Shown here: one piece after another, positions 1 through 64,000 of the stretch
Layout of the letters: each line of letters starts with the position of its first letter
How positions within the stretch are numbered: position 1 is the first letter of the stretch
DNA from: Acetomicrobium hydrogeniformans
GTDB lineage: Bacteria > Synergistota > Synergistia > Synergistales > JAFGMB01
DNA: 64,000 nucleotides
NCBI GenBank assembly: GCA_016841745.1
Contig: JAENYO010000005.1
Coordinates: 22,439 to 86,438 of the forward strand
Direction of reading: 5' to 3'
The notes under the pieces: model-generated
Told to the model about the DNA's origin: nothing
The model's input: the letters and a program-made list of their open reading frames with translations, nothing else
Databases searched by the model: none
Translations under genes and position numbers: made by a program

Positions 1-290
1 GTCCTCGGTCTGTCCAGGATCCTGATACTTTCTCCCAGATATGCCAGGATGTCCTCTGGATATACCAATCACCGTCCGCACCCTCAGTCGTGGGATCTAC
101 CGTTCCACCTAAAAGAGTATTGCCATCGGAACCATCGGAACCTTTTATAAGTCCTCGGTCTGTCCAGGATCCTGATACTTTCTCCCAGATATGCCAGGAT
201 GTCCTTTGAATATACCAATCACCTTCTGCACCCTCGGTAGTAGGATCTACCGTTCCACCTAAAAGGGTGTTACCATCTTCACCGAGTATG
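1..290 (-). repeat. 150-bp tandem repeat inside the fibre gene
   Basis: The DNA from 1 restarts at 151 (both begin gtcctcggtctgtccagg) with only a few changes, giving a 150-bp (50-codon) unit. The second copy is recognisable to about 270-290. More copies may lie beyond the left edge. The unit keeps the reading frame, so copy-number change would lengthen or shorten the fibre without breaking it. Confidence 0.9.
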
Positions 291-583
291 CCGATAAATC
301 GGAATGCTGGACCCCAACTTATACCGCCATCAACAGATACCCTCGCATAGAGATCTCCGGCTACGTATGTTTCATGCCATGAAGTGGATCCATCTACAGA
401 ATAGTTAAAGGTCACTTCAGGCGCATTAGCTCCGGGCAAGCCAGAATCAATTGTTACAGAAAATTCATTAGCTGTTACTACAAGTGATAATTCTGGAGGG
501 ATGTATTCCCCGGATATATCCGGGGCCACAACTTCAACCGAGATTTCCTCTGGAACATATTCTCCGTAAACTAATTCAGACAT
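1..583 (-). CDS. Tail fibre or receptor-binding protein with tandem repeats, 5' part only
   Basis: The reading frame opens with an ATG at 583 (AGGA about 10 nt upstream) and runs off the left edge of the window, so only the first ~194 residues are present. It lies five bases after the stop of the preceding tail gene. The N-terminal ~90 residues are unrecognised. They are followed by a module containing GNTLLGGTVDPTTEG, GDWYIQRTSWHIWEKV and SGSWTDRG, and this module starts again after exactly 50 residues. Such GDWYI-type repeats are common in phage fibre proteins. The position after the J-like tail-tip gene supports a fibre or side-fibre role at the distal tail. Function is inferred from repeats and position. 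Confidence 0.7.
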   Translation of the reverse strand, partial: MSELVYGEYVPEEISVEVVAPDISGEYIPPELSLVVTANEFSVTIDSGLPGANAPEVTFNYSVDGSTSWHETYVAGDLYARVSVDGGISWGPAFRFIGILGEDGNTLLGGTVDPTTEGAEGDWYIQRTSWHIWEKVSGSWTDRGLIKGSDGSDGNTLLGGTVDPTTEGADGDWYIQRTSWHIWEKVSGSWTDRG

Positions 584-588
584 TCGGA

Positions 589-975
589 TCACGTCCTACT
601 GACTGATTTTATAATTGGCGCTCTTCCTTTGAAGATCACAAAGGGGCCACCCAGCGTGTCGAAAGTAACTGCCAGGTCCCACCAGTACCCCAGCCCATCA
701 GAATTGGAAGATTCCGGGATCGCTTCCACGGTGGATTGGGGGACCTCAAGCGTAACCAATTTTAGAGTTGAACTGCTATTGTCGAGCGTGATCCAGGCAT
801 TTTCGTCAGCACTTTGCATATCCAGTACTGGCTCGTTATCCCCGTCATCGTCTGCCTCGTTATTCCTTACCTGTGCAATGGCGGAAACTATATCATCCGT
901 TGTGTTGATCTGGAACCCGTAATACAATTTAGAGCCTTGTGGAATTTTGAGCCTCATTTCTCTCGGAATTATCAT
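589..975 (-). CDS. Tail-tip associated protein, function unknown
   Basis: A 128-residue protein between the J-like tail-tip gene and the fibre gene. An ATG at 975 has GGAG at 8 nt; an in-frame ATG at 984 is a less well placed alternative. The sequence starts MIIPREMRLKIPQGSKLYYG and looks like a compact beta-rich domain with no transmembrane segment. No family is recognised. Its position in the late operon (18 nt after J, 5 nt before the fibre) makes a structural or fibre-adaptor role likely. Confidence 0.65.
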   Translation of the reverse strand: MIIPREMRLKIPQGSKLYYGFQINTTDDIVSAIAQVRNNEADDDGDNEPVLDMQSADENAWITLDNSSSTLKLVTLEVPQSTVEAIPESSNSDGLGYWWDLAVTFDTLGGPFVIFKGRAPIIKSVSRT

Positions 976-993
976 GCCATCCACTCCCTCGTT

Positions 994-3426
994 TTATTCG
1001 ACCAATTCCCAATAAGTGCTGTTAACAGAAGTGCCTATCACAGGCGTTGTGTCTGCCCATTTTTCAAACATCATAACCCTTGACACTCCCCAATATTTCC
1101 CGGTATCTAAGTCGCAATTCGCCAGAAGTCTTATACCGTAAAAATACTGTGCCGTAGTCAATGAAAACAGATCATCGCCAGAGATCCCTGAGAATGTTTG
1201 AACATCGGACCAGGTTTCTGTGTCAGGGTCATATGCCTGAACCTTCATTGAAGTAACACTCTTTGCTAATGAAACTTCCACACTCGCCTGATCAAGATAG
1301 ATGTCCTGGATCAGCGTAGCCTTATTGAACATCTGCCCTATATATGAAACCCCCTTAACGCCCGTTCCAGATTCGCCAGATAGCCATACGGTTTCCCCAA
1401 GATCAGGATCATCGAAAGCATTTTCTTTGGCATAACTTACCGTGTTATATTCACTACTAGCGATCGCCCTCGATGGAGCCACCTCATCTTCGGTGGACGG
1501 AACATAATCTATAGAACAGTAAATATGGCCATCGTAACGGACGATAAGATCCTCTTCCCAGCTCCTGGAGTAGTCGTAATCAGGGATGTAGTATTCTATG
1601 GCCAGAATATTGATGTCCTCGTTCTGTCCATCCTCGATCTTAAGGACCCTCACCCACTTTGCCTCATCAAGCATAGGATAATCTACCTTTTCAACTTCTC
1701 CGACCTCGATGTCGGAATCCTGGAGTCCAAGGGAAAAGGTCAGATAAAGGAGGGCATTTTCTGCCTGTCCCAGTAGATAGTCGGCCATGGCCTGGGCCTG
1801 GGATTGGCGTGTTATTCCCAGGAGGGAAAACTTCTGACTCCGGACTCCTTCGTTGAGGATCCGCTCATCATTCTGGGCTACAGCAATAACCCTGTCCCAG
1901 TGGCCTCCATCATCCTCTGTAGAAGGATCCACCCACTCAACTTCGATCTTGTTTGGGATCTCATCCTGGGGTTTGATGAAGAACCCGAAGGATCCTTCAA
2001 TAATGTTGTCCCTGGCAAGAAGTTTCTGGTAACTGGTTTCATACTTTTCTATATGGATGGTTATCTGCTCCCGACAGATCAGGTAACCCCGAAAGGATGA
2101 AAGCATTTCCTGCAGGTGATCTATAAAGGATCTTTCCTGATCCAGAACTATATCCATCTCAAATCGTGGATCGCCATTGACGGTTTCATCACAGTAACCG
2201 GCAGAGATCTCCCATGAGCTAGTTCCATCCGGATTCCCAAAATCAATGTCAAAATATTCATCAGGAAGCCCAAGTCCGTATCTTCTGTTCCTCAAAAAAT
2301 CCAGAATGCACCAAACAGGATTCTGGGAATAGCCACTGAGGCCTCCATGCAACACAGCGGATGGAATTATCTCCTCACTTGCCCCTGGAGGTGTCCAGTA
2401 GAGTTTCTGCTTCGTTCCGGAGGGATAATATGTCGGATCCCATTGCCACCAATCTTCATCGCCACCAGAATGGTGTGTGTAAACGGTTCCGCTCAGGATT
2501 CCCCCAAAGGAAGACTCACTTAACCACACTTCTGCTTTCAGGGAATAGATCTGATCAGCCACAAGGGCAATATCTGTTGATTCGGTTATCTGTTCTCCGT
2601 CCAGATAGATCTTCCGGAACCCAGAGGACGTATCGAAGCGGAACTGGTAATTTCCGCTGACCGATGGCTGTAGGTATCCAGTATATTCGGCCACATACCG
2701 CGCTTCACTGAGCTCGTATTCGTTGAACTCGATGTCTGAAACCTCAACTTCAAAGAACTTGCTGCCCTTGTATCGATACCATGTTCCTGTTGTACGGTTA
2801 TATCCCTGAACCACTTTGAAAAAAGAAGCCAAAAGGTTTCCTCCCAGGGAGACCGAAGCACCAGGAGGTGTCCATATAGTCCGGCCTTCTACAATAGCGC
2901 TTATTACAGGGTTGCCTTTTAATTTGGAAGATGACTCAAGATGACAGGCAACATAGGCTGTACCTGGATAACCCAGATGCTTGTCCGAAGGTGCAAGGGC
3001 ATCCACAGACTGGGGAAAGGTCCCAAGGTGTGATGTGAAACTTGAAGTGGTAAGATCTTCAGTCTGCTGATCGGAGGCCATGATATCCGAGATACCAGAG
3101 ATAGGACCCTCAGACATGGAAACAAACATGTCAACCTCTGATCTATCCTCCGTCAGATATCTATGGAAGAAGATATTACCTCCCACCCGTCTGCGCCCAT
3201 AAACCACAGGGACGGGGGTCAGCTGGGTTTCGCTATTCTGCAGAGGGCCAAAGGAATTATTCGGACTTCCTCCCATATCCAGCTTCGGAGCATCAAAAAG
3301 AGAACCTATGGAAGCCCCTACCATCCAGAGCATGCCAGTTGAAAAACCGAAGATCATAGTACCTGCTGGCAGAATCGCACTAGCTCCCAGACCAAGAAGT
3401 GCCCCGGCTAAAGCTCCTATACCCAT
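994..3426 (-). CDS. Phage tail tip protein (lambda gpJ-like) with inserted PA14-like domain
   Basis: An 810-residue tail-tip/host-specificity protein that would form the central hub of the distal tail. Residues 1-50 are glycine-rich and hydrophobic. Residues ~65-180 look like the N-terminal hub (PVPVVYGRRRVGGNIFF), and residues ~360-640 carry the J-family core (PVWCILDFLRNRRYGLGLP, then a fibronectin-like tail). Between them, residues ~195-345, is a PA14-like sugar-binding module (VAEYTGYLQPSVSGNYQF, KIYLDGEQI) bracketed by two WTPPGAS copies at 185-191 and 344-350. The start has GGAGGGGAATTT before the ATG and overlaps the preceding NlpC gene by 10 nt. It is shorter than lambda J (1132 residues). 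The family call is firm; glycan binding is inferred. Confidence 0.85.
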   Translation of the reverse strand: MGIGALAGALLGLGASAILPAGTMIFGFSTGMLWMVGASIGSLFDAPKLDMGGSPNNSFGPLQNSETQLTPVPVVYGRRRVGGNIFFHRYLTEDRSEVDMFVSMSEGPISGISDIMASDQQTEDLTTSSFTSHLGTFPQSVDALAPSDKHLGYPGTAYVACHLESSSKLKGNPVISAIVEGRTIWTPPGASVSLGGNLLASFFKVVQGYNRTTGTWYRYKGSKFFEVEVSDIEFNEYELSEARYVAEYTGYLQPSVSGNYQFRFDTSSGFRKIYLDGEQITESTDIALVADQIYSLKAEVWLSESSFGGILSGTVYTHHSGGDEDWWQWDPTYYPSGTKQKLYWTPPGASEEIIPSAVLHGGLSGYSQNPVWCILDFLRNRRYGLGLPDEYFDIDFGNPDGTSSWEISAGYCDETVNGDPRFEMDIVLDQERSFIDHLQEMLSSFRGYLICREQITIHIEKYETSYQKLLARDNIIEGSFGFFIKPQDEIPNKIEVEWVDPSTEDDGGHWDRVIAVAQNDERILNEGVRSQKFSLLGITRQSQAQAMADYLLGQAENALLYLTFSLGLQDSDIEVGEVEKVDYPMLDEAKWVRVLKIEDGQNEDINILAIEYYIPDYDYSRSWEEDLIVRYDGHIYCSIDYVPSTEDEVAPSRAIASSEYNTVSYAKENAFDDPDLGETVWLSGESGTGVKGVSYIGQMFNKATLIQDIYLDQASVEVSLAKSVTSMKVQAYDPDTETWSDVQTFSGISGDDLFSLTTAQYFYGIRLLANCDLDTGKYWGVSRVMMFEKWADTTPVIGTSVNSTYWELVE

Positions 3427-3818
3427 AAATTCCCCTCCCTGTAACGATATAGCTGAACTCTCCTGCTATTGGCAGAATAAGAAAAGCGGGATATCCGGCT
3501 CGTACATCCTTCCAGGATGTGCAGGACCAGATCCCGCTTAATAAAAGTCATAACGTGATTGCACTTCTTAAAATTTATCACCCCCCAATCCCCCGGAAGG
3601 GGTGGAGATGACACAAGATCCATGCTGTAATCTTCCTGAAAGACCCTGTCCATTCTTAGAGATTCTTCTATATATAAAGAGGAATCATATTCCGTAAAAT
3701 CGAACTTGCGTTTAAAAAGGATATTCTGGGCCAGAATGGCCAGCCCCATACAGTCACTCCCTGAAAGATCTCTTCCTCCAGGTCTCCATGGAATACCGAT
3801 CAGTGATCTGTAATTCAT
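3417..3818 (-). CDS. Tail-tip NlpC/P60-type peptidase (lambda gpK-like)
   Basis: A 133-residue protein with the NlpC/P60 layout: catalytic Cys in GSDCMGLA near residue 23 and a His in CNHVMTFI near residue 88. In phage tails this domain hydrolyses peptidoglycan stem peptides or matures the tail tip. It lies between L-like and J-like genes, the lambda L-K-I-J order, and overlaps both neighbours by 4 and 10 nt, which suggests translational coupling. The separate N-terminal metalloprotease (JAMM) domain of lambda gpK is absent, so this is the short form. The third catalytic residue cannot be assigned from sequence alone. Confidence 0.8.
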   Translation of the reverse strand: MNYRSLIGIPWRPGGRDLSGSDCMGLAILAQNILFKRKFDFTEYDSSLYIEESLRMDRVFQEDYSMDLVSSPPLPGDWGVINFKKCNHVMTFIKRDLVLHILEGCTSRISRFSYSANSRRVQLYRYREGNLWV

Positions 3819-4456
3819 TCAAGGGGATCCCTGACATCTTTACCAGCTGGAAGGTAGGGGAAGCCTCCGAAATTCGCCTCATTTCCCTTGGCCTTGCAGT
3901 CTGTTAAGGTATGATAGCAGATGATATCTCCACCGACATAGGAGCATTCAGGCCCCTTGAAACCCCAGGGACAGTAGTTCCAGTGCAGCCTTTTAGGACC
4001 CTTCTGCATGAGATTGAACATGGAAACCAGGGTCAGCTCCAGATCACTTTCAGATACTCGATACTGCCTCAAGAATCCCTGGAAGATGGTCAGGCTGTAG
4101 AGGTCATTGTCAAGGTGATCAAAGAGAGCCCGTATTATCTGGACCTTCGCCTTTTTAAGGCTATGAGTCAGGACAAGCTTTCCCATCTCCCGGGTAGTAT
4201 TGTCGATCTTGAGGCTGCCTCCATCGATCTCCGTATCATTGGAAACCGAGATGGGCTGAAAAGAAAGACCGCAGGAAAGATAGGTCTGGGTATCTCCGTT
4301 CTCATCAACGAATTGGCCATCCTGGGGCCAGTCGGTCAGATAGACATTGTTCAATACACCGTCTTCATCCTCTATGCCGGTGATCCTTACCAGGATAAGG
4401 GGAGAGACTTCCCTTTTCTCTACCTCCCCCTGATAACTTGCATTTGTCCGGCTCAT
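3815..4456 (-). CDS. Minor tail protein L-like, probable 4Fe-4S protein
   Basis: A 213-residue protein of the lambda gpL / baseplate hub type. The N-terminal half (to ~150) has the beta-rich pattern ending in TLVSMFNLMQKG. The C-terminal part has four cysteines at 162, 171, 180 and 187 in the frame YCPWGFKGPECSY and CYHTLTDCKAKGN, followed by NFGGFPYLP. In lambda gpL four C-terminal cysteines coordinate a 4Fe-4S cluster, and the same arrangement is seen here. It acts in the tail tip, linking the tape measure to the J hub. It overlaps genes on both sides by 4 nt in a compact late operon. Confidence 0.8.
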   Translation of the reverse strand: MSRTNASYQGEVEKREVSPLILVRITGIEDEDGVLNNVYLTDWPQDGQFVDENGDTQTYLSCGLSFQPISVSNDTEIDGGSLKIDNTTREMGKLVLTHSLKKAKVQIIRALFDHLDNDLYSLTIFQGFLRQYRVSESDLELTLVSMFNLMQKGPKRLHWNYCPWGFKGPECSYVGGDIICYHTLTDCKAKGNEANFGGFPYLPAGKDVRDPLE

Positions 4457-4809
4457 GTCAGTATCTCCTTGATATTCAGGCTCATGGTTCCGGCAAGGAG
4501 TCCCTGGGTCGTTAAAGAGGGTTTGGAATCTATAAACCTTACCAGAATGGTCTCCCTGTTGTTATTGAGAGGATCCGTGTATGTCCAGTAAAAGGGAATG
4601 GCCGGCCCATGCTGGTTATCCCACCACCTCAGTACCTGATGGATATCACTGTAATTTTTAGTGAAGGAAAGCTTCCACTGTCTTGGATATCTTCCCTTCC
4701 AGTAGACCTGCTCCTTACCGGATTCATAGTTGCTCGTATTTACCTTATGTTCCGGAGTCTGGTCAACCACAAAATCAGGAATAAAGGGAAATTCACGGTA
4801 ACAGGTCAT
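4453..4809 (-). CDS. Minor tail protein M-like
   Basis: A 118-residue protein starting MTCYREFPFIPDFVVDQ, directly downstream of the tape measure (stop and start are adjacent) and overlapping the L-like gene by 4 nt. It contains a WKLSFTKNYSDIHQVLRWWD segment and ends in a strand-rich part. This matches the size and place of lambda gpM/DUF2460-like tail-tip proteins that start tip assembly around the tape measure. Assignment rests mostly on gene order. Confidence 0.7.
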   Translation of the reverse strand: MTCYREFPFIPDFVVDQTPEHKVNTSNYESGKEQVYWKGRYPRQWKLSFTKNYSDIHQVLRWWDNQHGPAIPFYWTYTDPLNNNRETILVRFIDSKPSLTTQGLLAGTMSLNIKEILT

Positions 4810-6990
4810 TTACATCACCCCTTGAATAGCCTTCCGGACAGATCCGTTCCGGGCAAGGTTCTCCTGGATAATACCGACTACCTGTCCCTTGTTCTTCGTA
4901 AAGAAATCCATGGCATCTCTTGCATCTATGGCATTGATGTGGATCTGGACACTGGACATGCTGGATTGCTGCTGCTCCACCGGAGCGGACATATTCCGTG
5001 GAGAACCGTTACTCACATATTCCGGCTTGTTCTCTGCGAAGGAGTACATCCTTCCTGACGCTCCAAAACCAACCACCGGCTCCGGTATCCATCCTCCGCT
5101 GGCGAACTGGAAAAGCCCGCCCAGTCCCTTATTTATTATTCCGGAAAGGATGGATGTACCTGCCTGTTTTAGGATATTACCCAGGGCATCTCCCAGATCT
5201 TCTGCTCCTGTAATGGCATTGGCCAGCCCATCCGAAAGGCTCTGGGTCCAGAGATCCGATTTCTTGGCAAGTTCATCGAAAATGCTCTTCTTTTCCTCGA
5301 TCTTTCCAAGAGAGGAAGCTACATCTTCACCGATCCTCTTGGCATCCATCATGTCACCGTAATTATTTTCACCCTGTTTATAACTGATCCAGCCTTCCAT
5401 TGACATTCCGGATCCGCCATAACGGCTTCCCCAGCTTGCGAAGGCCATCTGGATCTCGTTCTCCTGGGCAAGTCTTTCCATGGCTGCCCTTCTGTTTATT
5501 TCTGCAACCTTGGCAGCATACCATTCCTCAATCTGAACTCTTGTCTCAGCTGAGTTCTTTGCCTCCTCCATGAGCTGGTCATATCTGCCTTTAATCTCGC
5601 TTAGCTCGGCTGACTTGTAATCACCATGGAGTTTCAGAAGATCTATATTGAGATCTCCCTGGATATCTGACATCTTCTTAACATATTTCCTGGCCTCTTC
5701 AAGGGCTGCCTTGGTGACTTCTTTAGTCTTATCCTTTGCCTTCTGGGGAGTCCAGAAGGACAAACCCGTAAGATCCACAGATCCTCCAGAACCATATTCC
5801 CTGCTCGACTTGGTATCCAGAGGGTTCCTGCTGTGGACAGGGTTAATCATAGAGTCGCTGTAAACCCTCACATTCTGGGAATTCGTGACAGCGTTCCTGG
5901 AACTTTCGCTGAGATCTTTCACACCTGTGGCAGACATTACAGACCGGATCTCGTCCTTGGCTTTCTCGCTAGCATGAGCGAAGTCCCACATGGACCAGGC
6001 CAGCAGTCCGATGGTCACAGTCAAAGCGGAAAGAGCGGGATGAAGAGCTACAAAATCGATTAGACCTAAAACTCCGCTCTTGGTATTTTTAGCTGTCCTG
6101 GCAAATCCGGAGACCAGTTTACCTGTCACCAGCAACAGGGGACCTCCGGCAGCTGCCATGGAACCCCATTTGATAATTGCCTGCTGAGTCTCCGTGTTCA
6201 TGTCGGTTAGCCCCTGGACAACGTTACGGCCCACACCTACCCATTCCTTGGCCGTGGGGATCATGAGGGTACCGAACTTTTCTGCAAGATCCTTGATATC
6301 AGAACCAAGAGCCTTGCTGGAGTTTGCCAGCCCGTCTGCCGTTCTTACCGCATCACCCTGGGCATCGACAGTTCCTTTCAGGGTTAGCTGCAGTATTGCC
6401 TGAGCCTTGGTATTTGCATCGAGCTCATTTTTATTCTTTATAAGGCCGCTATCAAGAGCCTCCTGGATTATCTGGCTCTGCTGGGCCACAACTCCGTATT
6501 TACGCAGAGTTTCAGTGTTGCCCACAATGGCGCTCTGTATGTCCTGGATAACCTGCTCCGTGGGTAGATTATTGAAAGAAGCCAGATCCGTGGCAAGCTC
6601 CACCACCTGTCTGGACATACCTGCTGCGTTATCTCGGGCAAAACCCAGGGGAACAAGGGTATCCTGAATGGTGGCAAGGAACTTCTTGTTCTCAGTGGTA
6701 GATCTTCCCACCGACCGGCTGAATGTCTTGGCCCAGTCTTCCACTTCTTTGGATTGATTTTTGAAGACCGCCTTGAATTTACTGTCTATTTCCTCCGCAT
6801 CGGATGCGGTTTTTAACATAGCTGTACCGGCAGCCACGAGGGGGACGGTCAGGGACCTGGTCCATTTGGAACCAAATTGCTGAAGATTGCGCCCCATGCG
6901 GTTTATTTTGGTGGTAACACGATTGAAGGCCTTTTCAGCCTTACTCGTATCCGCTCCGATGATGTAATCCAGCTTACGCTTTCTGGCCAT
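4810..6990 (-). CDS. Tail tape measure protein
   Basis: A 726-residue protein that sets tail length and probably helps DNA entry. The N-terminus has the typical GADTSKAEKAFNRVTTKINRMG start. Long helical stretches cover residues ~30-300, a hydrophobic segment lies near residues 308-332 (ALSALTVTIGLLAWSMWDFA), and another helical part lies at ~430-520. The C-terminus contains GLFQFASGGWIPEPVVGFGASG, typical of tape measure ends. The ATG overlaps the stop of the -1 frame chaperone ORF by one base (TAATG). At ~730 residues it predicts a tail of ordinary siphovirus length. Confidence 0.93.
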   Translation of the reverse strand: MARKRKLDYIIGADTSKAEKAFNRVTTKINRMGRNLQQFGSKWTRSLTVPLVAAGTAMLKTASDAEEIDSKFKAVFKNQSKEVEDWAKTFSRSVGRSTTENKKFLATIQDTLVPLGFARDNAAGMSRQVVELATDLASFNNLPTEQVIQDIQSAIVGNTETLRKYGVVAQQSQIIQEALDSGLIKNKNELDANTKAQAILQLTLKGTVDAQGDAVRTADGLANSSKALGSDIKDLAEKFGTLMIPTAKEWVGVGRNVVQGLTDMNTETQQAIIKWGSMAAAGGPLLLVTGKLVSGFARTAKNTKSGVLGLIDFVALHPALSALTVTIGLLAWSMWDFAHASEKAKDEIRSVMSATGVKDLSESSRNAVTNSQNVRVYSDSMINPVHSRNPLDTKSSREYGSGGSVDLTGLSFWTPQKAKDKTKEVTKAALEEARKYVKKMSDIQGDLNIDLLKLHGDYKSAELSEIKGRYDQLMEEAKNSAETRVQIEEWYAAKVAEINRRAAMERLAQENEIQMAFASWGSRYGGSGMSMEGWISYKQGENNYGDMMDAKRIGEDVASSLGKIEEKKSIFDELAKKSDLWTQSLSDGLANAITGAEDLGDALGNILKQAGTSILSGIINKGLGGLFQFASGGWIPEPVVGFGASGRMYSFAENKPEYVSNGSPRNMSAPVEQQQSSMSSVQIHINAIDARDAMDFFTKNKGQVVGIIQENLARNGSVRKAIQGVM

Positions 6991-7325
6991 TATTCCACCC
7001 CCCTCTTACGGCTCAGTATTTTTCCCTTGCAGTGGGCATGATAGGCCCATTTGCTGCTGAATATTTCTCCCGTTTCCGGATCTTCAAATCCCATGAGATC
7101 CTCCATCTGTAGGGGGCTGGACCTCATGCCGCTGCCGTTGGCTATCCAGCATGCGGTAAGGGCAAGCTCCTTTATTCGCTGTCTTTCTACCTTCCGTCGG
7201 GCTATATCAAGATCCGCAAGCTCACCCAGGGTAATCTCCCAGAGATCAGAATGTTTAAGATTAAGAGGGCCGAGAGCTCTGGTTATAACGTTAATCCAGT
7301 ATTCCTCCCGGTCCTCCTCGGTCAG
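6990..7325 (-). CDS. Tail assembly chaperone, -1 frameshift extension
   Basis: A 111-codon open frame (LTEEDREEYWINV ... SRKRGVE) that has no convincing start of its own and begins exactly at the A AAA AAC slippery sequence ending the upstream chaperone gene. It is read as the C-terminal part of a fusion, equivalent to the T part of lambda gpG-GT. The fusion recruits tail tube subunits to the tape measure. The TAA at 6992-6990 overlaps the tape measure ATG, as usual for this pair. The chaperone role is established for the family; frameshifting here is inferred from the heptamer and the reading frames. Confidence 0.85.
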   Translation of the reverse strand: MTEEDREEYWINVITRALGPLNLKHSDLWEITLGELADLDIARRKVERQRIKELALTACWIANGSGMRSSPLQMEDLMGFEDPETGEIFSSKWAYHAHCKGKILSRKRGVE

Positions 7326-7702
7326 TTTTTTGAGTCTTCGCCCGTGTTGACCCTGAGGATCTGCGTCAGGGACTCAAAGAGCTCCTGTTTACAGATATCT
7401 ATGGCAAAATCGAAATCAAAATCAGGATCTTCAACCAGCCTGGTAACTTTTTCAATGGTCACTTTGGGAAGCGAGACCAGAAGCCCCGCCCATAGGATGA
7501 CCACAAGCTCCCTTATGGAAAAGGGGTTCTGAACATCCTTCTGCAGAAGGACCAAGGAAGAACATCCCAGAGCCTGCTCCATTTTCATCACTGACATGAC
7601 AGGGTACTTTACCTCTCTCTTTGTTCCATCGATGCTGATTATCGGTTCTCTTTCCTCCAGGCTTTCCGGAGCTCCAGAGGTTTCCTTCTTAACATTGCTC
7701 AT
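7322..7702 (-). CDS. Tail assembly chaperone, zero-frame product (gpG-like)
   Basis: A 126-residue protein between the tail tube and tape measure genes. It is mostly helical and acidic toward the end (VEDPDFDFDFAIDICKQ, then VNTGEDSKN stop). This is the abundant short chaperone that keeps the tape measure soluble during tail assembly. The last codons TCA AAA AAC TGA form a classical -1 slippery site, so a minority of ribosomes should continue into the overlapping frame. No catalytic motif is expected or seen. Confidence 0.85.
   Translation of the reverse strand: MSNVKKETSGAPESLEEREPIISIDGTKREVKYPVMSVMKMEQALGCSSLVLLQKDVQNPFSIRELVVILWAGLLVSLPKVTIEKVTRLVEDPDFDFDFAIDICKQELFESLTQILRVNTGEDSKN
7325..7331 (-). 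promoter_or_regulatory. Programmed -1 ribosomal frameshift site (A AAA AAC)
   Basis: On the minus strand the heptamer AAAAAAC is phased as A AAA AAC immediately before the zero-frame stop TGA. This is an X XXY YYZ sequence in the right phase. Slipping back one base continues into a 111-codon frame up to the tape measure start. Gene order and overlap match known siphovirus G/GT frameshifts. Confidence 0.88.
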
Positions 7703-7732
7703 TCTGCCTACCTCCCCATCCAGTGTGGCTTA

Positions 7733-8155
7733 TTACGACTGTATCGCCGGAGTCAATGCTCCGTTACCCTTGAGCTGCAGGGTAAGACCCACTGAATCAT
7801 CTTTGGATCCTGCAGGGTCCCAGTTGGTTACAACAGCATTTCCGGAATATTCTTTTTTACCTGTACCCGTTCCCTGCGGCCTGAGCTTTAAAACCACATC
7901 CGTATTGTCCGTCAGAATAGAATCCTCTATCTCTGACTGGACCGCATCGGCAGGATCATAAAAAAGAGTCACGGATCCAGTCCATGATTTTGAACCGTGA
8001 AGGACCTCCTCCCATTCGGCATTCATGTTTGTCATATCAATGGTTTTTTTATCCACTGAAAGGTTGAAATCCTTAACCTCTCCGAAAGCGGTAGGAGTGG
8101 ATGCTACATTAACCATTAGAACGGCATCTTTGCTGCTACCCTTTGCCAATTGCAT
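7733..8155 (-). CDS. Major tail tube protein
   Basis: A 140-residue protein in the usual place between tail-completion and chaperone genes. It opens MQLAKGSSKDAVLMVN and contains TIDMTNMNAEWEEVLHGSKSWTGSVTLFYD, the pattern of the TP901-1/phi13-type major tail protein family. It polymerises into the tail tube around the tape measure. Its size matches short tube proteins without an added Ig-like domain. Confidence 0.85.
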   Translation of the reverse strand: MQLAKGSSKDAVLMVNVASTPTAFGEVKDFNLSVDKKTIDMTNMNAEWEEVLHGSKSWTGSVTLFYDPADAVQSEIEDSILTDNTDVVLKLRPQGTGTGKKEYSGNAVVTNWDPAGSKDDSVGLTLQLKGNGALTPAIQS

Positions 8156-8165
8156 TCACCTCGCT

Positions 8166-8528
8166 TTATCTCACATAGGCACGGAATTCAAGAACTCCAT
8201 GCAGCCAATTGTCTTCATCCCTCGCAAGGACCTGTGTCTCATCGAGGTATATCTCATAAGCACTTATTCCCTTAACAGATGTCTCCACCAGGGCCATGAT
8301 CTGCTTCAGTTCCTTCCTGGTACCGGAAGAATAGACATGGATCGTCTGATAAACCGCCCGCTCTGTATCATTCAGAAGCCTCCCGGGAAAATCCTGCTCG
8401 GCCCCAAATACCAGGTAAGGATTATCCACTTCTCCCGGAGGATCGTAATAGATGCCGTTAATAACGGCACTCAGCTCTGAATCACTGGAAAGGGCAGTAT
8501 AGAGAACCTCTAGAAAAGAAATGCTCAT
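8166..8528 (-). CDS. Tail completion / head-tail connector protein (DUF3168-like)
   Basis: A 120-residue protein with MSISFLEVLYTALSSDSELSAVINGIYYD at the start and YLVFGAEQDFPG in the middle, the DUF3168 (gp17-like tail terminator) pattern. These proteins cap the tail tube and join it to the head. The start shares one base with the stop of the upstream gp10-like gene, showing a coupled connector operon. Confidence 0.82.
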   Translation of the reverse strand: MSISFLEVLYTALSSDSELSAVINGIYYDPPGEVDNPYLVFGAEQDFPGRLLNDTERAVYQTIHVYSSGTRKELKQIMALVETSVKGISAYEIYLDETQVLARDEDNWLHGVLEFRAYVR

Positions 8529-8947
8529 CAGCGTATTGCCTCCTCCATGGCAGATTCAAGATCCCTGCCTATCTGTTCTTCCAGAGCATTGACAGCCGGT
8601 TTGAGAAAGGGCTGAGCAGCCTGGTTCTTTGTCCCGTATTCGGCAGCAAAGGCATAATATCTGCCGTCCTTCTTTCCGAAGGGATAATCTGCCTCCACTT
8701 TTACTTCCATGCGCTTCCTGCTCTTCCTGAGCTTTATGGAATCCCTTAATGCTCCTGGTTTTACGTCCTTTCGGTTCTTTCGCTTGGCCTTCCCAGGGAA
8801 GACAGGAGCCCTTTTTTGGGCTTCCGCCTGGACATTCTTACCGGCCTTTTCCAGAGCATTCCATGTTTTCTCTTCAAGAACACCGTCCGCAAGCCTTCTC
8901 AATTCCCTTATGGCCTCATCGGCCCCTTTGAGCATTACATCAGGCAT
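8528..8947 (-). CDS. HK97 gp10-like head-tail connector
   Basis: A 139-residue protein of the HK97 gp10 family, between the SPP1 gp16-like adaptor and the tail completion gene. The core has ELRRLADGVLEEKTWNALEKAG, then a basic KAKRKNRKDVKPGALRDSI stretch, and ends AAEYGTKNQAAQPFLKPAV, the family signature. An ATG at 8947 is chosen because GGAG sits 8 nt upstream; an ATG at 8971 is possible. It overlaps the adaptor gene by 13 nt. Confidence 0.85.
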   Translation of the reverse strand: MPDVMLKGADEAIRELRRLADGVLEEKTWNALEKAGKNVQAEAQKRAPVFPGKAKRKNRKDVKPGALRDSIKLRKSRKRMEVKVEADYPFGKKDGRYYAFAAEYGTKNQAAQPFLKPAVNALEEQIGRDLESAMEEAIR

Positions 8948-9264
8948 GAAGAACACTCCAGTATCATCCACTCCTGGTACTTATCCAAAGGCAGAATGTT
9001 CTGGATCTCCAGGGTATAGCCCTTCCAGATAACCCGGTTTTTCACCTTTGGAACCGTGCTGTAACGGATGATCAGGTTATGGGTAACCCCGTTCCTCTCG
9101 GACTCCCCTACTACCTTTTCATCTGCCTTCAGAATCTGCACATTTGCCCAGCATTCAAGGGCAGTAACCCAGCTTGTTATTCGCTCCCCTATGGAGTTGC
9201 GGGTATCTGAATTGGACTGCACCGTGATTCGCTGGTCAAGATCACCTATGGATATCCCTTTCAT
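8935..9264 (-). CDS. Phage head-tail adaptor (SPP1 gp16-like)
   Basis: A 109-residue protein starting MKGISIGDLDQRITVQSNSD with ITSWVTALECWANVQ, the typical start of head-tail joining proteins (head closure). These sit beneath the portal/adaptor ring and gate DNA exit. It lies in the usual order connector, adaptor, gp10-like, tail completion. Confidence 0.85.
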   Translation of the reverse strand: MKGISIGDLDQRITVQSNSDTRNSIGERITSWVTALECWANVQILKADEKVVGESERNGVTHNLIIRYSTVPKVKNRVIWKGYTLEIQNILPLDKYQEWMILECSSCLM

Positions 9265-9273
9265 GGGAATAGC

Positions 9274-9609
9274 CTATTCAGGAAGTTTCACAGGAACGGC
9301 AGTCATGCTTGTTTCATCATCACAGGAAAATTGAACGAGACCATTCCCATCGTTATAAAAAGATTTAGGGAATGGACCGATCCACTTTTCCGCTCCATCT
9401 GGAACCGCCACTTCGATATCGTGAAGAACACCAAGTTCGCAGACTCTCTGTGCTTCAATGGTTACCGTATGAGAAGAAGCATCTCCATTGGTGACTTTTA
9501 AAAAAGTGCGCCCGTCGTTCACGAAATTATCACCTTCTTCGCTACAGGCTGTACCTGTTGGAGCGGTCAGTCCGGTTTTGATGATTTCCTGCACTGTAAG
9601 TTTGGCCAA
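9274..9609 (-). CDS. Small virion protein, unknown (head-tail region)
   Basis: A 111-residue beta-rich protein (MAKLTVQEIIKTGLTAPTG ... VPVKLPE) between the gp6-like connector and the head-tail adaptor. It resembles small structural proteins found in head modules of Bacillota phages, perhaps a head decoration or collar protein. No catalytic motif or membrane segment is visible. Assignment is by position only. Confidence 0.65.
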   Translation of the reverse strand: MAKLTVQEIIKTGLTAPTGTACSEEGDNFVNDGRTFLKVTNGDASSHTVTIEAQRVCELGVLHDIEVAVPDGAEKWIGPFPKSFYNDGNGLVQFSCDDETSMTAVPVKLPE

Positions 9610-9626
9610 TTTGCATTACCTCCAAT

Positions 9627-10202
9627 CTATATGGGGATATCCCGGACCAGATCCAGAAGGGCATCCACGGTCAAAGGGATCCTGCTGACAATGGTTCCTT
9701 TTACTACAGGCTCCCTGTTCCGATACCAGTGAGCGACCATGAGCTTTATGGCATTTTTGATGTCTTCAGGAACAGAATCCCCGGCATCTCCATAACCTGC
9801 CACATAGCTGATCTTCACACTGGATATCTCCCTCAGGTCATCGTCAGGTGTATCTCCGTCTTCGGTCAGAGCTATCCTGCCAGTGTCGGCATCAAAGAAA
9901 TAGTTCGAAGAATCCCAGGTACCTGTCTCCTGCTCTAGATCTACATAAGTTATAGATGTCAGACTCTGCCATGGTCCGAGTTCGAGCTCATAGGGAAAAA
10001 CCGGCCAACCGTCCAGGATCTCTGTCAATGTCTGGGTAATGAGTTTCCTGTTCAGATATTGCTCTACGTATCTCCTGGCTGCGCCAATGAGACTGGTTAT
10101 AAAGGTATCGTCTGCGTCAGTATCCAGCTTGAGGTAATTTTTCACCTCAGACAATTCCAGAGGTTTCGCACTGGGCTCCGTTGAAACTGTTATCCGTCTC
10201 AT
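9627..10202 (-). CDS. Head-tail connector protein (gp6-like)
   Basis: A 191-residue connector adaptor. It has the family features LSEVKNYLKLDTDADDTFI at ~18-36, ARRYVEQYLNRKL and a C-terminal VPEDIKNAIKLMVAHWYRNRE helix. These proteins form the ring directly under the portal (HK97 gp6 / phiE125 gp8 group). It sits downstream of capsid genes and upstream of the head-closure genes. Confidence 0.87.
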   Translation of the reverse strand: MRRITVSTEPSAKPLELSEVKNYLKLDTDADDTFITSLIGAARRYVEQYLNRKLITQTLTEILDGWPVFPYELELGPWQSLTSITYVDLEQETGTWDSSNYFFDADTGRIALTEDGDTPDDDLREISSVKISYVAGYGDAGDSVPEDIKNAIKLMVAHWYRNREPVVKGTIVSRIPLTVDALLDLVRDIPI

Positions 10203-10223
10203 GCTCTCCCCCCTTTTTTTCCT

Positions 10224-10547
10224 TTAACCAACGGCTATTTCTATGGCTTCCACCATTTTTGTTTTTGTGAGCTCATCTGTATCGAGTTCAAGTTCCAGGT
10301 TAAGCTCCGCCCAGGTCTTGATCTCGTCTTTTTTCATCTTGTCAAAGTCCGGGATCTCGATGACCTGCTTTTCTTCTTTTTCCTCTTCCTCCACCACAAG
10401 CTTCATTTTCAGGTTCAGAGTGGCGTAACCCGAATGGATCACCTTTCGTGCGGAGGAATTGGAAAGCTCAGCTATATCTCCCGCCTTGAAGGATCTCCCT
10501 GAAAGAAACTCCTTCGGGAGATCGTACATAAATTTCACCCTCGGCAA
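10224..10547 (-). CDS. Virion-associated protein, unknown
   Basis: A 107-residue protein with a folded N-terminus (MPRVKFMYDLPKEFLSGRSF), a highly charged central linker (VVEEEEKEEKQVIEIPD) and a small helical C-terminus resembling a HeH/Rho-N-like DNA-binding fold (KMKKDEIKTWAELNLELEL). Proteins of this build are often encoded between capsid and connector genes. The role is not established; association with packaged DNA or the head is a guess. Confidence 0.65.
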   Translation of the reverse strand: MPRVKFMYDLPKEFLSGRSFKAGDIAELSNSSARKVIHSGYATLNLKMKLVVEEEEKEEKQVIEIPDFDKMKKDEIKTWAELNLELELDTDELTKTKMVEAIEIAVG

Positions 10548-10565
10548 GATACTGCCTCCTCTCGT

Positions 10566-10597
10566 AAAAAAAGAGAGGAACCTTAAAGGCCCCTCTC
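10566..10597 (-). terminator. Rho-independent terminator after the head protein gene
   Basis: On the minus strand a GAGAGG / CCTCTC stem with extra pairing in the loop is followed by seven Ts (plus strand AAAAAAA at 10566-10572). It lies 22 nt beyond the stop of the 10619-11317 gene and probably reduces transcription into the connector genes. Confidence 0.75.
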
Positions 10598-10618
10598 ATT
10601 CAGATCTCAACATTTGCC

Positions 10619-11317
10619 CTATGCCGCTGAGGCTCCCACAATCTGCTCGATATTGAAACGGCTGTTGCCTCTCAGGAGAACGACTCCATCGATGCCGGCA
10701 CCAGTGGAGGTCACCTTGGCCGCTATGTGGGTAAAATCGTCGTCCGTGTCCATCTCGCTGGCATCCACTTCCACATAAGCTATAGCCTTGGTTGTGGCGA
10801 CAGTAACGGTCCCTGCAACGCTTCCACCGGCTACTGTTATGTAGACTTCTCCGGCATTGGTGGATTTCAGGGTGACTGTGGTACTGGAAGCAGAAGCGGT
10901 TACTCCTGTAACGCCGTAGGTAGCGTTGTTTACACAGGTCACAAGACCTGCAGCATCAGCGAACTCCCTGGCGGTGGCATCGGTAGCCGCAGCCATGGTG
11001 TACTTAAGACCATTTATGGTCACCGTATCAGTATTGGCGGCTGAAGCCAGTGCTACGGTGGCCTCTATTACTTTGGTATTTGCGGTAATAATGGCACTCT
11101 TTCCACTTATGGCCTTGGCATCGGATGCAGCTCCGTCAGTAGCCTGCAACACTTCCACCTTGCAGGTCTTGGTGGCTGCAAGTGCTCCAACGACCATCAC
11201 GAAAAGAGCCTTTCTGTATTTGGCCATGGAATAATACCGGCCTGTGGCATTGGTGGCACTTATGGTCTGGCCCACCAGACCCATATCTACCTTTACGGCC
11301 TCGCACAGTTTCTGCAT
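10619..11317 (-). CDS. Head decoration-like structural protein
   Basis: A 232-residue Ala/Thr/Val/Gly-rich protein directly after the major capsid gene and flanked by terminators on both sides. It begins MQKLCEAVKVDMGLVGQTI, and residues ~80-190 form a repetitive Ig-like or carbohydrate-binding-like domain (STTVTLKSTNAGEVYITVAGG). Such proteins often decorate the capsid surface. The ATG at 11317 has AAGGAG about 11 nt upstream; a GTG at 11329 is too close to the same site. Strong flanking terminators are consistent with a high-copy product transcribed separately. Confidence 0.7.
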   Translation of the reverse strand: MQKLCEAVKVDMGLVGQTISATNATGRYYSMAKYRKALFVMVVGALAATKTCKVEVLQATDGAASDAKAISGKSAIITANTKVIEATVALASAANTDTVTINGLKYTMAAATDATAREFADAAGLVTCVNNATYGVTGVTASASSTTVTLKSTNAGEVYITVAGGSVAGTVTVATTKAIAYVEVDASEMDTDDDFTHIAAKVTSTGAGIDGVVLLRGNSRFNIEQIVGASAA

Positions 11318-11346
11318 ATTTAGATCCACTCCTTACATAAAAAGAT

Positions 11347-11369
11347 AGGGGAGGGAAATTCCCGCCCCT
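11347..11369 (-). terminator. Terminator after the major capsid gene
   Basis: A G/C-rich inverted repeat (plus strand aggggagggaa / ttcccgcccct with one mismatch) followed on the minus strand by ATCTTTTTATG. It lies between the capsid stop and the decoration gene. Confidence 0.7.
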
Positions 11370-11392
11370 TGAATTTTAAGATCAGTTTTATC

Positions 11393-12637
11393 TTAGGAAA
11401 GCGTCACAAATGGGCTTACCTGGGTGCTCCCATCTTCCAGGGTAATGGGATCCTTGACCCATCCCTGACCATCGACAGAGCGAACGATCTTTATGACCGT
11501 CTTGTTGGCCTTGAATTCCGCATGCTCAGACACCCCTACAAAGGGACCGGATCCATCCTTGATTATGTAATGCTTGGGCGATATCAGCATGAGATCTCCT
11601 GCATTGCCCAGGGTTGGGGTCCTTCCTGTCCAGAAAAGAGGCTGACCCAGCAGGGTGTTGGGCTGACCCTTGTGGATATCTCCGCCGATGTAGATGTTGT
11701 TGGAATTCTCGTCCTTCAGCTTGTAGATCTCGCTGAAGATGGACTGAGAGGCCACAAATATGGCATCGCTCATCCCGTCTGCAATCATCTTCGCCAGCAT
11801 GCCGATAACGTCGTTGGTGTAGACATGGCTGGCCGTTGCCCTGCTAACAGCGATTTTGCCCGGGCAATTGAGAATGCCGAGGGGTTTGCCTATGCCATCC
11901 CCTCGAAGGAAGGCATAATCTTCTGCAGCCAGAAGAGCTCCCCTCAGAAGCTGATTAAGGAGAACACTGGTCACCGGTGCATTTCTGAGGAGCTTGTTCG
12001 TCACAGTGATATATCCAGTGACTTCCTGAGGGCCAATTTTCACATTCTCCAGTTCCGCATCGGTCTCGGACATGGTTGCCCCTTCTTCTGTCCATACTAC
12101 GGAAACACCGCCAAAGACGTTATCTCCCTGGGAAAGAGCTGTGATATTAAATTCAGCATCCGGAGCCACGTCACCGGCAGGTACCACAAATGCCCTGGGG
12201 CGGATTATGGCTTCCTCCGGTTTTACCATGAGGATCTGACTGGCGAACTGGGGAGGCACCAGGTACCCACCTTCGGAACCTGTTCCCATGGACTGCTCTC
12301 TCTGCTCCAGCACCTGGGGCCTGAACCTCACATCGTGGAGAAACTCTCCCAGGTTCCTATACTCGCTTCCATAAGCACCTGGCTCCGGAGGTGTAGCTCC
12401 GTTCCCGTCACTCCGGGAAGCAAAGCTGTTCACGTCATTCAGAGTCTGGGATCTATCCTCTGTGCTTTCCAATGCCTGGATCTTACTTCTCACATCAAGG
12501 AATTCCCTGGAAAGCTTGGTCCATTCCTCCCTTTCCTCAGTGGAGAGTGCTCGGGTCTCGTTTCTTGCAGCCTGATCCAGCTCGTTCATTCTGGTCTGGA
12601 TATAGGCAAGTCTTTCTCTAAGTTCCTTTAAGTTCAT
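11393..12637 (-). CDS. HK97-family major capsid protein
   Basis: A 414-residue capsid protein with an N-terminal scaffold-like delta domain (residues ~1-110, a coiled coil starting MNLKELRERLAYIQTRMNEL), then the HK97 fold (GSEGGYLVPPQFASQILMVKPEEAIIRPRA onward, in pieces under the family signature) to a C-terminal KIVRSVDGQGWVKDP. The delta domain would be removed by the protease encoded just upstream at about residue 105-115. It forms the icosahedral head. Terminators downstream and separation from connectors suit very high expression. Confidence 0.93.
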   Translation of the reverse strand: MNLKELRERLAYIQTRMNELDQAARNETRALSTEEREEWTKLSREFLDVRSKIQALESTEDRSQTLNDVNSFASRSDGNGATPPEPGAYGSEYRNLGEFLHDVRFRPQVLEQREQSMGTGSEGGYLVPPQFASQILMVKPEEAIIRPRAFVVPAGDVAPDAEFNITALSQGDNVFGGVSVVWTEEGATMSETDAELENVKIGPQEVTGYITVTNKLLRNAPVTSVLLNQLLRGALLAAEDYAFLRGDGIGKPLGILNCPGKIAVSRATASHVYTNDVIGMLAKMIADGMSDAIFVASQSIFSEIYKLKDENSNNIYIGGDIHKGQPNTLLGQPLFWTGRTPTLGNAGDLMLISPKHYIIKDGSGPFVGVSEHAEFKANKTVIKIVRSVDGQGWVKDPITLEDGSTQVSPFVTLS

Positions 12638-12668
12638 GTACTCTTACCTCCGATCTTGGATTGTTTTT

Positions 12669-13307
12669 CTATTTCATAAGTTCCAGGGTCTGGGACCTTA
12701 AAACAGCATCCCTCTCGATGGCTTCCCGGACATCTTTTTCCCTTGATTCACAAAGTTCCCTGTGATCTTTAAAAACTTCCTCCGCCGCTTCATGGGAACG
12801 GAGGCCAACGGAGCTCGATGGATAAGCCGGATAGGTTACCGGTGACACGTCGAAGAGTTCTTCCACTTCCAGGATGGTTCGGATGGAAAGTTCACCGCTG
12901 TCATCCCACTCCTCCTTTGACACGATCATGGCGAAGGAACTTTCCCTTACGTCGCCTCTTTCGATTGATGCCATAAGATCTGCAGCATAAGAAGTATCCG
13001 GAGGAAAGATCTCGTACCTGAGGCCTTCTTCGTCCTCTTTCACGGTCAGGGTTCCGGCGCTCATTCTTCCCAAAATAAGATTAGGATCATGGTTCTGCAG
13101 GGCCCTGGGATCGGATATTTTCAATGCATTCCGAAAAGCCCCTGGAGAGATCTTCTCCTTGAAGAATCCCCAAATAGGATCTGATAGCTGATTGAACCGC
13201 ACCGCATAGCCTGTAATTTTAGGTTTGTCTCCGCTTCGATCCACCCGGAATTCTGCGTTGATGGTCCTTATCTCCCTTGTTCCTTTATTCCTCACCTTCT
13301 TTTGCAC
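12669..13307 (-). CDS. HK97-type prohead protease
   Basis: A 212-residue serine protease of the herpesvirus-assemblin-like (U35) family. A catalytic His is visible in LQNHDPNLILGR near residue 73 and a Ser in VRESSFAMIV near residue 122. YPAYPSSSVGLRS close to the C-terminal third is typical. It cleaves the capsid delta domain during head maturation. The gene starts 23 nt inside the portal gene. The listed GTG start is close to the ribosome site GGAGG; a second GTG four codons on is equally possible. Confidence 0.9.
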   Translation of the reverse strand: MQKKVRNKGTREIRTINAEFRVDRSGDKPKITGYAVRFNQLSDPIWGFFKEKISPGAFRNALKISDPRALQNHDPNLILGRMSAGTLTVKEDEEGLRYEIFPPDTSYAADLMASIERGDVRESSFAMIVSKEEWDDSGELSIRTILEVEELFDVSPVTYPAYPSSSVGLRSHEAAEEVFKDHRELCESREKDVREAIERDAVLRSQTLELMK

Positions 13308-14559
13308 CTCCTCCCTCCGTTATTTTTTTGTCGGTATGTTTCCGTTTCATGGCTTCATCAGCCGGTTCCACATTCAAGGGAATGTAGTAGACATCACCTG
13401 CAGGACCAATGGGGTTCTGATCTTCCAAAGCCCGTATCTCGTTCACGCTTATGGATCCCATGTTCCAAAGCTGTCGGTAATAGACCCCTCGTGTCTTGGA
13501 ATCTCCTCGCAGGAGCCCCTTGATGTTGTGTTTGGTGTAGTATTTCCCTCTACGTCTGTCATCCAGGCTCAGGATCTGGCGGTTCAAAGCCTTTTCCCAT
13601 CTCACAGCCCAGGGAAGAATAGTATCCCGGCAGAATTCCATGTCCTGATGCTCGATGTTGTTGTTGGTTGACCGTTCCAGATCTGCGATCTTGTGAGGCG
13701 GTACCCGGTAGACCCCGCAGATCTCCGTCCTTTGGAACTTTCTTGTTTCCAGAAATTGGGCTTCCTGGGGAGGAATACCCACCCTTTCATAATCCAGACC
13801 GTGTTCCAGGATCATGAGACGGTGAGATTTACCCAGCCCCTCATAAGCCTCCTGGATATCTCTCTTCAGTTTCTCGAACTTTTCCTTTCCCATCGCGGTG
13901 GGTGACTTTATCACCCCTCCGACATTGGCTCCGTTAGCGAAGAACTTGCCCCCGAATATCTCTGCAGCCTTAGCAAGTCCGAAGGTATCCATACATTTCC
14001 GTATGGGGCTCATACCCAGGACTCCGTCCAGGGAAGGTCCTCTCAGGTGAAAAACCCTGTCAGAGGTCAATCTCTTGACCTGTCCGTCAGGGAGGGTCAA
14101 TATGTACCGCAGTTCCTTGGTAACGGGATCTCGCTCAACCATCACCATATCGGGACGCAGGGGCCAGAGATATTTAGTCCGGCCTGCAATATCCAGCTCT
14201 TTTTCCGCATAGGCATTCCCCCAGAGAAGAAGGTGGGAGGTCAAGAGCTCCCTAAAATTAAGGTCCTCCATTTCCGGGTTTAAGTCCTCGTGAAGCATGT
14301 AATAAAGGGGATGCCAGTCGGCAACTTCCCGCCTATCCCCTTTCTTCTGATACAGATGCAGGGGAAGCATGGACAAGGTCCCCGCTATGACGTTGACACA
14401 AGCATAGACAGTGGATATGGACATTGCCCTTTCCTCACTCACATGGATCCCGGAGGACGATGCTACCGCGCCCAGTGCTCTGGACAGCCACGCTACCGGG
14501 TTCTTAAAAACACTTCTGTCCCGGCCTTCCAGAAATTTAGAGATAAATGGAATTCTCAC
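13285..14559 (-). CDS. Portal protein, HK97 type
   Basis: A 424-residue portal protein that forms the dodecameric DNA channel at one capsid vertex. It has the family pattern AMSISTVYACVNVIAGTLS at ~45-63, LLWGNAYAEKEL, LRPDMVMVERD, and a C-terminal EIRALEDQNPIGPAGDVYY before a charged tail. The start is GTG at 14559, placed after AAGGAGG. It lies between terminase and protease, the standard order, and overlaps the protease gene. Confidence 0.93.
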   Translation of the reverse strand: MRIPFISKFLEGRDRSVFKNPVAWLSRALGAVASSSGIHVSEERAMSISTVYACVNVIAGTLSMLPLHLYQKKGDRREVADWHPLYYMLHEDLNPEMEDLNFRELLTSHLLLWGNAYAEKELDIAGRTKYLWPLRPDMVMVERDPVTKELRYILTLPDGQVKRLTSDRVFHLRGPSLDGVLGMSPIRKCMDTFGLAKAAEIFGGKFFANGANVGGVIKSPTAMGKEKFEKLKRDIQEAYEGLGKSHRLMILEHGLDYERVGIPPQEAQFLETRKFQRTEICGVYRVPPHKIADLERSTNNNIEHQDMEFCRDTILPWAVRWEKALNRQILSLDDRRRGKYYTKHNIKGLLRGDSKTRGVYYRQLWNMGSISVNEIRALEDQNPIGPAGDVYYIPLNVEPADEAMKRKHTDKKITEGGGAKEGEE

Positions 14560-14593
14560 ACCATCCTTTTCCTCCTTTCCATTGGTTGTCCAT

Positions 14594-14618
14594 GAAAAAA
14601 GGAGGACCTTAGCCCTCC
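14594..14618 (-). terminator. Terminator after the large terminase gene
   Basis: GGAGG / CCTCC stem with a short loop followed on the minus strand by TTTTTT, located between the terminase stop (14629) and the portal start (14559). The stem is short, so read-through is likely. Confidence 0.6.
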
Positions 14619-14628
14619 CTCGGATCTT

Positions 14629-16410
14629 CTATATGACTTTCACTCCGTCGTAATCATCTTCCATATCCGCGACTATTGCCCTTGATATGGCCATGATCAA
14701 CGCTACAATACCGTCAATTTTCTCGGCAGACTTGTCCTTTGCAGGTTTAAAGTTCCCTGCCGGGTCCATGTCGGCTGCCAAATTATCAGCCATCCACCGA
14801 AGAACCTTGTGTCCGCCATGATCCAGCTTACCCTGCCCTATGAGTATGTTCATCTGCTTCATGGGCGGACTCATGGAAAGATATCCCTGACGGTGCATGA
14901 TCATGCAGAATCCTTCATCGAGCAGGTTGTTTACGCACTGCATGGCGTTATATGGATCGTAGGCTATCTCCGGAATATCGAATCGTTCCCGGAATTTCAG
15001 TAGGTCCTCCTGGATAAAGTTGTAATCAACTCTTTTGCCTGGAGTATCAAAAAGAAGTTCTTCCCTCACCCAGACATCGTAGGGAAGATTGTTTTCTGAA
15101 ACCCTTTTCGAGATGGTATCTTCAGGAAGCCACATCCTTGGAACCACCAGATATCCATCCTCTATCTCGGGATGCCGGAACAGCAGGACCAAAGCAGTTA
15201 TATCTTCTGTAGAGGATAGGTCGAGTCCCGCCACTGCCTGTTTTCCGCGAACCTTGTCCAGCATTTCCTCAAGCCAGACATCATAGGGCTTGTTGGGTGG
15301 CCGGGTGCTGCATAGATCCCACTCTGCCAGATCTATATATCTGTCCTGCTGCTGAGTCCAGACGTTCATTCTCAGACGCAGAAATCCGTTTAGAGAGGCC
15401 GGGGAATTCTTTGCCTTAGTGGCCAGTCTTCTCAGGTCCTCGATCTTTGCGCTTATTCCCAGGTTGGGATTAGCCTTAATCCAGTTCTCTTCATCCTGCC
15501 ATTCCTCTGGATCATCCAACGTATAGATAATCCCAAAGAATGTATCATCCTCGAAGACCCCTTCCAGGATCCTCTCGGTATAGTCATGCATCTCCCGGCA
15601 GATCCCCTGCTGGTTGACTCCGGCAGTGGTTATGGACCAGATCATAGGCTGTCTTCTGGAACCGGTAGCTGTATCTATGACCTCATAGAGGTCCCTGGAT
15701 TTATGAGCGTGGAGCTCGTCGATTATGGCCGCATGAATATTTAGACCGTCCAGAGAATTCGAATCCCTTCCAAGAGGTTCAAACTTGGAATCCGTTTCCT
15801 CGCAGAAGATGCTCCCGTTTTTACTGTAGGAAAGGCTCTTCTTCAGGGATGGAGACTTCCTGACCATCCGCTTGGCTTCAGTCCAGACGATCTTGGCCTG
15901 GTCCCTCTTTGTAGCAGCACTGTAAACTTCCGCTCCCGGTTCACCGTCAGCATCCAGAAAATAGAGTCCCGTTCCGGCTGCCCAGGTAGATTTACCGTTC
16001 TTTCTTGCAACCTCCAGGTAACTGGTTCGAAATCTCCTGGTGCCATCTATGTTCATCCATCCGAAAACAACCCAGGTGATGAACTCCTGCCACGGAGAAA
16101 GTTTGAATGGTACCCCTGAAAATTCTCCATGGGAAAGGGTGAGAAAACCATAGAACTTCACGGCGTGGTCTGCCGCGAACTCATCAAAATAGATTCCTCT
16201 TGCTGGACCTTCTTCCAGATCCCGATAATGCCTTATGACCGCAAGCTTAACCCACTTACAGGCCTTAATCTTTCCTGTTAATACGTCCCTTGCATACTGG
16301 GGGGTGTTATCCTCAAAGAGTCCGGCTATTGCATCCTTTGCATATTGGGGGATCTTATCCTGTAGAGGATCTCCTGGCGTTTTCTTCCTGCTCTTTTTTG
16401 TACTGCTCAT
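14629..16410 (-). CDS. terL: Terminase large subunit
   Basis: A 593-residue packaging motor. The ATPase domain has a Walker A-like VARKNGKST at ~134-142 and Walker B AAIIDELHAH with the acidic pair at 231-232. A C-terminal nuclease domain starts around AVAGLDLSSTEDITALVLL (~390) and ends near KIDGIVALIMA. This is the Terminase_1/HK97-like group, fitting the HK97-type head genes. The N-terminus holds two similar segments, PQYAKDAIAG and PQYARDVLTG. The start has AAGGA 5 nt upstream and overlaps the small subunit by 56 nt. Confidence 0.95.
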   Translation of the reverse strand: MSSTKKSRKKTPGDPLQDKIPQYAKDAIAGLFEDNTPQYARDVLTGKIKACKWVKLAVIRHYRDLEEGPARGIYFDEFAADHAVKFYGFLTLSHGEFSGVPFKLSPWQEFITWVVFGWMNIDGTRRFRTSYLEVARKNGKSTWAAGTGLYFLDADGEPGAEVYSAATKRDQAKIVWTEAKRMVRKSPSLKKSLSYSKNGSIFCEETDSKFEPLGRDSNSLDGLNIHAAIIDELHAHKSRDLYEVIDTATGSRRQPMIWSITTAGVNQQGICREMHDYTERILEGVFEDDTFFGIIYTLDDPEEWQDEENWIKANPNLGISAKIEDLRRLATKAKNSPASLNGFLRLRMNVWTQQQDRYIDLAEWDLCSTRPPNKPYDVWLEEMLDKVRGKQAVAGLDLSSTEDITALVLLFRHPEIEDGYLVVPRMWLPEDTISKRVSENNLPYDVWVREELLFDTPGKRVDYNFIQEDLLKFRERFDIPEIAYDPYNAMQCVNNLLDEGFCMIMHRQGYLSMSPPMKQMNILIGQGKLDHGGHKVLRWMADNLAADMDPAGNFKPAKDKSAEKIDGIVALIMAISRAIVADMEDDYDGVKVI

Positions 16411-16900
16411 AAGGATCCTTTTCTCCGCCTGGTTTGGATACCTCTATCCTTCCCCTGCTTGAAGGAGACATTCCGAACTCGGAAGCGAAGGCCCGGATCT
16501 GTTTCATGGCAGTGTTACGGATGGATACCTCCGGATGCTGTTGTCGATAAACCCTGAGAAGGACCGGATCACCGTTCTCATCCTTTTTCTTGGGATGATA
16601 CTGATTGAGCTCATAGGTCTGACCGTTCTTCTTTGTGAACTTTGTGGCCGTAACTAGATCAGAATAAGCTTCGCAGTAAGCCGCAAAAGCCGATGAATCG
16701 ATATTCCACAAGAGTCCCAGTTTTTCCAGCTCGGGACGAAGTCGTTTCCATTCCCGTTTCGCAATAGTTGACATCCATGGATAAGGATTGCCGGGAATAG
16801 AGCCCTTGGGCTTGGCCTCTTCCTTGTTGACTGGCCTGTGTCCAGGATTACCCTTTACGAGTTTCAGATGTGTCGGTAGCGGTTTCCTTCCAACTGTCAT
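16355..16900 (-). CDS. terS: Terminase small subunit (P27 family)
   Basis: A 181-residue protein with the P27-family start MTVGRKPLPTHLKLVKGNPG and the PYPWMSTIAKREWKRL / SDLVTATKFTKKNGQTYE segments. It recognises the packaging site and hands DNA to the large subunit. The ATG at 16900 follows AAGGAGG by about 11 nt. The C-terminal ~50 residues are charged (EKDPYEQYKKEQEENARR) and overlap the large subunit start. Confidence 0.9.
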   Translation of the reverse strand: MTVGRKPLPTHLKLVKGNPGHRPVNKEEAKPKGSIPGNPYPWMSTIAKREWKRLRPELEKLGLLWNIDSSAFAAYCEAYSDLVTATKFTKKNGQTYELNQYHPKKKDENGDPVLLRVYRQQHPEVSIRNTAMKQIRAFASEFGMSPSSRGRIEVSKPGGEKDPYEQYKKEQEENARRSSTG

Positions 16901-16972
16901 ATATAGCCTCACCTCCTTTTTAAAAAGGATTATTTTGGAACCCCCCTGTGCAAATTCGCGGTCACGGAAAAT

Positions 16973-17299
16973 TTAGGGCAGGCTCGTTGGAGAAAGTGCC
17001 CCCCATGAGGAATTTACCCCCCCTACCCCCTTGCTATCAGAGGCCTCGTTGACTAGTCCTCCTGTTGACATTTTGGTGAAATGAACCTCTTTGTCGCAAC
17101 AAAAGAAAGGAATATCCTCAAGACCATTCTTTGCCAGTGTTTCCTTGACTGCTTTTTCAAACCTTGCAAGAGCTGCAGGTTTGAGCTTCCTATCAACTCT
17201 TACGACCAGAACATCTCCGGGCTTGAGATCAAGCTTTTCCACCTCGATAGTGTTCACCTTCATGAGCTCATCATCTGGAACCTTCTTGCTTTGATTCAT
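16973..17299 (-). CDS. Unknown small protein between HNH nuclease and terminase
   Basis: A 108-residue protein starting MNQSKKVPDDELMKVN, with GAAGGGAA just upstream of the ATG at 17299. The middle LKPGDVLVVRVDRKLKPAALARFEKAVKE and IPFFCCDKEVHFTKM look like a small alpha/beta fold. The C-terminal ~25 residues are Gly/Ser-rich. It is 7 nt downstream of the HNH gene. I do not recognise a family. A longer upstream reading in this frame overlaps the HNH gene and is not supported. Confidence 0.6.
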   Translation of the reverse strand: MNQSKKVPDDELMKVNTIEVEKLDLKPGDVLVVRVDRKLKPAALARFEKAVKETLAKNGLEDIPFFCCDKEVHFTKMSTGGLVNEASDSKGVGGVNSSWGALSPTSLP

Positions 17300-17306
17300 T
17301 TCCCTT

Positions 17307-17666
17307 CTATTCCTCCTCCTGTGATAGTTTTCCATGCCTTGCCATGTGACAACGGTGGCATAGGGCCACCAGGTTCTTCTCATCGAATCTTTCTCCACCC
17401 TGAGCCACAGGGACAATGTGATGGATCTCAGTGGCCGGAGTAACCAGCCCCTTCTGTCTGCAATCCTCACAAAGCGGATGTTCCTTCATAAACTTGGCCC
17501 GGACCTTCTTCCACGTGTTCCTGCCATAGAAGGGATCTATATTCCTGGTTCTGTTATGTTCCCGTTTGTACTGTTTCTCATGCTCTCTACAGTAAATAGT
17601 GCCGAGTTCTACCAGACGGTTGCAGCCTGGCCATGCACATGGTTTCAATGGGGCTTTGGTAGTCAT
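17307..17666 (-). CDS. HNH endonuclease, packaging-associated
   Basis: A 119-residue HNH nuclease directly upstream of the terminase genes. The HNH core EIHHIVPVAQGG ... EKNLVALCHRCHMARHG carries the histidines and a CxxC zinc pair; an earlier pair of Cys motifs (CAWPGC, YCREH, LCEDC) probably binds further zinc. In HK97-like phages the terminase-adjacent HNH protein promotes cos cleavage, so this position suggests a cos-type packaging mechanism. ATG at 17666 is preferred over a TTG further upstream. Confidence 0.85.
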   Translation of the reverse strand: MTTKAPLKPCAWPGCNRLVELGTIYCREHEKQYKREHNRTRNIDPFYGRNTWKKVRAKFMKEHPLCEDCRQKGLVTPATEIHHIVPVAQGGERFDEKNLVALCHRCHMARHGKLSQEEE

Positions 17667-17763
17667 CTCTTCATCTTCTTTCCAATAATAAGGAGGAGCG
17701 GCCAAGTTATGACCGCCCCAGCACAGGAGGTGTTTCTATGGATAGAACGAACCGCAGTGGTAG

Positions 17764-18078
17764 CTACGGAAGGATATGCTTTACAGGTTTGCCGAGCTCA
17801 CGGGCCAGAGCTACTTCAGCCTTAACGCCGACAGACTTCTTCCATCCGTCCAGGCACAACACCCAGATTTCGTCTGCCCAGGTTACAAAGGCCTCATCCT
17901 GAGCCTGCCAGAAATCCCAAGTCACAGGCAGTGACAGCATTTTTCCTATGTGATGGGTATGTGATATGGGGCTGAACACAATCAATCCCTGGGAGATCAG
18001 TTCAGCTGCCTTGAGGCTAACCTTGTGAAAGCTTTCCTCTTCCATTCCGGTATAAGGTACAGATAAATAAATCTTCAA
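17764..18078 (-). CDS. Nucleoside 2-deoxyribosyltransferase-like protein (DUF1937/DUF4406 type)
   Basis: A 104-residue protein with MKIYLSVPYTGMEEESF at the start, SPISHTHHIGKML in the middle and WVLCLDGWKKSVGVKAEVALARELGKP at the end. This is the layout of small nucleoside deoxyribosyltransferase-like phage proteins (Rossmann-like, with an acidic residue and a substrate-binding D-G-W-x-x-S-x-G-x-x-x-E motif). A nucleotide-salvage or base-modifying role is inferred. It is the last gene of an early block and ends near the late genes. Confidence 0.75.
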   Translation of the reverse strand: MKIYLSVPYTGMEEESFHKVSLKAAELISQGLIVFSPISHTHHIGKMLSLPVTWDFWQAQDEAFVTWADEIWVLCLDGWKKSVGVKAEVALARELGKPVKHILP

Positions 18079-18104
18079 TGAATAGATATCTCCTTATCTC
18101 AAAT

Positions 18105-18141
18105 AAAAAGGCCTCCGCCGTAATTTCAGCAGAGGCCTTTT
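18105..18141. terminator. Bidirectional terminator
   Basis: AAAAGGCCTC and GAGGCCTTTT pair around a 16-nt loop, with A and T runs on both flanks. It follows the 114-residue gene (minus strand) by 23 nt. Confidence 0.8.
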
Positions 18142-18163
18142 GAATCAAACTTATGATGTATAT

Positions 18164-18508
18164 TTATTCTTCAACTATCTCGATTTGTGCAAATTTCGTT
18201 CCAGAAGCTTTTGGTTTTTTGAATATCCTAACTGTAACTAAGTACTTCTTATCTTCCAACGCAATTTTAGACTTAACTTCCTTATGATCTTCTAGATCTT
18301 TTACTTGAGTAGGCAATATTTCCTTTCCTTTTTTGAAAACTGATCTATTTTTCTTATTAACATTCCAATATAACTGCCGAATTCGTTGTTGATCATCAGC
18401 TCTAAACCAAATTGTGAGGCCTAAGCTTTGAAAAGATGTTATCCCGTACCATGGAAGTTCTGGGAATTCAGGGTCTTCAACGAACTTTAAATCAAATTCG
18501 GTTTCCAT
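18164..18508 (-). CDS. Unknown accessory protein, AT-rich
   Basis: A 114-residue protein starting METEFDLKFVEDPEFPELPWYG, with GAGGAGG 7 nt before the ATG at 18508. It is followed by its own terminator, and the stretch is visibly richer in A and T than the late genes. The C-terminal half (KVKSKIALEDKKYLVTVRIFKKPKASG in part) is basic and beta-rich. No family recognised. An isolated small gene with its own terminator fits a phage moron expressed in the lysogen. Confidence 0.6.
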   Translation of the reverse strand: METEFDLKFVEDPEFPELPWYGITSFQSLGLTIWFRADDQQRIRQLYWNVNKKNRSVFKKGKEILPTQVKDLEDHKEVKSKIALEDKKYLVTVRIFKKPKASGTKFAQIEIVEE

Positions 18509-18611
18509 TACAACTCCTCCTCTCATGTCTATTAACTCATTAACAGGGACAAGTTGTTTTGTCAAATAGATAAAAACCCACGGTAGCATAATACATCTTT
18601 TTAAACCCCTG

Positions 18612-18632
18612 TTTCTGCACATTTTCTGCACA
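18612..18632. repeat. Direct repeat TTTCTGCACA x2 upstream of the recombinase
   Basis: TTTCTGCACA occurs at 18612-18621 and again at 18623-18632, an 11-bp period that puts both copies on the same face of DNA. They lie between the AT-rich accessory gene and the tyrosine recombinase gene. They could be an operator or recombinase arm site; the role is unknown. Confidence 0.45.
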
Positions 18633-18827
18633 TCGTATTTACAGGCCTTGAATTCCTGGAAAAGAGCAGGTAAACCAGAGTAAACGAGTTCGCTTCAACG
18701 GAATAATGACAAACTCGCCAAGAAATTGCACAAAATACCATGGGAACTGAATTGAGATAGTTTTTCTGGACCTGCAAAAGACATGCAAAATAAGACCATT
18801 TAATCTTGTAGTACAGGGACAAAATAC

Positions 18828-19406
18828 ATGAAAACAGTGCAGCCAATCAAGAAAAAAAGCCATATTGAGGCCATAAAAATGGCACTTTACAGGCATAATT
18901 TACGGGATTATGCCATGTTCGTTCTGGGGATCAACTCAGGATTACGGATCTCGGACCTTCTGAATCTCAATGTTGAGGATGTCATTTCTAACACCAAACC
19001 ATTGCTGATGGCTGACCGAATAGTTGTAAAGGAAAAGAAGACGGGCAAAACCAGGGATTTCCCGGTAAACCTTTCTGCAAAAGCAGCCTTGAAGGAACAT
19101 CTTATTCAAGCACATCTTGAAACGGGTTCTCCACTCTTCCCTTCCAGGGAGGAACAGGGAAATAAACCTATCAGCAGAAGTCAGGCATATAACATCATCC
19201 GTCAGGCCACAAAAAATGCCGGCCTGAAACTGCAGGTCGGCACTCACACCATGAGAAAGACTTTCAGTTATCACAAATACAAAAAAGGTGTTGAAATAGA
19301 AACACTATCTAAGCTTCTGAATCACAGCTCCCCTGGTGTTACCATCCGTTACATCGGCATTGAGCAGGAACAGCTTGACCGGATCGTCCTGGAGGACTGC
19401 TTGTAA
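18828..19406 (+). CDS. Small tyrosine recombinase (XerC/D-like catalytic domain)
   Basis: A 192-residue protein that is essentially only the catalytic domain of tyrosine recombinases. The catalytic set is visible: Arg in NSGLRISDLLNL, HxxR in THTMRKTFSYH, His in LNHSSPGVT and Tyr in IRYIG. It lacks the N-terminal arm/core-binding domain of full XerC or phage integrases. AGGGA lies 9 nt before the ATG and a strong terminator follows. It is transcribed against its neighbours. Because a serine integrase closes the prophage, this enzyme is probably not the integrase; dimer resolution or a regulatory role is possible. Confidence 0.85.
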   Translation: MKTVQPIKKKSHIEAIKMALYRHNLRDYAMFVLGINSGLRISDLLNLNVEDVISNTKPLLMADRIVVKEKKTGKTRDFPVNLSAKAALKEHLIQAHLETGSPLFPSREEQGNKPISRSQAYNIIRQATKNAGLKLQVGTHTMRKTFSYHKYKKGVEIETLSKLLNHSSPGVTIRYIGIEQEQLDRIVLEDCL

Positions 19407-19410
19407 AGTA

Positions 19411-19445
19411 AGAGAGGATAGGTTTTCCTATCCTCTCTCTTTTTC
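19411..19445 (+). terminator. Terminator of the tyrosine recombinase gene
   Basis: A perfect 12-bp stem agagaggatagg / cctatcctctct with a TTTT loop, followed by CTTTTTC, starting 5 nt after the stop codon. Confidence 0.93.
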
Positions 19446-19580
19446 TTAGGCTCGTACTAAAAATGCCCAAGAATCATAACCGTAATCATGCGCATCCAGA
19501 ACCTTCTGGGAATTCTTTACCCGTCTGTAACGAGTAAATACCCATCTATATCCTGGGGGTGCCTGTTTTGGCATTCCCAT
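19446..19580 (-). CDS. Unknown 44-residue protein
   Basis: The ATG at 19580 has GGAGG 8 nt upstream. The peptide MGMPKQAPPGYRWVFTRYRR ... DSWAFLVRA is basic and aromatic-rich. Similar tiny 'pgyrwvf...yr.hr.gk...a..yG..aw.f.v' proteins are frequent in Bacillota phages and plasmids without a known function. It lies downstream of the 23-bp inverted repeat at 19623. Confidence 0.6.
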   Translation of the reverse strand: MGMPKQAPPGYRWVFTRYRRVKNSQKVLDAHDYGYDSWAFLVRA

Positions 19581-19622
19581 GAGCAGTACCTCCAGTCTGG
19601 GATGAAGGTTTTGCTTGCATGG

Positions 19623-19645
19623 GTAGTTTACATGATGTAAACTAC
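19623..19645. promoter_or_regulatory. Inverted repeat, candidate operator
   Basis: GTAGTTTACAT and ATGTAAACTAC are exact complements separated by one base. The site is 43 nt upstream of the 44-residue ORF and has the size of a dimeric repressor operator, with no T run that would suggest a terminator. Confidence 0.55.
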
Positions 19646-19701
19646 TGTTAGGTGTAAAATTTATTCCATGCAAGGCGGTACCATCCCAATACCGCAAGTC
19701 G

Positions 19702-19733
19702 AAGGTAGATTGAGTTGCCGCTCAATCTACCTT
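19702..19733 (-). terminator. Hairpin at the end of the ImmA-like gene
   Basis: A 13-bp perfect stem (AAGGTAGATTGAG / CTCAATCTACCTT) with a 6-nt loop that includes the stop codon of the metallopeptidase gene. T-rich sequence follows only on the plus strand, so it may act as an mRNA end-protecting hairpin as well as a terminator. Confidence 0.6.
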
Positions 19734-20254
19734 TTTGCAACGCTTTTCATAACATTTGCTGCCCTTGAAGACACTTTACATTCTTTGACAATCTCCCGTA
19801 CATTCTTACCTTTTACCAAATGGACAGGAATCAGAAGTTCGCCTGCAAAAGTATCCGCTTGCCATTCGCTATCCTCATAAATTTCATGTGTAATAATTCT
19901 ATTCAATTTAATACGAGACAAAACAACATCGGTATGCAATAATAGGTGACCAACTTCATGAGCGATGGTAAATCTGTCTCTTCCCATACCCTCACAAGCT
20001 CCATCATAAACATCTTCTCTAATTCTTATTAGATGTCTGTTAGGAAATGTTTCTCCATGTTGTTCTCCCATTTCTTTTTGGGAAATCACTTCGAATTGAA
20101 AATCATCATAAAGAGTTGGCAAAAAGAACTCTGTGAAATCCACTATGGGAAAGTATGGTTCTGTGTTCAGGTCAATCAGACTCCGAATTTTCCCGGCCAT
20201 TAATCGTATTTTTCCACGACTCAAAGGTTTTACAGGATAGCCTCTAACCGCCAT
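19727..20254 (-). CDS. ImmA/IrrE-family metallopeptidase
   Basis: A 175-residue zinc peptidase with the HExxH motif in FTIAHEVGHLLLH near residue 100 and the downstream EWQADTFAGELLIP glutamate region. Members such as ImmA of ICEBs1 cleave a partner XRE repressor to induce a mobile element. Here the gene starts immediately after the stop of an XRE regulator, the same pairing. The C-terminus (RAANVMKSVAKR) is typical. It probably controls phage or accessory gene expression by cutting the repressor encoded at 20255-20614. Confidence 0.87.
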   Translation of the reverse strand: MAVRGYPVKPLSRGKIRLMAGKIRSLIDLNTEPYFPIVDFTEFFLPTLYDDFQFEVISQKEMGEQHGETFPNRHLIRIREDVYDGACEGMGRDRFTIAHEVGHLLLHTDVVLSRIKLNRIITHEIYEDSEWQADTFAGELLIPVHLVKGKNVREIVKECKVSSRAANVMKSVAKR

Positions 20255-20614
20255 TCATTCTCTCACCTCTTTTAAAATCTCAATAAGTTTTTCCCTTTTC
20301 GCATTATCCAATTTGCTAAAGGTCCGAGCGAAAATAACAGCTAATTCCTTCGTTCCTTGAGTTGCATCTTCCAGGTTCATTCTGATTTCTTTTTTAGAAA
20401 ATACAGCTGCTTCTTCAATCTCTCGACACTGCTCTCCGACAAGATTGAAATGATCACAAACTTTCTGAACTAGCCCCTCAGGAATATTTTTACGACCAGT
20501 TTCAACGGCAGAAAGGAAAGAAGAACTGACGCTAAGAGCTGAAGCTAAATCCTTAAGTCGAATCCCATTATCAATTCGCAACAACTTTACTTTCTTCCCA
20601 AAAGTCGTATACAT
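20255..20614 (-). CDS. XRE-family repressor (ImmR-like)
   Basis: A 119-residue protein with an N-terminal helix-turn-helix (LKDLASALSVSSSFLSAVETGRK, about residues 21-43) and a helical C-terminus (SKLDNAKREKLIEILKEVRE). It is the first gene of an operon with the ImmA-like peptidase. By analogy with ImmR it represses its own and lytic promoters until cleaved. The 48-bp palindrome 47 nt upstream is the obvious candidate binding site. Confidence 0.85.
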   Translation of the reverse strand: MYTTFGKKVKLLRIDNGIRLKDLASALSVSSSFLSAVETGRKNIPEGLVQKVCDHFNLVGEQCREIEEAAVFSKKEIRMNLEDATQGTKELAVIFARTFSKLDNAKREKLIEILKEVRE

Positions 20615-20660
20615 TGCTTATCTCCTCCTATGTCTAAAATAGACAATCACAATTTACCAC

Positions 20661-20708
20661 AATATGGTACATAAATCAACCTCTAGAGGTTGATTTATGT
20701 ACCATATT
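20661..20708. promoter_or_regulatory. 48-bp perfect palindrome
   Basis: The 24 bases starting AATATGGTACATAAATCAAC and ending CCTCT at the centre are followed by their exact reverse complement with no spacer. The centre is TCTAGA. It sits between the ImmR-like gene and the gene ending at 20731, both transcribed leftward. Lack of a loop and a T run argues against a simple terminator; an operator for the XRE regulator, or a cruciform-forming site, is more likely. Confidence 0.85.
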
Positions 20709-20730
20709 AGGAATAATATTATAAAGCAAA

Positions 20731-21309
20731 TCAGTATTTACTCTTCACCATTCCTCCACACAGCCACTGTGCGACCCTTTTTACCAGTATATTGCGTTTA
20801 TTTCCAAAAGCCCGCTGGGAATAGTGAAATATCTCTTCGATATCGCTCCATCTGGGCTTGCGTTTTACAAAGTAATATTTTTCAAGGATCTCCAGGGAGT
20901 CATAATCACAATCTTCTTGGGAATAAAGGATTATCTTCCTGTCGGTGATCTCAATCTCGGCCCCCAGGGTCTCGATAAAAGCAATAAGGGGATCTATCCT
21001 CTTCCTCAGGACTCGGATATCTTCATCCAGATCCTGCATTTCAAGAAACTTCTGGGCAGCAGGGACGGGAGTCTTTCCCCCGTCCACCAAACCCACATTA
21101 TCCTCTCCTGCCTTTGCCAATGGCCCCGTATAAATAGCCATGTCAGCAAGTTCCTTACGCCTTTGAGCCAGCATCCTGGTATGTGAGTGAAGGTTAAAGA
21201 TACAGAACTCAACGTACTGGAAGAGGCAGGAGGGAAGCCCTACCTCAATCTCAGTCTTTACCTGTACTGCCGAACCCGCCCGTACCTCTATGGGACTCTT
21301 CAAGGGCAT
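20731..21309 (-). CDS. Unknown early protein, possible late-transcription activator
   Basis: Up to 192 residues, start uncertain. An ATG at 21309 and a TTG at 21303 (GAGGTGG 6 nt upstream) overlap the end of dut by about 55 nt; an ATG at 21174 would avoid overlap but lacks a ribosome site. The C-terminal half has LDEDIRVLRKRIDPLIAFIE, a coiled-coil-like region, then YDSLEILEKYYFVKRKPRWSD and a basic QRAFGNKRNILVKRVAQWL end that resembles the sigma-like end of ArpU/RinA-type phage regulators. Its place at the end of the early operon fits a late-gene activator, but the family match is weak. Confidence 0.55.
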   Translation of the reverse strand: MPLKSPIEVRAGSAVQVKTEIEVGLPSCLFQYVEFCIFNLHSHTRMLAQRRKELADMAIYTGPLAKAGEDNVGLVDGGKTPVPAAQKFLEMQDLDEDIRVLRKRIDPLIAFIETLGAEIEITDRKIILYSQEDCDYDSLEILEKYYFVKRKPRWSDIEEIFHYSQRAFGNKRNILVKRVAQWLCGGMVKSKY

Positions 21310-21682
21310 CCACCTCTACAAAGCTTGCCTGAACGAAAGGCACTATCACCAGCTGGGCTATTCTCTCCCCTTCCTGGACCTCATAGTCTTCATCACCAAG
21401 GTTATGGAGGGTAACACCTATCTCTCCCCTGTATCCAGAATCCACTACTCCAGGGGCATTCGGGATGGTTATGCCGTGTTTCTTAGCAAGGCCGCTCCTG
21501 GGAACAATAAAGCCCACACAGTTATCCGGAAGCTGGATATGGACACCTGTGGGTATGAATATCCTTTTCCCTGCAGGAATGAGAGCACTAAAGGGGCTGC
21601 GGAGATCCGCGCCGGCATCGTTCTTCCTGGCATAGGTAGGCTTGAGATTTTTGTCTTTAAGTACAACTGGTATGGTGATCAT
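21251..21682 (-). CDS. dut: dUTP diphosphatase
   Basis: A 143-residue trimeric dUTPase converting dUTP to dUMP and diphosphate. Motifs are clear: NDAGADLRSP (motif 1), VPRSGLAKKHGI (2), PGVVDSGYRGEIGVTLHNLG (3, with the catalytic Asp), GERIAQLVIVP (4) and RGTGGFGSTG (5). The ATG overlaps the preceding stop as TAATG. It limits uracil in phage DNA; in some phages dUTPases also regulate mobile elements, for which nothing is seen here. Confidence 0.97.
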   Translation of the reverse strand: MITIPVVLKDKNLKPTYARKNDAGADLRSPFSALIPAGKRIFIPTGVHIQLPDNCVGFIVPRSGLAKKHGITIPNAPGVVDSGYRGEIGVTLHNLGDEDYEVQEGERIAQLVIVPFVQASFVEVDALEESHRGTGGFGSTGKD

Positions 21683-21888
21683 TACTTCGAATCCTCCTTT
21701 ATGCTTAGATCTTCGCCCCAGTCCATGGAAAGGGGTGCAAATTCAGTGATCTTAATTTCAGACGGATCTGATATGGATATGGGAACACTTCCTGCCATGA
21801 TCCCTGAAACATGGGAATCCAAATTGCCCATGCCTTCCAGGATGGCTCTCGTTTCCATGCCCTTAACCGTAATGTGATAAATCTTCAT
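21682..21888 (-). CDS. Unknown 68-residue phage protein
   Basis: MKIYHITVKGMETRAILEGM start, acidic C-terminus (MDWGEDLSIKEDSK). It is translationally coupled to dut by a one-base overlap. No recognised family; likely a small early protein. Confidence 0.6.
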   Translation of the reverse strand: MKIYHITVKGMETRAILEGMGNLDSHVSGIMAGSVPISISDPSEIKITEFAPLSMDWGEDLSIKEDSK

Positions 21889-21975
21889 GAGATATCCTCC
21901 TTCGTCGAGATAGCATCTACAGGGCTACGCTGTTATGTGCAATCACGTACTGATATCCGAATCTTCTACAGAGGC

Positions 21976-22851
21976 TCAGCCCACACCCTCTTTTTCTTCT
22001 ACATGCCCCTCTCTCTGAAGAAGTGTAATCATATCTTCATGCGATACGGCTTTTGAAGAACAGGTCTCTATTCTCCTTAAAGCCTCGGTAACATCTCCAA
22101 CATTCCGGTAGATCCTTATGCACTCTTCTCCGATCTCGGAATTATAAAGATCCTTCTTGAAGAGCATGAGGCTCAGCTTAACCTTGAACTCCTGAAGCGA
22201 ATCTTTTTTGGGAGAAGCAGGAAAATTTATCACTGTGGCCCCCTGTTCTGTTTCTGTTCTGTTCTGGTTACTGTTCTGTTCTGTATTGCAAGCCCCTACC
22301 AAACCCCTTGTAAGCCCCTTCAAATCTTGTTTTTCTGTTTCGAAGCCCCTTATAAGCCCCTTGGAAGAAATGTCATTTTCTACCTCGTTTGTGCCAAGAA
22401 TTCTGGAAAAAGGCCTGTATTTCTCCCAGAATGTGGCCGAAGTTTCAGGCTTGCAGTCCAGGGAAAGCCCTTTTGGAAGAATCCTTATGAGCTCTTCCAT
22501 GTAACGGCTGTATGGAGCAGAAGCTAACTGTTTAAAGGCACCCTTCACCTGGTTGATGTTCCTGAAAGGATTCCTGGAAAGAAAATTCCTTATGAACGTC
22601 ACTTCCTCTTCCTGGTCATAAAAGGCCATTCCTTGCTCCTGAAGTTCGGAGAAAAGCTCGTAGAATGCCTGTGGACTCTCTAGATCCAGATCATGCAGGG
22701 CATACTGAACCGGCAGCTTGAAATAGCCGATCATATTTCCGTGGGGCGACGAGAGCAGGTAGAGAAAAAGCATCTTGCCGCCATCGGACAGTTTCCGGAA
22801 TTTCCTGTCCTGCCAGATGGCCGCAGATATGGCACCATAACGACCGTTCAT
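21976..22851 (-). CDS. Phage replisome organiser / replication initiation protein
   Basis: A 291-residue protein whose N-terminal ~110 residues have the winged-helix start of phage replisome organisers (YGAISAAIWQDRKFRKLSDG, KMLFLYLLSSPHGNMIG). A variable polar linker with repeated KGLIRGFETEKQ / KGLTRGLVGACN and an NSNQNRTETEQG stretch follows, then a helical C-terminal domain. Such proteins bind the phage origin and load helicase. The linker-encoding DNA at ~22,200-22,400, with repeated aagcccctt and ctgttctg runs, may itself contain the origin, as in other phages. It overlaps the upstream gene by ATGA. Confidence 0.75.
   Translation of the reverse strand: MNGRYGAISAAIWQDRKFRKLSDGGKMLFLYLLSSPHGNMIGYFKLPVQYALHDLDLESPQAFYELFSELQEQGMAFYDQEEEVTFIRNFLSRNPFRNINQVKGAFKQLASAPYSRYMEELIRILPKGLSLDCKPETSATFWEKYRPFSRILGTNEVENDISSKGLIRGFETEKQDLKGLTRGLVGACNTEQNSNQNRTETEQGATVINFPASPKKDSLQEFKVKLSLMLFKKDLYNSEIGEECIRIYRNVGDVTEALRRIETCSSKAVSHEDMITLLQREGHVEEKEGVG
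22218..22365. repeat. Short iterons inside the replication gene, candidate phage origin
   Basis: Within the linker-coding part of the replisome organiser gene the plus strand has several ttctgttctg units (22,250-22,285) and several AAGCCCCTT-type units (22,290-22,365). Phage origins are often embedded as iterons in the initiator gene. Presence of the repeats is seen; origin function is inferred. Confidence 0.45.
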
Positions 22852-23177
22852 TTTTCCACCCCCACAAATTCAATGGGTGTTAAGTCCTCAAATCTAGGAG
22901 TCAGCACCCTATACTCCTTTAGATAAAGCTTCCCTGACTTTAGCCATTCCGTGATATACTCCTTGCCCTCTTTCAGGACCATTTCCCAGGCAAAATACTG
23001 ATATGCAAATACTGGATTTCTGCGTTCCCGGACTCGAAAATACCCCTCACACATGGCATCCCATTTACCTGTCCCTGGAGACTTGCGGAGGACAATCCCT
23101 GAAGGTTTACCCTCCACAAAGGCATCTATCCTCAGCTCACCTGATTGCCGGTAAGGCTTCGAAAAGGAGACTTCCAT
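22848..23177 (-). CDS. Unknown 109-residue early phage protein
   Basis: MEVSFSKPYRQSGELRIDAFV start; a basic centre (RKSPGTGKWDAMCEGYFRVRERR) and an aromatic C-terminus. Lies directly upstream of the replisome organiser and overlaps it by four bases (ATGA). Could be a single-strand or accessory replication protein; no family recognised. Confidence 0.6.
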   Translation of the reverse strand: MEVSFSKPYRQSGELRIDAFVEGKPSGIVLRKSPGTGKWDAMCEGYFRVRERRNPVFAYQYFAWEMVLKEGKEYITEWLKSGKLYLKEYRVLTPRFEDLTPIEFVGVEK

Positions 23178-23179
23178 CC

Positions 23180-23443
23180 TTATTCCTCCCGGGAATCAAG
23201 TACCGTGACTGACGGATCGAGTTCCGGGTAAAGAATATGCATCATCTGCCTCATGGCTATCTCCACATGGAACCTGGCAAGCTCCACCTTGTCATGGATA
23301 CTGCCTGTAGTCCGGGATCTCATTTCCATAAGTTTCAGTTCCTTTCTGAGAAAGCTTTCTCTCAGAGCTTCACATTCTTCAAGGATATCTTCATGAGAAT
23401 AAGACTTAATGTTAAGAATATTTTGTATTCCAATTTTATTCAT
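23180..23443 (-). CDS. Unknown 87-residue early phage protein
   Basis: A helical, charged protein (HEDILEECEALRESFLRKEL, DKVELARFHVEIAMRQMMHIL) that may form a helical hairpin. It is 2 nt upstream of the next gene in the early operon. No family recognised. Confidence 0.6.
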   Translation of the reverse strand: MNKIGIQNILNIKSYSHEDILEECEALRESFLRKELKLMEMRSRTTGSIHDKVELARFHVEIAMRQMMHILYPELDPSVTVLDSREE

Positions 23444-23520
23444 AATTTCTCCTTATAATGGGTTTTAGGGGAGACCCCTCCCTTAGAATAAATTTCTCAT
23501 GTGCCCTGTTTCCCCCCGGA

Positions 23521-23787
23521 TCAGGGCACATCCATTAGTGGCACAAGGATCTCCTGCCCCGGATAAATGATCGGGCTGATGCTGTTGATCGCCCGGATCA
23601 CATAAACAACCTTGCGCGGGTCCGCATGTGGAGAGTAGAATTTAGCAATGTTCCATAACGTTTCACCTGGGGCGACGATATGAACGGCTACATCAGATTC
23701 CAGAGCATCCCCATGCGTGCTTGATCCATAGGCGACCCCTGCCAGGATTCCTATGACCAGCACAAGGAACAGTAGCTTATTCATCAT
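23521..23787 (-). CDS. Exported or membrane-anchored LysM protein
   Basis: An 88-residue protein with a hydrophobic N-terminal segment (residues ~4-20, KLLFLVLVIGILAGVAYG) followed by a single LysM domain (VHIVAPGETLWNIAKFYSP ... INSISPIIYPGQEILVPL). The ATG at 23787 has AGGAGG 6 nt upstream. The architecture, a short anchor plus LysM, is that of YneA-type cell-division inhibitors, which are SOS-induced and often lie near LexA-like genes. A role in host-envelope or division control from the lysogeny region is inferred; a superinfection or lysis role is also possible. Confidence 0.8.
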   Translation of the reverse strand: MMNKLLFLVLVIGILAGVAYGSSTHGDALESDVAVHIVAPGETLWNIAKFYSPHADPRKVVYVIRAINSISPIIYPGQEILVPLMDVP

Positions 23788-23832
23788 CGTCGTCCTCCTG
23801 ATTACCAGGCATAACCGCATCGATGAAATCTT

Positions 23833-24033
23833 TCAGTTCTGAACTTCCCCGCATAGTTCCGCCTCCTGTTCTTTCTTCTTGAGCCAATCCCGGTAACCCT
23901 TGGCATTGCGGTAAACCCAGTCTGCAAAGCCTGGAAGATTCATGAGCTCATCTTCAAGAGCTGCAGCATATTCAGGATTGCTTCGGTCAAATCTGCATCG
24001 TTCCCCTATTTCATAAGCCCGTGTTTTTGCCAT
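23833..24033 (-). CDS. Unknown 66-residue phage protein
   Basis: MAKTRAYEIGERCRFDRSNP start, helical, with WVYRNAKGYRDWLKKKEQEAE near the end. It follows the antirepressor gene by 5 nt. No family recognised. Confidence 0.6.
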   Translation of the reverse strand: MAKTRAYEIGERCRFDRSNPEYAAALEDELMNLPGFADWVYRNAKGYRDWLKKKEQEAELCGEVQN

Positions 24034-24038
24034 AAGGT

Positions 24039-24797
24039 TTACCTCTCACCAATAAGGTGCATGTGCTGGTTCTCGAAACCCTTCTTGACTAACAACTTGC
24101 GGATGAAATCCACACCTCTCTGGTAGACAACCGTCTTTATGGTGATGCGTGTCTCTCCCTCTGGAGTTCTCCATTTCTGCTCGATGGTCCTGAAATAGTT
24201 CCTGTCGATGTACTCCTGGTAAGGGATGTTGTCAGACATGAGAACCTTATGATCCCGAAGGAACCTGAACAGGGTGTTCCGGCCTATGTTGCGGAAGTTG
24301 AGGACCTTGGCCACACTGCCAATATCAATGGCTGACTTTGAACCGGTCACTGCATCGAAAAACTCAACCTTAGGTTTCATGCTCTTGTTTTCAATGAGCA
24401 GTTTTTCCTTCTCTTCCTCTGCCTGGATAACCAGCATGGCCAGTTCCTTGCGGGAGATCTCCCTGGAATATGATCCGGTCCTCCGGATAGAAGGGATAAC
24501 GTCTCCAGCGATCCATTTCTGAAAAGGCAAAGCTGAGGGCTTGTCGCTCCTGGCAAGGAAGAAATAAAGCCCCTGCTCGGAAAGACAGAGCATTTCCTGC
24601 TCTCCCCCAGGGGTATCAATCGGTTTGATACCCTTCCATTCCATGGGAACATTTGTGATCAGCTGAGCAATACTGCTGCTCATTGCGTAACCCAAAACAC
24701 CACAGACATCCTTGGCCACCAACCAGGGATTGCACTTATCGTCTACAAAAGTACGGATCTGGTTTTCGTTATATTCAAAGACCTGCAGTTCGTTCAA
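24039..24797 (-). CDS. Phage antirepressor (Bro-N plus KilAC)
   Basis: A 252-residue protein with an N-terminal Bro domain (NPWLVAKDVCGVLGYAMSSSI and the GLYFFLARSDKPSALPFQKW signature, residues ~1-105), a coiled-coil linker (EEEKEKLLIENKSM) and a C-terminal KilAC domain (SIDIGSVAKVLNFRNIGRNTLF-like ... LLVKKGF). These antagonise the lysogenic repressor and promote lytic growth. A TTG at 24797 is chosen as start because AAGGAGG is 8 nt upstream; an ATG nine codons earlier lacks a site. It follows the Cro-like gene in the early leftward operon. Confidence 0.88.
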   Translation of the reverse strand: MNELQVFEYNENQIRTFVDDKCNPWLVAKDVCGVLGYAMSSSIAQLITNVPMEWKGIKPIDTPGGEQEMLCLSEQGLYFFLARSDKPSALPFQKWIAGDVIPSIRRTGSYSREISRKELAMLVIQAEEEKEKLLIENKSMKPKVEFFDAVTGSKSAIDIGSVAKVLNFRNIGRNTLFRFLRDHKVLMSDNIPYQEYIDRNYFRTIEQKWRTPEGETRITIKTVVYQRGVDFIRKLLVKKGFENQHMHLIGER

Positions 24798-24810
24798 TCC
24801 ACAACCCTCC

Positions 24811-25023
24811 TTATGCAGCCTCATTGGGCTGGATAATGTTCTCTGTAATGATTCCGGCGTTTCTGATCATCTCTTCCAGGGACCTGCAGAATTTCTTGCC
24901 TTCCGGTGTATCCGCTATTCCGTCCTGAAGATCCTCTATAATCGCCATTAACTCGGTTCCCTCGTCACACGCTTCGTATGCTTCCTTAACCGCCTTAAAA
25001 CAGTCCGCAAGAGCATGAATCAG
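24811..25023 (-). CDS. Small unknown protein, possible CTG start
   Basis: A 70-codon frame between the Cro-like and antirepressor genes. Its only in-frame start near the Cro stop is a CTG whose last two bases overlap the Cro TGA (CTGA), with AGGA 6 nt upstream. An internal ATG at 24948 would give 45 residues (MAIIEDLQDGIADTPEGKKF start). The peptide contains ADCFKAVKEAYEACDEG and EEMIRNAGIITENII and looks like real coding sequence. Stop TAA overlaps the ribosome site of the antirepressor. Function unknown. Confidence 0.55.
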   Translation of the reverse strand: MIHALADCFKAVKEAYEACDEGTELMAIIEDLQDGIADTPEGKKFCRSLEEMIRNAGIITENIIQPNEAA

Positions 25024-25271
25024 TTTGAATCCTGGATTATCTCCGTTCCTACGGACGGTGTAGGGTTTGAATCATCGTCTGTTACCAAATCGTCAATGGT
25101 GCAGCCGAACAATCTCGACATTTCTTTCAGGTTTTCTATCCCTGGATCAACGGTATAAAGGGGATTTATTGACTCCCATCTGTAGACTGAGTTAGCAGTA
25201 ACTTCCATTTTTTCTGCCAGATTTTGTTGAGTCCAACCTTTCTTTTTTCTCTGTATAGATATACCTTTCAT
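25020..25271 (-). CDS. Cro-like XRE regulator
   Basis: An 83-residue protein with a helix-turn-helix at about residues 12-36 (KGWTQQNLAEKMEVTANSVYRWE in part) and an acidic C-terminal tail. It is divergent from the S24-type repressor across a ~190-bp control region and heads the leftward early operon, the place of Cro in lambdoid switches. It is expected to shut off the repressor promoter in the lytic state. Confidence 0.85.
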   Translation of the reverse strand: MKGISIQRKKKGWTQQNLAEKMEVTANSVYRWESINPLYTVDPGIENLKEMSRLFGCTIDDLVTDDDSNPTPSVGTEIIQDSN

Positions 25272-25296
25272 GGTTTCACCTCCTAGCCTGAACTAT

Positions 25297-25435
25297 ATTA
25301 AGGTTTATACTTGTTTAACAATACTAGCCTTAATTTTTTTAAGGTTCAATAGGCCTTAAGTCCCATCTCTACACATTATTAAGGTTTTTAACATGCGGAA
25401 CCATTAATAAAATCCATATTGAAAAGACCCTTAAT
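25297..25435. promoter_or_regulatory. Lysogeny switch operator array (TTAAGG / CCTTAA half-sites)
   Basis: Between the divergent Cro-like and repressor genes six copies of the same half-site are seen: ATTAAGG 25297, CCTTAAT 25328, TTAAGG 25339, CCTTAAG 25354, ATTAAGG 25378 and CCTTAAT 25429. The second and third face each other across a short T run and make an inverted pair. The arrangement fits cooperative binding by the two regulators. Sites are seen; assignment to a protein is inferred. Confidence 0.75.
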
Positions 25436-25463
25436 AAAATGTAGAGTTGTGTGGGTGATGAAT

Positions 25464-26174
25464 ATGTCATTAGGAAAGAGAATTAAAGAGATTAGAATCA
25501 AGAGGAAAATCAAACAAAAAGAACTTGCCCAAATACTGGGAGTATCCGAAAACACCATGTATCGCTGGGAAGCAGGGTTGAACGCACCTTCAGATGAAGA
25601 TAAGGGTCGCTTAGCAAAGATCCTCGGAGTATCTATTGCCTACATCATGGGAGAGTCAGACGAACCACAGCGGCCACAAACAAATGTAGATATTTCCAGC
25701 GTTAAGGATGTTGTTTCAATCCCACTGCTGGACTCAACAGCTATAGCTTGTGCAGGATTTGGAAACGGAGGCATGGAAGGAATAATTCTCGAAGCCACAG
25801 AATCTATTATGGTCCCCCTTGAAGACCTTGGTTATATTGGAGAACATAAACCTTTTGCAATCCGCGTAGAAGGAGACAGCATGAATGAAGCAGGAATATC
25901 TGATGGATCAAGGATTGCAGTAAATCCGGAAGAAGAAGTCTACAATGGTGATTCTGTCCTGGTGAAATGGGGTCGCCGCGGGGATGTTGCCGTGAAATGG
26001 TATTACAACTATGAAGACAGGATTGAACTGCGGAGCTCTAACCCCGCTAAATATCCGCCTATCATCCTTAGCAAAAAAGACATCGATGCCGAAATGGAAG
26101 CCGGAAACCACGACTACTTCCACATCTGTGGCAAAGTAATGGTAGTAAACATGAAACCCAAGAAAGGGATTTAG
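25464..26174 (+). CDS. Phage repressor, XRE HTH plus S24 (LexA-like) domain
   Basis: A 236-residue CI-type repressor. The N-terminal HTH (QKELAQILGVSENTMYRWEAG in part, residues ~12-37) resembles the Cro-like protein opposite, so they probably share operators. The C-terminal S24 domain has the catalytic Ser in VEGDSMNEAG and Lys in VAVKWYYNY, so RecA-stimulated self-cleavage is expected. ATG at 25464 (GGGTG 6 nt upstream) or 25458 is the likely start; an upstream ATG at 25419 lies in the operator region. The pair with Cro and the Bro antirepressor forms the main lysogeny switch. Confidence 0.92.
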   Translation: MSLGKRIKEIRIKRKIKQKELAQILGVSENTMYRWEAGLNAPSDEDKGRLAKILGVSIAYIMGESDEPQRPQTNVDISSVKDVVSIPLLDSTAIACAGFGNGGMEGIILEATESIMVPLEDLGYIGEHKPFAIRVEGDSMNEAGISDGSRIAVNPEEEVYNGDSVLVKWGRRGDVAVKWYYNYEDRIELRSSNPAKYPPIILSKKDIDAEMEAGNHDYFHICGKVMVVNMKPKKGI

Positions 26175-26382
26175 TACCTGGCATTACCAAGAGTGAAAGA
26201 ACATTACGAGAGAAAGTAATCCGAATCCACTCAGAGAGTACAACTTTCCTTACTATCCTCCTTGATTGGGGCAACTCCATGATTTGCTTTCAGATCAAAA
26301 ACTAGAATAAAACCTTGCAATTTGTAATTGATAATATTTGTTAAACTACCAAAGATATGTGAACAAAGGGGAGGAATGTCAT
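26175..26382. other. AT-rich gap between repressor and dGTPase genes
   Basis: About 200 bp with no supported gene. It marks the change from phage control genes to the AT-rich accessory block and must contain the promoter for the dGTPase operon, but no consensus promoter is convincing by eye. Confidence 0.4.
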
Positions 26383-27765
26383 TTGAGAACATGGTCAAAT
26401 CTGTTAAATAGCAAAAGGTTTAGGGATACAGATCAGGATCATAATGATAAGCGAGATCAGTTTGAAAGAGACTACGATAGGATTACTTATTGTTCATCTT
26501 TTAGAAGACTACAAGACAAAACTCAAGTCTTTCCTTTAGAAAGAGGAGATTATGTTCGCACCAGACTTACTCATTCACTTGAGGTATCTTCTTTAGCAAG
26601 ATCCATCGGAACAGATGTTGCAAGACACTTAATTGAAAAAAATATGATTACCGAAACAAGGGAAGATAATATCAATAAGATTGATGACTATTTTGCTGGA
26701 ATCCTATCCTCAGCAGCACTAATTCATGATTTAGGAAATCCCCCTTTCGGACATTTTGGAGAAGATGCAATAAAGAATTTTTTTGACGATTATTTTAAAG
26801 AACATAAAAAAGTACTATGTACCGAAAAAGATAAAGCGAAAAGGGAAGACTTTCTTCATTTTGACGGTAACCCTCAGTCTTTTCGAATAGTGACTAGTTT
26901 ACAATATCTCAAGGATAAATTTGGATTGAATTTGACATATGCCACATTAGGAACTGTATTAAAATACCCGTGTTCTTCTGTCGAAATAAATAAGGAGAAT
27001 AAGTGTCAAAAAAAATGTGGTTATTTCCAATCAGAAAAAGAAACATTTGGCCGGATGGAACAAGAGCTGCATCTTGATACGTTTAGACATCCTTTAACAT
27101 TCCTATTAGAAGCAGCAGATGACATTGCCTATTTTGCAGGTGACATTGAAGACGGCTTGAAGCAAAAAACCTTTACCTGGGAACAATTTCAGGGTTTTTT
27201 GGAAAATAAGGCTAAGAAAAATAAAATGATGGACGATTGTTTCAAGCTATCTTCGAAGAACTACGAGAAACTCAAAAATGATAAATTCCCAGAACCCGAA
27301 ATAGGCACAATTCAGCTTTTTAGAATTAAAGCACAGTCCATGATGCTTAGAGCATGTATAAACGAATTTTTAAGTCACTATAAAGAAATTCTAGAGGGCA
27401 AATACAATAAAGACTTACTCGAATCTTCCGATGCTTCCGAATTTAGTAAGTTGTTGAAAAAGTTATCAGTTGAACATGTATACAGTTCCGACAAGGTTTT
27501 GCTGACAGAAATAGCAGGTAAGAAAGTAATAGAAGGACTCCTCTCAGCATTTGTTAGTTGTGTAATGTCTGAATCTTACATGGACTCAAGTACTTACGAA
27601 GGGAAACTATTTCAAATTATCTCTCCTAACTTCCGCTATGTGTTTTCAAACTGGACAGATCAGGGTGAATATGCGAAACTTCAACTTGTAACAGATTTTA
27701 TTTCAGGAATGACCGACCTTTACGCTGTAGACCTTTTTCAAAAGATAACAGGAGTCACAATCTAA
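26383..27765 (+). CDS. dGTPase-family HD phosphohydrolase, probable defence gene
   Basis: A 460-residue protein of the dGTP triphosphohydrolase family (dGTP to deoxyguanosine and triphosphate). It begins RTWSNLLNSKRFRD and has YCSSFRRLQDKTQVFPLE at ~36-53, the metal-binding His in RLTHSLEV (64), the HD pair in LIHDLGNPPFGHFGE (115-116) and further D residues in EAADDIAYFAGDIEDGL. A TTG at 26383 is preferred, with GGAGG 8 nt upstream. dGTPases are known to block phages by depleting dGTP. Here it is inside a prophage, AT-rich relative to late genes, and 11 nt upstream of a nucleotidyltransferase. Confidence 0.92.
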   Translation: MRTWSNLLNSKRFRDTDQDHNDKRDQFERDYDRITYCSSFRRLQDKTQVFPLERGDYVRTRLTHSLEVSSLARSIGTDVARHLIEKNMITETREDNINKIDDYFAGILSSAALIHDLGNPPFGHFGEDAIKNFFDDYFKEHKKVLCTEKDKAKREDFLHFDGNPQSFRIVTSLQYLKDKFGLNLTYATLGTVLKYPCSSVEINKENKCQKKCGYFQSEKETFGRMEQELHLDTFRHPLTFLLEAADDIAYFAGDIEDGLKQKTFTWEQFQGFLENKAKKNKMMDDCFKLSSKNYEKLKNDKFPEPEIGTIQLFRIKAQSMMLRACINEFLSHYKEILEGKYNKDLLESSDASEFSKLLKKLSVEHVYSSDKVLLTEIAGKKVIEGLLSAFVSCVMSESYMDSSTYEGKLFQIISPNFRYVFSNWTDQGEYAKLQLVTDFISGMTDLYAVDLFQKITGVTI

Positions 27766-27776
27766 GGAGCCTAGAG

Positions 27777-28475
27777 ATGTTAACTTATTCCGATACCTCT
27801 AAAAAAGTATCTCAATATATCTCTGACTTTATGGCTGGAAAGCGTGAAGTTAGAGAATGTTTGGATAGTTTGTCCAAAAGTGGAGATCTAATTCTTTTTG
27901 GAGGAGCAATAAGAGATATCGTTTGTGGTAACAAACCAAGAGACTATGATATTGTTGTTTCTACATCCTCTGAAAATCTTATTTCGATATTATCTTCATA
28001 TCCACATAAGAGGAATAGATTCGGGGGAGTTCACTTATTCCTTAATGATGTTAAATTAGACATTTGGGCCATTGAATCAACATGGGCTTTTCAAAAGAAA
28101 TTGTTGGATTCAAAAACTGAGAACCTGACTAAGAGTGTCTTTTTCAATTTAGATGCTATTGCTATAAACTTAACAAAGAACATACTATATGGAAATATCT
28201 TTTTTCAAGCGTTATCCTCAAGAACTTTGGACATAGTGCTAGAGAATAATCCCTTCCCTGATTTGTGCATATTACGCGCATTTGTTCTTAAGGAAAAATA
28301 TAATATGTCCTTCTCTCAACGAATGAAAAACTATATTCTCGATCATTGTACAGATGTATCTAAGACATTAAGTAATTTAACTTCTATTCAACAAAGTCAC
28401 TATGGATATCAATATTACAATCGGAACCAATTAAGCAAACATCTTTCCTATGTTTATCAAAAATTCACTCCTTAA
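27777..28475 (+). CDS. CCA/poly(A)-polymerase-type nucleotidyltransferase domain protein
   Basis: A 232-residue protein with the class II nucleotidyltransferase head: LFGGAIRDIVCG (GGxxRD at 42-47), RDYDIVV (metal-binding D56 and D58) and KLDIWAI (third acidic residue D95). The triad looks intact. It is much shorter than tRNA CCA-adding enzymes (~400 residues) and lacks their long body and tail domains, so it is unlikely to be the housekeeping enzyme. AAGGAG sits 7 nt before the ATG. It is in an operon with the dGTPase, followed by a strong terminator. A role modifying tRNA or another RNA during phage defence is inferred. Confidence 0.8.
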   Translation: MLTYSDTSKKVSQYISDFMAGKREVRECLDSLSKSGDLILFGGAIRDIVCGNKPRDYDIVVSTSSENLISILSSYPHKRNRFGGVHLFLNDVKLDIWAIESTWAFQKKLLDSKTENLTKSVFFNLDAIAINLTKNILYGNIFFQALSSRTLDIVLENNPFPDLCILRAFVLKEKYNMSFSQRMKNYILDHCTDVSKTLSNLTSIQQSHYGYQYYNRNQLSKHLSYVYQKFTP

Positions 28476-28524
28476 ATGATGTTTGTAATCCATATTACCT
28501 TACACTTCTGTGAGACATAATTAT

Positions 28525-28569
28525 AAAAAGATTCTAGCTTTACAATCAATGCTAGAATCTTTTTATTTT
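28525..28569 (+). terminator. Terminator of the dGTPase-nucleotidyltransferase operon
   Basis: A perfect 14-bp stem AAAAAGATTCTAGC / GCTAGAATCTTTTT with a 12-nt loop, ending in a T-rich run, 50 nt after the nucleotidyltransferase stop. Confidence 0.93.
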
Positions 28570-28661
28570 GACTTTCCTGCAAACATACCCCTCGAAAAAG
28601 GGTCCAATTGAAAAGAGGTCAAAAATCATTGAGAAGATTTCCAGTAATTTGCTTTTGACTC

Positions 28662-29018
28662 TTGATTCTAACGACACCCAGCCCGGCCTCAACCTGGCAA
28701 GGTCTCGAAGTAGATGATGGAAGCACTTGGAACCAGATGGACTCCTCAGAAAAGAGACCTAACATTACAGGAATGATTGAAGGACTAAAGTTCCGGGATG
28801 GCCCCATGGGCCCCTGGAACGCAGCAACAAAGGATTTGTCGATTTACATTAAGAGAGTGAACGGGTATTATGCAGAATCAGAGAACCTCAATATCCCTGT
28901 TGTATTAATGTTTGATGTCTTCAATACGGACATAAACGATTCCTGGGAAAACAACCAGGAAAAAGCGTTCAGACTAGAGTTTTTAAGAGAGAATTCCGAA
29001 GATGGACAACAAGGATAA
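28662..29018 (+). pseudogene. Unrecognised 118-codon frame, possibly a gene remnant
   Basis: An open frame starting only with a TTG lacking a ribosome site (WQGLEVDDGSTWNQMDSSEK ... EFLRENSEDGQQG). The peptide is normal in composition and the frame is long for this AT-rich stretch, so it may be the 3' remnant of a larger gene whose start was lost when the defence block was inserted. It converges with the restriction gene. Not recognised; it could be non-coding. Confidence 0.35.
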
Positions 29019-29085
29019 TAGGAAGCAAAAGCAGATCGACCAATCCAAGAAAATACAACATTGCTAATAAAAGCAGATTTTTTCT

Positions 29086-32064
29086 CTACTTTGACAAAAC
29101 TTCATGAATATCTATTGCTACTTTAAAATTCACTCCAAGAGCATTGAAATGAGCCTGGCCACATTCGATCTTTCTATTCTCACTTTCTCGACGTTGGTCT
29201 CTATCATGAGTACCCTTAGTCTCTCGAACTAGGTATAACTTTTCTTCACTCTCGGTAACGATTGCCCAATCAGGGTTATAACTCCCCATAGGCGTTGGCA
29301 CAACGAACCAGCGGGGCAATTTGCAGAAAAATTTAACATTTTCATTAGAATCCAGTTTTTCTGCTACTTCTCTTTCTACTTCAGAATCAAAGGGAATGTA
29401 GTTATAAGGAGTCCTATCGTCACTACTCTGGATCTCATATAACCGAGACAAGTACTCCTCTACTTCATTTTCCTTGAAAAGTCGCATTTCATAGCACTGC
29501 CCTTCAATCTTTTCGTATTTAATCCCATCTACTACTAACTCATGTAAAGCTTTGTTGACCGTCTTTGCGACTTGTGACATGAACTCCTGAGGATTTGAAG
29601 TAAATTCTCCTAGCCGTCCTGAACGTTTCAGTATTTCCACAAGAGTTCCTCTCGTAACCTCTGTTTCTCTTTGCAAAAATGCAAGGATATCTGGCAGGGG
29701 TGAGCTTAATTTAACTGTTTCTGTTTTGGTACTCAACACCCTAATGCTCTCAACACCAGATTTATTAATATCGACTTCATTTTTATCGATAATCAGACTA
29801 ACCGGATGGATAGGATCCATATTGGTAATCTTTTCGACAGCACAGATAATTAGATCTTCAGTAGCAAACTCAACCGAAAATCTCGTTTTTTTATTTATTC
29901 GTTCCCATAATGTCTTGAAATCATCGTTAAGTTCCACTCTTTTATTGAATTTCAGAACTCGTCTTTCTCTGACATTAACAACACGGTTCTGAAATATATA
30001 GCGTTTCATTTCTTCGGTTATTTGTGAACGTAAGTAGATAAATTGTTCGGGCAACGCCAGTTCAAACCCTCTTGTTTCAGGAGCAAATTTATCTGTTAGA
30101 TCTCCTGATTCTTTAAGGTACCCCTCAGCAACTAATGATTGCCATATCTGTTCTGAAACATCCTGACCAATTTGTTGATTTGTCTCAGGTTTAATTAAAC
30201 GAGCAAAGGCAATTTTTGCTAATCGGCCAAACTTAAAATCACCGCCAAGATCTTTTTCTATATCATCCTGTAACCCCTTTGCATATTCTTCAAACGTTTC
30301 ACTGGCAATTACGGTAAGCTTGTTTATATTGTCATCGTATATTCGAATTCCTTCACTATTCACTGGCAGGCGAAGACCTCTTCCTAAAGTCTGCCTACGT
30401 TCTCTATCTGTCCCAATTTCTCTGAGTGTACAGATTTGGAAAACATTAGGATTGTCCCACCCCTCTCTTAATGCGGAGTGGCTAAAAATGAACCTTAAAG
30501 GCTCATCTGAAGAGAGCAAACGTTCTTTATCCTTCATAATAAGCTCATAAGTTTCCTCGTCAGCCTTGGTATTCCCGGAAGAATCTTTCAGGCCAACAAT
30601 CTTGCCCCTCTTTTTATCTACAGAAAAATAACCATCGTGAACTTCTCCTGCAGAATAGGGTAACAGCCCTTTGTATAGCGGATGTTCAGATAATTGGGCA
30701 TAAGCATTCTCAAACCATTGGGCTAATTTACCCTTCTGAGAATTTCCTTGTCCATCATACCAACGATAATTTGAAACTTTATCAATAAAAAATAGAGAAA
30801 GGACTTTAATACCTTTATCTTTGAACTTCTTTTCTTTTTTAAAATGTTCTTCCACAGTCTGGTAGATCTGTGTTTTTAATACCTCTTCACTCATCCCTCC
30901 CTCTTCTTGGTGAGGCTGAAGGATTTTTCCATTGGTAAATTCAACATGCGCTACCCCTTCTTCCGCACATATATTTGAAACAATGTATCCTTCGTAGCCG
31001 GGATGATTTGTTTCTCTGCTTATATCTGTACCTTGTCTAAGGGTGATTATTTTTTTCTTTGGGGTACCATTTCTATCTTCATAAATACTGACCTTTGCAT
31101 GAGGAGTTTTTACCCCTTTTGCATAACCAATGCTATTTAGGCAAATATATGCATCTGGCTTAACTCCATCTGAAATAACAGAGGCTACCTCAATTTGTTT
31201 TACCAGTTTCATATCATAAGCCTGAATTGGGTCTAACTTATAAAGGAGGTTGTAAGGGGTAATATGGGTGGCAGAATATCTTAAACAAAGCAAAGGATTG
31301 AGGGTATTAATGGCCCTTTTCGCTTTGGGGGTATTGTCAACACTCTGCGGCTCATCGATTATTACAATCGGATTTGCAGCTTGAACATATTCGATAGGTC
31401 GACGGCCAGACATCCTGTCCTGTTCTTGATGGATTACATTGAGCTTTTTCTTCTGTTTTTCGGTTAGCTCTGAATGATCATCTATATTCCCAGCATCTTT
31501 CTGAAACGCCTGGATATTAATTATCATGATTTGTATTTCATTACTTCCAGCAAATTGCCTCACTTTGCTAAAATCCTTGGAACGATAGACAAAATGATCA
31601 AAGGGCACGTTATTGTATAAACCTTTAAAATGTTCTCCCATAAGATCAATTGAAGAAAGGACACCTTCTCGGATTGCCACAGATGGGACAACGATAATGA
31701 ACTTTTTAAACCCATATTTTTTGTTCAATTCGAAAATAGTTCTCAGGTAAACATACGTTTTTCCTGTTCCTGTTTCCATCTCAACGGAGAAATTGGGAAA
31801 ATCATACTCAGGAGAATCTTCAAGCCTTGCGGACTTTGGGATAGCATTACGCTCTTGAACTGAATTGAGGGTACTCAACAGATCTTTTGTTTCTAAGAAG
31901 AGCTGATTACCAATACCCAATTCCGAAAAAAACATGCCGTTTCCTCTTGAGAAACTTACTTCAAATTCGCTTTTCCCAGATGGCAGTCCTTGAAAAAGAT
32001 CCACAACAGAGTAAATGGCATCTAATTGATATTCAAGATTTGAGTCAAATTTGAGCTTTATCAT
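29086..32064 (-). CDS. res: Type III restriction enzyme, Res subunit
   Basis: A 992-residue restriction subunit. The SF2 helicase/ATPase part has Walker A METGTGKTYVYL (ETGTGKT at 97-103), a DEPQ box in IVIIDEPQSVDN, SATHITPY, and motif VI-like GTDRERRQTLGRGLRLP. The C-terminal nuclease has the PD-(D/E)xK pattern NPDWAIVTES ... LYLVRETKGTHD near residues 940-965. It acts with the Mod subunit, moving along DNA from unmethylated sites and cutting. It is 12 nt downstream of mod. All expected motifs are intact, so the enzyme looks functional. Confidence 0.95.
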   Translation of the reverse strand: MIKLKFDSNLEYQLDAIYSVVDLFQGLPSGKSEFEVSFSRGNGMFFSELGIGNQLFLETKDLLSTLNSVQERNAIPKSARLEDSPEYDFPNFSVEMETGTGKTYVYLRTIFELNKKYGFKKFIIVVPSVAIREGVLSSIDLMGEHFKGLYNNVPFDHFVYRSKDFSKVRQFAGSNEIQIMIINIQAFQKDAGNIDDHSELTEKQKKKLNVIHQEQDRMSGRRPIEYVQAANPIVIIDEPQSVDNTPKAKRAINTLNPLLCLRYSATHITPYNLLYKLDPIQAYDMKLVKQIEVASVISDGVKPDAYICLNSIGYAKGVKTPHAKVSIYEDRNGTPKKKIITLRQGTDISRETNHPGYEGYIVSNICAEEGVAHVEFTNGKILQPHQEEGGMSEEVLKTQIYQTVEEHFKKEKKFKDKGIKVLSLFFIDKVSNYRWYDGQGNSQKGKLAQWFENAYAQLSEHPLYKGLLPYSAGEVHDGYFSVDKKRGKIVGLKDSSGNTKADEETYELIMKDKERLLSSDEPLRFIFSHSALREGWDNPNVFQICTLREIGTDRERRQTLGRGLRLPVNSEGIRIYDDNINKLTVIASETFEEYAKGLQDDIEKDLGGDFKFGRLAKIAFARLIKPETNQQIGQDVSEQIWQSLVAEGYLKESGDLTDKFAPETRGFELALPEQFIYLRSQITEEMKRYIFQNRVVNVRERRVLKFNKRVELNDDFKTLWERINKKTRFSVEFATEDLIICAVEKITNMDPIHPVSLIIDKNEVDINKSGVESIRVLSTKTETVKLSSPLPDILAFLQRETEVTRGTLVEILKRSGRLGEFTSNPQEFMSQVAKTVNKALHELVVDGIKYEKIEGQCYEMRLFKENEVEEYLSRLYEIQSSDDRTPYNYIPFDSEVEREVAEKLDSNENVKFFCKLPRWFVVPTPMGSYNPDWAIVTESEEKLYLVRETKGTHDRDQRRESENRKIECGQAHFNALGVNFKVAIDIHEVLSK

Positions 32065-32075
32065 TAGTTCAGCCC

Positions 32076-34046
32076 TTATACAGTCCTGAAAATAATGCGG
32101 TCAGTCTTATCACGATCCTGGTTTATCGCAGAAAAGGTCTGCATAGCATTTGCTTTAAGCTGGTCATTACCATGAAAACCACGGTCAAGACAGATAAACT
32201 GTTTTGGTTTAAATTCAGCCACTGCCTCAATTAATTGATGAGATATATCATCTTCCAAACAAACAAGAAGAGATCCTTCGGCTATTGAAAACACTGTTTT
32301 GTTCGCTAAGGTAAGTCTTTCAACTTTATCGGATAGCATCAGACCGGATTTTAGCAGAATTTCGTAAAGGATATCTTCTTGACTTGCGTCTTCATCCATA
32401 TTGAAAAGATGCTTCTGAATCGCATTTAAGAGCTCTTCCTCTGAAATATCAGAACTCAACTGATCCCATACTTTAAAATTCGACTTATTTAATTTAAAGA
32501 CTTTAAATCCCAAGTCTAAATTCTTCTGATCTTTTTCTTCAGCAGAAGGGAGGGATAACTGATCAGTCGTTGTTTCTTGCTCAGTTTCTATTTTTCTAAT
32601 GACTCTTCTGATTCTTTCTTTACCAATATCAGCAATCGTCTTGAATCCTGATTTATATGCCTCTGATTTTTCATCACAGGGTTCGGGAAGTTGAACCATA
32701 ATAAAATTAAGATTGGAATTATCTTCATTATTGAGGTCTAGAACAGCATGAGCAGTAGTACAAGATCCAGAAAAGAAATCAAGGATTATATCTTCATCTT
32801 TTGAAGATATCTGAAGAACTCTCTTTAACAAACCTGTTGGCTTTGGGTTGTCAAAAGGTGCATTTCCCTGAAATAATCTTTTCAATTCTTTACGAGCATT
32901 ATCAGTATGCCCAACCTCTTGATAAGACCAATAACTTGTAGGCACAATACCTTGCTGCACCTCTTTCAAGTATCGTTTGAGTTGAGGTGCACCCCTTCCT
33001 TCTTTTCCGAAGAACACACGTCCTTCTTCTATCCATTTATCTATTGTCTCTTTATTCGTAAGCCAGCAACGTCCTTTAGCTGGTAAAAATTTGACTCCAG
33101 TATCTGGATTTTCTATTTCAAATATGTAGGATTCAGAAACCGTTTTGACCGTTAAATTATCCGGTCGCCATTTCTCTCTTCCATCATTATCATCATATTT
33201 GTACAAGGAATCTTGTTTTTCTGTTCGGGGCAATAAAAATCGGTTAAATAAACCCGATTTTTGATACACAAGGATATTGTCGTGCATGGGTGGAATACCT
33301 TTTGCATCATTTGAGGCGGCATATTTTTTATGCCAAATTATATCCACAACAAAATTTTCTTCTCCAAAGATCTCATCACATAATTCACGAAGATTTTTCA
33401 TCTCATTATCATCAATAGAGATAAAAATGACTCCATCATCCTTAAGAAGATTTCGCGCAAGATAGAGCCTAGGATACATCATATTTAGCCACTTCGTATG
33501 AAAACGACCTTCATTAGGAGTATTGGTAGAAAATTTCTTTCCCTCGTCATCTACTAAACCCGCATAAGCCAGATAGGTATCCAGTGATTCTGAATATTTG
33601 TCAGGATATATAAACTCTTTTCCTGTGTTATAGGGAGGATCAATATAAATCATCTTGATCTTTCCATAATAAGATTTCTGCAGGAGCTTAAGGACCTCCA
33701 GATTATCTCCCTCAATAAACAAATTCTTTGTCTCGTCAAAATTTACAGATTCTTCCATGCATGGCTTGAGAGTTGCCAGAGAGGGTTCCTGAATGAGCTT
33801 CATGCAATCTTTCTTTCCAGGCCAATCCATTCCATAATGCTCTCTACGACTTTCATAAGTATCGCTAAAAGAACCCAACTCTGCTTTCAGTTTTTCGAAA
33901 TCAATGTTTTGTACAAACTCTCCGTTTTCGTTAATTGTTTCAGTAAATATTGAAGGGAAAAGTGATTTGAGTTTTTCTTTATTATTTTTTGAAATGCTCA
34001 TGCTTTCGAGGTTTAAACGTTCAGGAATATTTGCTTTCATATTCAT
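32076..34046 (-). CDS. mod: Type III DNA methyltransferase, Mod subunit
   Basis: A 656-residue beta-class adenine-N6 methyltransferase: catalytic DPPYNTG (DPPY at 136-139) precedes the AdoMet-binding DFFSGSCTTAHAVLDL near residue 430, the order typical of type III Mod. Between them lies the variable target-recognition region (~240-400), which sets the methylated sequence and cannot be predicted here. It pairs with res downstream and protects host DNA. Upstream it is divergent from the serine integrase. The pair forms the second half of the prophage accessory block. Confidence 0.95.
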   Translation of the reverse strand: MNMKANIPERLNLESMSISKNNKEKLKSLFPSIFTETINENGEFVQNIDFEKLKAELGSFSDTYESRREHYGMDWPGKKDCMKLIQEPSLATLKPCMEESVNFDETKNLFIEGDNLEVLKLLQKSYYGKIKMIYIDPPYNTGKEFIYPDKYSESLDTYLAYAGLVDDEGKKFSTNTPNEGRFHTKWLNMMYPRLYLARNLLKDDGVIFISIDDNEMKNLRELCDEIFGEENFVVDIIWHKKYAASNDAKGIPPMHDNILVYQKSGLFNRFLLPRTEKQDSLYKYDDNDGREKWRPDNLTVKTVSESYIFEIENPDTGVKFLPAKGRCWLTNKETIDKWIEEGRVFFGKEGRGAPQLKRYLKEVQQGIVPTSYWSYQEVGHTDNARKELKRLFQGNAPFDNPKPTGLLKRVLQISSKDEDIILDFFSGSCTTAHAVLDLNNEDNSNLNFIMVQLPEPCDEKSEAYKSGFKTIADIGKERIRRVIRKIETEQETTTDQLSLPSAEEKDQKNLDLGFKVFKLNKSNFKVWDQLSSDISEEELLNAIQKHLFNMDEDASQEDILYEILLKSGLMLSDKVERLTLANKTVFSIAEGSLLVCLEDDISHQLIEAVAEFKPKQFICLDRGFHGNDQLKANAMQTFSAINQDRDKTDRIIFRTV

Positions 34047-34307
34047 AACTGAATCCCCCTGCTAATATCTCCTACACAGACGTGGATTTTGTAGGGAACG
34101 AATTAATCTTATCACCACAACTATTATAATAACTAATCAAATTAGGTTTCAGATTCGATAGTAAAATTCATGTTCAGATCAACCCTTCCAGCCGATCTTC
34201 CCGCAATTGCATTATATCTCTCCATTAGTCGAGATATTGGACATGAAAAACTAGAACTAATAAAGGACATGGTCTTCTTGTAATTCTTCCCATCTAGTTT
34301 TGGGGAC

Positions 34308-34335
34308 TTTGAGAAATTTGTGTAAAAGTTATAAT
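34308..34335 (+). promoter_or_regulatory. Candidate sigma-70-type promoter of the integrase
   Basis: TTTGAG at 34308-34313 and a perfect TATAAT at 34330-34335 with 16-bp spacing, about 80 nt before the integrase start. The -35 is weak. Confidence 0.5.
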
Positions 34336-34400
34336 ATATGAAAACTCAAAGAAGAATATTGACACAAACATTATACCAAGTAAATTATGCATAAAATTTT

Positions 34401-34407
34401 AAGGGAG
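34401..34407 (+). promoter_or_regulatory. Ribosome binding site fixing the integrase start
   Basis: AAGGGAG lies 6 nt before the ATG at 34414. An in-frame ATG at 34387 is upstream of this site and is therefore not the likely start. Confidence 0.8.
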
Positions 34408-34413
34408 AAGCTT

Positions 34414-35964
34414 ATGATTCCAGCAGCAGTTTACGCCCGGGAATCCATAGATGATAGCCAGAGCAAACATGCATCTATCCCGGCTCAATTAGAAGAGATC
34501 CGCCGATACGCAAAACAGAATAACTATGAGATCATCTCGGAATACACAGACCCTGCCATGCGTGGATGGGATAACTCCCGCCCTGCCCTGGACAAGATCC
34601 TACAGGCTACTAGGATTAAGGACTGCCCCTTCAAAGCCATTCTTGTCTGGGATCTCAGCCGTTTCTATCGTGATGCCGGCAGCGCCATAACCATAGATGA
34701 AGAGCTGTTCGCCCATGGCATAATACTCTGCTCCGTTACAGAAGGGTACATCGAGGGAGAAGAAGGACTTCTTGCCCGTGGATTCAAACATATAGCCAAT
34801 CAATACTACTCTATCCAGCTGGGGCGTTCCGTCCTCCGTGGTCTGAAACACTGCGTATCCCAGGGATATGCAGCCACAGGCTTCCCCCCATATGGATATA
34901 AAAAGATACCTGTATTTGACGAACGAAATAAGGTACATATGAAATACTCCGTAGACTCTTCTGCAGCTGCCGTAGTAAGACGGATCTATGAAATGTATGC
35001 CAGTGGTGAATGGTCTTATGCCCGGATAGCAAAACAGCTTAATGCTGAACATATTCCCTCTCCGGCAGGGAAACAATGGGGAAACGACACAATATATAAG
35101 ATCCTCGTGAGGCATACCCAGACATACCTGGGAAACATGGTTTACAACAAAACCCAACTCAACCAAAAGCATCGCATCCGTAAAAAGAAACCTCCGGAGG
35201 AATGGGTGATCTGTGAAAACTCCCATGAACCCATAATTACCCAGGAAATGGCAGACACGGTAGCACGAATCAGAGCTCAGGGAGAAAGATCAGGATCGTG
35301 GAGGGTTCAGAGGTTTGTATTGCTCCGGGGAATATTGGAGTGTGGCAACTGTGGACGGCGTATGTCTTCCAAAACAAACGGCAGTGGATATTACTACTAC
35401 TATTGCCCCCGGAAGGTTTATGCCAAAAGCATCGGAATTGAAAATAGCTGTTTCCAGGAATGGATCCGCATGGATAGACTAGACCCTGTAGTTTCCTCCG
35501 CTGTCCTGGATGAGATCTGTGTAAAGGATTTTGGTAAGGTCCTAGGCAGGGTGTATGATCAGAAAGCAAAGTCTCAAAAGAAAACAATGGCAGGTAAAAA
35601 GAAGGAAATAGACAAGCGCCTTGAAGTCCTGCAATCTCAAAAGAAAAACATACTTAATGCCATAGCGGACGGACTCCCTTTCGCTGCAGCCAAAGACAAG
35701 ATGATGTCCATAGAAGATTCCATTGAAATATGCAAAAAAGAACTGTCTGAACTTATGGAAACAGGAGGCTTTGAAGAAGAAAGAGAGAATGCTATGATGC
35801 TGGCACAAATGATAGCCCACATTGACAGGCATTATCTTGAGGAAACTCCCCATGAATTACGCAAGCTGCTACTCCTCCTGGTGGATAAAATCACCATCAG
35901 GAACGGAGAAGCCACAATCCATTGGAACATCGGCCTTCCCAAGCTTTGTATTCAATATCGCTAA
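34414..35964 (+). CDS. int: Large serine recombinase, prophage integrase
   Basis: A 516-residue large serine recombinase. The N-terminal resolvase domain has the catalytic Ser at about residue 11 in VYARESIDDSQ and the conserved Arg in WDLSRFYRD. Then follow the recombinase domain (YGYKKIPVFDE, IRRIYEMYASGEWSYARIAKQLN-type), a zinc ribbon (LECGNCGRRM ... YYCPRK ... SCF) and a long C-terminal coiled coil. Such enzymes integrate phages at attB without host factors and often target protein genes. The stop codon is at the very edge of the prophage, one base from the disrupted yvrJ, so this is the integrase and the right att junction is adjacent. Confidence 0.95.
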   Translation: MIPAAVYARESIDDSQSKHASIPAQLEEIRRYAKQNNYEIISEYTDPAMRGWDNSRPALDKILQATRIKDCPFKAILVWDLSRFYRDAGSAITIDEELFAHGIILCSVTEGYIEGEEGLLARGFKHIANQYYSIQLGRSVLRGLKHCVSQGYAATGFPPYGYKKIPVFDERNKVHMKYSVDSSAAAVVRRIYEMYASGEWSYARIAKQLNAEHIPSPAGKQWGNDTIYKILVRHTQTYLGNMVYNKTQLNQKHRIRKKKPPEEWVICENSHEPIITQEMADTVARIRAQGERSGSWRVQRFVLLRGILECGNCGRRMSSKTNGSGYYYYYCPRKVYAKSIGIENSCFQEWIRMDRLDPVVSSAVLDEICVKDFGKVLGRVYDQKAKSQKKTMAGKKKEIDKRLEVLQSQKKNILNAIADGLPFAAAKDKMMSIEDSIEICKKELSELMETGGFEEERENAMMLAQMIAHIDRHYLEETPHELRKLLLLLVDKITIRNGEATIHWNIGLPKLCIQYR

Positions 35965-36040
35965 ACATACGGACTAATAGATACGCTGCTACGGCTACGG
36001 CAAAACCGCTCTGGATTGCTGATGAGACAAATTCTTCCAA
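35897..36040 (-). pseudogene. yvrJ-family gene truncated by prophage integration
   Basis: A TTG at 36040 with GGGGGGTG 7 nt upstream starts MEEFVSSAIQSGFAVAVAAY then LLVRM, the N-terminal membrane helix of the YvrJ family. After residue 25 the frame enters the complement of the integrase gene and ends at 35897, giving an unrelated tail (FSDIEYKAWEGRCSNGL). The native C-terminal part should lie at the left end of the prophage. YvrJ genes normally follow DUF1659 and DUF2922 genes, exactly as here. Confidence 0.8.
35955..35980. other. Right attachment junction (attR) of the prophage, approximate
   Basis: The integrase ends at 35964 and host yvrJ sequence, read on the minus strand, is intact only down to about 35,965 (ending YLLVRM). 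The crossover should be a 2-bp core within this stretch. The exact core cannot be set without the left junction, which lies outside the window. Confidence 0.7.
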
Positions 36041-36098
36041 CTGAACACCCCCCATATAGATTTTAGATTGACGATTTTGAATCCAAACCCTCGCATAG

Positions 36099-36161
36099 GA
36101 TGGGCTTCAGCCCATCACCTCTGCCTGAAAGCCTGATGGGCAGGAATTTTACCTGCCCATC
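36099..36161. repeat. Two hairpins with the same GATGGGC / GCCCATC arms
   Basis: GATGGGC-TTCA-GCCCATC at 36099-36116 and GATGGGCAGG-7nt-CCTGCCCATC at 36135-36161, in the gap between the DUF2922 gene and yvrJ. No long T run follows in either direction. They may be processing or partial termination signals that lower yvrJ expression. Confidence 0.65.
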
Positions 36162-36183
36162 CGCAGTTTTATATCAAGGCACC

Positions 36184-36387
36184 TTAACCGATAAGCTCGG
36201 TTACGGTGCTTTCATTTATTTCGGCACTCAAAATGGAATTGATATCATCCACAAAGATGGAATTGTCGATGATGGACTGCATGGCGGCCTGTACCTCGGC
36301 AGGAGTAAGACCATCCTTGGGGTACTTTAAAGAAATTGACATGGTGTCATTGTCACTTGTTCCAAATACCATTCTCAGAGTTTTCAA
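36184..36387 (-). CDS. DUF2922 family protein
   Basis: A 67-residue protein (KTLRMVFGTSDNDTMSISLK, then a helix with PAEVQAAMQSIIDN and FVDDINSILSAEIN) matching the DUF2922 pattern. A TTG start follows GGGGAGGTGAG. It forms an operon with a DUF1659 gene and the broken yvrJ. These three-gene sets are common in anaerobic Bacillota and related bacteria; their function is not known. Confidence 0.85.
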   Translation of the reverse strand: MKTLRMVFGTSDNDTMSISLKYPKDGLTPAEVQAAMQSIIDNSIFVDDINSILSAEINESTVTELIG

Positions 36388-36429
36388 TATCTCACCTCCC
36401 CTGCATTAAAAATGTCACTGCCATGATAC

Positions 36430-36651
36430 TTAAACAGCTATGACCGCGTCTGTGTCGATCTTCTGGGTTGTATAAAGGGGAACGTTGATAACACCGGCAA
36501 GGGCTGAAGCTACTGCCTCCACCGCATCTGCCGTGGCAGCGGAATTAACTCCTCTCAAGGTCTGACTGGAAAGCTGGGGTTTGCCCCACTCGTCAGAACC
36601 GATCTGAAGCTTGAGGACGAGCTTGCTTTCTACTGGCTGAAAATTGGCCAT
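36430..36651 (-). CDS. DUF1659 family protein
   Basis: A 73-residue protein starting MANFQPVESKLVLKLQIG with TLRGVNSAATADAVEAVASA, the DUF1659 pattern. GGAGGTGATAGAAG precedes the ATG. First gene of the DUF1659-DUF2922-yvrJ operon; function unknown. Confidence 0.85.
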   Translation of the reverse strand: MANFQPVESKLVLKLQIGSDEWGKPQLSSQTLRGVNSAATADAVEAVASALAGVINVPLYTTQKIDTDAVIAV

Positions 36652-36845
36652 CTTCTATCACCTCCATAAATTTTATTTGACATCTATAAGAGTGCACATG
36701 AAACTTAATATATACAAATAGTAAATATGAATATCTTTCTGTTGTCAATCAGAAATCCATAACCAGGCACTTCCGAATTGACTGGCACCCCATCTTTGGA
36801 CTAATATCAGAGAGTTTGAAATTGATTCTCAGGAGGAAACACGCA

Positions 36846-37430
36846 ATGAAATGTCATCTTTGCAATGAACATGGATGTTACACGGGAAATCCCTGTCGTA
36901 TAACCGACAGTAAACCTCTATATGAAGACCCCTTTGAAAAGAAACTTCTGAAAGTAGCAGCAGAAGTTGAAGCTCTTTACTATGGGGAAATATGTCGCGT
37001 TGATGAAACTATGGAGTTTGCACGAAGAATGGGTTTTAAAAAGATCGGGATAGCTTTTTGTCTGGGCCTGAGGAAGGAAGCTGGGATATTGGGCAAAGTT
37101 CTGTCTAAGGAATTCGAGGTCCATTCCGTCTGCTGCAAGATCGGGGGGTTGAAAAAGGCCGACTTTGAAATGTCCGAGAGGGAATGGATCGGCAACGTAA
37201 CCTGCAACCCATGCGAACAGGCACGAATCCTGAATGAAGAAGGAATGGATTTCAACATCGTTCTCGGTCTTTGCGTAGGACACGATTCCCTCTTTTACAG
37301 ACATTCCAACGCTCCTGTAACAACCCTGGTAGTGAAGGACCGTAAGCTGGGACATAATCCGGTTGCTGCGCTATATTGCCCTTATCTCAGGCCGGAACTG
37401 GGGAAAACACCTAGAGAAAAAACAGAATAA
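36846..37430 (+). CDS. DUF1847 family metal-binding protein
   Basis: A 194-residue cysteine-rich protein. The N-terminus has MKCHLCNEHGCYTGNPC, and more cysteines follow in FEVHSVCCKIGG, VTCNPCEQARI, LGLCVGH and ALYCPYLRPE. This matches the DUF1847 family of anaerobes, thought to bind zinc or an Fe-S cluster. AGGAGG lies 9 nt before the ATG at 36846. It is a single-gene unit, ending in a terminator shared with the convergent dctP gene. Biological role unknown. Confidence 0.85.
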   Translation: MKCHLCNEHGCYTGNPCRITDSKPLYEDPFEKKLLKVAAEVEALYYGEICRVDETMEFARRMGFKKIGIAFCLGLRKEAGILGKVLSKEFEVHSVCCKIGGLKKADFEMSEREWIGNVTCNPCEQARILNEEGMDFNIVLGLCVGHDSLFYRHSNAPVTTLVVKDRKLGHNPVAALYCPYLRPELGKTPREKTE

Positions 37431-37535
37431 GAATTTTTGTTATCTTAAAATATCCATAAAATCTGGAAACAATAGAGGATTCGATAATGGCTAAAAATAT
37501 ATTCTACTTTCAAGATCACCTTTCCAATAAATCAA

Positions 37536-37569
37536 AAAGCAGGTCCTGTTTTCTGAAAGGACCTGCTTT
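37536..37569. terminator. Bidirectional terminator
   Basis: A 12-bp perfect stem AAAGCAGGTCCT / AGGACCTGCTTT with a 10-nt loop, between the convergent DUF1847 and TRAP binding protein genes. A and T runs flank both sides. Confidence 0.9.
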
Positions 37570-37617
37570 AGATTTGCTTCATATATATTGATTGGTTACT
37601 GCCCAAATATGTTAACC

Positions 37618-38619
37618 TTAATTTTCATCCATTTCTCGGATTCTTGTGATCAGATCATCCCATTCTGGATGGGTCTTATACAGAGGAGTCATTGCTTGAA
37701 GCCATTCGCTCCGATAGTAAGGAGTAAAATATTGCACACCTTTACCCATGAGATATTTATCTGCTTCATCTTCCTGGTTCTCTGACCGCGATCTCTGCCA
37801 GTTGGTGGCTTCTCTGGCTGCATTAAGGATTATTCCCTGATCCCCTGAAGATAAATTACTGAAAGACTTATCGCTCATAACCAGTGGTTCAAGAAGATAA
37901 GACATCCCTATCTGACAGAAATTATCAGCAAATTCATAATGTCTTCCCTCCCTGACATTGATCGAAGACTGGATCTCCGCATCTATAGCTCCGTTATGAA
38001 AAGCAGAAGCAACCTCCGTATAATCTGTTGTTATCACTACAGATCCAAGAATCTTGCCAACTTCTACGAACAGGGCAGATGGCGGCACCCTTAGCTTGAT
38101 CCCTTTCATGTCTTCAGGATATCTGACCTTACTCTTTGAAAAGATATTGTAAGTACCGTTGTGGAAAAAAGATAGAATTTTCAAACCATATGTTGCCAAA
38201 GGTCGAAAGAGCTCCTGCCCTATCTCTCCATCGACAACACGCCAAAGATGATCCTCATTCCTGAAAAGAAAGGGAAGTGAAATAATCCCGAAACTGGAAT
38301 CATAACTTTCAAGAATGCCCGGCCAAACCATGCAGAAATCTACCTGTCCGGCAGAAACCATCTCTGCGAGATTTTTCTGCCTTCCCAATTGTCCGCTTGG
38401 GAAAATTTCTATTTGAATTCTGCCTTTTGAATCAGTTTCTACAATTTCCTTGAATTTGAGGGCTCCAAGATGATATGGATGCCGGAAAGACATGACGTGA
38501 GCAAGTCGCAGTTGAATAACATCTTCAGCTTCAGCGGCTATATAAAAAACACAACTAAGTATCACGGCTAGCAAGAAAATAACAGACACTCTTCTCCGAA
38601 GGTGGGACTTCGCTATCAT
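37618..38619 (-). CDS. dctP: TRAP transporter solute-binding protein (DctP family), orphan copy
   Basis: A 333-residue periplasmic binding protein with a signal peptide (residues 1-32, RRRVSVIFLLAVILSCVFYI). Family features: LAHVMSFRHPYHLGALKF, FPSGQLGRQKNLAEMVSAGQ, and the carboxylate-binding Arg in GIKLRVPPSALFVEVG. No DctQM genes adjoin it. It is clearly a paralogue of the DctP at 53791-54786 (for example HPYHLG, YPSGQLG/FPSGQLG and AEIQ.xINVR segments), so both probably bind related C4-type acids and could share the distant DctQM. It lies 90 nt downstream of an MBL-fold gene. Ligand is inferred only. Confidence 0.92.
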   Translation of the reverse strand: MIAKSHLRRRVSVIFLLAVILSCVFYIAAEAEDVIQLRLAHVMSFRHPYHLGALKFKEIVETDSKGRIQIEIFPSGQLGRQKNLAEMVSAGQVDFCMVWPGILESYDSSFGIISLPFLFRNEDHLWRVVDGEIGQELFRPLATYGLKILSFFHNGTYNIFSKSKVRYPEDMKGIKLRVPPSALFVEVGKILGSVVITTDYTEVASAFHNGAIDAEIQSSINVREGRHYEFADNFCQIGMSYLLEPLVMSDKSFSNLSSGDQGIILNAAREATNWQRSRSENQEDEADKYLMGKGVQYFTPYYRSEWLQAMTPLYKTHPEWDDLITRIREMDEN

Positions 38620-38709
38620 ATTTCCCTCCTTATCAGGAGTATAATTTCAGTAGAAATATCCCCTGAAGATATCATCCTGAGTATATACTACTTGACGAAA
38701 TAGGGATGG

Positions 38710-39522
38710 TCAAAGATTGAAAATTGTTCCTCCCCCAGCCCAGGATACATCATCTGCTTTTCTGGCAAAGGAAACAAGGGCTTTCAGTCCAGTACAATGA
38801 CAAGGTCTCCATTTCTCAACTTTGAATCTTGATATCAGCTCTGTGATTACCTTTTCGTTGTACTCCTCAGATCGAACCCCTAAATGCATTCCTCCGATGA
38901 CAGAATAAAACTTTCTCGTGTCAAATCTTGAAGAAGCTTCTTCCAGGATGTTTACAACACCGGCATGGGAACAGCCAAGGATGATACTTAACCCATGTTC
39001 GCCTTCTACCAAAAGAGATATATCATCAACAAAAGGATCAGGCTCCCAACCATTCTGTCCTGGTACTACAAGATATCCTGGCTGATTCAAAAAGGCTGGA
39101 TCACGGTGTTTCATAGGAATCTCCAATGCCCAGACATGATCACTGATCTGAGTCACACCTTCCACGGGTGAAAAGTTTATTACATCAGGATCAATGTTAC
39201 ATCCGACAAAAATTGGCCTACCCTCTTCCAGCTTTGTATGCCCCGCATTAATTCCAGGATGGGCCCATACTGGAACATCTCTCGAATTCAGAAAGAATTC
39301 CGATAAACCGCCAGTGTGGTCATAATGACCATGGCTTAACACCAGATGGTCGACATCCTTTAGAGAAATGCCCAAAGCAGATGAATTATGCAGAAGGCAG
39401 TGCCCCTGTCCCGTATCCATAAGTATTTGAGTATCCTCATCTTTAATATGAATACTGAGCCCATATTCAGCAGTGATATTTGAAAAATGTGCAAAATTCT
39501 CTACAACTACAGTAGCCCTCAT
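38710..39522 (-). CDS. MBL-fold metallo-hydrolase (COG1237 type)
   Basis: A 270-residue metallo-beta-lactamase-fold protein with the metal site LSHGHYDHTGGLSEF (HxHxDH), LGCSHAGVVNILE and a C-terminal PCHCTGLKAL. The IVENFAHFSNITAEYGLSIHI-type start and GGMHLG segment place it with the COG1237 group related to the enzyme of methanopterin synthesis. The ATG at 39522 has GGGAGG 6 nt upstream; longer upstream reading is not supported. It is probably cotranscribed with the dctP downstream. Substrate unknown; hydrolysis of an ester or amide of the imported acid is possible. Confidence 0.88.
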   Translation of the reverse strand: MRATVVVENFAHFSNITAEYGLSIHIKDEDTQILMDTGQGHCLLHNSSALGISLKDVDHLVLSHGHYDHTGGLSEFFLNSRDVPVWAHPGINAGHTKLEEGRPIFVGCNIDPDVINFSPVEGVTQISDHVWALEIPMKHRDPAFLNQPGYLVVPGQNGWEPDPFVDDISLLVEGEHGLSIILGCSHAGVVNILEEASSRFDTRKFYSVIGGMHLGVRSEEYNEKVITELISRFKVEKWRPCHCTGLKALVSFARKADDVSWAGGGTIFNL

Positions 39523-40010
39523 TAAGTACCTCCCAAACCAGAAAACTTTATTCCAAAATTTGCAGGGAAACTCATGAACCTTTGAATAAAGTTTCTTCAA
39601 AACCAACCATAAATATTGATAACTGGTTAACCATATGTTTCTTTCTCTTGGGATAAAATCCAACATCGACAAAGATATCCAAGTCAAAAATAAACTTTGA
39701 ATATCACCATAAAAACAATCATCTAATTTAACTGGTACTGTTAGAGATCAATCTCAGCAATAAGAATTTTTATCAAAATAGTTCATACTTCGTTGAGGTC
39801 ATGATCAGAACAGCACTGTAAGAATGTGTTATTTTATTCACCTTTTACTTATCATATGACCCACCTGCTATAAGAACAATATTTATTAACATTATTAACA
39901 TGAAATACAGGAGGAGTTTCAAAAATTGAGAGCGAAGAGGTTTCATTGCCAGGGAGAAATACAGGGAACATATTTGTCAATGGTTCGCTACATTAAGGTT
40001 GGGAAGAACA
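39523..40010. other. Intergenic region with regulatory motif
   Basis: About 490 bp without a supported gene between the MBL gene and the terminator of the PrpD gene. It holds the 32-bp motif described separately and AT-rich sequence likely to contain the promoter of the mbl-dctP unit. Confidence 0.5.
39876..39907 (-). promoter_or_regulatory. Shared upstream motif, copy 1
   Basis: Contains tandem 9-mers ATTAACATT ATTAACATG in an ACAAT ... GAAATA frame. The same element with two changes and one missing base is found at 54913-54943 upstream of the other dctP gene. The 9-bp direct repeat suits a dimeric response regulator of the CitB/DcuR type. Confidence 0.65.
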
Positions 40011-40058
40011 AAAAAACCTGTCATTCTGAGATCCATTTCTAAATCTCAGAATGACAGG
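40011..40058 (-). terminator. Terminator of the PrpD gene
   Basis: A perfect 16-bp stem cctgtcattctgagat / atctcagaatgacagg with a 10-nt loop, followed on the minus strand by TTTTTTTG, 30 nt beyond the stop at 40090. Confidence 0.93.
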
Positions 40059-40089
40059 CAATATTTTTCTCAAAAACCACTAAAGATCT

Positions 40090-41448
40090 CTATTTATCGA
40101 AAAAACTACTGAGATCCTGGCAATTTTCAATAACACGACACTGTTCCAGCAATTGGGCCGCTTTTGACTTCGGCAATTTCAAACTTGCAAGGGACATATA
40201 CTTATTCTCAATTTCCTGATCTGTCATTGTATTCTCAGGATCACCTTTCGGGTATTCAATGAAAGTATTATATATATTGCCCTCTGTCGTTGTTAAAGTG
40301 ATCTTTGAAGCCCACTTCTGTGGGTAGAGCGCAGTCATTTCCTTGCTCACTGACACGTTGATCCGGGGTAAAACCTGGGTAATTACAGGATCAGCTAAAT
40401 ATTTGTCTGCAAACTGCCCTACTCCCACTTCTCCATGGATCAATGCACAGGCTATGCAGTAAAACACACTGAATCTGGCCGCCGGGGAAGTTGTGAAATC
40501 CGTATTCCCAGCAAGTTTCAGAACCATATCATAGGTTTCCACATCTACTTTTTCCACATCCTGGTATGAAAGATCATTGGACTTCATAATTTCAAGGATG
40601 CCGTTAATAGGCCCATGGGTGTGACGGCAGGAAGCATAGGGCTTGTAGACAGTTTCATTTATCCGGAAAAACTTCCCCATATCCTTAAAGCTGTTTTCAA
40701 AATCTTGTTCTTCTGAATAAGCTTCGAAAAAACCTCTATCTCCTTCAAGTATCCTGGTCGCTCCGGTAAAACCCTTTTTTGCCATCAATGATGAAAGAAG
40801 GCCGTTGTAGGCCGCTTTACCACAGTGAAGATACTTGGTCATTGCTTTATCTGCAGCAAATTCCCATAACCCCGCTGCCTGGGAACCGGCATTACCTATT
40901 GAATTTAATGCCTGCTCTGGATCTAGACCCAGTAATTTAGCCGCTGCGGCAGAGGCTCCGAAGGACCCACAGGTAGAAGTAGAGTGCCATATCCTGTAAT
41001 GCGAAGGTGTCACCGCTTCACCTATCCTTATCATTACATCATAACCGGCCACTATGGCTTCGATCAGTTCCTTCCCGGAACTTCCAAGATATTCAGCAAG
41101 GCTGAAGGCGGTAGATATGACCGGTGCGGCAGGATGAACTATAGAACTTTTGTGGACATCGTCCATTTCAAGAATGTGACAGTTATAAGCATTAACCATA
41201 GCAGCCTGCAGAACAGTTCCCTTGTTAAAATCTCCAATAAACGTGGACTGCGATTTTCCTCCCATATCCTCCACAATACTCCTAATGATACGAGAAGCAG
41301 GAGTTGAGGAACCACCAAGGACACAGCCCAGCCAGTCAATAATGCATTTTTTTGTTACTGATACCGTTTCATTATCCAGATCTGAAAATAAAACAGATGG
41401 AATAAATTCAGCACATCGTTTACTTATAGCCTTTTCGTTACTGCTCAT
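40090..41448 (-). CDS. MmgE/PrpD family protein
   Basis: A 452-residue protein with the family signatures IDWLGCVLGGSSTPASRII (residues ~35-55), HILEMDDVHKSSIVHPAAPV (~85-105) and PYASCRHTHGPINGILEI (~280). Members include 2-methylcitrate dehydratase, cis-aconitate decarboxylase and iminodisuccinate epimerase. Propionate-pathway partners are absent, while a fumarase/aspartase-type lyase and fumarases are near, so an epimerase or dehydratase for an (amino)dicarboxylate is favoured. ATG at 41448 has GAAGGAG 8 nt upstream. A degraded second copy is fused to lyase remnants at 44769-45263. It is 48 nt downstream of the flavoprotein gene. Confidence 0.88.
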   Translation of the reverse strand: MSSNEKAISKRCAEFIPSVLFSDLDNETVSVTKKCIIDWLGCVLGGSSTPASRIIRSIVEDMGGKSQSTFIGDFNKGTVLQAAMVNAYNCHILEMDDVHKSSIVHPAAPVISTAFSLAEYLGSSGKELIEAIVAGYDVMIRIGEAVTPSHYRIWHSTSTCGSFGASAAAAKLLGLDPEQALNSIGNAGSQAAGLWEFAADKAMTKYLHCGKAAYNGLLSSLMAKKGFTGATRILEGDRGFFEAYSEEQDFENSFKDMGKFFRINETVYKPYASCRHTHGPINGILEIMKSNDLSYQDVEKVDVETYDMVLKLAGNTDFTTSPAARFSVFYCIACALIHGEVGVGQFADKYLADPVITQVLPRINVSVSKEMTALYPQKWASKITLTTTEGNIYNTFIEYPKGDPENTMTDQEIENKYMSLASLKLPKSKAAQLLEQCRVIENCQDLSSFFDK

Positions 41449-41496
41449 AACAACCACTCCTTCACAACTTTTCTTGAAAATATTTTTCACTCGAAA

Positions 41497-43080
41497 TTAT
41501 TCTTCAAAACTTGTTGAAAGCTTGTTTTCGTTCATCTTCACCAATTGCGATTTCTCAAATCGACTCTCTTCTGAAGGGAAATCTATTCTGCAATGGACTC
41601 CCCTGCTCTCCTGACGAAAAAGAGCCGCGCGGGCAACAGTAAGCGAAGATAACAGCAATCCCTCTATTTCCAATGCTGCAAGGATATCCATAGGTTTCTC
41701 TATTCGCAAGTCGGGCATATTTTCATAGATGGCTTCAAGTTTTGAGAGCGCTTTGGTTAAACCTTTTTCTTTTCTTAAAGGACCAAGGTATTTCTGGACA
41801 ATAGTCTTGATCTCTGTTCTAATTATTCCCGGATCAATACCATTATTGTCAGCACAATTTAAATCTTTTCTCCTCATGAGGGGTAGAGCCTCTATTGATT
41901 GTGAACTTGACGATATTGATGCAGACTGTTTCCCAGCCTTCATTGCAAAGGAAACCACGTTCGAAAGGGCATTTCCTCCGACCCTGCTTGCACCATCCAC
42001 TCCTCCTGTTACCTCTCCACATGCGAAAAGACCATCTATAGAAGTTCTGGCATTTTCATCAATACAGATCCCTCCGCAAAAATAATGCTCCAGAGGACTA
42101 ATATGGATGGGTCCGTAATCCCAGGGTCTGACGCCATGAGGGAAACAGGAAAGTATTTTTCTCTGATCCCATTCATCCCATTTTTTTCTCTGGATATCTT
42201 CCAGATGTAAAAGAACTTTCTTACCTTGAGATATTTTTTCCTGTACAAGCTTTGCCGTTCTGTCCCTGGCATACAGGCTGATCTCTTGTCCGCTATTAAT
42301 CCCCCAGATCTGCATTTGCTCTTTGAGGAATTCAGAATTGTCTTCGTCGGTGACCCTGGCCATATCAATAATTGGTAACCGGACCATCCAGGAAGGGAAA
42401 CCGGGCTCGTCAATTCCAAGGGGATAGAACTGAATAAATTCCATATCAGTAAGGGGTAATCCCGCCTTCAACGCAAGGGCATAACCATCACCTGTTATCC
42501 TTGAAGGGTTATCTGTCCTCTCATATATCTGTCCTGCTCCTCCAGTCGCCAGGATCACCGTCTTGCATTTTATCTGCTCAAAGGTTCCCTTGGTCCAGTC
42601 ACAATACTCGACACCCCATATCCGATTATTTTTTATAAGGATTTCAGTTACATAAACATTATCTAATAAACTTACTCCCTTTTTTATCGCCAGTGTCTTT
42701 AATTCTGAAATGAAGCCTCCTCCACTGACAATAGGGTTTGTTGATGAATCTCTGACGGTAGCATGACCATCTTTAAGAAATCTTAGAGTAATACCCCAGG
42801 ACTCTAGCTCCTTTAGAGCAGAATAAGCCTCTTTGCCCAGAGATTCTACTAATTTACCGTTATTTACGTTTCTGCCAACATTTGTCGTTTTATCTATATA
42901 ACTGTCAACACTTAGCTCTCCATCTGCAAAGGTGAAGTAACCGCTTGAATAAGCGGTTGACGATGCTGTCCCCACCGGAGTTTTGCTCATGATGGTCACA
43001 GAAGCGCCCTTTTTCAAGGCAGAAATGGCAGAAATCAGACCTGCTCCTCCTGAACCGATCACTATCACGTCAGTATTCAT
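41497..43080 (-). CDS. Soluble FAD-dependent dicarboxylate oxidoreductase (FrdA/NadB-like)
   Basis: A 527-residue flavoprotein of the succinate dehydrogenase/fumarate reductase/L-aspartate oxidase superfamily. The FAD-binding start is DVIVIGSGGAGLISAISALKKG; ILATGGAGQIYERTDNPSRITGDG, PLEHYFCGGICIDENARTSI and GLFACGEVTGGVDGASRVGG are present with the conserved His and Arg regions. A C-terminal helical domain is present (to ~500). There is no signal peptide and no iron-sulfur or membrane subunit gene nearby, as in NadB-type enzymes. It probably oxidises an amino-dicarboxylate or reduces fumarate in the cytoplasm. Substrate cannot be set from sequence alone. Confidence 0.87.
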   Translation of the reverse strand: MNTDVIVIGSGGAGLISAISALKKGASVTIMSKTPVGTASSTAYSSGYFTFADGELSVDSYIDKTTNVGRNVNNGKLVESLGKEAYSALKELESWGITLRFLKDGHATVRDSSTNPIVSGGGFISELKTLAIKKGVSLLDNVYVTEILIKNNRIWGVEYCDWTKGTFEQIKCKTVILATGGAGQIYERTDNPSRITGDGYALALKAGLPLTDMEFIQFYPLGIDEPGFPSWMVRLPIIDMARVTDEDNSEFLKEQMQIWGINSGQEISLYARDRTAKLVQEKISQGKKVLLHLEDIQRKKWDEWDQRKILSCFPHGVRPWDYGPIHISPLEHYFCGGICIDENARTSIDGLFACGEVTGGVDGASRVGGNALSNVVSFAMKAGKQSASISSSSQSIEALPLMRRKDLNCADNNGIDPGIIRTEIKTIVQKYLGPLRKEKGLTKALSKLEAIYENMPDLRIEKPMDILAALEIEGLLLSSLTVARAALFRQESRGVHCRIDFPSEESRFEKSQLVKMNENKLSTSFEE

Positions 43081-43212
43081 AATTTATTCTCACCTCAAGA
43101 ATTCCATCCTTTTTCTTGATAATTGCCTTGATTCCTTCTGTTACTTTCCTGAATAACCTGCGCTCCCTTACTCTTAGACATCTAATCATCTATTATTCCT
43201 GATATACACACT

Positions 43213-43228
43213 TATCTACTTGTGGATA
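43213..43228. promoter_or_regulatory. Candidate GntR/FadR-type operator upstream of the flavoprotein gene
   Basis: ATCTAC-TT-GTGGAT is a near-palindrome (one mismatch) resembling TCCACTTGTCTAC and GTCTAC-ACA-GTGGAT just upstream of the gntR gene (51746-51767). It lies 130 nt before the flavoprotein start. Weak evidence. Confidence 0.35.
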
Positions 43229-43312
43229 CAAAACCCCCGCTATTCTAAACAGACACCTTGGGAGTCATGAAATTTTGAGGTTAGCATGAAAACATAGTCA
43301 GACAATCCATAA

Positions 43313-44677
43313 CTACATCGGGGTCTTATTCAAAACATGATCGATACATGCATCAGTAAGCCCTAAATAATTTTCCGGATTGAGTACCTCATTAAGCTCT
43401 TCTTGAGTAAAGTACTTCTTAATACCTGGAAAATGAAGAACGTATTCATTAAAAGCAGTTCCTTTTTCATATGCTTCCATGGCTGCCATATGGATAATAT
43501 GATGAGCAGTCTCTTTTTTTCCTGTTTTCTTTGTAAGCGCGATCATTAAAGCCTCTGTCATAACAAGCCCGTTTGACTGTTCCAGATTTCGCCTCATTGC
43601 CTGGGTATGTACAACTAGATTTTCAAAAATAAAGTTAGCATTATTTAGCACCAGCTTTACCAGAACACATGTTTCAGGAATGATAAGATCTTCCATATAA
43701 AAACCAGTAATATCATGGGCTTCTTTCATGTGAGTATCAGTAAAAGCATATGCATTTGACCTGATTTTCTTGCACCAGGCCTGAATAGCCTCTAATCTTA
43801 CAGGATTCCTTTTTTGAGGCATTGTACTGGAACCGATCTGAGAAGATGAATCGAAGGGCTCTTCCAATTCTCCAATCTCATTTCTTTGCTGATTCATAAC
43901 ATCATCAGCAATTTTTTCAAAAGTCATAGCCAACAATGTAAACAGGGTCATCAATTCTCCCAGTCTTTCCATATGTCTACGGAGATTGATCGGATTGCTT
44001 TCAAGCCCTAACCGATCCAGAACCATTTTTTCCATCTCCAGACATTTGCTACCTGAAATGGCATAATGAGAAGAATAATTCCCCACTGCTCCTTTTATTG
44101 TGCCTTTCAATATCCTTTTCCTGGATTCCCGGAATCGTTCAACATGCCTGGAAATCTCATCTGACCATGTCGCAACGATAAAACCAAAGGTGGTAGGAAG
44201 AGCCTGTTGTCCATGGGATCTGTCAACCATCATTGTTTTTCTATGTTTCTTAGCCAGCTGATTCAATGTCCTCTGAAGTTTAAGCAAGTCATTTTCATAT
44301 ATCTCCATTGCCTTTTTAATTCTGTAGGCCAAAGTATTTTCAAATAATTCTGGCGTACAAGAACCATAATGAAGATATTCGCCAGCATTGTTTTCGCATA
44401 CTTCAGCCAAAGCTCGAATTGTAGCAACGCTGGCAAGTTTGGTTTTAGAATATAGTTCGGCAATTCTATGCATTTTGACATATTCCAGACTTGCCTTAGA
44501 CGAAATTTCTTTTGCTGCATCCTTTGGAATAATGCCTAACTCCGCTTGTACTTCCGCAAGCGTTGCTTCGAATAATAACCAACTCTCCACAACTTTTGTT
44601 TCGTCAAAGACATCTCGTATTTCTTTGGCATCATAATCACTGTTGAATATTATGCTGTCTATAATATTTACAGCCAT
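43313..44677 (-). CDS. Fumarase/aspartase-superfamily lyase (adenylosuccinate lyase / CMLE-like)
   Basis: A 454-residue lyase. It has the three conserved regions: KTKLASVATIRALAE ... HYGSCTPELFENTLAYR (C1, ~80-115), MVDRSHGQQALPTTFGF (C2, ~150) and the catalytic loop SSSQIGSSTMPQKRNPVRLE (C3, ~285). Members split succinyl adducts by beta-elimination to release fumarate or cyclise carboxymuconate. It is not the purine enzyme by context: no pur genes are near, while fumarases and malic enzyme are. Iminodisuccinate and related aminopolycarboxylate lyases belong to this superfamily, so a C-N lyase acting on an N-substituted aspartate is likely. ATG at 44677 has AAAGGGG 8 nt upstream. Confidence 0.88.
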   Translation of the reverse strand: MAVNIIDSIIFNSDYDAKEIRDVFDETKVVESWLLFEATLAEVQAELGIIPKDAAKEISSKASLEYVKMHRIAELYSKTKLASVATIRALAEVCENNAGEYLHYGSCTPELFENTLAYRIKKAMEIYENDLLKLQRTLNQLAKKHRKTMMVDRSHGQQALPTTFGFIVATWSDEISRHVERFRESRKRILKGTIKGAVGNYSSHYAISGSKCLEMEKMVLDRLGLESNPINLRRHMERLGELMTLFTLLAMTFEKIADDVMNQQRNEIGELEEPFDSSSQIGSSTMPQKRNPVRLEAIQAWCKKIRSNAYAFTDTHMKEAHDITGFYMEDLIIPETCVLVKLVLNNANFIFENLVVHTQAMRRNLEQSNGLVMTEALMIALTKKTGKKETAHHIIHMAAMEAYEKGTAFNEYVLHFPGIKKYFTQEELNEVLNPENYLGLTDACIDHVLNKTPM

Positions 44678-44768
44678 CAATAAAACCCCTTTCAAATACT
44701 CCATGTCTTCTCTAGAATCAGCTGAATTCTGTCAAGAAGTGCAATTCTAAAATGTCTGCAAAGAAATA

Positions 44769-45263
44769 CTAGATATCTTTGATAATGACTATGTTTTTGC
44801 ACTTTTTCAATAATGTTTCAGCTTCTTCTGATTCTTTCAATGTTGAAAGTTCCATAAATTCATTGTCTATTTCTTTGTTATTTAAGGGGTTTTCAGGACT
44901 TCCTTTAGAGAAAAGGAGCTGTATTTGGAAATATGTTGTTTTCAGTATTGATAGTAATCCGAGATATCCATTTCTCAGGATAGAGGTTGTCAGTTTCAGG
45001 ATCGACAGTTGTGTTAATTTTCTTTGTTATTTCCCTGACCTGTGGCTTCTCAACAAAAGGAATAAACGGATGTCTGGTGACAGCTATCCAATCTCTGGTT
45101 TCATTAAGATCTATGTGCTCAAGTTTCGCCTTTGAAATATTTCCAAGGCCGCTTCTACATCAAACCATTTTTGAACCATGTTCTTATCACTGATAATTCG
45201 TCGTAAATCTTCAGTTCCGAAAAGATGAGAGAATAAATTGCTATCATTTATATATGTAGCCAT
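44769..45263 (-). pseudogene. Fused remnants: 5' end of a second lyase joined to 3' end of a second MmgE/PrpD gene
   Basis: Starts MATYINDSNLFSHLFGTEDL with a good GAGAGG site. DKNMVQKWFDVEAALE and, after a frameshift near 45,140, AKLEHIDLNETRDWIAVTRH then PFIPFV are the N-terminus of a fumarase/aspartase-type lyase. The same frame continues VREITKKINTTVDPETDNLY then PEKWISRITI, which is the C-terminal part of MmgE/PrpD (compare TALYPQKWASKITLTTTEG in the intact copy). A second frameshift leads into KGSPENPLNNKEIDNEFMEL. A deletion therefore joined the two genes and at least two frameshifts followed. Confidence 0.85.
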
Positions 45264-45299
45264 ACAGGTGTATCCTCTCCCGAGTATCACCTTTGTCCT

Positions 45300-46460
45300 T
45301 TATCCCTGGACAAACACCGTAATTATCAGTTTGGTATATATAACCATGCAGAGAAGGGCAATAGGATAGGTGGCACCATATCCAGATCCGCATTCTTCGC
45401 CGCCAGTGGCATCAATGGCTACACCTAAGCCTGGCGTACTTGTCATGGCGCCGCATACTGCTCCGGCAAGAAGTATCCAGTTAAGCTTGAACAGATAACG
45501 CCCTACTAAAAAGGTAACCACCTCCGAACAAATGGCTGCGGAGAAACCGATCCCGATGAGAATGTGACCACTTTCTGCGAAGGTTTCAATAAGTTTTGGC
45601 CCTGCCATCAGTCCCACAGTTGCCAGAAAATATGCCAGGGATAAAGATCTAAGTGCTACCAGTGTTTTCTGCTCCATTCGCATGGGAAAGGGACCTATAT
45701 TGCCAATAGCACCAAAGACTAGGGCAATTATCAAAGCCCCTCCGGTAGTACCCAGGGATATTGAACCCAGATGGGGAATATTAATAGACATCTTTCCAAA
45801 TGCTATACCCGCCACGATACACAGGACAAAAGAAACAAGAGAAAAGGGGACCGAAGCAATTTTGTTCTCGGAGGTATCAATGCCAGGCGAATTATTGAAG
45901 ATCTTTTTCAGTTCCCGTTTTTCATGGTCAACGTCAATATGAAAAATGGATGGAACCAGCTGGACAAATAACACTACCGCAATAACTCCAATTGGATAGG
46001 TGACAGTATAGCCAATTGTCACCATGGCATTAGCGTTCGTGGCTTCAAGAGCTGCCCCAAGACCAGGAGAACTGGTTAGAGCACCTGTATATGAACCTGC
46101 TAAGAGAAAAGGGGACATGCCGGAAGGCAAGAATCTGGCAAATAACAGAATAATCATTGCACCAACCGATGTTGCAACAATACCAAGAATAATGAATTTT
46201 AATCCAAACTTACGGACTACAACGACAATATCCTTTGCAGAAATAAGTCCTACTGCTATGACGAAAAGAACAAGATTCCAGGAAAAATAACTGTAGGGTA
46301 CCTTGAAACCTATTAGACCCAGGATAAGACCGGTGAAAAGGGTCCCGGATATTCCCAGACTGATTCCTTTTACTTGTATCTGACCGATCAAAAGACCTGA
46401 AAGGACCGCAATACTGAGAATAAAAACATCGTTTTTAAATATTTCCGCCAGGTATGACAA
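45300..46460 (-). CDS. AspT/YidE-type membrane permease
   Basis: A 386-residue polytopic membrane protein with about ten hydrophobic segments and an internal duplication: LLAGSYTGALTSSPGLGAAL in the first half and LLAGAVCGAMTSTPGLGVAI in the second. The (G)A-x-TS-x-PGL motif is the hallmark of the aspartate:alanine exchanger family. The central TrkA-C domains of AspT are missing, giving a short form. TTG at 46460 is preferred because GGAGG is 6 nt upstream. Located between the lyase/PrpD genes and malic enzyme, it may exchange an amino or dicarboxylic acid against a decarboxylated or split product. Confidence 0.82.
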   Translation of the reverse strand: MSYLAEIFKNDVFILSIAVLSGLLIGQIQVKGISLGISGTLFTGLILGLIGFKVPYSYFSWNLVLFVIAVGLISAKDIVVVVRKFGLKFIILGIVATSVGAMIILLFARFLPSGMSPFLLAGSYTGALTSSPGLGAALEATNANAMVTIGYTVTYPIGVIAVVLFVQLVPSIFHIDVDHEKRELKKIFNNSPGIDTSENKIASVPFSLVSFVLCIVAGIAFGKMSINIPHLGSISLGTTGGALIIALVFGAIGNIGPFPMRMEQKTLVALRSLSLAYFLATVGLMAGPKLIETFAESGHILIGIGFSAAICSEVVTFLVGRYLFKLNWILLAGAVCGAMTSTPGLGVAIDATGGEECGSGYGATYPIALLCMVIYTKLIITVFVQG

Positions 46461-46572
46461 GATCTTCCTCCATGCATATATAATAAAGGTTTTTGACTTC
46501 AACTACGGATAACAGTATTAAATACTTAAAAAGATATAGAAGGAAATATCTCGATCTTTCAAGGATCGTACT

Positions 46573-46607
46573 AAAAAGCCAGGAGCCGCGAAAAAGCAAC
46601 TCCTGGC
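46573..46607 (-). terminator. Terminator of the malic enzyme operon
   Basis: GCCAGGAG / CTCCTGGC stem with a 14-nt loop, followed on the minus strand by TTTTTAG, 24 nt after the malic enzyme stop. Confidence 0.8.
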
Positions 46608-46630
46608 GTCAACTCAATTATACAATATCC

Positions 46631-47962
46631 TTATTCAGGAAGTTTAATAAATTTATTGTCGGTCAGGCACTGTGTCATATTATGTGCATACTCTATCTTT
46701 TCCGTTGCCATGGCATGCAGTTCTTCCCTGGTCATGGTTTTTCTGGCTACACCCTGCTCGATAGCCTTCATACCCACTGCTGTTGCCACTTCCGGATAAA
46801 CCCAGGCTTCATCCATTGTGGGGATGAGATAGTCTTCAGAAAGGCCCTTCTTCTCTGCACATTTAGAGAGAGTCTGAGCGGCTGCAATGCACATTTCATC
46901 TGTAATAGTTGTAGCCTGAACATCAAGGGTTCCACGGAAAATACCGGGGAAACCAAGAGAATTGTTAACCTGGTTCGGGAAGTCAGATCTTCCGGTCGCG
47001 ACTATCCTTGCTCCAGCTTCCTTGGCATCCCAGGGCCAGATCTCAGGAATAGGATTAGCACATGCAAAAAGAATAGCATCTTTGGCCATGCTGGCAACCC
47101 ATTCTTTTTTGACCACATCAGGACCTGGCCTGGTGTAACAGTAAACAACATCTGCATCCTTGAAGACGGCTTCAGGACCACCTTCAACACATGCAGGATT
47201 AGTGATCTGGGCAAAATGCCATTTCACGGCAAATTTATCTTTAAGATCAGTCCTACCCTTGTGGAGGGTTCCCTTGCTGTCTGCCATGATAACATTCTCC
47301 GGCTTGACTCCAGCACTGATAAGTATCCTGGCGGTGGCTATTGTGGCTGCGCCTGCTCCCAGGAAATGGACCTTCACTTCATCGATCTTCTTACCTACGA
47401 TCTTCAGTCCACTGAATAATCCAGCAAGGTTAACCGCTGCTGTTCCCTGCTGATCATCATGCCAGACAGGGATCTTGCAGTCTTTTCTCAGCTCATCAAG
47501 CACATGGAAACATTTGGGCTGGGAAATATCTTCCAGATTGATACCGCCAAAACTTGGGGCAAGGAGACGTACGGTTTCAATTATCTTCTCCGGATCCTTG
47601 GTGTCAAGGCATATGGCCACTGCATCTACGCCACCAAGATATTTGAAAAGGAGGGCTTTACCTTCCATTACCGGCATACCCGCTTCAGGGCCGATATCTC
47701 CAAGACCGAGAACTCTTGTACCGTCGCTTACTACGGCTACAGTATTTGCCCTGTTCGTGTATTCATAGGACAATTCAATATCTTCCTTTATAGCCTTACA
47801 TGGTGCGGCAACACCTGGGGTATACCAGATGGCAAAGTCCTTGACATCTCTTACACAGCATTTAAGTGCAGTCTGCATCTTACCCTTATAAAAGGGATGA
47901 AGCTTCATTGCATCCTCTGCAGGTTTTTTCGCTTTTGCGATAAGTTCTTCTTTGCTAAGCAT
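46631..47962 (-). CDS. maeB: Malic enzyme, NAD(P)-dependent
   Basis: A 443-residue decarboxylating malate dehydrogenase making pyruvate, CO2 and NAD(P)H. Visible features: IWYTPGVAAPCKAI, VLGLGDIGPEAGMPVMEGKALLF (in two parts of the malate site), PVWHDDQQGTAAVNLAG, the nucleotide-binding GAGAATIATARIL (~195) and FACANPIPEIWP. It is the short bacterial form without a phosphotransacetylase domain. It is last in the gntR-fumarase-fumC-mae set and would take malate from the fumarases onward. AAGGAGG precedes the ATG. Cofactor preference (NAD or NADP) is not determined. Confidence 0.95.
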   Translation of the reverse strand: MLSKEELIAKAKKPAEDAMKLHPFYKGKMQTALKCCVRDVKDFAIWYTPGVAAPCKAIKEDIELSYEYTNRANTVAVVSDGTRVLGLGDIGPEAGMPVMEGKALLFKYLGGVDAVAICLDTKDPEKIIETVRLLAPSFGGINLEDISQPKCFHVLDELRKDCKIPVWHDDQQGTAAVNLAGLFSGLKIVGKKIDEVKVHFLGAGAATIATARILISAGVKPENVIMADSKGTLHKGRTDLKDKFAVKWHFAQITNPACVEGGPEAVFKDADVVYCYTRPGPDVVKKEWVASMAKDAILFACANPIPEIWPWDAKEAGARIVATGRSDFPNQVNNSLGFPGIFRGTLDVQATTITDEMCIAAAQTLSKCAEKKGLSEDYLIPTMDEAWVYPEVATAVGMKAIEQGVARKTMTREELHAMATEKIEYAHNMTQCLTDNKFIKLPE

Positions 47963-48014
47963 TTATGTTCCTCCTTTTAGTTTCCTGTAAAATACTTTCC
48001 GGTTATTCTTTTGA

Positions 48015-49409
48015 CTACTTAACTTTTACGGTCTTTGGTGCGCACATGGACTTAAGGTCCATATATTTTTCAAACTCTTCTTCAGAGAGGTAACCAAGTG
48101 CCATGGCCGCTGCCTTAAGAGTAGAACCATCCTTATGAGCTTTCTTGGCGATCTCGGCAGATTTATCATAACCGATGTAAGGATTAAGAGCCGTTACATT
48201 CATCAAAGAATTGCTTACAAGATCATTGATCCTTGCTTCGTTGGCTTCAAGGCCTGCTGCACATTTCTCATTAAAAGCCTTCATGCAATCAGCAAGAAGA
48301 CGGGCCGACTGGATGAAATTGAATATCAACACGGGCATATAGACATTAAGCTCGAAGTTTCCCTGACTGGCAGCGAAACCTACAGTTACATCATTACCCA
48401 TAACCTGTGCAACTACCATCGAAACCGCTTCGCACTGGGTCGGATTGATCTTTCCAGGCATAATTGAACTTCCAGGCTCATTTGCAGGAATGGTAAGCTC
48501 TCCAAGGCTGCATCTTGGTCCAGCAGCAAGCCATCTGATATCATTAACGATCTTCAGAAGATCTGCAGCAAGGGCTTTAAGTGCACCATGTGCAAATACA
48601 AGCTCATCTTTGCTGGTCAATGAATGGAATTTATTGGGAGCAGTTTTGAAGTTCTTGCCTGTAATACCAGCTATCTGGGCGGCTACTTCCACGTCAAATC
48701 CTACTGCAGCATTCAGACCGGTACCAGTTGCAGTTCCACCGAGTCCGAGGTCTCTCAGATACTCCAGACTTGAAAGGATCATTTCTTCACAACGCTCAAG
48801 CATCCGGACCCATCCGCTGATCTCCTGACCAAGAGTCAGAGGAGTTGCATCCTGAAGGTGGGTCCTACCGGTCTTTACAAGATCCATATACTGCGCAGAT
48901 TTTTTGGCAAGAGTATTTTTGAACTCACGAAGAGCAGGAAGAACGCTGTCTTCAAGCAATAGTACCGCGGTAATATGCATGGCGGTGGGGAAAGTATCAT
49001 TTGAACTCTGAGATTTATTGACATGGTTATTTGGATGAACTTTGTTATCAGCATCGTTAAGGATCTGATTAGCCCTGTTGGCAAAAACCTCATTAACGTT
49101 CATGTTAGACTGGGTGCCGCTTCCGGTCTGCCATACAGCCAGTCCGAAGTTGCCATCAAGTTTACCCTCAAGGGTTTCATCTGCTGCCTGTGTGATAGCC
49201 TTCATTCTTACATCATCAAGAACACCAAGCTTGTTATTAGCCAGAGCTGCAGCTTTCTTGAGAACTGCAAAAGCTTCAATGACCTCTTTCGGCATTTTTT
49301 CGATACCGATGGGGAAATTGTCAATGCTTCGCTGAGACTGTGCACCATATAATTTGTCGGCAGGTACTTTAACCTCTCCAAGTGAATCTTTTTCAATCCT
49401 GTATTCCAT
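48015..49409 (-). CDS. fumC: Class II fumarate hydratase
   Basis: A 464-residue fumarase. Signatures: QTGSGTQSNMNVNEVFANRA (fumarase form; aspartases have GAGTSTNMN here), VKTGRTHLQDATPLTLGQE and the catalytic GSSIMPGKINPTQCEA. It interconverts fumarate and malate without a metal cluster. AAGGAGG lies before the ATG. It is between the class I fumarase and malic enzyme genes, all in the same direction with short gaps, so likely in one operon. Having both fumarase types side by side is unusual. Confidence 0.95.
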   Translation of the reverse strand: MEYRIEKDSLGEVKVPADKLYGAQSQRSIDNFPIGIEKMPKEVIEAFAVLKKAAALANNKLGVLDDVRMKAITQAADETLEGKLDGNFGLAVWQTGSGTQSNMNVNEVFANRANQILNDADNKVHPNNHVNKSQSSNDTFPTAMHITAVLLLEDSVLPALREFKNTLAKKSAQYMDLVKTGRTHLQDATPLTLGQEISGWVRMLERCEEMILSSLEYLRDLGLGGTATGTGLNAAVGFDVEVAAQIAGITGKNFKTAPNKFHSLTSKDELVFAHGALKALAADLLKIVNDIRWLAAGPRCSLGELTIPANEPGSSIMPGKINPTQCEAVSMVVAQVMGNDVTVGFAASQGNFELNVYMPVLIFNFIQSARLLADCMKAFNEKCAAGLEANEARINDLVSNSLMNVTALNPYIGYDKSAEIAKKAHKDGSTLKAAAMALGYLSEEEFEKYMDLKSMCAPKTVKVK

Positions 49410-49457
49410 AAAATAGATCCTCCTTCAAAATATTTTTAAAAAGTTTAACAGCAGACT

Positions 49458-50045
49458 CTAGCCATATAGCTCTTTATTGCGGTTGTTAGCTTTTTCTGCC
49501 AATTCTTTGTAAACGCTTCTTCCGTGTGAGTCCATGCCAACAACAAGGGGTCCAAACTTTGTTGCCTGCAGAATCCACATGGCCTCAGGAACACCAAGCT
49601 CAAGCCAGTACACATCTTCAATATGGGATATGCCATCAGCAAGTACCACAGCACAACCGGGAGCTGCCTGAAGATAAACCTGTCCGGTTTCCTCAAACTG
49701 TTTAAGGCTGTCTTCTGCAAGACCGCCCTTACCAATAATGGCTCGAACTCCCAGGTCCGCCATCATTTTATAGTAGGGCTCCATTCGTATACTGGTGGTA
49801 GGACCGATGACTACAAGGTCATACTTCCCATCATCTCTTTTGCTTACAACCGGACCTGCATGGAAAATAGCAGAACCATCAAAATCGACCGGAAGTTCTT
49901 TTTTCTCTTCCAGAAAGTTTTTAATTGTGAAATGTCCCATATCTCTTGATGTATATACAGGGCCCTTAAGGTAAACAACGTCGCCAACTCTAAGATCTCT
50001 GATCTCTTCTTCTTTTAAAGGTACGGACAATAATTTTTCGGCCAT
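49458..50045 (-). CDS. fumB: Class I fumarase / tartrate dehydratase beta subunit
   Basis: A 195-residue subunit with GDVVYLKGPVYTSRDMGHFT, AIFHAGPVVSKRD and IGPTTSIRMEPYYKMMADLG, the C-terminal domain pattern of Fe-S hydro-lyases. ATG at 50045 has AGGAGG 8 nt upstream. It is 12 nt downstream of the alpha subunit gene. Fumarate is the likely substrate given neighbouring fumC and malic enzyme, but L-tartrate cannot be excluded by sequence reading. Confidence 0.93.
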   Translation of the reverse strand: MAEKLLSVPLKEEEIRDLRVGDVVYLKGPVYTSRDMGHFTIKNFLEEKKELPVDFDGSAIFHAGPVVSKRDDGKYDLVVIGPTTSIRMEPYYKMMADLGVRAIIGKGGLAEDSLKQFEETGQVYLQAAPGCAVVLADGISHIEDVYWLELGVPEAMWILQATKFGPLVVGMDSHGRSVYKELAEKANNRNKELYG

Positions 50046-50057
50046 ATCATACACCTC

Positions 50058-50948
50058 CTATAGGGTAGTTTCTTTTCTCCCATCGGGATACAATCTTATT
50101 CCTGTCCTTCTGGCAGTCCAGCAATGGAAACTTATTGCAGCGGGAGCAATAGCTGTATGAGTTGAAGTAGCTCCTATCTTTACTGCAAGCATGGTGGTAT
50201 CTCCGCCGGTTCCTGCTGCGCCTAAACCAAGACTATTGATATTTTCAAGAAGTTCCTGCTCGAGTTCAGCATACATTGGGTCGGGATTAACATCATCCCA
50301 GCGACGTGTGCTTACGGCCTTTCTGGCAAGCTTACAGGCCACATCCATCTGTCCGCCCAATCCGATACCGATAGCTCCTGGAGGGCAGGGTTTGCCGCCG
50401 CCTTTAATTACAGTGTCCAGAACCCATCTTTTAAGTCCGGCAAAATCGTTCCCTTTTTCAAGTTGTGCTACAGTAAATATCTTCATGGCATTAGCGAGTT
50501 CTGCACCACAGCCTTTAAAACTCAAAAACATCTCCATATATTCCTGTTCCGGGACATAATCAAATTCAAAGTTAGGCACACCAATTCCAGAATTATCACC
50601 AGGGTTTTTCCTGGTAAGGGGGTGGACCATACTTGGACGAAGAAGATGATTCTTTGTTCCTTCGATAAGGGCTTCTGCCCATATTTTCTTGAGGTCCTCA
50701 CCGGGCACAGATTTGTCTCCAAAACTTACATATACCGTTGGGAAACCGGGAGACTGACACACAGGCTTAACCTTTTCTCCTGCCATCTTTGCGTCATCGA
50801 GCATAGCCTGCATGATACTCTTAGCAGTCTGGTTTGTTTCCCTTTTCAGCGCTTTCTGCATTATGTCTGTGACATCGGGTGAAATAGTGGTAGTAGAGTG
50901 ATAGATCATGTCGTACACATGCTTATATAGATCCTGATACATTGCCAA
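50058..50948 (-). CDS. fumA: Class I fumarase / tartrate dehydratase alpha subunit (4Fe-4S)
   Basis: A 296-residue catalytic subunit carrying the oxygen-labile 4Fe-4S cluster; candidate ligands are Cys in KPVCQSPGFP (~63), FKGCGAELANAM (~150) and GKPCPPGAIGIGLGG (~192). It hydrates fumarate to S-malate in the cytoplasm with the beta subunit. A TTG start at 50948 is used since AAGGAGG lies 8 nt upstream. It is 22 nt downstream of the GntR regulator and clearly in its operon. An Fe-S fumarase fits an anaerobic host. Confidence 0.93.
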   Translation of the reverse strand: MAMYQDLYKHVYDMIYHSTTTISPDVTDIMQKALKRETNQTAKSIMQAMLDDAKMAGEKVKPVCQSPGFPTVYVSFGDKSVPGEDLKKIWAEALIEGTKNHLLRPSMVHPLTRKNPGDNSGIGVPNFEFDYVPEQEYMEMFLSFKGCGAELANAMKIFTVAQLEKGNDFAGLKRWVLDTVIKGGGKPCPPGAIGIGLGGQMDVACKLARKAVSTRRWDDVNPDPMYAELEQELLENINSLGLGAAGTGGDTTMLAVKIGATSTHTAIAPAAISFHCWTARRTGIRLYPDGRKETTL

Positions 50949-50970
50949 AGTTACCCCCTCCTTAATAATA

Positions 50971-51699
50971 TTAAATTTCTTCCAAATTTAGGATCTTAGA
51001 TCCGTATTTGTCAGCCAGCACTTTTTCAAGATTACTTTTCACACTTTCAAGATGCTCTTTCATGAATTGAGAAGCGGCGTCGGAATTACCTTCCTTGATA
51101 GAGTTGAGGATCTTTTTGTGCTCTGCCAGAGAAAAGCCAGGTCTCGAAGGTATATTGAAAGTTAGATGGGTACTTCTTTCAATAAGATTTATGACCATAT
51201 TCGTAATAGAAGATAAGATTATGTTACTTATGGAACTGACGATCTCATGATGAAACCTGATAGAACCTTCAACACCGGATCCTCCATTCACTATTTCTTC
51301 TTCCGCAGTTAATAGTGATTCTTCCATTCTCCTTATGCTTTCTTTACTTGCCTCCCTTGCTGCATAACTCACAACAACAGGTTCAAGAACTTCTCTTGTC
51401 TGCATCAGATATTCAAACTCTGTACTCTGATCATTTATAAGCCTGGCCATAGTTTCCTTGATAAACCCGATGTTAGGCTCCAGAACAACACTACCCTTAC
51501 CCTGCCTGGTCTCGATTATTCCAGCAATTTCCAGGATCCGGAGTGCTTCTCTGACGGTAGTCCTGCTTACGGCCAATCTTTTTGCGATTTGTGGTTCGGA
51601 GGGAAGCATATCACCTGGATTCAATCCCTCCCTTTCGATAAGTTTTTTGATCTCCCTGACAGCATCTTCAGACAACCTTTTCGTTTTAAGCCTTTGCAT
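50971..51699 (-). CDS. GntR-family regulator, FadR subgroup
   Basis: A 242-residue regulator. The N-terminal winged helix has LPSEPQIAKRLAVSRTTVREALRILE (~37-62, read in two parts) and the wing GIIETRQGKGSVV. The all-helical FCD C-terminal domain (~95-225) has metal/ligand-type residues in FHHEIVSSI and SLAEHKKILNSI. FCD regulators sense organic acids and many control catabolic operons next to them. It is the first gene of the fumarase-malic enzyme operon and probably regulates it and itself. GGTGG lies 9 nt before the ATG. Effector not known; a C4-dicarboxylate is likely. Confidence 0.92.
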   Translation of the reverse strand: MQRLKTKRLSEDAVREIKKLIEREGLNPGDMLPSEPQIAKRLAVSRTTVREALRILEIAGIIETRQGKGSVVLEPNIGFIKETMARLINDQSTEFEYLMQTREVLEPVVVSYAAREASKESIRRMEESLLTAEEEIVNGGSGVEGSIRFHHEIVSSISNIILSSITNMVINLIERSTHLTFNIPSRPGFSLAEHKKILNSIKEGNSDAASQFMKEHLESVKSNLEKVLADKYGSKILNLEEI

Positions 51700-51744
51700 T
51701 TAAAACAACCACCCTATTCGGAATTGAGAATGGAATTCCAGACT

Positions 51745-51767
51745 TGTCCACTTGTCTACACAGTGGA
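51745..51767. promoter_or_regulatory. Candidate GntR operator upstream of its own gene
   Basis: TGTCCACTTGTCTACACAGTGGA contains overlapping near-palindromes (GTCCAC-TT-GTCTAC and GTCTAC-ACA-GTGGAT), in the form expected for FadR-type sites, about 45 nt before the gntR start. A similar ATCTACTTGTGGAT is at 43213-43228. Confidence 0.45.
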
Positions 51768-51946
51768 TGTATAAATAAAATACACCCCCGGAATCACTTA
51801 TGTCAATGTCCGAATAGCAATACGCATAAACGGCTGAACCTGGGCAGATCAGGGAAAGCTTTATGTTATAAACCTTCCCCGACTGACATCAATAAACCTG
51901 GATCACACAATCAAATCAAGTAACAAACAAAGACTACTTCTGGTAT

Positions 51947-53227
51947 TTACATTAACAGATCCGGCAGGAACATGGCGATCTTCGGGAAAAAAGTAAGTAG
52001 CAATAAGCCAACTACAAGCATAGTTATAATCGGAATAACCTGTTTTATAAGTTTGGTCATCGGTACTTCGCATATTCGGGAAGATACATAAAGGGTCAAC
52101 GCTACCGGAGGAGTTACAAGTCCTATGGCAAGGTTAGTCACCATCAAGGCTCCAAAATACACGGGATCGATGTTATATGCGTGAGCAGCCGGCAACAGCA
52201 ACGGAGCAAAAAGGATTATGGCAGGGGAAGGATCCATAAGCATTCCAGCAACAAGGATAATGGCATCGGCAATAAGAAGGAACCCGATAGGACTGGTGAT
52301 ATTTTCCAGGATCATCTTTGTAAGATTCTGAGGGATCTGTTCCCTGACAAGAACCCAACCGAAAAGGACTACACCTCCGACCACGAACATAATGGTAGCT
52401 GAGGAAATTCCACTTTTAAGGAATATCTCAGGTAAATCCTTGAACGTGAGGGTCCGGTAGATAAAAAGGCCTACGACCATGCTGTAAACAGCAGCAACGG
52501 CGGCTGCTTCAGTTGGAGTAAAAATACCTGAATAAATCCCGCCAACAATGATAACAGGGGTCAACAGAGCCCAGAAAGCCTTTCTTGAGCTCACGAGAAC
52601 ATGCTTCAAGCTAAAACTGGAGATACCACCATAGTTTCTTTTATTTGAAATCCAGTACCCGTAAGCTATTATCATCAGTCCAAAAAGAACCCCGGGACCA
52701 ACTCCTGATAACAGAAGTGAGCCGATCGAGGTATCAGTGGCTGCGCCAAAAACAACCATGGGTATACTGGGAGGAATAAGAATACCCAGTGGACCGGCAG
52801 ATGCTATGATAGCCGCAATAAAACTTTTATCGTATCCGGAACGCTCTGATTCGGGAGCAACCACAGACCCGATAGCTGAAGCGGTAGCGGCACCTGAACC
52901 GGAAACAGCACCGAAAAACATACAGGCCACGGTTGTAACGCTTGCAAGACCGCCCTTAAAGTGGCCAACCATGCTGTTCGCCATATCTATCAACAGTTTG
53001 GACGCCTTTCCGGAACACAGCAAATCCCCAGACAGGATAAACAAGGGTATTGCCAACATGGAAAAAGAATTCATTCCGGCAAAAAAACGAGGTGCAGTGA
53101 TGGATATCATAAAGAAGTCGCCCGTAAGGAACAGATAAAATACGGAGGAAAGACACATGCTCATAGCTATGGGCACATTGAGAAACAGCATGCCAAAGAA
53201 AGCTATAGCAAAAAGAGATATATCCAT
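51947..53227 (-). CDS. dctM: TRAP transporter large membrane subunit (DctM)
   Basis: A 426-residue polytopic protein with about 12 membrane helices. Typical segments: FFGAVSGSGAATASAIGSVV, GPLGILIPPSIPMVVFG, GVGPGVLFGLMI, GIFTPTEAAAVAAVYS and LAIGLVTPPVALTLYV. It couples Na+ entry to uptake of the substrate delivered by DctP. ATG at 53227 overlaps the dctQ stop as TAATG. It is the last gene of dctPQM and the only DctM in the window, so it may also serve the orphan DctP. Confidence 0.95.
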   Translation of the reverse strand: MDISLFAIAFFGMLFLNVPIAMSMCLSSVFYLFLTGDFFMISITAPRFFAGMNSFSMLAIPLFILSGDLLCSGKASKLLIDMANSMVGHFKGGLASVTTVACMFFGAVSGSGAATASAIGSVVAPESERSGYDKSFIAAIIASAGPLGILIPPSIPMVVFGAATDTSIGSLLLSGVGPGVLFGLMIIAYGYWISNKRNYGGISSFSLKHVLVSSRKAFWALLTPVIIVGGIYSGIFTPTEAAAVAAVYSMVVGLFIYRTLTFKDLPEIFLKSGISSATIMFVVGGVVLFGWVLVREQIPQNLTKMILENITSPIGFLLIADAIILVAGMLMDPSPAIILFAPLLLPAAHAYNIDPVYFGALMVTNLAIGLVTPPVALTLYVSSRICEVPMTKLIKQVIPIITMLVVGLLLLTFFPKIAMFLPDLLM

Positions 53228-53715
53228 TAGCAACCACCTCTTAATATTTTGACCTGTTCAAACATTTGGCCAATACTGATAATAAACATCATGAAACCTG
53301 TAATTGGTACGGCTGAATAAATTATGGCAAGAGGAAAAGGTCCGAATTCACAACCAACTCCCATATTGGCCATCATGTATCCATAGCCTGTGGTAGTCAG
53401 GATAACTGTAAAGATTATTACAAATACCGATGCGATCAGATTAATGATATTCTTTGTTTTTTCAGATTTTCTGGTTTCGACGAGAATATCTACTGATAAA
53501 TGGCATTTCATTTTCAATGCCTTGATAGAACCATACAAAGATGCCCAAACAAAATTATATCTGGCCATTTCTTCCGTCCAGGCAGCAGGAATATGAAGTA
53601 AAAATCGATTTACGACCTGGAAAAAAACCATCGCAACGAGCGAAAACATCAGAATCGTGATAAGAATGTCTACAACCTTCATCATCTTCGCATCTAGTCT
53701 TGCGAGTGCTTCCAA
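53227..53715 (-). CDS. dctQ: TRAP transporter small membrane subunit (DctQ)
   Basis: A 162-residue protein with four predicted membrane helices and the DctQ pattern WTEEMARYNFVWASLYGSIKALKMKCHLSVD (read in parts at residues ~40-70). It is required with DctM for transport. Start TTG follows GGGGGTGG. Separated from dctP by a strong hairpin. Confidence 0.92.
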   Translation of the reverse strand: MEALARLDAKMMKVVDILITILMFSLVAMVFFQVVNRFLLHIPAAWTEEMARYNFVWASLYGSIKALKMKCHLSVDILVETRKSEKTKNIINLIASVFVIIFTVILTTTGYGYMMANMGVGCEFGPFPLAIIYSAVPITGFMMFIISIGQMFEQVKILRGGC

Positions 53716-53737
53716 AACACCACCCCCAAAATTGAGA

Positions 53738-53775
53738 GCAACGGTTGCGGTTTGAATTCTGACCGCAACCGTTGC
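53738..53775 (-). terminator. Strong hairpin between dctP and dctQ
   Basis: A perfect 14-bp GC-rich stem GCAACGGTTGCGGT / ACCGCAACCGTTGC with a 10-nt loop, between the dctP stop and dctQ start. No T run follows, so it is more likely an mRNA-stabilising or attenuating hairpin that raises binding-protein level over membrane subunits. Confidence 0.8.
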
Positions 53776-53790
53776 GAATAACTCTATACT

Positions 53791-54786
53791 CTATTTATTT
53801 GACAATGCCTTTATCTGATCGATTGTTTCCTTCCACTCGGGATGCTTGTCGTACATGGGCATCATTGCTGCTCTCCAGACCTGTCTGTCGGGTTCATAAT
53901 AGTTCATGCCGTTATCTTTAAGGAACTGGGTATCGACAACGTCTGCCTCTTCAGCAATTTTTCTCTGCCATACAGCTGCTTCATGAGCAGATTCCTCAAG
54001 GATCTTCTGATCCTCTTCAGAGAAAGAATAGAATTTCTTGGCACTCATGAGAACAGGCTCAAGAAGGAATGCCATGTGATTGGCACAGGTATAATTTGCT
54101 ACTTCGAAATGCTTGCTCTTACGAACATTAATGGGACCCTGGATCTCTGCATCAACAGCTCCAAGCTGAAGTGCTGAGTAAACTTCTCCGAATGCCATGG
54201 GAGTAACAACGGCTCCGAGCATCTCTCCGGTTTCAACGAAAACTGCGGAGGGCTGGACCCTGAGTTTTACACCCTTCATATCTTCCGGAGACTTCACAGG
54301 AATACGTGAAACGATATTGTAAAGACCATTATTGAAGACGGTCAGAACCTTGATCCCCTTGTTCTCGACGGGTTTAAAAACTTTCTTACCTATCTCACCA
54401 TCGATTACTGTCCAGGTATGTTCCCAGTCATCAAAAATAAAGGGCAGACAGATTACACCGGCATCAGGATCATATCCTTCAAGAATACCCTGCCAGACAA
54501 GGCAGGCATCCAGTTGACCAGCCGCTACCATTTCAGCAAGCTGTTTCTGTTTACCTAACTGGCCGCTTGGATATACAACGACTTCTATTCTTCCGTTGGT
54601 TCTTTCCTTGACAAGTTCACCAAACTTCACAGAACCCAGATGGTATGGGTGGTTCTCCGGCATTTCGTGAGCAACACGAAGCTTGACAGTCTTAGCATCT
54701 GCTGGTACTGGAGCAAAAGCTGATACCACCAATAAAGCAAGACAAAGCACACCAATTACAGCAATTCCCTTTTTCAAAATCCTCAT
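53791..54786 (-). CDS. dctP: TRAP transporter solute-binding protein (DctP)
   Basis: A 331-residue binding protein with a signal peptide ending about residue 31 (PVPADA-KTVKLRVAHEMPE). Key segments: HPYHLGSVKFGELVKERTNG, YPSGQLGKQKQLAEMVAAGQ, the carboxylate-binding Arg in GVKLRVQPSAVFVETG and GAVDAEIQGPINVRKSKH, where most family members have GQENP. This change is shared with the orphan DctP at 37618, implying a similar, perhaps unusual ligand. First gene of dctPQM, with a conserved motif 127 nt upstream. AGAGGAGGG precedes the ATG. Confidence 0.95.
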   Translation of the reverse strand: MRILKKGIAVIGVLCLALLVVSAFAPVPADAKTVKLRVAHEMPENHPYHLGSVKFGELVKERTNGRIEVVVYPSGQLGKQKQLAEMVAAGQLDACLVWQGILEGYDPDAGVICLPFIFDDWEHTWTVIDGEIGKKVFKPVENKGIKVLTVFNNGLYNIVSRIPVKSPEDMKGVKLRVQPSAVFVETGEMLGAVVTPMAFGEVYSALQLGAVDAEIQGPINVRKSKHFEVANYTCANHMAFLLEPVLMSAKKFYSFSEEDQKILEESAHEAAVWQRKIAEEADVVDTQFLKDNGMNYYEPDRQVWRAAMMPMYDKHPEWKETIDQIKALSNK

Positions 54787-54912
54787 TAAATTCCCTCCTC
54801 TAGAAATAATGTATATCTACTTCATGAACCTAAAGCTATTGTGAAAAAAATATTTATGTAAAACAATTCTTTCACATTGGTAGATGTATCATATTGGCTG
54901 TTCAAAACAAAT

Positions 54913-54943
54913 ACAATATTATGAACATTATTAATATGAAATA
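54913..54943 (-). promoter_or_regulatory. Shared upstream motif, copy 2
   Basis: ATGAACATT ATTAATATG tandem 9-mers in the same ACAAT ... GAAATA frame as at 39876-39907. It lies 127 nt upstream of the dctP start. Probably the binding site of a common activator, with the two-component regulator encoded 700 bp away as first candidate. Confidence 0.65.
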
Positions 54944-55030
54944 AAAATGCTTGTAAAAACAACGAGGTGGGCTGGTTCATCAAAGCCTCAATATGCAGAG
55001 GTATTGCTCCTATAGAAGGGGAAAACCGAT

Positions 55031-55058
55031 ACAGAGCCTTTATGAAACAAGGCTCTGT
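55031..55058. terminator. Hairpin after the selenoprotein candidate gene
   Basis: Perfect 10-bp stem ACAGAGCCTT / AAGGCTCTGT with an 8-nt loop, 65 nt beyond the stop at 55124. T run absent, so termination is uncertain. Confidence 0.55.
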
Positions 55059-55123
55059 AGGAAATACTCAAATAATTGTATTTGTTGCACGTACTGAAAA
55101 AGTCTGATGAAAAGGTTCTTTTA

Positions 55124-55561
55124 TCATGGTAAAGCTGACTGCAGGCTGTCCATATATTCCAAACCTGAAAGCATGGCCTTTATCTTTAATTCCTCGCATG
55201 CATGATCCGGATTCCGGGCTTCAAGTAGAGCAATGGGTCTCAGCTCACTGCAAAGAAGACTATGAAATTTATTTTCGAAGGAAGCGGCAAAATCACAACA
55301 GATATTCTTTCCTTTTTCATCGGAAATACCATTGGATCTTATCCATACACCAATGAACATCAAGAAACCCTCAACAAGCCCGCATTGAGCACCATATCTT
55401 CCTGCACCGTTCATTCCGAGAGCAGAATCGAAAACCTGAGAATGTATCTTCAGCGAGTAGACTTCTTCCAGAAGTCTTAAGGATGCCATTGCTCAATTGA
55501 TCTTTTCAACATGAAAATAATAATTAACCTTACGACGGATATCTTCTTCTGCAAATTTCAT
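55124..55561 (-). CDS. C_GCAxxG_C_C family redox protein, probable selenoprotein (in-frame UGA)
   Basis: The frame starts with ATG at 55561 (AAGGTGG 12 nt upstream) as MKFAEEDIRRKVNYYFHVEK then IN, meets TGA at 55495-55493, and continues in the same frame for 122 codons. Reading UGA as selenocysteine gives 145 residues with U23 at the first conserved Cys of the C_GCAxxG_C_C family (family pattern: NCA then a leucine-rich helix). C60-G ... G65 and the later C104 and C122 are in place. A hairpin with a GGA loop 23 nt after the UGA resembles a bacterial SECIS. Without readthrough an ATG at 55489 would give a 121-residue protein lacking the first redox residue. Role: small thiol/selenol redox protein. 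Sec insertion is inferred. Confidence 0.75.
55459..55477 (-). promoter_or_regulatory. SECIS-like hairpin
   Basis: On the minus strand AGACTTCT-GGA-AGAAGTCT forms an 8-bp stem with a 3-nt loop. The loop begins GG and is 23 nt downstream of the in-frame UGA, inside the 16-37 nt window known for bacterial SECIS elements, which need a G in the apical loop. Confidence 0.6.
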
Positions 55562-55618
55562 ATTAATTTTCACCACCTTGTCAGGGACTACATTCAGAAA
55601 AAAGGAATTTCCCCAATT

Positions 55619-56305
55619 CTATTTTAAAAACTGATATCTGCTGACAGGCCTTCCGATTTCCTGATAATGCAATTCTTCAACTAATTTCCCAGCATTCAGC
55701 ATATATTTTACATATCTCATTACAGTAACTCTTGATAAACTGGTTAACAACGCAACCTGTTCAACAGACACCGGGTCAGACTCATTCTTGAAAACATCAA
55801 TAATGTTCTCCAAAGTCTGTTTCTGAATCCCCTTAGGCAAAACATCGGGAACTACTGATGTCATACCGGGGCGAATAACATTATCTATCTCTTCCTGACT
55901 GAATGTTCTTTCTCTTTTATTATGGATCGTTTCAAAATGTTTCAGAAAAGAATTCATTGTTTTCTTGAACCGCGAGAAATCGAAAGGTTTAAGAAGATAA
56001 TCAAAAACTCCAAGTCTGACCGCCTCCTGTACCAGATCCCCCTCTTGAGCAGCTGTTATCATTATTACATCCAGATCAGTTCTGGTTTCCCGGATCTTGT
56101 GCAAAACCCCAAAACCATCCACCTCAGGCATGAAAATATCCAGTATGACCAGGTTAACATCAAGAGTCTCCAGAAGAGTTAGGGCTTCCTGACCTGTTCT
56201 GGCAATTCCAATTACCTCAAATCCATCAATAACTGATACAAAACGCCTGTGAAGATCTGCAACGGTCGGATCGTCATCAACAATCAATACTTGTATTTTC
56301 TTCAC
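55619..56305 (-). CDS. Response regulator, CitB/DcuR (MaeR) family
   Basis: A 228-residue response regulator. Receiver domain: QVLIVDDDPTVADLHRRFV, phosphoacceptor Asp in NLVILDIFMPEVDGFG (~53), ITAAQEGD and the Lys in FDYLLKPFDF. A linker and a C-terminal HTH (VEQVALLTSLSRVTVMRYVK) follow, the CitB/DcuR/MaeR layout for C4-dicarboxylate or citrate control. A GTG start at 56305 (AAGG 8 nt upstream) overlaps the kinase gene by 29 nt. It probably activates the TRAP and fumarate-malate genes in response to an external acid. Confidence 0.93.
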   Translation of the reverse strand: MKKIQVLIVDDDPTVADLHRRFVSVIDGFEVIGIARTGQEALTLLETLDVNLVILDIFMPEVDGFGVLHKIRETRTDLDVIMITAAQEGDLVQEAVRLGVFDYLLKPFDFSRFKKTMNSFLKHFETIHNKRERTFSQEEIDNVIRPGMTSVVPDVLPKGIQKQTLENIIDVFKNESDPVSVEQVALLTSLSRVTVMRYVKYMLNAGKLVEELHYQEIGRPVSRYQFLK

Positions 56306-57884
56306 AAAAATCACCTTCCGGGATAGAGAGGTATATAGTTGTCCCTTTGCCAGGACTCGAATCAATCTTAATTTTACCATTCAAAGAATCAGTGAGAGAT
56401 TTGACGAGAAAAAGACCGTAACCTCTTTTACCACCCGTTTTAGTCGTAAACCCTTTCTCAAAGAGCTTTTCTCTCGCATCTTCTGTAATACCTGAACCAT
56501 TATCATTGATGGAAATATCCATACCTGTATTTGACCCCTTCATAGTGAGTGTTATTCTCTTATTTGCACTTTCACTCTCCAGGACTGCTTCCATTGAATT
56601 TTCGATCAGGTTACCAAGGCAAACCAGGATCGAGTTTATATCAATCCCTTCCAGTAAACCCAAAGAACTCTCCTCTGTTAGAACAAGCAGTATTCCTAAT
56701 TCCCTGCATCTGCCTATCTTTCCTAAGAGCAATCCCGCAATTGAAGAATTCTGTATTCTTTTCATTACAAACTCGATCATTTCCTGCTGAACATTCGATT
56801 CATTATTCATGAAACTGATGGCATCTTCATAGTCTCCAATCTGTACCAGGCCTGAGATTGTATGAAGTTTATTTAAAAAATCGTGTTTTTGTACCCTGAG
56901 AGCTTCATTTTGAACCCTGAGGACCTCAGCCATTTTCTTCGCCCCCGTCAACTCTTCTGCCAAAAGCTGCATTTCATCTATATTTCTGAAACTCGCGATA
57001 GCTCCATATACCTGGCCATCAACTTTAATAGGAATTCTGTTGGTTATGATCTTCAAATTGATTACGCTCTGTTCCTGGTCATACTGAGCTTTTCCCGTTC
57101 GAATGACCTCCATAAGTTTTGAATTTGGAACAAAATTTGTCACGTCCTTGTTCTCAACCGGATCATTCTCACCTATACCAAGCATTTTTCTGGCCTGTTT
57201 ATTCATAAAAACAATTTTTCCTTCTTTATCTGCAGCCACTATACCCTCCTTGACTGATTCAAGAAGGGCCTCCCTCTCCCTGAGCAGAGATGCTAATTGA
57301 TATGGTTCCATTCCGAACATGGAGTTTTTTATATTTTTTGCAAGAAAGTGGGCACAGATTATTCCGATCAGAAGACCCAGCACTATTGCAAAAATAATCT
57401 TCTTCCTCAAGCTCCATATCAATAGATTGATATCGCGTGTCCACAGGTAGACAGCAATTGCCCCGACATGTTCCTCTTGTCTATATACAGGAACATACGC
57501 TCTAAGGGTAGGCCCAAGGGTTGTCACTTCCGGATAGGATGAATAAGGGATCCCCTCTATAACTGGACCAGCTTTGCTGCCAATGGCCAGGATATATTTC
57601 ACTTCAGCTTTTTTCCTTATCTCTTCCACTATGGGCTGAACGATCTGGTCACCGTCAGGCCAGTCAATATATTTCTTGATATCGGGGATCCCTGCTACAG
57701 AATAGGCAATGTCCCTCGCATAGGAAGCAAGTTGGTCCTGAAATTTCAAGACCATGAATCTTTCTATCAAAATACCTGCAACTATCAAAGTAAGCACTAT
57801 AATTGTTACGATAAGCAACATGAACTTATATTGAATAGGGAAAGATTTTCTCTGGGTAAACCCGATCTGGAGCACCTCCTCCAA
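56277..57884 (-). CDS. Sensor histidine kinase, CitA/DcuS (MaeK) family
   Basis: A 535-residue membrane sensor. Membrane helices near residues 22-42 and 160-182 flank an extracytoplasmic PDC-type ligand domain containing TLGPTLRAYVPVYRQEEHVGAI. A PAS domain follows (LLESVKEGIVAADKEGKIVFMN, ~208-230), then the phosphoacceptor His in RVQKHDFLNKLHTISGLVQ and an ATPase domain (LGNLIENSMEAVLE, DNGSGITEDAREKLFEKGFTT, KRGYGLFLVKSL). This is the citrate/C4-dicarboxylate sensor layout. The start is uncertain: a TTG at 57884 lies in a purine-rich GGAGGAGGTG stretch. It forms an operon with the regulator. Confidence 0.92.
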   Translation of the reverse strand: MEEVLQIGFTQRKSFPIQYKFMLLIVTIIVLTLIVAGILIERFMVLKFQDQLASYARDIAYSVAGIPDIKKYIDWPDGDQIVQPIVEEIRKKAEVKYILAIGSKAGPVIEGIPYSSYPEVTTLGPTLRAYVPVYRQEEHVGAIAVYLWTRDINLLIWSLRKKIIFAIVLGLLIGIICAHFLAKNIKNSMFGMEPYQLASLLREREALLESVKEGIVAADKEGKIVFMNKQARKMLGIGENDPVENKDVTNFVPNSKLMEVIRTGKAQYDQEQSVINLKIITNRIPIKVDGQVYGAIASFRNIDEMQLLAEELTGAKKMAEVLRVQNEALRVQKHDFLNKLHTISGLVQIGDYEDAISFMNNESNVQQEMIEFVMKRIQNSSIAGLLLGKIGRCRELGILLVLTEESSLGLLEGIDINSILVCLGNLIENSMEAVLESESANKRITLTMKGSNTGMDISINDNGSGITEDAREKLFEKGFTTKTGGKRGYGLFLVKSLTDSLNGKIKIDSSPGKGTTIYLSIPEGDFCEENTSIDC

Positions 57885-58090
57885 GGAAGAGTAAATATAT
57901 ACAATAAAAATATTTACTCTAAGTACTTACATGCCAAATTGTATCATTATGAATCTTCTGTAAAAATATGTAATTTTTCTGATAACGGAAAAAATTTAAA
58001 CTTTAGCGATCAAATAACATTTTCTCTTTCATCGTCCGTCATTTGTAAGATAAACCGAAAGGAAGGACGGAATAGCTGACAATTGAGAGT

Positions 58091-58137
58091 AAAAAGAGGC
58101 CCTGACCTGTTAAATTGGCCAGGGTATATTTTTTTGA
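58091..58137 (-). terminator. Terminator of the MFS gene
   Basis: CCCTG-A-CC / GG-C-CAGGG stem around a short loop; on the minus strand followed by CTCTTTTTAC and on the plus strand by TTTTTTTG, so it can act in both directions. Confidence 0.7.
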
Positions 58138-58146
58138 TTAGGTCGA

Positions 58147-59313
58147 TCATTCCGTAGAAATAGAGTCATAAAAGAATTCTTTAATGAAAAATATCGATAC
58201 TGCCACACATAGCATTATTCCTATAACAAGATAACTGAACCTTATGGCAGGGTCATTGAAGATTCTACCCAGAAATGCCAGAAAAACAGGTGATGTGAAC
58301 TGGCCCAGATATATCATGGAACTTAATACAGCCATAGCCTTAACTGTCTGCTTTCCTGGTACGGAGTTGGAAGCCTTTAGAAAAACGTATGGATAAAGGG
58401 ACCTGTTGGCAAAACCTATGAGAAAACTGCCCCCAAATACCATCCAGAGGGCCAGGGACCAATGGAGAGTAAAGAACCCCACAGCCATTAGAGCCAACAT
58501 GCCCGAAAGAAAATACCTGCCTGAAAACTGCCGTGTTCTGTGAAGGAAAAGCCCGGCAAAGAAACCAGCCAGGGTGGAAAAGGCAACTGCCGTCCCTGCT
58601 GCTCTGGAGGTGCCCAGGACACTCTCCTTAAGAAAAAAGGCCATGGTGGGAGGAAGAGCGAAAAAGACTAAATTAAGGCAGAACATACCCACGGCAAGGC
58701 GATATATGGAAAAGGGAAGCCTGGTTCTATGTGAATCATGAGAAGAATGTTCTGGAGGTTCGGGAATAAATAACCAGGCCATAACCAGGACTGGAAGGGC
58801 AAAGAGATATATAAGGAAAGAATACCTCCAGTGAAAGCTGGCCAGGTAACCTGAAAGTACCAGCGAAACCAGGCCTCCAAGCATGTTGGAAGAACTGGAC
58901 ATTCCCATTAATTTTGCCCGTTCCTTGCCCTCAAAAAAATCTGGGATCAGGGCAATGGACAGCGGCATCACCAGGCCTACTCCTGTTCCAAGAACTACCC
59001 TGGATAGAAGCAAGGTCGAAATGCCAGGTGAGGCAGCACCGCCCAGGCCTCCTGCCATGTAAATCAAAAGCCCGGTAAGAAGAATTTTTCTCTTTGGAAA
59101 GTGGCTCACAAGCCAGCTGGATACAAAAAGAAAAGGAATCATTACCAGGGCGGGGAGTGTCGCCACAAACTGGACGGTAAGCCTCCCTGCCTGTGGAAAA
59201 GCTTCAGCTATAACTCCCAGGGCAGGGGAAACTGCTGCCCCGGCCATTACAGTGAGGAGAGAAAGGGAAAGAACTGCCGGCTGAAGGGACCTGTTATATT
59301 TTGAATTCAACAC
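58147..59313 (-). CDS. Major facilitator superfamily transporter
   Basis: About 388 residues, 12 predicted membrane helices in two halves. Loop motif between helices 2 and 3: VSSWLVSHFPKRKILLTGLL; helix 4-5 region VVLGTGVGLVMPLSIALIPD FFEG-type; C-terminal half from FLKESVLGTSRAAGTAVAF. It resembles drug or small-molecule efflux proteins. A GTG at 59313 has GAGGAG 7 nt upstream; an ATG at 59343 gives ten more residues. Ligand unknown. It stands alone, terminated downstream. Confidence 0.88.
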   Translation of the reverse strand: MLNSKYNRSLQPAVLSLSLLTVMAGAAVSPALGVIAEAFPQAGRLTVQFVATLPALVMIPFLFVSSWLVSHFPKRKILLTGLLIYMAGGLGGAASPGISTLLLSRVVLGTGVGLVMPLSIALIPDFFEGKERAKLMGMSSSSNMLGGLVSLVLSGYLASFHWRYSFLIYLFALPVLVMAWLFIPEPPEHSSHDSHRTRLPFSIYRLAVGMFCLNLVFFALPPTMAFFLKESVLGTSRAAGTAVAFSTLAGFFAGLFLHRTRQFSGRYFLSGMLALMAVGFFTLHWSLALWMVFGGSFLIGFANRSLYPYVFLKASNSVPGKQTVKAMAVLSSMIYLGQFTSPVFLAFLGRIFNDPAIRFSYLVIGIMLCVAVSIFFIKEFFYDSISTE

Positions 59314-59443
59314 TCTCATACTCCTCTGTCTGTTGGATTCCATAAAGAAAGATCAGCTCTATTGTTTTATATTCAACAGAAAGCTATTCTCCCACAGATA
59401 GTGGAAATAGAACAGAAGAAGATGACTTTTATCAAACTCCCGA

Positions 59444-60232
59444 TCATAGACCTTCTTCCAGAAAGGATCGGAAATCCCTGACGATCTCGGGAAGGGTCTT
59501 ATCCATCTCTCCCCGACATATCTGTTCAAGTGCACGCCGTTTCTGGGTAAAGGCATCCTCTATCTGTTCAATAATATAATTACACATTTCCTCATCTGTC
59601 TGGTTGAAGAAACGCTCCTCAAAAGCAATTGCTTCTTTTCTTATGCCAAAATCAATAAGCCCCATGGGGAGCATGTCAAAAATGCTGTGAAGAGAAGAGT
59701 ACACTCTTTTGTGATCCAAATCATCCCATTGCTGCTGAATTATTTCCCTTGCCCTCTGGGATCTAAGATCGTGAAATTCAGGCCTCAGGGCTTCGTATAC
59801 CTTTTTCTGAAAATCTTCCCTGATCTGACGTGCCCTGGCCAGGAAATTTGATGCTTCCCTTCTCAGGAGCAGTGCTGCCGGATTATCCTTTCCGCCTCTG
59901 GCCAGAACACCGGATATTTCAGAACGTAGCCTTACCTCCACATCCTTGTTGAGCTCAAAGGAATCATCGGGATTTCGAAAAAGAATCCCCCCGCATGAAA
60001 GGGTTTTTAAAATGTCCGTAAGGCAATTACGGTTTTCCTGGTCTGATGAATAGTCTTCCTTCCCGCAAAGGCAGGTTTCACAAAGCCTCTGCTGGATTTT
60101 TTCATTTGTGAGGGGGTGCTCCATGCATAAAAGGAACAGGATCCTTGGTGTAATGTGTTGTGTGAGAAATTCAGGATCCACTCTGCTTAAGGACCTAATG
60201 TAGTCTTTCATTACGATCTCATCCCCTTTCAT
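59444..60232 (-). CDS. Unknown 262-residue protein, winged-helix-like start
   Basis: The N-terminal ~90 residues (TQHITPRILFLLCMEHPLTNEKIQQRL, then a CETCLCG and a C in CLTDILKTLSCGGILFR) look like a winged-helix DNA-binding domain with a possible Cys-based metal site. The rest is helical and charged (ARQIREDFQKKVYEALRPEF, ALEQICRGEMDKTLPEIV). No transmembrane segments. Start ATG at 60232 or 60211, both with weak sites. It may regulate the neighbouring MFS gene. Family not recognised. Confidence 0.6.
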   Translation of the reverse strand: MKGDEIVMKDYIRSLSRVDPEFLTQHITPRILFLLCMEHPLTNEKIQQRLCETCLCGKEDYSSDQENRNCLTDILKTLSCGGILFRNPDDSFELNKDVEVRLRSEISGVLARGGKDNPAALLLRREASNFLARARQIREDFQKKVYEALRPEFHDLRSQRAREIIQQQWDDLDHKRVYSSLHSIFDMLPMGLIDFGIRKEAIAFEERFFNQTDEEMCNYIIEQIEDAFTQKRRALEQICRGEMDKTLPEIVRDFRSFLEEGL

Positions 60233-60358
60233 TCACCAGATTGAACTTCCTCTATAACAGTATAAACGTATTTATCCTTTATAGAAAAAAATGAATAACG
60301 CCTCCAGTGCAAGAAGAAGCTGTGCTGAGAATAAACAGTTAAAAATATTGAGAAAAAG

Positions 60359-60391
60359 ACAAGGGGAACCCTTCTCTTGGGCTCCCCTTGT
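60359..60391 (-). terminator. Terminator after the dienelactone hydrolase gene
   Basis: ACAAGGGGAACCC / GGGCTCCCCTTGT stem (one mismatch) with a 7-nt loop, 18 nt beyond the stop. Confidence 0.75.
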
Positions 60392-60408
60392 TAATTCAGA
60401 CTCCTTAA

Positions 60409-61212
60409 TTAGAATATTTCCTCAAAAAACAGGTTCATGGCCTCCCATGACCTTCTGTCCGCAGCCCGATTATAGGCAGAACCCCTTGAAGGATCATCTC
60501 CAGCCCCGGGATTGGTAAAACTGTGGACTGCATGGCCATACATTATCAGCTGCCAATCCACACCGCCTTCTTCCATCTCCTTACGAAAATCCATTACCTG
60601 TTCCATGGGAACATGGGGATCCGCTGCTCCATGAAGGACGAGGATCTTTGCCTTTATATTCCCGGCATTTTCTGGATCCGGCGTATCCAGATTGCCGTGA
60701 AAACTTACCGCACCAAGAATGTCAGATCCGCTTCTGGCCTGTTCCAGGGCAACTCCCCCGCCAAAGCAGTATCCAATTGTAGCTATCCTGTCAGGGTAAA
60801 CCTGGGGAAGAATTATTATCTCGGCAAGAGCAGCGTTTACCCTTTCTCTCATAAGAGTACGATCCTTCCTATATATTGTGGCCTGCCTTGCCGATTCCTC
60901 CCTGTTCTCCGGGCGAACTCCCTTGCCGTAGATGTCCGCAGCAAAGGCTACATAGCCCAACTCGGCCAACATGCGGCATCTCTGGATTATCTGCGGATTT
61001 ATCCCGTTCCACTCATGAACCACGATTATTCCCGGTCTTTTACCTTCCAGTTCCTCATCCCAGGCGACAAAACCTTCCAGAACAGTTCCTTTGTGGCTGT
61101 ATTCATGGTACTTCTCCTTTATCATGGATGCTTCACCTCCGGATACTGCGGCAAGTAGCAAAATAAGAGCAAGGATAAGCATGGAAATAAAGAGGAAAGA
61201 TCTCTTTTTCAT
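60409..61212 (-). CDS. Exported dienelactone-hydrolase family protein
   Basis: A 267-residue alpha/beta hydrolase with a signal peptide (MKKRSFLFISMLILALILLL ... GGEA). Catalytic Cys in TIGYCFGGGVAL, Asp in VLHGAADPHVPMEQ and His in YGHAVHSFTNPGA form the DLH triad. VVHEWNGINPQI precedes. DLH proteins cleave lactones and esters. Export is unusual for the catabolic enzyme but common for this subgroup in anaerobes. GGAGG before the ATG. Substrate unknown; flanked by terminator. Confidence 0.92.
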   Translation of the reverse strand: MKKRSFLFISMLILALILLLAAVSGGEASMIKEKYHEYSHKGTVLEGFVAWDEELEGKRPGIIVVHEWNGINPQIIQRCRMLAELGYVAFAADIYGKGVRPENREESARQATIYRKDRTLMRERVNAALAEIIILPQVYPDRIATIGYCFGGGVALEQARSGSDILGAVSFHGNLDTPDPENAGNIKAKILVLHGAADPHVPMEQVMDFRKEMEEGGVDWQLIMYGHAVHSFTNPGAGDDPSRGSAYNRAADRRSWEAMNLFFEEIF

Positions 61213-61594
61213 TTCACGTATTCCTCCTTTTCACATCTAAATTCCCAACTGCATAATTATACTAGGAAACAAGTAGATTGATAAAGATTTAAAACATAAT
61301 ATTTCAAATGAAATATATTATAAGGTCAACAAAAAAGGGCCGGAGATATCCGGCCCTTCAAAAGGGGAGGTAGTTCGTATATTACTTCAGAAAAAGTGTT
61401 TTGCACTCGCAGCTTAAATTACTTATTCCTAACTATGTGTTAAGTATATCAAACATTTATTAAGACGCAACCAAACACAATAATCCTGGATACCTTTCAG
61501 GGGTATTTATGCCCAATATATGGCTGATAACGTTTATTTTCATAGATTTTCAAGGTAAATCATTATTTTTTATCTTTTTTTGGAGAAAAGGCTC
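61213..61594. other. Intergenic region
   Basis: A 382-bp AT-rich gap. It holds the terminator at 61335-61358; nothing else could be supported. Confidence 0.5.
61335..61358 (-). terminator. Terminator in the gap after the DUF3303 gene
   Basis: AAGGGCCGGA-GATA-TCCGGCCCTT, a perfect 10-bp GC-rich stem with a 4-nt loop, followed on the minus strand by TTTTTTG. Confidence 0.9.
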
Positions 61595-61867
61595 TTATTT
61601 CGGTTCCATAACAATTTTATGAGCCTCCCGAGAGGTCATCACCTTTATTACCTCGAAATCGACGAGATCATCCCAGTTTGAGATCCATATGTCCAGAAGT
61701 TGTCGATCATCACACTTCATTACCTGGTAACATGTTTGAAGGTCGTCAGTAACTACACTGTTTATATACTCGACTCCCTCCGGAATCATTCTTCCCCTGG
61801 TTTCAAATCTTTCATATACCGGGCCTGGGTTTCCATTTCTGAACCGCTCAATTATCATGAAAAGCAT
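61595..61867 (-). CDS. DUF3303 family protein
   Basis: A 90-residue protein (MLFMIIERFRNGNPGPVYER, LQTCYQVMKCDDRQLLDIWI, DFEVIKVMTSREA) of the DUF3303 family, small ferredoxin-like-fold (alpha/beta dimeric barrel-type) proteins. AAGGAG precedes the ATG. It is 57 nt downstream of the wHTH/ferredoxin gene and probably in its operon. No function known. Confidence 0.85.
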   Translation of the reverse strand: MLFMIIERFRNGNPGPVYERFETRGRMIPEGVEYINSVVTDDLQTCYQVMKCDDRQLLDIWISNWDDLVDFEVIKVMTSREAHKIVMEPK

Positions 61868-61923
61868 TATTCCCTTCTCCTTTCATAAAATAGGCTGTTG
61901 GGAAAATCCAAATGAGCAATTTG

Positions 61924-63117
61924 TTAAGCCAGGGTCCTTTTCATCCAGACCTTGAAAGCGTTATAAAGATATCCAGGAGCCAGGTCCAGGTAGTTGCTGA
62001 ACCACCCCGGCTTAAAAGCAGCAGCATCTTCTGTCATCTCTAGATTAATTGCCTTTACAGGGCAGGCCATTACGCAGAGTCCGCAGCCGATGCAGCGCAT
62101 CTTGTCAAAATGGACTTTGCCATCAGATACGGACAATGCTCCCATGGGGCATGCTGTAACACATTTACCACATTTTATGCAGGTATTCTCCTCGATTTCG
62201 GGTATATATCGAGGACTGCTTATGAGGCTGGGAGCATTGAACTGATTTATGGTTTTCATTGCATGGCAGCAGCATCCGCAGCACGAACAGCTGGAGTTTC
62301 CATTGGGCTTACCCGTAATGTCGTTCATCATCCAGCTAACGCATCCCTGCTCTTCAGCGTAACGCTTGATGGCAATTATCTCCTCTTTATCGCTTCGGCG
62401 CATGAGCCCCCTATCGATGAACCTTACCGCAGTAGGTCCCATAGTGACACAGTTTTCCAGGGGTTTACCGCAACCTTTCCCTTCAAGCTGAGTTGTCATA
62501 CGACACTGGCACATACCCACCGCAAAATCATCGTAGGGTTCAATAGCCTCCTCCAGACGATCCGAAGGCAGGGCCATGTAGAGGGTCTTTGCTACTCCTC
62601 CCACTGGCAGATAACGAACGATGGGCTGCACTTTGCCCGTATAATCAGCTATGTAGCCATCATCCCATATACTCTCAAAAAGGTTTGCAAAACCCTGATG
62701 CCAGTTATTGCGGGTTGATAGATCTGGAGTCATGAGGGCCATTTCAAAGGTTCCGGGCACAATAGGCATAAGGGTGTATTTCCGGGGCTCCCCCCAGGCT
62801 AGAACAACCCGTTTATTAAAGGAAAGGAAATCCAGGATCCGCTCAACTTCCCGAAGAGGACGACCGGAACGGGCGGCTACTTTTGCAGCCGTCCGGGGGC
62901 GAAGGGGCGGAAGGTACTGTACAAGCTCTGCTTCCTCGACGGAGTACATGTGCATAACCATTGCCAGCAGATCTTCAGAAGGCTCCGGACCCAAAAGCAG
63001 AGGCGAAGCATAGTATTTCAATATCCTGTGATGGGCAGCCGTGGGGACAGTCGCACTCTCAAAACCCGTCATTTTAGCGTTAAGATCTATATTAAGTGTA
63101 ACTATTTTCGATGTCAT
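61924..63117 (-). CDS. 4Fe-4S ferredoxin-domain protein with winged-helix N-terminus
   Basis: A 397-residue protein. Residues ~45-125 are a winged-helix-like segment (YSVEEAELVQYLPPLRPRTA, GRPLREVERILDFL). The middle has paired cysteines in GMCQCRMTTQLEGKGC and SSCSCCGCCCHAM. The end has two 4Fe-4S motifs: CIKCGKCVTACPMGA and CIGCGLCVMACPVKA. Such proteins occur in strict anaerobes and probably move electrons for an unnamed oxidoreductase. GAGGGAG precedes the ATG. Role not known. Confidence 0.85.
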   Translation of the reverse strand: MTSKIVTLNIDLNAKMTGFESATVPTAAHHRILKYYASPLLLGPEPSEDLLAMVMHMYSVEEAELVQYLPPLRPRTAAKVAARSGRPLREVERILDFLSFNKRVVLAWGEPRKYTLMPIVPGTFEMALMTPDLSTRNNWHQGFANLFESIWDDGYIADYTGKVQPIVRYLPVGGVAKTLYMALPSDRLEEAIEPYDDFAVGMCQCRMTTQLEGKGCGKPLENCVTMGPTAVRFIDRGLMRRSDKEEIIAIKRYAEEQGCVSWMMNDITGKPNGNSSCSCCGCCCHAMKTINQFNAPSLISSPRYIPEIEENTCIKCGKCVTACPMGALSVSDGKVHFDKMRCIGCGLCVMACPVKAINLEMTEDAAAFKPGWFSNYLDLAPGYLYNAFKVWMKRTLA

Positions 63118-63251
63118 TGTTCTCCCTCATTCCTGAATAATAAATGGGGTCAGACCTTGATTTTAACCGTATGTATACTATTGTTCTTTAACGGACAGTC
63201 TGTAATGATCGCAAACATTTACATTCTGAAAGGAGTACTTTTTCTTGCCCG

Positions 63252-63764
63252 TCAGTTCACCAGTCCCTTATCATCAGGGCTTCTCTTTAAATAGATACCT
63301 TTCGGCCTTTTACTGTCTGCCTTCAGGTCAGAGGGGATAAAGCTGTAACTGGTCAGAAGATAGGGTCCATAGGGCCCGGCAGCGGTGATATTTCGCAGGT
63401 ATTCGGTGGCCATTGAATAAAGAAGGGATGATCCCTGAACATAGATTAAGGGTGCAAATTTTTTTCTGTTTTCATCCGATGCTTCTTTCATTCCGGGACA
63501 AACAAAGAAACCTTCAAGACTCAGGGAAAAATCATAGGGTATTTTCGATCTGTCAACCTTATCAGATAAGCCTATCAGTAAACTTACTTTCCATCTGGAT
63601 GGATCTTCCTGATGATTCATCAGGGTGGCTCTTACCTCGATCTGGCCTTCCTGTTTCTCTCCCTTTTTATAACCCGGGGAAGCAGCGCAGAAGGTCCGGG
63701 TATAAAAATAACGTTCAAGCCGGAACAGAGGTGTGATTTTTTTTCCTGATCCTTTATCTGCCAA
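63252..63764 (-). CDS. SecB-like protein
   Basis: A 170-residue protein whose second half contains IYVQGSSLLYSMATEYLRNI then TAAGPYGPYLLTSYSF, the SecB pattern of a long helix followed by a Gly/Pro turn and final strand. The first part has alternating strands (GQIEVRATLMNHQED, WKVSLLIGLSDK). TTG at 63764 is chosen because GGAGG lies 7 nt upstream. SecB-like solitary chaperones in bacteria outside Proteobacteria are sometimes linked to toxin-antitoxin pairs; none is visible here. A similar fold without chaperone role cannot be excluded. Confidence 0.6.
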   Translation of the reverse strand: MADKGSGKKITPLFRLERYFYTRTFCAASPGYKKGEKQEGQIEVRATLMNHQEDPSRWKVSLLIGLSDKVDRSKIPYDFSLSLEGFFVCPGMKEASDENRKKFAPLIYVQGSSLLYSMATEYLRNITAAGPYGPYLLTSYSFIPSDLKADSKRPKGIYLKRSPDDKGLVN

Positions 63765-63863
63765 GGGGTTACCTCCATGAATAGTTTTTTTATCAACTCT
63801 TTCAGAAAATGGCAAAGATTCGGAGAGGAAATGCCAACTGGTCTCTCCGATGTTTGATCTTAA

Positions 63864-64000
63864 CTAGACATCCTCAAGGAGTTCTTTAAGTTTTTTCATC
63901 TCAATATCAGACAGGGTAACACCCTTACCCATCTTCTGGTGGTCAGGTGACCATTCTCTAATATCGTACTTCGGTTCTCTCTCATTCCAGCTTACAAGAT
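63864..64000 (-). CDS. YdbC-type PC4-like ssDNA-binding protein, 3' end only
   Basis: The last 45 codons of a gene that continues past the right edge: LVSWNEREPKYDIREWSPDH, then KMGKGVTLSDIEMKKLKELL and stop. This is the YdbC/PC4 family pattern (KYDIRxWSPDHxKMGKGxTL), a small single-strand DNA-binding transcription cofactor-like protein of Bacillota and relatives. Confidence 0.88.
   Translation of the reverse strand, partial: LVSWNEREPKYDIREWSPDHQKMGKGVTLSDIEMKKLKELLEDV

Follow-up and report, generated by a model that had tools for sequence, protein, structure and literature searches.

Complete prophages that lie inside a host gene and restore it by precise excision are known from the A118-like phages in comK of Listeria, for which regulated excision or a phenotype has been shown. 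In a survey of large serine recombinases (LSRs), the targets lay inside conserved coding sequences and were enriched in competence genes (PMC10083194). The gene considered here, yvrJ, is transcribed in Bacillus subtilis by the SigO-RsoA sigma system (PMC8103513), which sets a precedent for a link between yvrJ and a sigma factor. In the four papers found to mention yvrJ, judged by titles and abstracts, no prophage in this gene is described.

We analyzed a 64,000 nt stretch of DNA (the window) from Acetomicrobium hydrogeniformans, whose genome assembly comprises 3.04 Mb in 15 contigs. The window corresponds to C4:22439-86438 of its scaffold (C4 coordinate = window coordinate + 22438); positions without prefix are those of the window. 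The relatives compared were 183 genomes of the same order (188 in the phylum), and matches to the Pfam profile YvrJ (PF12841) were judged by its cut-off of 29.5 bits.

We have high confidence that yvrJ was split when a temperate siphovirus used its large serine integrase to insert at a CT dinucleotide within codons 20-21. The features read directly from the sequence are both gene halves, a short att core, a phage gene set, the lack of any further yvrJ in this genome and, in relatives, an undivided yvrJ within the intact gene order.

The two halves of yvrJ

The host-derived N-terminal half of yvrJ lies at 35981..36040 on the minus strand, assigned by direct reading of the DNA and by Pfam YvrJ, with a TTG start at 36040 (MEEFVSSAIQSGFAVAVAAY). 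The frame from this start reads MEEFVSSAIQSGFAVAVAAYLLVRM and thereafter departs from the YvrJ family; in the lysogen it comprises 47 aa, with the hydrophobic helix kept through LLVRM and a foreign tail. The C-terminal half, reading LLVRMEKRLEELTQAISELRFAIAGQGVQKSGGQ up to its stop codon, was found outside the window but on the same scaffold at C4:19331-19435, adjoining the left end of the phage genes at a distance of 39 kb from the N half. It thus provides the yvrJ remainder at the left prophage end on which the earlier note had made its reading depend.

A YvrJ profile search of the whole genome matched exactly two places, C4:58404-58445 (profile positions 6-19) and C4:19376-19435 (profile positions 15-34), both on the minus strand, and no further yvrJ besides the two halves was found on any contig. 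The truncated lysogen frame covers profile positions 5-19 (24.5 bits) and the C half positions 15-34 (32.1 bits). Joined in silico at the shared CT, the halves yield an uninterrupted 54-aa protein that scores 55.3 bits, above the cut-off. Over 47 aa it shares 85% identity with the intact YvrJ of G001 (20 codons are identical, 21 differ synonymously and 6 non-synonymously), the nearest relative compared, which offers the closest empty site and belongs to the same family but to another genus. Because the matched profile parts are complementary, the joined score is higher and the product matches that of G001, the two halves are pieces of one gene. Judged by these matches, the host yvrJ is split by the prophage, with the 5′ half at attR and the 3′ half at attL, and both halves are still undamaged. 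The claims made earlier, that the prophage is integrated inside yvrJ and that excision would restore the gene, agree with the halves at both ends, with the in-frame joined product and with the intact gene in relatives.

A scaffold gap of 10 N lies inside the prophage just left of the window (C4:22429-22438), so the joining of the two ends rests partly on scaffolding. As the prophage ends are placed on one scaffold and are complementary, we trust their linkage. A tail-fibre-like repetitive frame (repeat EGADGDWYIQRTSWHIWEKVSGSWTDRG; L004:4369-5031) is broken by this gap and continues on both sides.

Gene content of the prophage

The whole prophage extends over C4:19434-58416 (38,983 bp). Its left 3.0 kb precede the window, in which it occupies positions 1..35980, as delimited by the att cores and by phage genes assigned with PHROGs and Pfam. 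According to PHROGs, the minus strand carries tail genes at 994..8155 (J-like tail tip, tape measure and major tail protein), the genes for the major head protein, head protease, portal, and large and small terminase subunits at 11393..16912, and an anti-repressor gene at 24039..24824 (phrog_130, E=8.2e-64). A CI/LexA-like phage repressor is encoded on the plus strand at 25419..26174 (phrog_4, E=2.7e-38). Other phage genes recognized by PHROGs or Pfam encode a helicase loader, a dUTPase, an HNH endonuclease and an endolysin, and there is a holin gene (Phage_holin_3_3, 33.1 bits). With an integrase, repressor, terminase, portal, head, tail tape measure and endolysin, the element has the gene set of a temperate siphovirus. 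The frames for integrase, repressor, head, tail and lysis are all open, without obvious decay. For the large terminase subunit no relative was found in viral contigs, and for the capsid none in the order.

Next to the integrase lies an AT-rich cargo block (38% G+C vs 47% in the late genes). It consists of a type III restriction-modification system at 29086-34046, with the restriction subunit (res, 29086..32064; PADLOC, E=6.1e-289) and the methyltransferase (mod, 32076..34046; PADLOC, E=5.9e-212) both on the minus strand, and a nearby gene for a dGTPase-like HD protein (26338-27765).

The serine integrase and its relatives

The large serine integrase is encoded on the plus strand at 34414..35964 (phrog_95, E=5.5e-86), with a likely ATG start at 34414 after GGGAGA. 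Its resolvase (PF00239, 68 bits), recombinase (PF07508, 85.2 bits) and zinc ribbon (PF13408, 44.9 bits) domains all score above cut-off. The gene abuts attR, with its TAA stop at 35962-35964; the last codon that matches YvrJ, the ATG of LLVRM on the minus strand, occupies 35966-35968, which leaves the single base between them that had been noticed before.

No sequence found in phage records or in the 188 phylum genomes reaches 35% identity to this integrase. Viral contigs yielded no relative, and genome contigs one distant relative (23%, Alteribacter). Within the order, related integrases (34%) in G017 and G039 sit in a deaminase-like gene, the frame of which is cut at a PC motif (L058:9051-10992, L059:7792-9865); the other half of this truncated gene was not found within the 20 kb read. 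Another related integrase (34%), in G160, sits in comM/yifB, cut just before the VLFLDE motif. Since these integrases lie in conserved codons of ordinary genes, in line with the LSR survey, insertion into yvrJ is typical of the integrase class. In G159, comM is also found in two pieces (L062, L086-L089 for G160 and G159).

Attachment sites and crossover

The att cores are located at C4:19434-19435 (left) and C4:58417-58418 (right). On the minus strand, attL reads ...AAGTCGGACTTGT-CT-GCTGGTGCGCATGGAAAAG and attR reads ...GCAGCGTAT-CT-ATTAGTCCGTATGTTTAGC. In the alignment of attL and attR, only 2-3 contiguous bases are common to the two ends at the junction and a long identical direct repeat is missing, which fits a serine rather than a tyrosine integrase. 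We placed the attR crossover dinucleotide (CT on the minus strand, AG on the plus strand) at 35979..35980 by the symmetry of the reconstructed attP. Among six shared dinucleotides, only CT gives a clearly symmetric attP, with 8/12 arm positions symmetric about it (shuffle p=0.003; 10/20, p=0.015) and with CGGACT and AGTCCG equidistant from it. A very short shared core together with an inverted-repeat-like attP is what is expected for an LSR. The same examination revealed no clear symmetry in attB itself. Because six shared dinucleotides are possible, the exact crossover base is a best estimate. The CT falls within the Tyr20-Leu21 codons, where YvrJ is most conserved.

The phage-side arm of attR (35966..35978, minus strand, from the attL/attR alignment) continues the yvrJ frame through the remainder of LLVRM. 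The LLVRM codons are CTA TTA GTC CGT ATG on the phage side of attR and CTG CTG GTG CGC ATG in the host half. With CT as the core, the best-supported crossover, LLVRM past the core in the lysogen would be phage DNA that encodes the same residues. The earlier note had placed attB in the yvrJ coding sequence just after the membrane helix, and its location within the gene, where the hydrophobic helix ends, stands; the boundary given there lay too far into the phage, because the LLVRM beyond the core would belong to phage DNA, and the best crossover is shifted by 11-14 bp towards the interior of yvrJ.

The motif GTnCG is common to attP and attB on the LLVRM side and has an approximate counterpart in the other attP arm, as both arms contain AGTCCG; it is probably an integrase-binding motif. 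The chance of the LLVRM match is ~5e-6 for a random arm, and ~0.002 once the shared GTnCG is granted. As the motif is approximated in the other attP arm, a common integrase-binding motif would explain most of the match. No such mimicry was found at the attR of the comM target used for comparison, and deliberate mimicry of LLVRM by attP is a weak lead. Viral contigs contained no attP match.

The host gene cluster

Two host genes on the minus strand precede the N half of yvrJ, a DUF1659 gene (36430..36651; PF07872, 61.4 bits), the first of the cluster, and a DUF2922 gene (36184..36387; PF11148, 78.7 bits). Both match well above the Pfam cut-offs, in accordance with the host order DUF1659-DUF2922-yvrJ described before. 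Directly after the C half of yvrJ follow the host genes for an M15 peptidase (C4:19003-19305) and a sigma factor (C4:18488-18985).

YvrJ matches over the cut-off were obtained in 82 of the 183 order genomes, mostly covering profile positions 5-34. In all 30 of the best order relatives examined, yvrJ is full-length; the short form, which would speak against an interrupted gene, was not seen among these 30. An M15 and/or sigma gene follows soon after yvrJ, within the fetched flank, in 27 of these 30 loci, and the usual order is DUF1659-DUF2922-yvrJ-M15 peptidase-sigma factor. Because this order is conserved in relatives and parted here, the prophage cuts a conserved cluster inside yvrJ, separating DUF1659-DUF2922 from M15 peptidase-sigma factor. 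No second split yvrJ, and thus no recurrence at the same site, was recognized among the 183 order genomes. Matches to the C half only, in G068, G003 and G020, were rejected as split yvrJ since they belong to unrelated, long coiled-coil membrane proteins.

The conserved cluster (L003:18488-19435 at this locus) combines a small helix-plus-coil protein and a sigma factor with a peptidase of the endolysin type that has no obvious signal peptide. By analogy, the layout from DUF1659 to the sigma gene may resemble a sigma-linked lysis cassette. YvrJ gave no match to Pfam holin profiles up to E=10, so a holin role would be an analogy of layout only.

Between DUF2922 and yvrJ, two strong hairpins are located at 36087-36183 (fold z-score -3.1). 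The hairpin sequence GATGGGCTGAAGCCCATC occurs again at C14:1130-1154 and, as a 25-mer with 3 mismatches, at C4:239892-239916, and because of this recurrence looks like a REP-like dispersed repeat. The locus has no Rfam match.

Alternative explanations

In the explanation we favor, the serine integrase would have inserted the phage at the CT in yvrJ, leaving the 5′ half at the right end (attR) and the 3′ half at the left end (attL). YvrJ would be cut in the lysogen to a 47-aa product with its membrane helix and a foreign tail, while the M15 and sigma genes would lose their upstream partners and instead follow the phage late genes on the same strand. Upon excision, the integrase together with a directionality factor would rebuild the 54-aa YvrJ.

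This has to be weighed against the 10-N gap, an attB that is not clearly symmetric, a nearest empty site in another genus and a second recombinase in the middle of the prophage. The latter, a tyrosine integrase-like protein of 192 aa comprising the catalytic part only (18828-19406; phrog_216 integrase match, E=2.2e-57), might have made the insertion instead. We find this scarcely credible, as it is encoded 16 kb from attR and lacks the N-terminal arm-binding domain, whereas the serine integrase gene lies directly at attR. The 2-3 contiguous bases shared here also fall short of the identical core left by tyrosine integrases. That the 47-aa frame is a natural short YvrJ next to a coincidental integrase would fit its retained helix through LLVRM; this reading is refuted by the matching C half at the other prophage end and almost certainly wrong, considering also that 30 of 30 relatives have the long form and that, towards its 3′ end, the short frame runs antisense through the integrase gene. 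A prophage that is inert or dying, its excision lost because the directionality factor is gone or the host lineage fixed, and yvrJ permanently knocked out, appears doubtful to us. No directionality factor could be named, HK97-type phages with cargo can become grounded, and neither a capsid relative in the order nor attP in viral contigs was found; the open frames from integrase to lysis, free of obvious decay, point the other way.

Another reading is active lysogeny, in which a host cue would excise the prophage without lysis, restore yvrJ and rejoin DUF1659-DUF2922 to the M15 and sigma genes. Excision restores the interrupted gene exactly in the in silico joining, both halves are undamaged, the target lies in a cluster with a sigma factor, B. 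subtilis yvrJ is under SigO-RsoA (PMC8103513), and comparable switches such as phi-Sa3 in hlb and yin in yabG are known (PMC6597384; PMC10747680). However, a recent insertion would leave the halves equally undamaged, LSR prophages are commonly seen in coding genes, the search of the 183 genomes turned up a single recognizable occupied site, and because the phage has structural and lysis genes, ordinary induction suffices. A regulated switch therefore appears improbable, and its use by the host is speculation, which the sequence allows and carries no further. We regard it as very unlikely that the prophage serves as a reversible control element of a sigma-linked, lysis-like cluster (YvrJ, the M15 endolysin-type peptidase and the sigma factor), with a stub made via the LLVRM of attP. 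Since the M15 and sigma genes follow the late and lysis genes of the phage on the same strand, they would then be governed by phage induction and revert to host control upon excision; through the LLVRM re-encoded by the attP arm, the lysogen would retain a YvrJ stub inserted in the membrane. Were excision regulated, it would offer a first handle on the role of YvrJ and of the sigma-linked cluster.

Comparison with known systems

By all appearances, the element is an ordinary prophage of the large-serine-integrase kind, in a target gene that seems to be unreported. It adds yvrJ to the integration targets and defines an attachment site and its integrase, with a precision of a few bases, in a lineage whose phages have been little studied. 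With LSR prophages in coding genes of the phiC31/A118/TP901-1 type (PMC10083194) it shares an integrase of resolvase, recombinase and zinc ribbon beside attR, a 2-bp core and a conserved coding target; it differs in the target, yvrJ, and in an integrase distant from all those found. Like phi-Sa3 in hlb of Staphylococcus, it is a complete phage interrupting a host gene that precise excision would restore; for phi-Sa3, by contrast, regulated excision or a phenotype is established. The skin, yin and SP-beta elements in sporulation genes (PMC10747680, PMC8270828) likewise carry a recombinase and split a functional gene, here a sigma-linked one; in contrast to their targets, yvrJ is no sporulation gene, developmental excision is theirs, and the element described here has the head, tail and lysis genes of a full phage. 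Helper-embedded satellites in phage late genes (PMC10111431) also interrupt a gene whose expression waits for excision, but in a helper prophage and with another integrase lineage, whereas here the interrupted gene belongs to a host chromosomal cluster.

Follow-up and report, generated by a model that had tools for sequence, protein, structure and literature searches.

Iminodisuccinate epimerase, a protein of the MmgE/PrpD fold (PDB 2hp0/2hp3) for which H99 and Y145 have been proposed as catalytic bases (PMC7347537), is, among proteins of solved structure, the best match to the intact PrpD protein described here (4.6e-51). It has been reported that both an epimerase and a C-N lyase are required for the breakdown of iminodisuccinate in Agrobacterium tumefaciens BY6 (Cokesa et al. 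2004, as cited in PMC7347537), and that the known MmgE/PrpD substrates all contain a C4 dicarboxylate core (PMC12290011). The present locus resembles the BY6 system in that an MmgE/PrpD protein is paired with a lyase, the sequence comparison covering the PrpD side only. The intact PrpD protein is distant from iminodisuccinate epimerase (phmmer, 177 bits over 432 residues), and both bases are present in the alignment, H99 as H119 and Y145 as Y165. Unlike the BY6 system, the cluster also contains a flavoprotein, fumarases, malic enzyme and TRAP and AspT-like transporters, and unlike iminodisuccinate epimerase and its lyase, the gene remnant in this cluster is devoid of any catalytic part. The lyases belong to the Fumarase/PurB superfamily, which includes PurB, 3-carboxymuconate cycloisomerase, the 3-sulfopropionylcysteine synthase XcbD and the trans-aconitate decarboxylase Tad1, and whose N-terminal motif is found in the remnant. 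As in this superfamily, the intact lyases carry the GSSxMPxKxN loop, and that of the window has the Lyase_1 and ADSL_C domains. When they were compared with the PurB, cycloisomerase, XcbD and Tad1 models of NCBIfam, however, the intact lyases scored below the curated cut-offs, except those of the relatives G046 and G017, which pass the purB model and yet are separate from the PurB proteins of their own genomes.

The window, which is the whole stretch of 64,000 nucleotides that was analysed, contains the following features, given in the direction of transcription.

51947..54786, minus strand, TRAP transporter (DctM, DctQ, DctP); relatives adjoin the lyase in G046
50971..51699, minus strand, GntR/FCD regulator; relatives adjoin the lyase in G046, G017 and G039
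49458..50948, minus strand, class I fumarase / tartrate dehydratase-type subunits (Pfam Fumerase and Fumerase_C)
48015..49409, minus strand, class II fumarase (FumC-like), identified by its sequence
46631..47962, minus strand, malic enzyme
45300..46502, minus strand, AspT/YidE-type aspartate:alanine-exchanger-like permease, the nearest upstream gene, ending 36 bp before the remnant
45132..45263, minus strand, lyase remnant, first 44 residues (MATYINDSNLFSHLFGTEDLRRIISDKNMVQKWFDVEAALE...), 57% identity to the G046/G017 lyases, HMM 39.4 bits
45052..45138, minus strand, lyase remnant, residues about 63-91 (ISKAKLEHIDLNETRDWIAVTRHPFIPFV), in another frame than the first piece
45051..45052, minus strand, hybrid junction, from lyase residue about 91 to PrpD residue about 361-364, in frame
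44929..45051, minus strand, PrpD remnant, residues about 364-407 in the numbering of the intact PrpD, tblastn 39%, HMM 25.0 bits
44769..44912, minus strand, PrpD remnant, C-terminus (SPENPLNNKEIDNEFMELSTLK...CKNIVIIKDI and stop), shifted frame, HMM 28.5 bits, Pfam MmgE_PrpD_C
43313..44704, minus strand, intact lyase (Lyase_1 and ADSL_C), which belongs to a divergent subfamily and did not give rise to the remnant, beginning 64 bp downstream of it
41497..43080, minus strand, intact FAD flavoprotein (fumarate reductase / L-aspartate oxidase-like), between lyase and PrpD
40090..41490, minus strand, intact MmgE/PrpD protein, related to iminodisuccinate epimerase and keeping both bases

With these genes on both sides and on the same strand, the remnant lies inside an operon-like run of C4-dicarboxylate genes. 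Homologues of the class II fumarase, 87% (G042) and 69% (G066) identical, are likewise located inside PrpD clusters.

The initial annotation described 44769-45263 as the N-terminus of a lyase followed by the C-terminus of an MmgE/PrpD protein, with frameshifts, and all of the peptides it quoted were located on the minus strand within this region. The remnant starts exactly at an ATG and ends at a TAG, yet it occupies more than one frame. When we searched it with tblastn, the G046 lyase matched 45263-45132 with 57% identity (residues 5-48), and the lyases of the relatives gave a second match at 45138-45052 (38%, residues 63-91), with a joint E of 6e-13 for the G046 lyase. On the PrpD side, 45057-44929 was 39% identical to residues 364-407 of the intact PrpD and 44912-44742 matched residues 413-470 of the G017 PrpD, with joint E values down to 6e-11. 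The HMM scores of the real sequence were 39.4 and 9.2 bits for the lyase and 28.5 and 25.0 bits for PrpD, while none of 1000 dinucleotide shuffles exceeded 4.9 bits for the lyase or 5.7 bits for PrpD, and a score of any kind was obtained for only 341 and 265 of them, respectively. In addition, the PrpD part, with its pieces joined by X, scored 35.5 bits with Pfam MmgE_PrpD_C against a curated cut-off of 32.1, and the lyase part matched NCBIfam lyase models (6e-6); Pfam Lyase_1 gave no match to the 41-aa lyase piece. Because tblastn, profile scores far above those of the shuffles, Pfam and NCBIfam agree, the homology to two families with defined breakpoints is real, and the description of the two ends is confirmed, coordinates included.

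The lyase part comprises about 91 residues of the N-terminus of a Fumarase/PurB-superfamily protein (45263-45052, minus strand), and its two pieces differ in frame, a short stretch of roughly 15-20 codons having been deleted between them. The homology switches at FIPFV/EKPQV, the hybrid junction, where the frame is unchanged and where the lyase has lost about 350 residues and PrpD about 360, together with anything that lay in between. The PrpD part covers the C-terminal ~105 residues of an MmgE/PrpD protein and contains one further small deletion with a frameshift, so that its tail is shifted once more before the stop at 44769. Two families are joined here, each truncated relative to its intact homologues, and no complete ORF is present, as in a fusion or deletion pseudogene; the change of homology and the truncation of both halves support the earlier proposal of a hybrid pseudogene formed by deletion. 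Like ordinary internal-deletion pseudogenes, it fuses two gene ends, carries frameshifts and is expected to give no product, the only difference being that its two halves come from the same linked gene set. It is an ordinary pseudogene, a case of routine gene decay in an interesting cluster, and most likely does nothing.

We then compared the two halves with their homologues. It had been suggested that gene duplication was followed by loss; the data agree that each family has lost a second member here, but a recent duplication of the intact pair is not supported. In a recent tandem duplication, one of two copies of the intact lyase-flavoprotein-PrpD set would have collapsed by deletion, and the remnant does lie directly beside the intact set, in the same order and on the same strand, with a PrpD part from the same clade as the intact PrpD. 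However, several results argue against this origin. First, across the 70 residues that can be compared, the lyase half shares 50% identity with the G046 lyase and 44-46% with those of G017/G039 but only 26% with its intact neighbour, which, unlike in a tandem duplicate, is not its closest relative; against 90 lyases, the top three were those of G046, G017 and G039. Second, grouping of the remnant lyase and its intact neighbour as sisters was rejected (p-AU 0.029), a modest rejection since it is one of five such tests. Grouping with the G046/G017/G039 lyases was allowed (p 0.33) but received no positive support from the tree, and the plain tree did not resolve the exact sister, as the lyase piece is short. 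Third, the PrpD half stands at the base of the clade containing the intact PrpD (support 96/91), and its placement as direct sister of the intact PrpD was worse by 14.8 lnL (p 0.09), so that only an old duplication is allowed. Based on these observations, a recent tandem duplication is unlikely, and we suggest that the dead pair most likely derives from an older, different set of old paralogues rather than from a fresh copy of the intact pair. The intact lyase itself is an outlier, with 26-32% identity to the other PrpD-linked lyases over the columns comparable with the remnant. Its relatives carry TTQDxxDT, SSRDT and ERDxR motifs, none of which it has, but the catalytic-serine loop GSSTMPxKRN is kept, and its long branch may perhaps reflect a changed substrate or activity.

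Here, we need to consider that the assembly is a draft of 15 contigs, in which distant pieces might have been misjoined or a frame broken by sequencing errors. Such an artefact is quite improbable, as a misjoin would produce a single junction, whereas two further small deletions, separate from each other and accompanied by frameshifts, are found here; moreover, the remnant sits tightly between two intact genes, and no second copy of its parts was found elsewhere in the 3.04-Mb genome. Least credible of all is a short functional hybrid peptide, possibly expressed from the about 80 codons that stay open across the junction, because the minus strand at the remnant has no ORF of at least 60 aa that begins at a usual start codon, the ATG that opens the lyase piece is out of frame with these codons, neither enzyme retains its catalytic loops, and a DNA search of 60 relatives recovered only the remnant itself and no counterpart. 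No further lyase, PrpD or flavoprotein remnants were found within the window.

The deletion pseudogene also bears on the former arrangement of the lost genes, which had been taken to lie side by side, lyase first. If the two ends were joined by deletion, without an inversion, an original order of lyase then PrpD on the same strand is implied, and this part of the claim stands. Adjacency, on the other hand, does not follow, since in G046, the source of the lyase most similar to the remnant, the same order extends across 6.3 kb, an interval occupied by TRAP genes, a C_GCAxxG_C_C-type protein and a flavoprotein. In the intact set of the window, the lyase and PrpD are 1.8 kb apart with the flavoprotein in between; the order is reversed in G017/G039, where ~5.5 kb separate PrpD from the lyase; and in contig 5 of the same genome, G066 and G074, the two are direct neighbours with PrpD first. 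An intact lyase directly followed by PrpD was not seen among the loci of the taxonomic order examined. Nor was an intact parental lyase-PrpD pair, anticipated at the place of the remnant, found in relatives; in G001, the one genome of the same family that was covered, a TRAP gene precedes flavoprotein-PrpD, and neither a lyase nor a remnant is present on the 4.8-kb contig. The second intact pair of the same genome, on contig 5 (L053, 11333-15348), has a malic-enzyme-like gene directly upstream, and a similar arrangement occurs in G066, with a class II fumarase in between, and in G074, on a short contig without the upstream part.

With the G046 lyase as query, a search of the order (183 genomes) gave seven non-PurB lyase loci (E 4e-83 or better), PurB-like genes following at E 1.5e-69 or worse, and PrpD was located within 6.3 kb at 7/7 of them. 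These are not seven independent events, because several are orthologous to each other. The gap between PrpD and the lyase was 16-54 bp at three of the seven, two of which have malic enzyme alongside, and malic enzyme or fumarase genes are present at several of the seven. Among 80 more distant loci from all prokaryotes, four had a PrpD gene at a distance of up to about 8 kb, all of them among the 21 loci listed first, mostly the most similar; the comparison of 4/21 first-listed loci with 0/59 of the rest gave a Fisher p of 0.004, computed on non-independent loci and with a split picked after seeing the data. A scan of the genome contigs with the divergent intact lyase as query found no relatives. 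The functional linkage of lyase and PrpD is real, and the initial annotation was right on this point by virtue of the intact loci rather than the remnant itself. Checking the remnant thus showed that a non-PurB lyase and MmgE/PrpD are consistently linked in one bacterial order, which offers a testable function for a large MmgE/PrpD family, most members of which are uncharacterised (PMC12290011), in a type of dicarboxylic-acid gene cluster that is little studied. Outside this order, Mesosutterella porci has a convergent lyase and PrpD as neighbours (L062, 7893-10999).

Based on these results, we propose the following history. An older canonical PrpD-linked lyase, as in G046 and G017, would once have stood in the run of fumarase, malic enzyme and permease genes, followed by a PrpD gene belonging to the clade of the intact PrpD. 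A large deletion from lyase codon ~91 to PrpD codon ~361, seen in the change of homology, fused both genes, two small deletions with frameshifts also hit the remnant, and the product would be no working enzyme. Its living counterpart is the neighbouring lyase-flavoprotein-PrpD set, in which, judging from the families and gene neighbours, PrpD most likely epimerises a substituted succinate and the lyase most likely cleaves it to fumarate and a small leaving molecule; fumarase and malic enzyme would carry fumarate via malate to pyruvate, and their presence alongside is consistent with fumarate as the predicted product. By analogy, the intact pair probably acts like the iminodisuccinate epimerase and C-N lyase of A. 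tumefaciens BY6. An N-substituted aspartate is the leading guess for the substrate; the leaving group may be an amine, a thiol or another group. We hold with considerable confidence to this account as a whole, a dead lyase-PrpD remnant beside a living set that would epimerise and then cleave. Only tentatively do we suggest that the cluster might represent an uncharacterised anaerobic route in which PrpD epimerises and the lyase cleaves a substituted succinate, and that this genome formerly had, at the present locus, separate sets for two substrates, in addition to the set on contig 5, and has lost one.

A two-component system (sensor kinase and response regulator) is encoded at 55619-57884 and is possibly the regulator of the cluster; its relatives lie near PrpD in G017 and G033, and a relative of the response regulator is also present in G039. 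In-frame stops in some PrpD and flavoprotein genes of the relatives were considered as recoding, but none falls inside the tblastn matches, so that they are end effects. Finally, three MmgE/PrpD genes stand in a row in G009 (L156, 8-3842), and double or triple arrays occur in other genomes of the order.

Follow-up and report, generated by a model that had tools for sequence, protein, structure and literature searches.

Selenoproteins of the C-GCAxxG-C-C family have been listed in two reviews (PMC9312934 and PMC13188914, the latter giving forms 1 and 2), and the NCBIfam model TIGR01909 is titled 'C-GCAxxG-C-C family (seleno)protein'. Two Sec proteins of the family that have been published are MGD8741185.1 and WP_012158890.1. 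Since members carrying selenocysteine (Sec) are listed in both reviews, a Sec member of this family is to be expected in principle. A HUGP/GUXX-star fusion has also been listed, with two Sec (PMC13188914). The sequence analyzed here, referred to as the window, is a stretch of 64,000 nucleotides from Acetomicrobium hydrogeniformans, in which a preliminary description had proposed a selenoprotein of this family; the gene, its signals and its neighbors are as follows.

49458-51699, minus strand: GntR/FCD regulator and two-subunit fumarase (PF00392/PF07729, PF05681, PF05683)
51947-53715, minus strand: DctQ and DctM, of the same TRAP transporter as DctP (PF04290, PF06808)
53791-54786, minus strand: DctP, TRAP transporter binding protein (PF03480)
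55030-55059, minus strand: terminator-like hairpin between the window gene and dctP; such hairpins are no more numerous in the region than in shuffled sequences
55124-55561, minus strand: predicted selenoprotein gene (C_GCAxxG_C_C family) of 145 codons and a stop, with Sec as codon 23
55124-55126, minus strand: terminal TGA, with a TAA directly after it (sequence read)
55459-55477, minus strand: bacterial SECIS-like hairpin, AGACUUCU-GGA-AGAAGUCU, whose GGA loop begins 23 nt past the UGA
55493-55495, minus strand: in-frame TGA, candidate Sec codon, in the column of the first conserved Cys (77 Cys and 3 TGA among 80 relatives)
55572-55579, minus strand: RBS-like AAGGTGGT, 10 nt 5' of the ATG at 55561 (direct sequence reading)
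55619-56380, minus strand: response regulator, the next gene upstream (PF00072)
56277-57884, minus strand: sensor histidine kinase with PAS and SpoOB-type domains (PF02518, PF14689, PF00989)

The reading frame given in the preliminary description was recovered exactly: on the minus strand it runs from the ATG at 55561 through 22 codons to the TGA at 55495-55493, and then through 122 sense codons to the stop, the TGA at codon 23 being the sole internal stop between 55561 and 55124, with no frameshift. Translation with table 11 yielded only the 121-aa ORF 55489-55124, which is the truncation that had been anticipated for an annotation taking TGA as a stop. The terminal codon of the window gene (55126-55124) is also a TGA, so one codon would serve both Sec and stop in a single gene; two of the relatives treated below (L077 and L081) likewise end in TGA.

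The assignment to the C_GCAxxG_C_C family was upheld, as the window protein matched PF09719 with 45.9 bits (E 7e-12), above the curated cut-off of 27; the match spans residues 22-125 and therefore takes in the TGA codon itself. Against TIGR01909 the score was 32.5 bits, under the cut-off of 47.4, placing the protein as related to that curated subfamily and outside it. The four Cys positions of the PF09719 family are present as U23, C60, C88 and C104, and with C122 the conserved Cys/Sec positions number five. The motif at C60 reads CGLVEG as compared with CGAxxG, with the Cys and both Gly retained and Leu in place of Ala.

Relatives were collected by searching genome contigs with an alignment query, which gave 80 named loci, while a single-sequence query gave none. 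The column of codon 23 held Cys in 77 of these relatives and TGA in the remaining three, in agreement with the earlier claim that the TGA falls at the first conserved Cys, and the other four conserved Cys were retained in all 80. The TGA relatives were L039 (also recorded as L024/L039), from Synergistota, L077, from a Peptococcaceae MAG, and L081, from a Desulfovibrionales MAG; in L077 and L081, which are distant relatives, the TGA stands at 8046-8048 and 3358-3360, respectively. In a 50-member alignment the column was invariant when Sec was counted as Cys, as were those of C60, C88, C104 and C122. A survey of 395 Desulfobacterota genomes gave ten confident subfamily matches and one weak match; nine of the confident matches had no in-frame stop, and the tenth was the L081 gene, already counted.

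The L039 protein is about 50% identical to the window protein and has its TGA at the same codon, and the two genes formed a clade with support of 100/98. Three changes of state are needed on the tree for the four Sec members, among which Sec may have had a single origin. A Cys paralogue in the same genome (C8:503766) is 39% identical to the window protein and is not its nearest relative on the tree. Between the window gene and L039, pN was 0.25 and pS 0.99 before the TGA (15 codons), and pN was 0.33 and pS 0.80 after it (115 codons), figures that are to be read qualitatively because pS is near saturation. Judged from these substitutions, purifying selection is acting on both sides of the TGA, a pattern not expected if the TGA were a stop, the gene a pseudogene or the leader dispensable.

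The search for sel genes recommended in the preliminary description found the whole set in the source genome (3.04 Mb, 99.6% complete): SelA (464 bits), SelB (362 bits), a tRNA-Sec with anticodon UCA (78 bits) and SelD. Neither of the two observations that had been named as contrary to the proposal, absence of selB/selC or homologues lacking a conserved Cys at this position, was made. The selD gene has its own in-frame TGA, in the motif TSG-U-AAKI (L018, position 1531), so that SelD is itself a predicted selenoprotein. Three GrdB genes (L148-L150; C7:363790, C3:124593 and C8:443615) are interrupted in frame by a TGA near residue 347, beyond which the frame continues for about 85 codons. The TGAs of SelD and GrdB indicate that decoding of UGA as Sec occurs at several further sites in this organism. 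No formate dehydrogenase above the Fdh-alpha cut-off was found in the source genome for SECIS comparison. SelB and tRNA-Sec scored over their cut-offs in every genome with a TGA member; among Synergistota with the Cys form only, both were present in G104, and G001, which is 86% complete, had the tRNA-Sec and no SelB match.

Two further copies of the family were seen in the source genome. The one at C8:407785-408123 (L038, L130, L135) was considered as a second family selenoprotein and rejected, as its TGA replaces a Gly (GGGMG); it has a frameshift near the first Cys, just upstream of the TGA, and is probably a pseudogene, judging by its reading frame. The other (C5:140-541, L134), the fourth PF09719 copy of the genome, lies at a contig edge, scores 81.9 bits and has no internal stops.

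The hairpin reported at 55459-55477 was found as described, with 8 perfect bp, a GGA triloop 23 nt past the UGA and a folding energy of -7.8 kcal/mol. All of these values fall within the bSECIS model of PMC13188914, which sets a loop of 3-9 nt with a G in its first two bases, a stem of 4-16 bp, a distance of 16-37 nt from the UGA and an MFE of -7.5 kcal/mol or lower. No Rfam match was obtained in 54700-55700. The L039 hairpin has 7 bp, a GGC loop and the same 23-nt spacing, and, by reading of the two sequences, one compensated pair (G-C to A-U) relative to that of the window gene. The L077 hairpin is made of 4+4 bp around a bulged U with a GGU loop, and is not of the 7-bp GGN form; L081 has a different loop and lacks the 7-bp GGN hairpin. 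None of the 77 Cys relatives had a GGN triloop on a stem of more than 3 bp at the place of the hairpin. In the source genome, SelD and the three GrdB have stems of 6-7 bp with GGC or GGU triloops 17-18 nt past the TGA, suggesting that the GGN triloop is the SECIS style of this organism, and the window hairpin fits this pattern (6-7 bp, GGN triloop). Each of the three GrdB copies has a SECIS-like hairpin with a GGU triloop; that of L150 is absent from the minimum-energy fold of its segment.

A chance test for hairpins with a GGN triloop, a stem of at least 7 bp and a spacing of 16-25 found them after 0.10% of all window positions, after three of the 2451 TGAs of the window and after three of the 2636 in-frame codons of nine neighboring genes. 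Two second-site candidates in the window (TGA plus hairpin, at +35511 and -17488) were rejected, having nearby stops in frame and no recognizable protein. The folding energy of the hairpin region was ordinary with respect to dinucleotide shuffles (z -0.10). Random synonymous recodings that keep the same protein yielded such a hairpin in 7% of cases, indicating that the amino-acid sequence itself favors it, and in 21% under a looser rule that accepts every G-loop stem from 8 bp upward. With an ordinary energy and these recoding frequencies, the hairpin alone is only supportive, and it is the comparative evidence that decides.

This evidence was weighed against two other explanations of the TGA. 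Were it a true stop, a restart at the ATG at 55489, which lies 3 nt past the TGA and opens the ORF given by table 11, could give a functional product of 121 aa that lacks the first Cys; however, the stretch preceding the TGA shows homology to the relatives and is under purifying selection, direct reading showed no good ribosome site upstream of 55489, L077 and L081 have no ATG at that place, and such a product would lose a column that does not vary in the 50-member alignment when Sec is taken as Cys, all of which makes a restart very improbable. A nonsense TGA arisen from TGT or TGC, by pseudogenization or by sequencing error, would require a single base change, and the paralogue at C8:407785 in the same genome does look pseudogenic, with its frameshift and its TGA at a Gly codon. 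Yet the same TGA codon occurs in L039, a relative of about 50% identity that comes from a separate assembly and is joined to the window gene in the clade of 100/98 support, selection is seen on both sides of the TGA, and there is no further stop or frameshift, so that this explanation is scarcely credible. That the UGA at codon 23 is read as Sec is favored by the frame, by homology before and after this codon, by the pairing of Cys and Sec in one column and by the presence of the machinery for Sec; on this sequence evidence the window gene almost certainly encodes a selenoprotein.

Beyond the terminator-like hairpin, the downstream order is dctP, dctQ, dctM, the GntR/FCD regulator and the two-subunit fumarase. 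The TGA gene of L039 lies directly 3' of dctPQM, the GntR-type regulator there matches that of the window, and fumarase-like and malic-enzyme-like proteins were recognized in its vicinity by reading of ORFs. TRAP linkage was rejected as a general trait of the subfamily, being found at only a handful of the 80 loci; the TRAP/FadR neighborhood is common to the window gene and L039 only, and may therefore characterize the Sec clade of Synergistota. As the two-component system and the TRAP/fumarase cluster adjoin the gene, a role in dicarboxylate or similar organic-acid metabolism is plausible.

The AlphaFold model of the window protein is all helical, with a mean pLDDT of 91.5. The subfamily profile matched no solved structure, whereas the broader family profile matched split-Soret cytochrome c (PDB 1h21) over 55 residues (E 0.0011), with the sequence similarity confined to the CGAxxG segment; the top Foldseek match in the PDB was the same 1h21 chain, at a query TM-score of 0.60 and a non-significant E of 2.4. 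This match, and the title of entry 1h21, which reports a novel iron centre, suggest a possible iron-sulfur centre in the C_GCAxxG_C_C family, with the conserved Cys/Sec as its ligands. According to the mechanism proposed here, SelB, the tRNA-Sec(UCA) and the GGA-loop hairpin would bring about Sec insertion at UGA codon 23, giving a 145-residue cytosolic, all-helical C_GCAxxG_C_C protein. In this protein U23 would either be a reactive selenol that pairs with a Cys of the conserved set, or share with the Cys the binding of an iron-sulfur centre resembling the iron centre found in split-Soret cytochrome c.

Redox is the most probable biochemical role of the protein, a redox or Fe-S role being put at about an even chance. 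Sec in proteins is usually used for its reactivity, and the PF09719 family is annotated as putative redox-active; both points, general as they are, speak against a non-redox alternative in which Sec is inserted and the metal bound by the five Cys/Sec would serve structure, sensing or trafficking. The invariance of all five positions would, however, be as fitting for a set of ligands as for a redox centre, and a two-component system and a transporter adjoin the gene; we regard such a metal-binding protein as possible, although unlikely. A more specific and decidedly speculative form of the Fe-S proposal would make U23 a direct ligand of an iron-sulfur centre related to the iron centre of split-Soret cytochrome c, and would tie the Synergistota selenoprotein clade to the transport of organic acids by TRAP systems; if true, a selenolate serving naturally as ligand of such a centre would be unusual.

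Compared with the known systems, the window protein belongs to the same family as the PF09719/TIGR01909 proteins, with Sec at the first of the four Cys, the comparison with the published Sec forms being one of family membership; it differs from TIGR01909 in that its subfamily shows the motif CGLVEG and conserves a fifth Cys (PxHxC). The profile of the HUGP/GUXX-star fusion selenoprotein (NCBIfam NF045501) was matched weakly by 22 of 50 subfamily members, whereas the window protein did not match it at E 0.001, and the model is longer, with 236 positions. Split-Soret cytochrome c, the best fold match and a profile match around CGAxxG, is a dihaem c-type cytochrome, whereas the window protein has neither a haem motif (no CxxCH in its translation) nor an evident signal peptide, the similarity being remote; the possible link nevertheless offers a concrete cofactor hypothesis for a poorly understood family. 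The SelD and GrdB genes of the source genome share with the window gene an in-frame TGA and a GGN triloop hairpin, although they encode unrelated proteins and their loops lie 17-18 nt past the UGA instead of 23. Selenoproteins of the C-GCAxxG-C-C family being already known, the window gene adds a well-supported Sec member, and with it a well-supported Synergistota Sec clade, to a family with almost no biochemistry; its correct reading mends a gene that standard annotation would truncate, and the occurrence of this Sec form and the Cys paralogue C8:503766 in one genome provides a clean test of the contribution of Sec.
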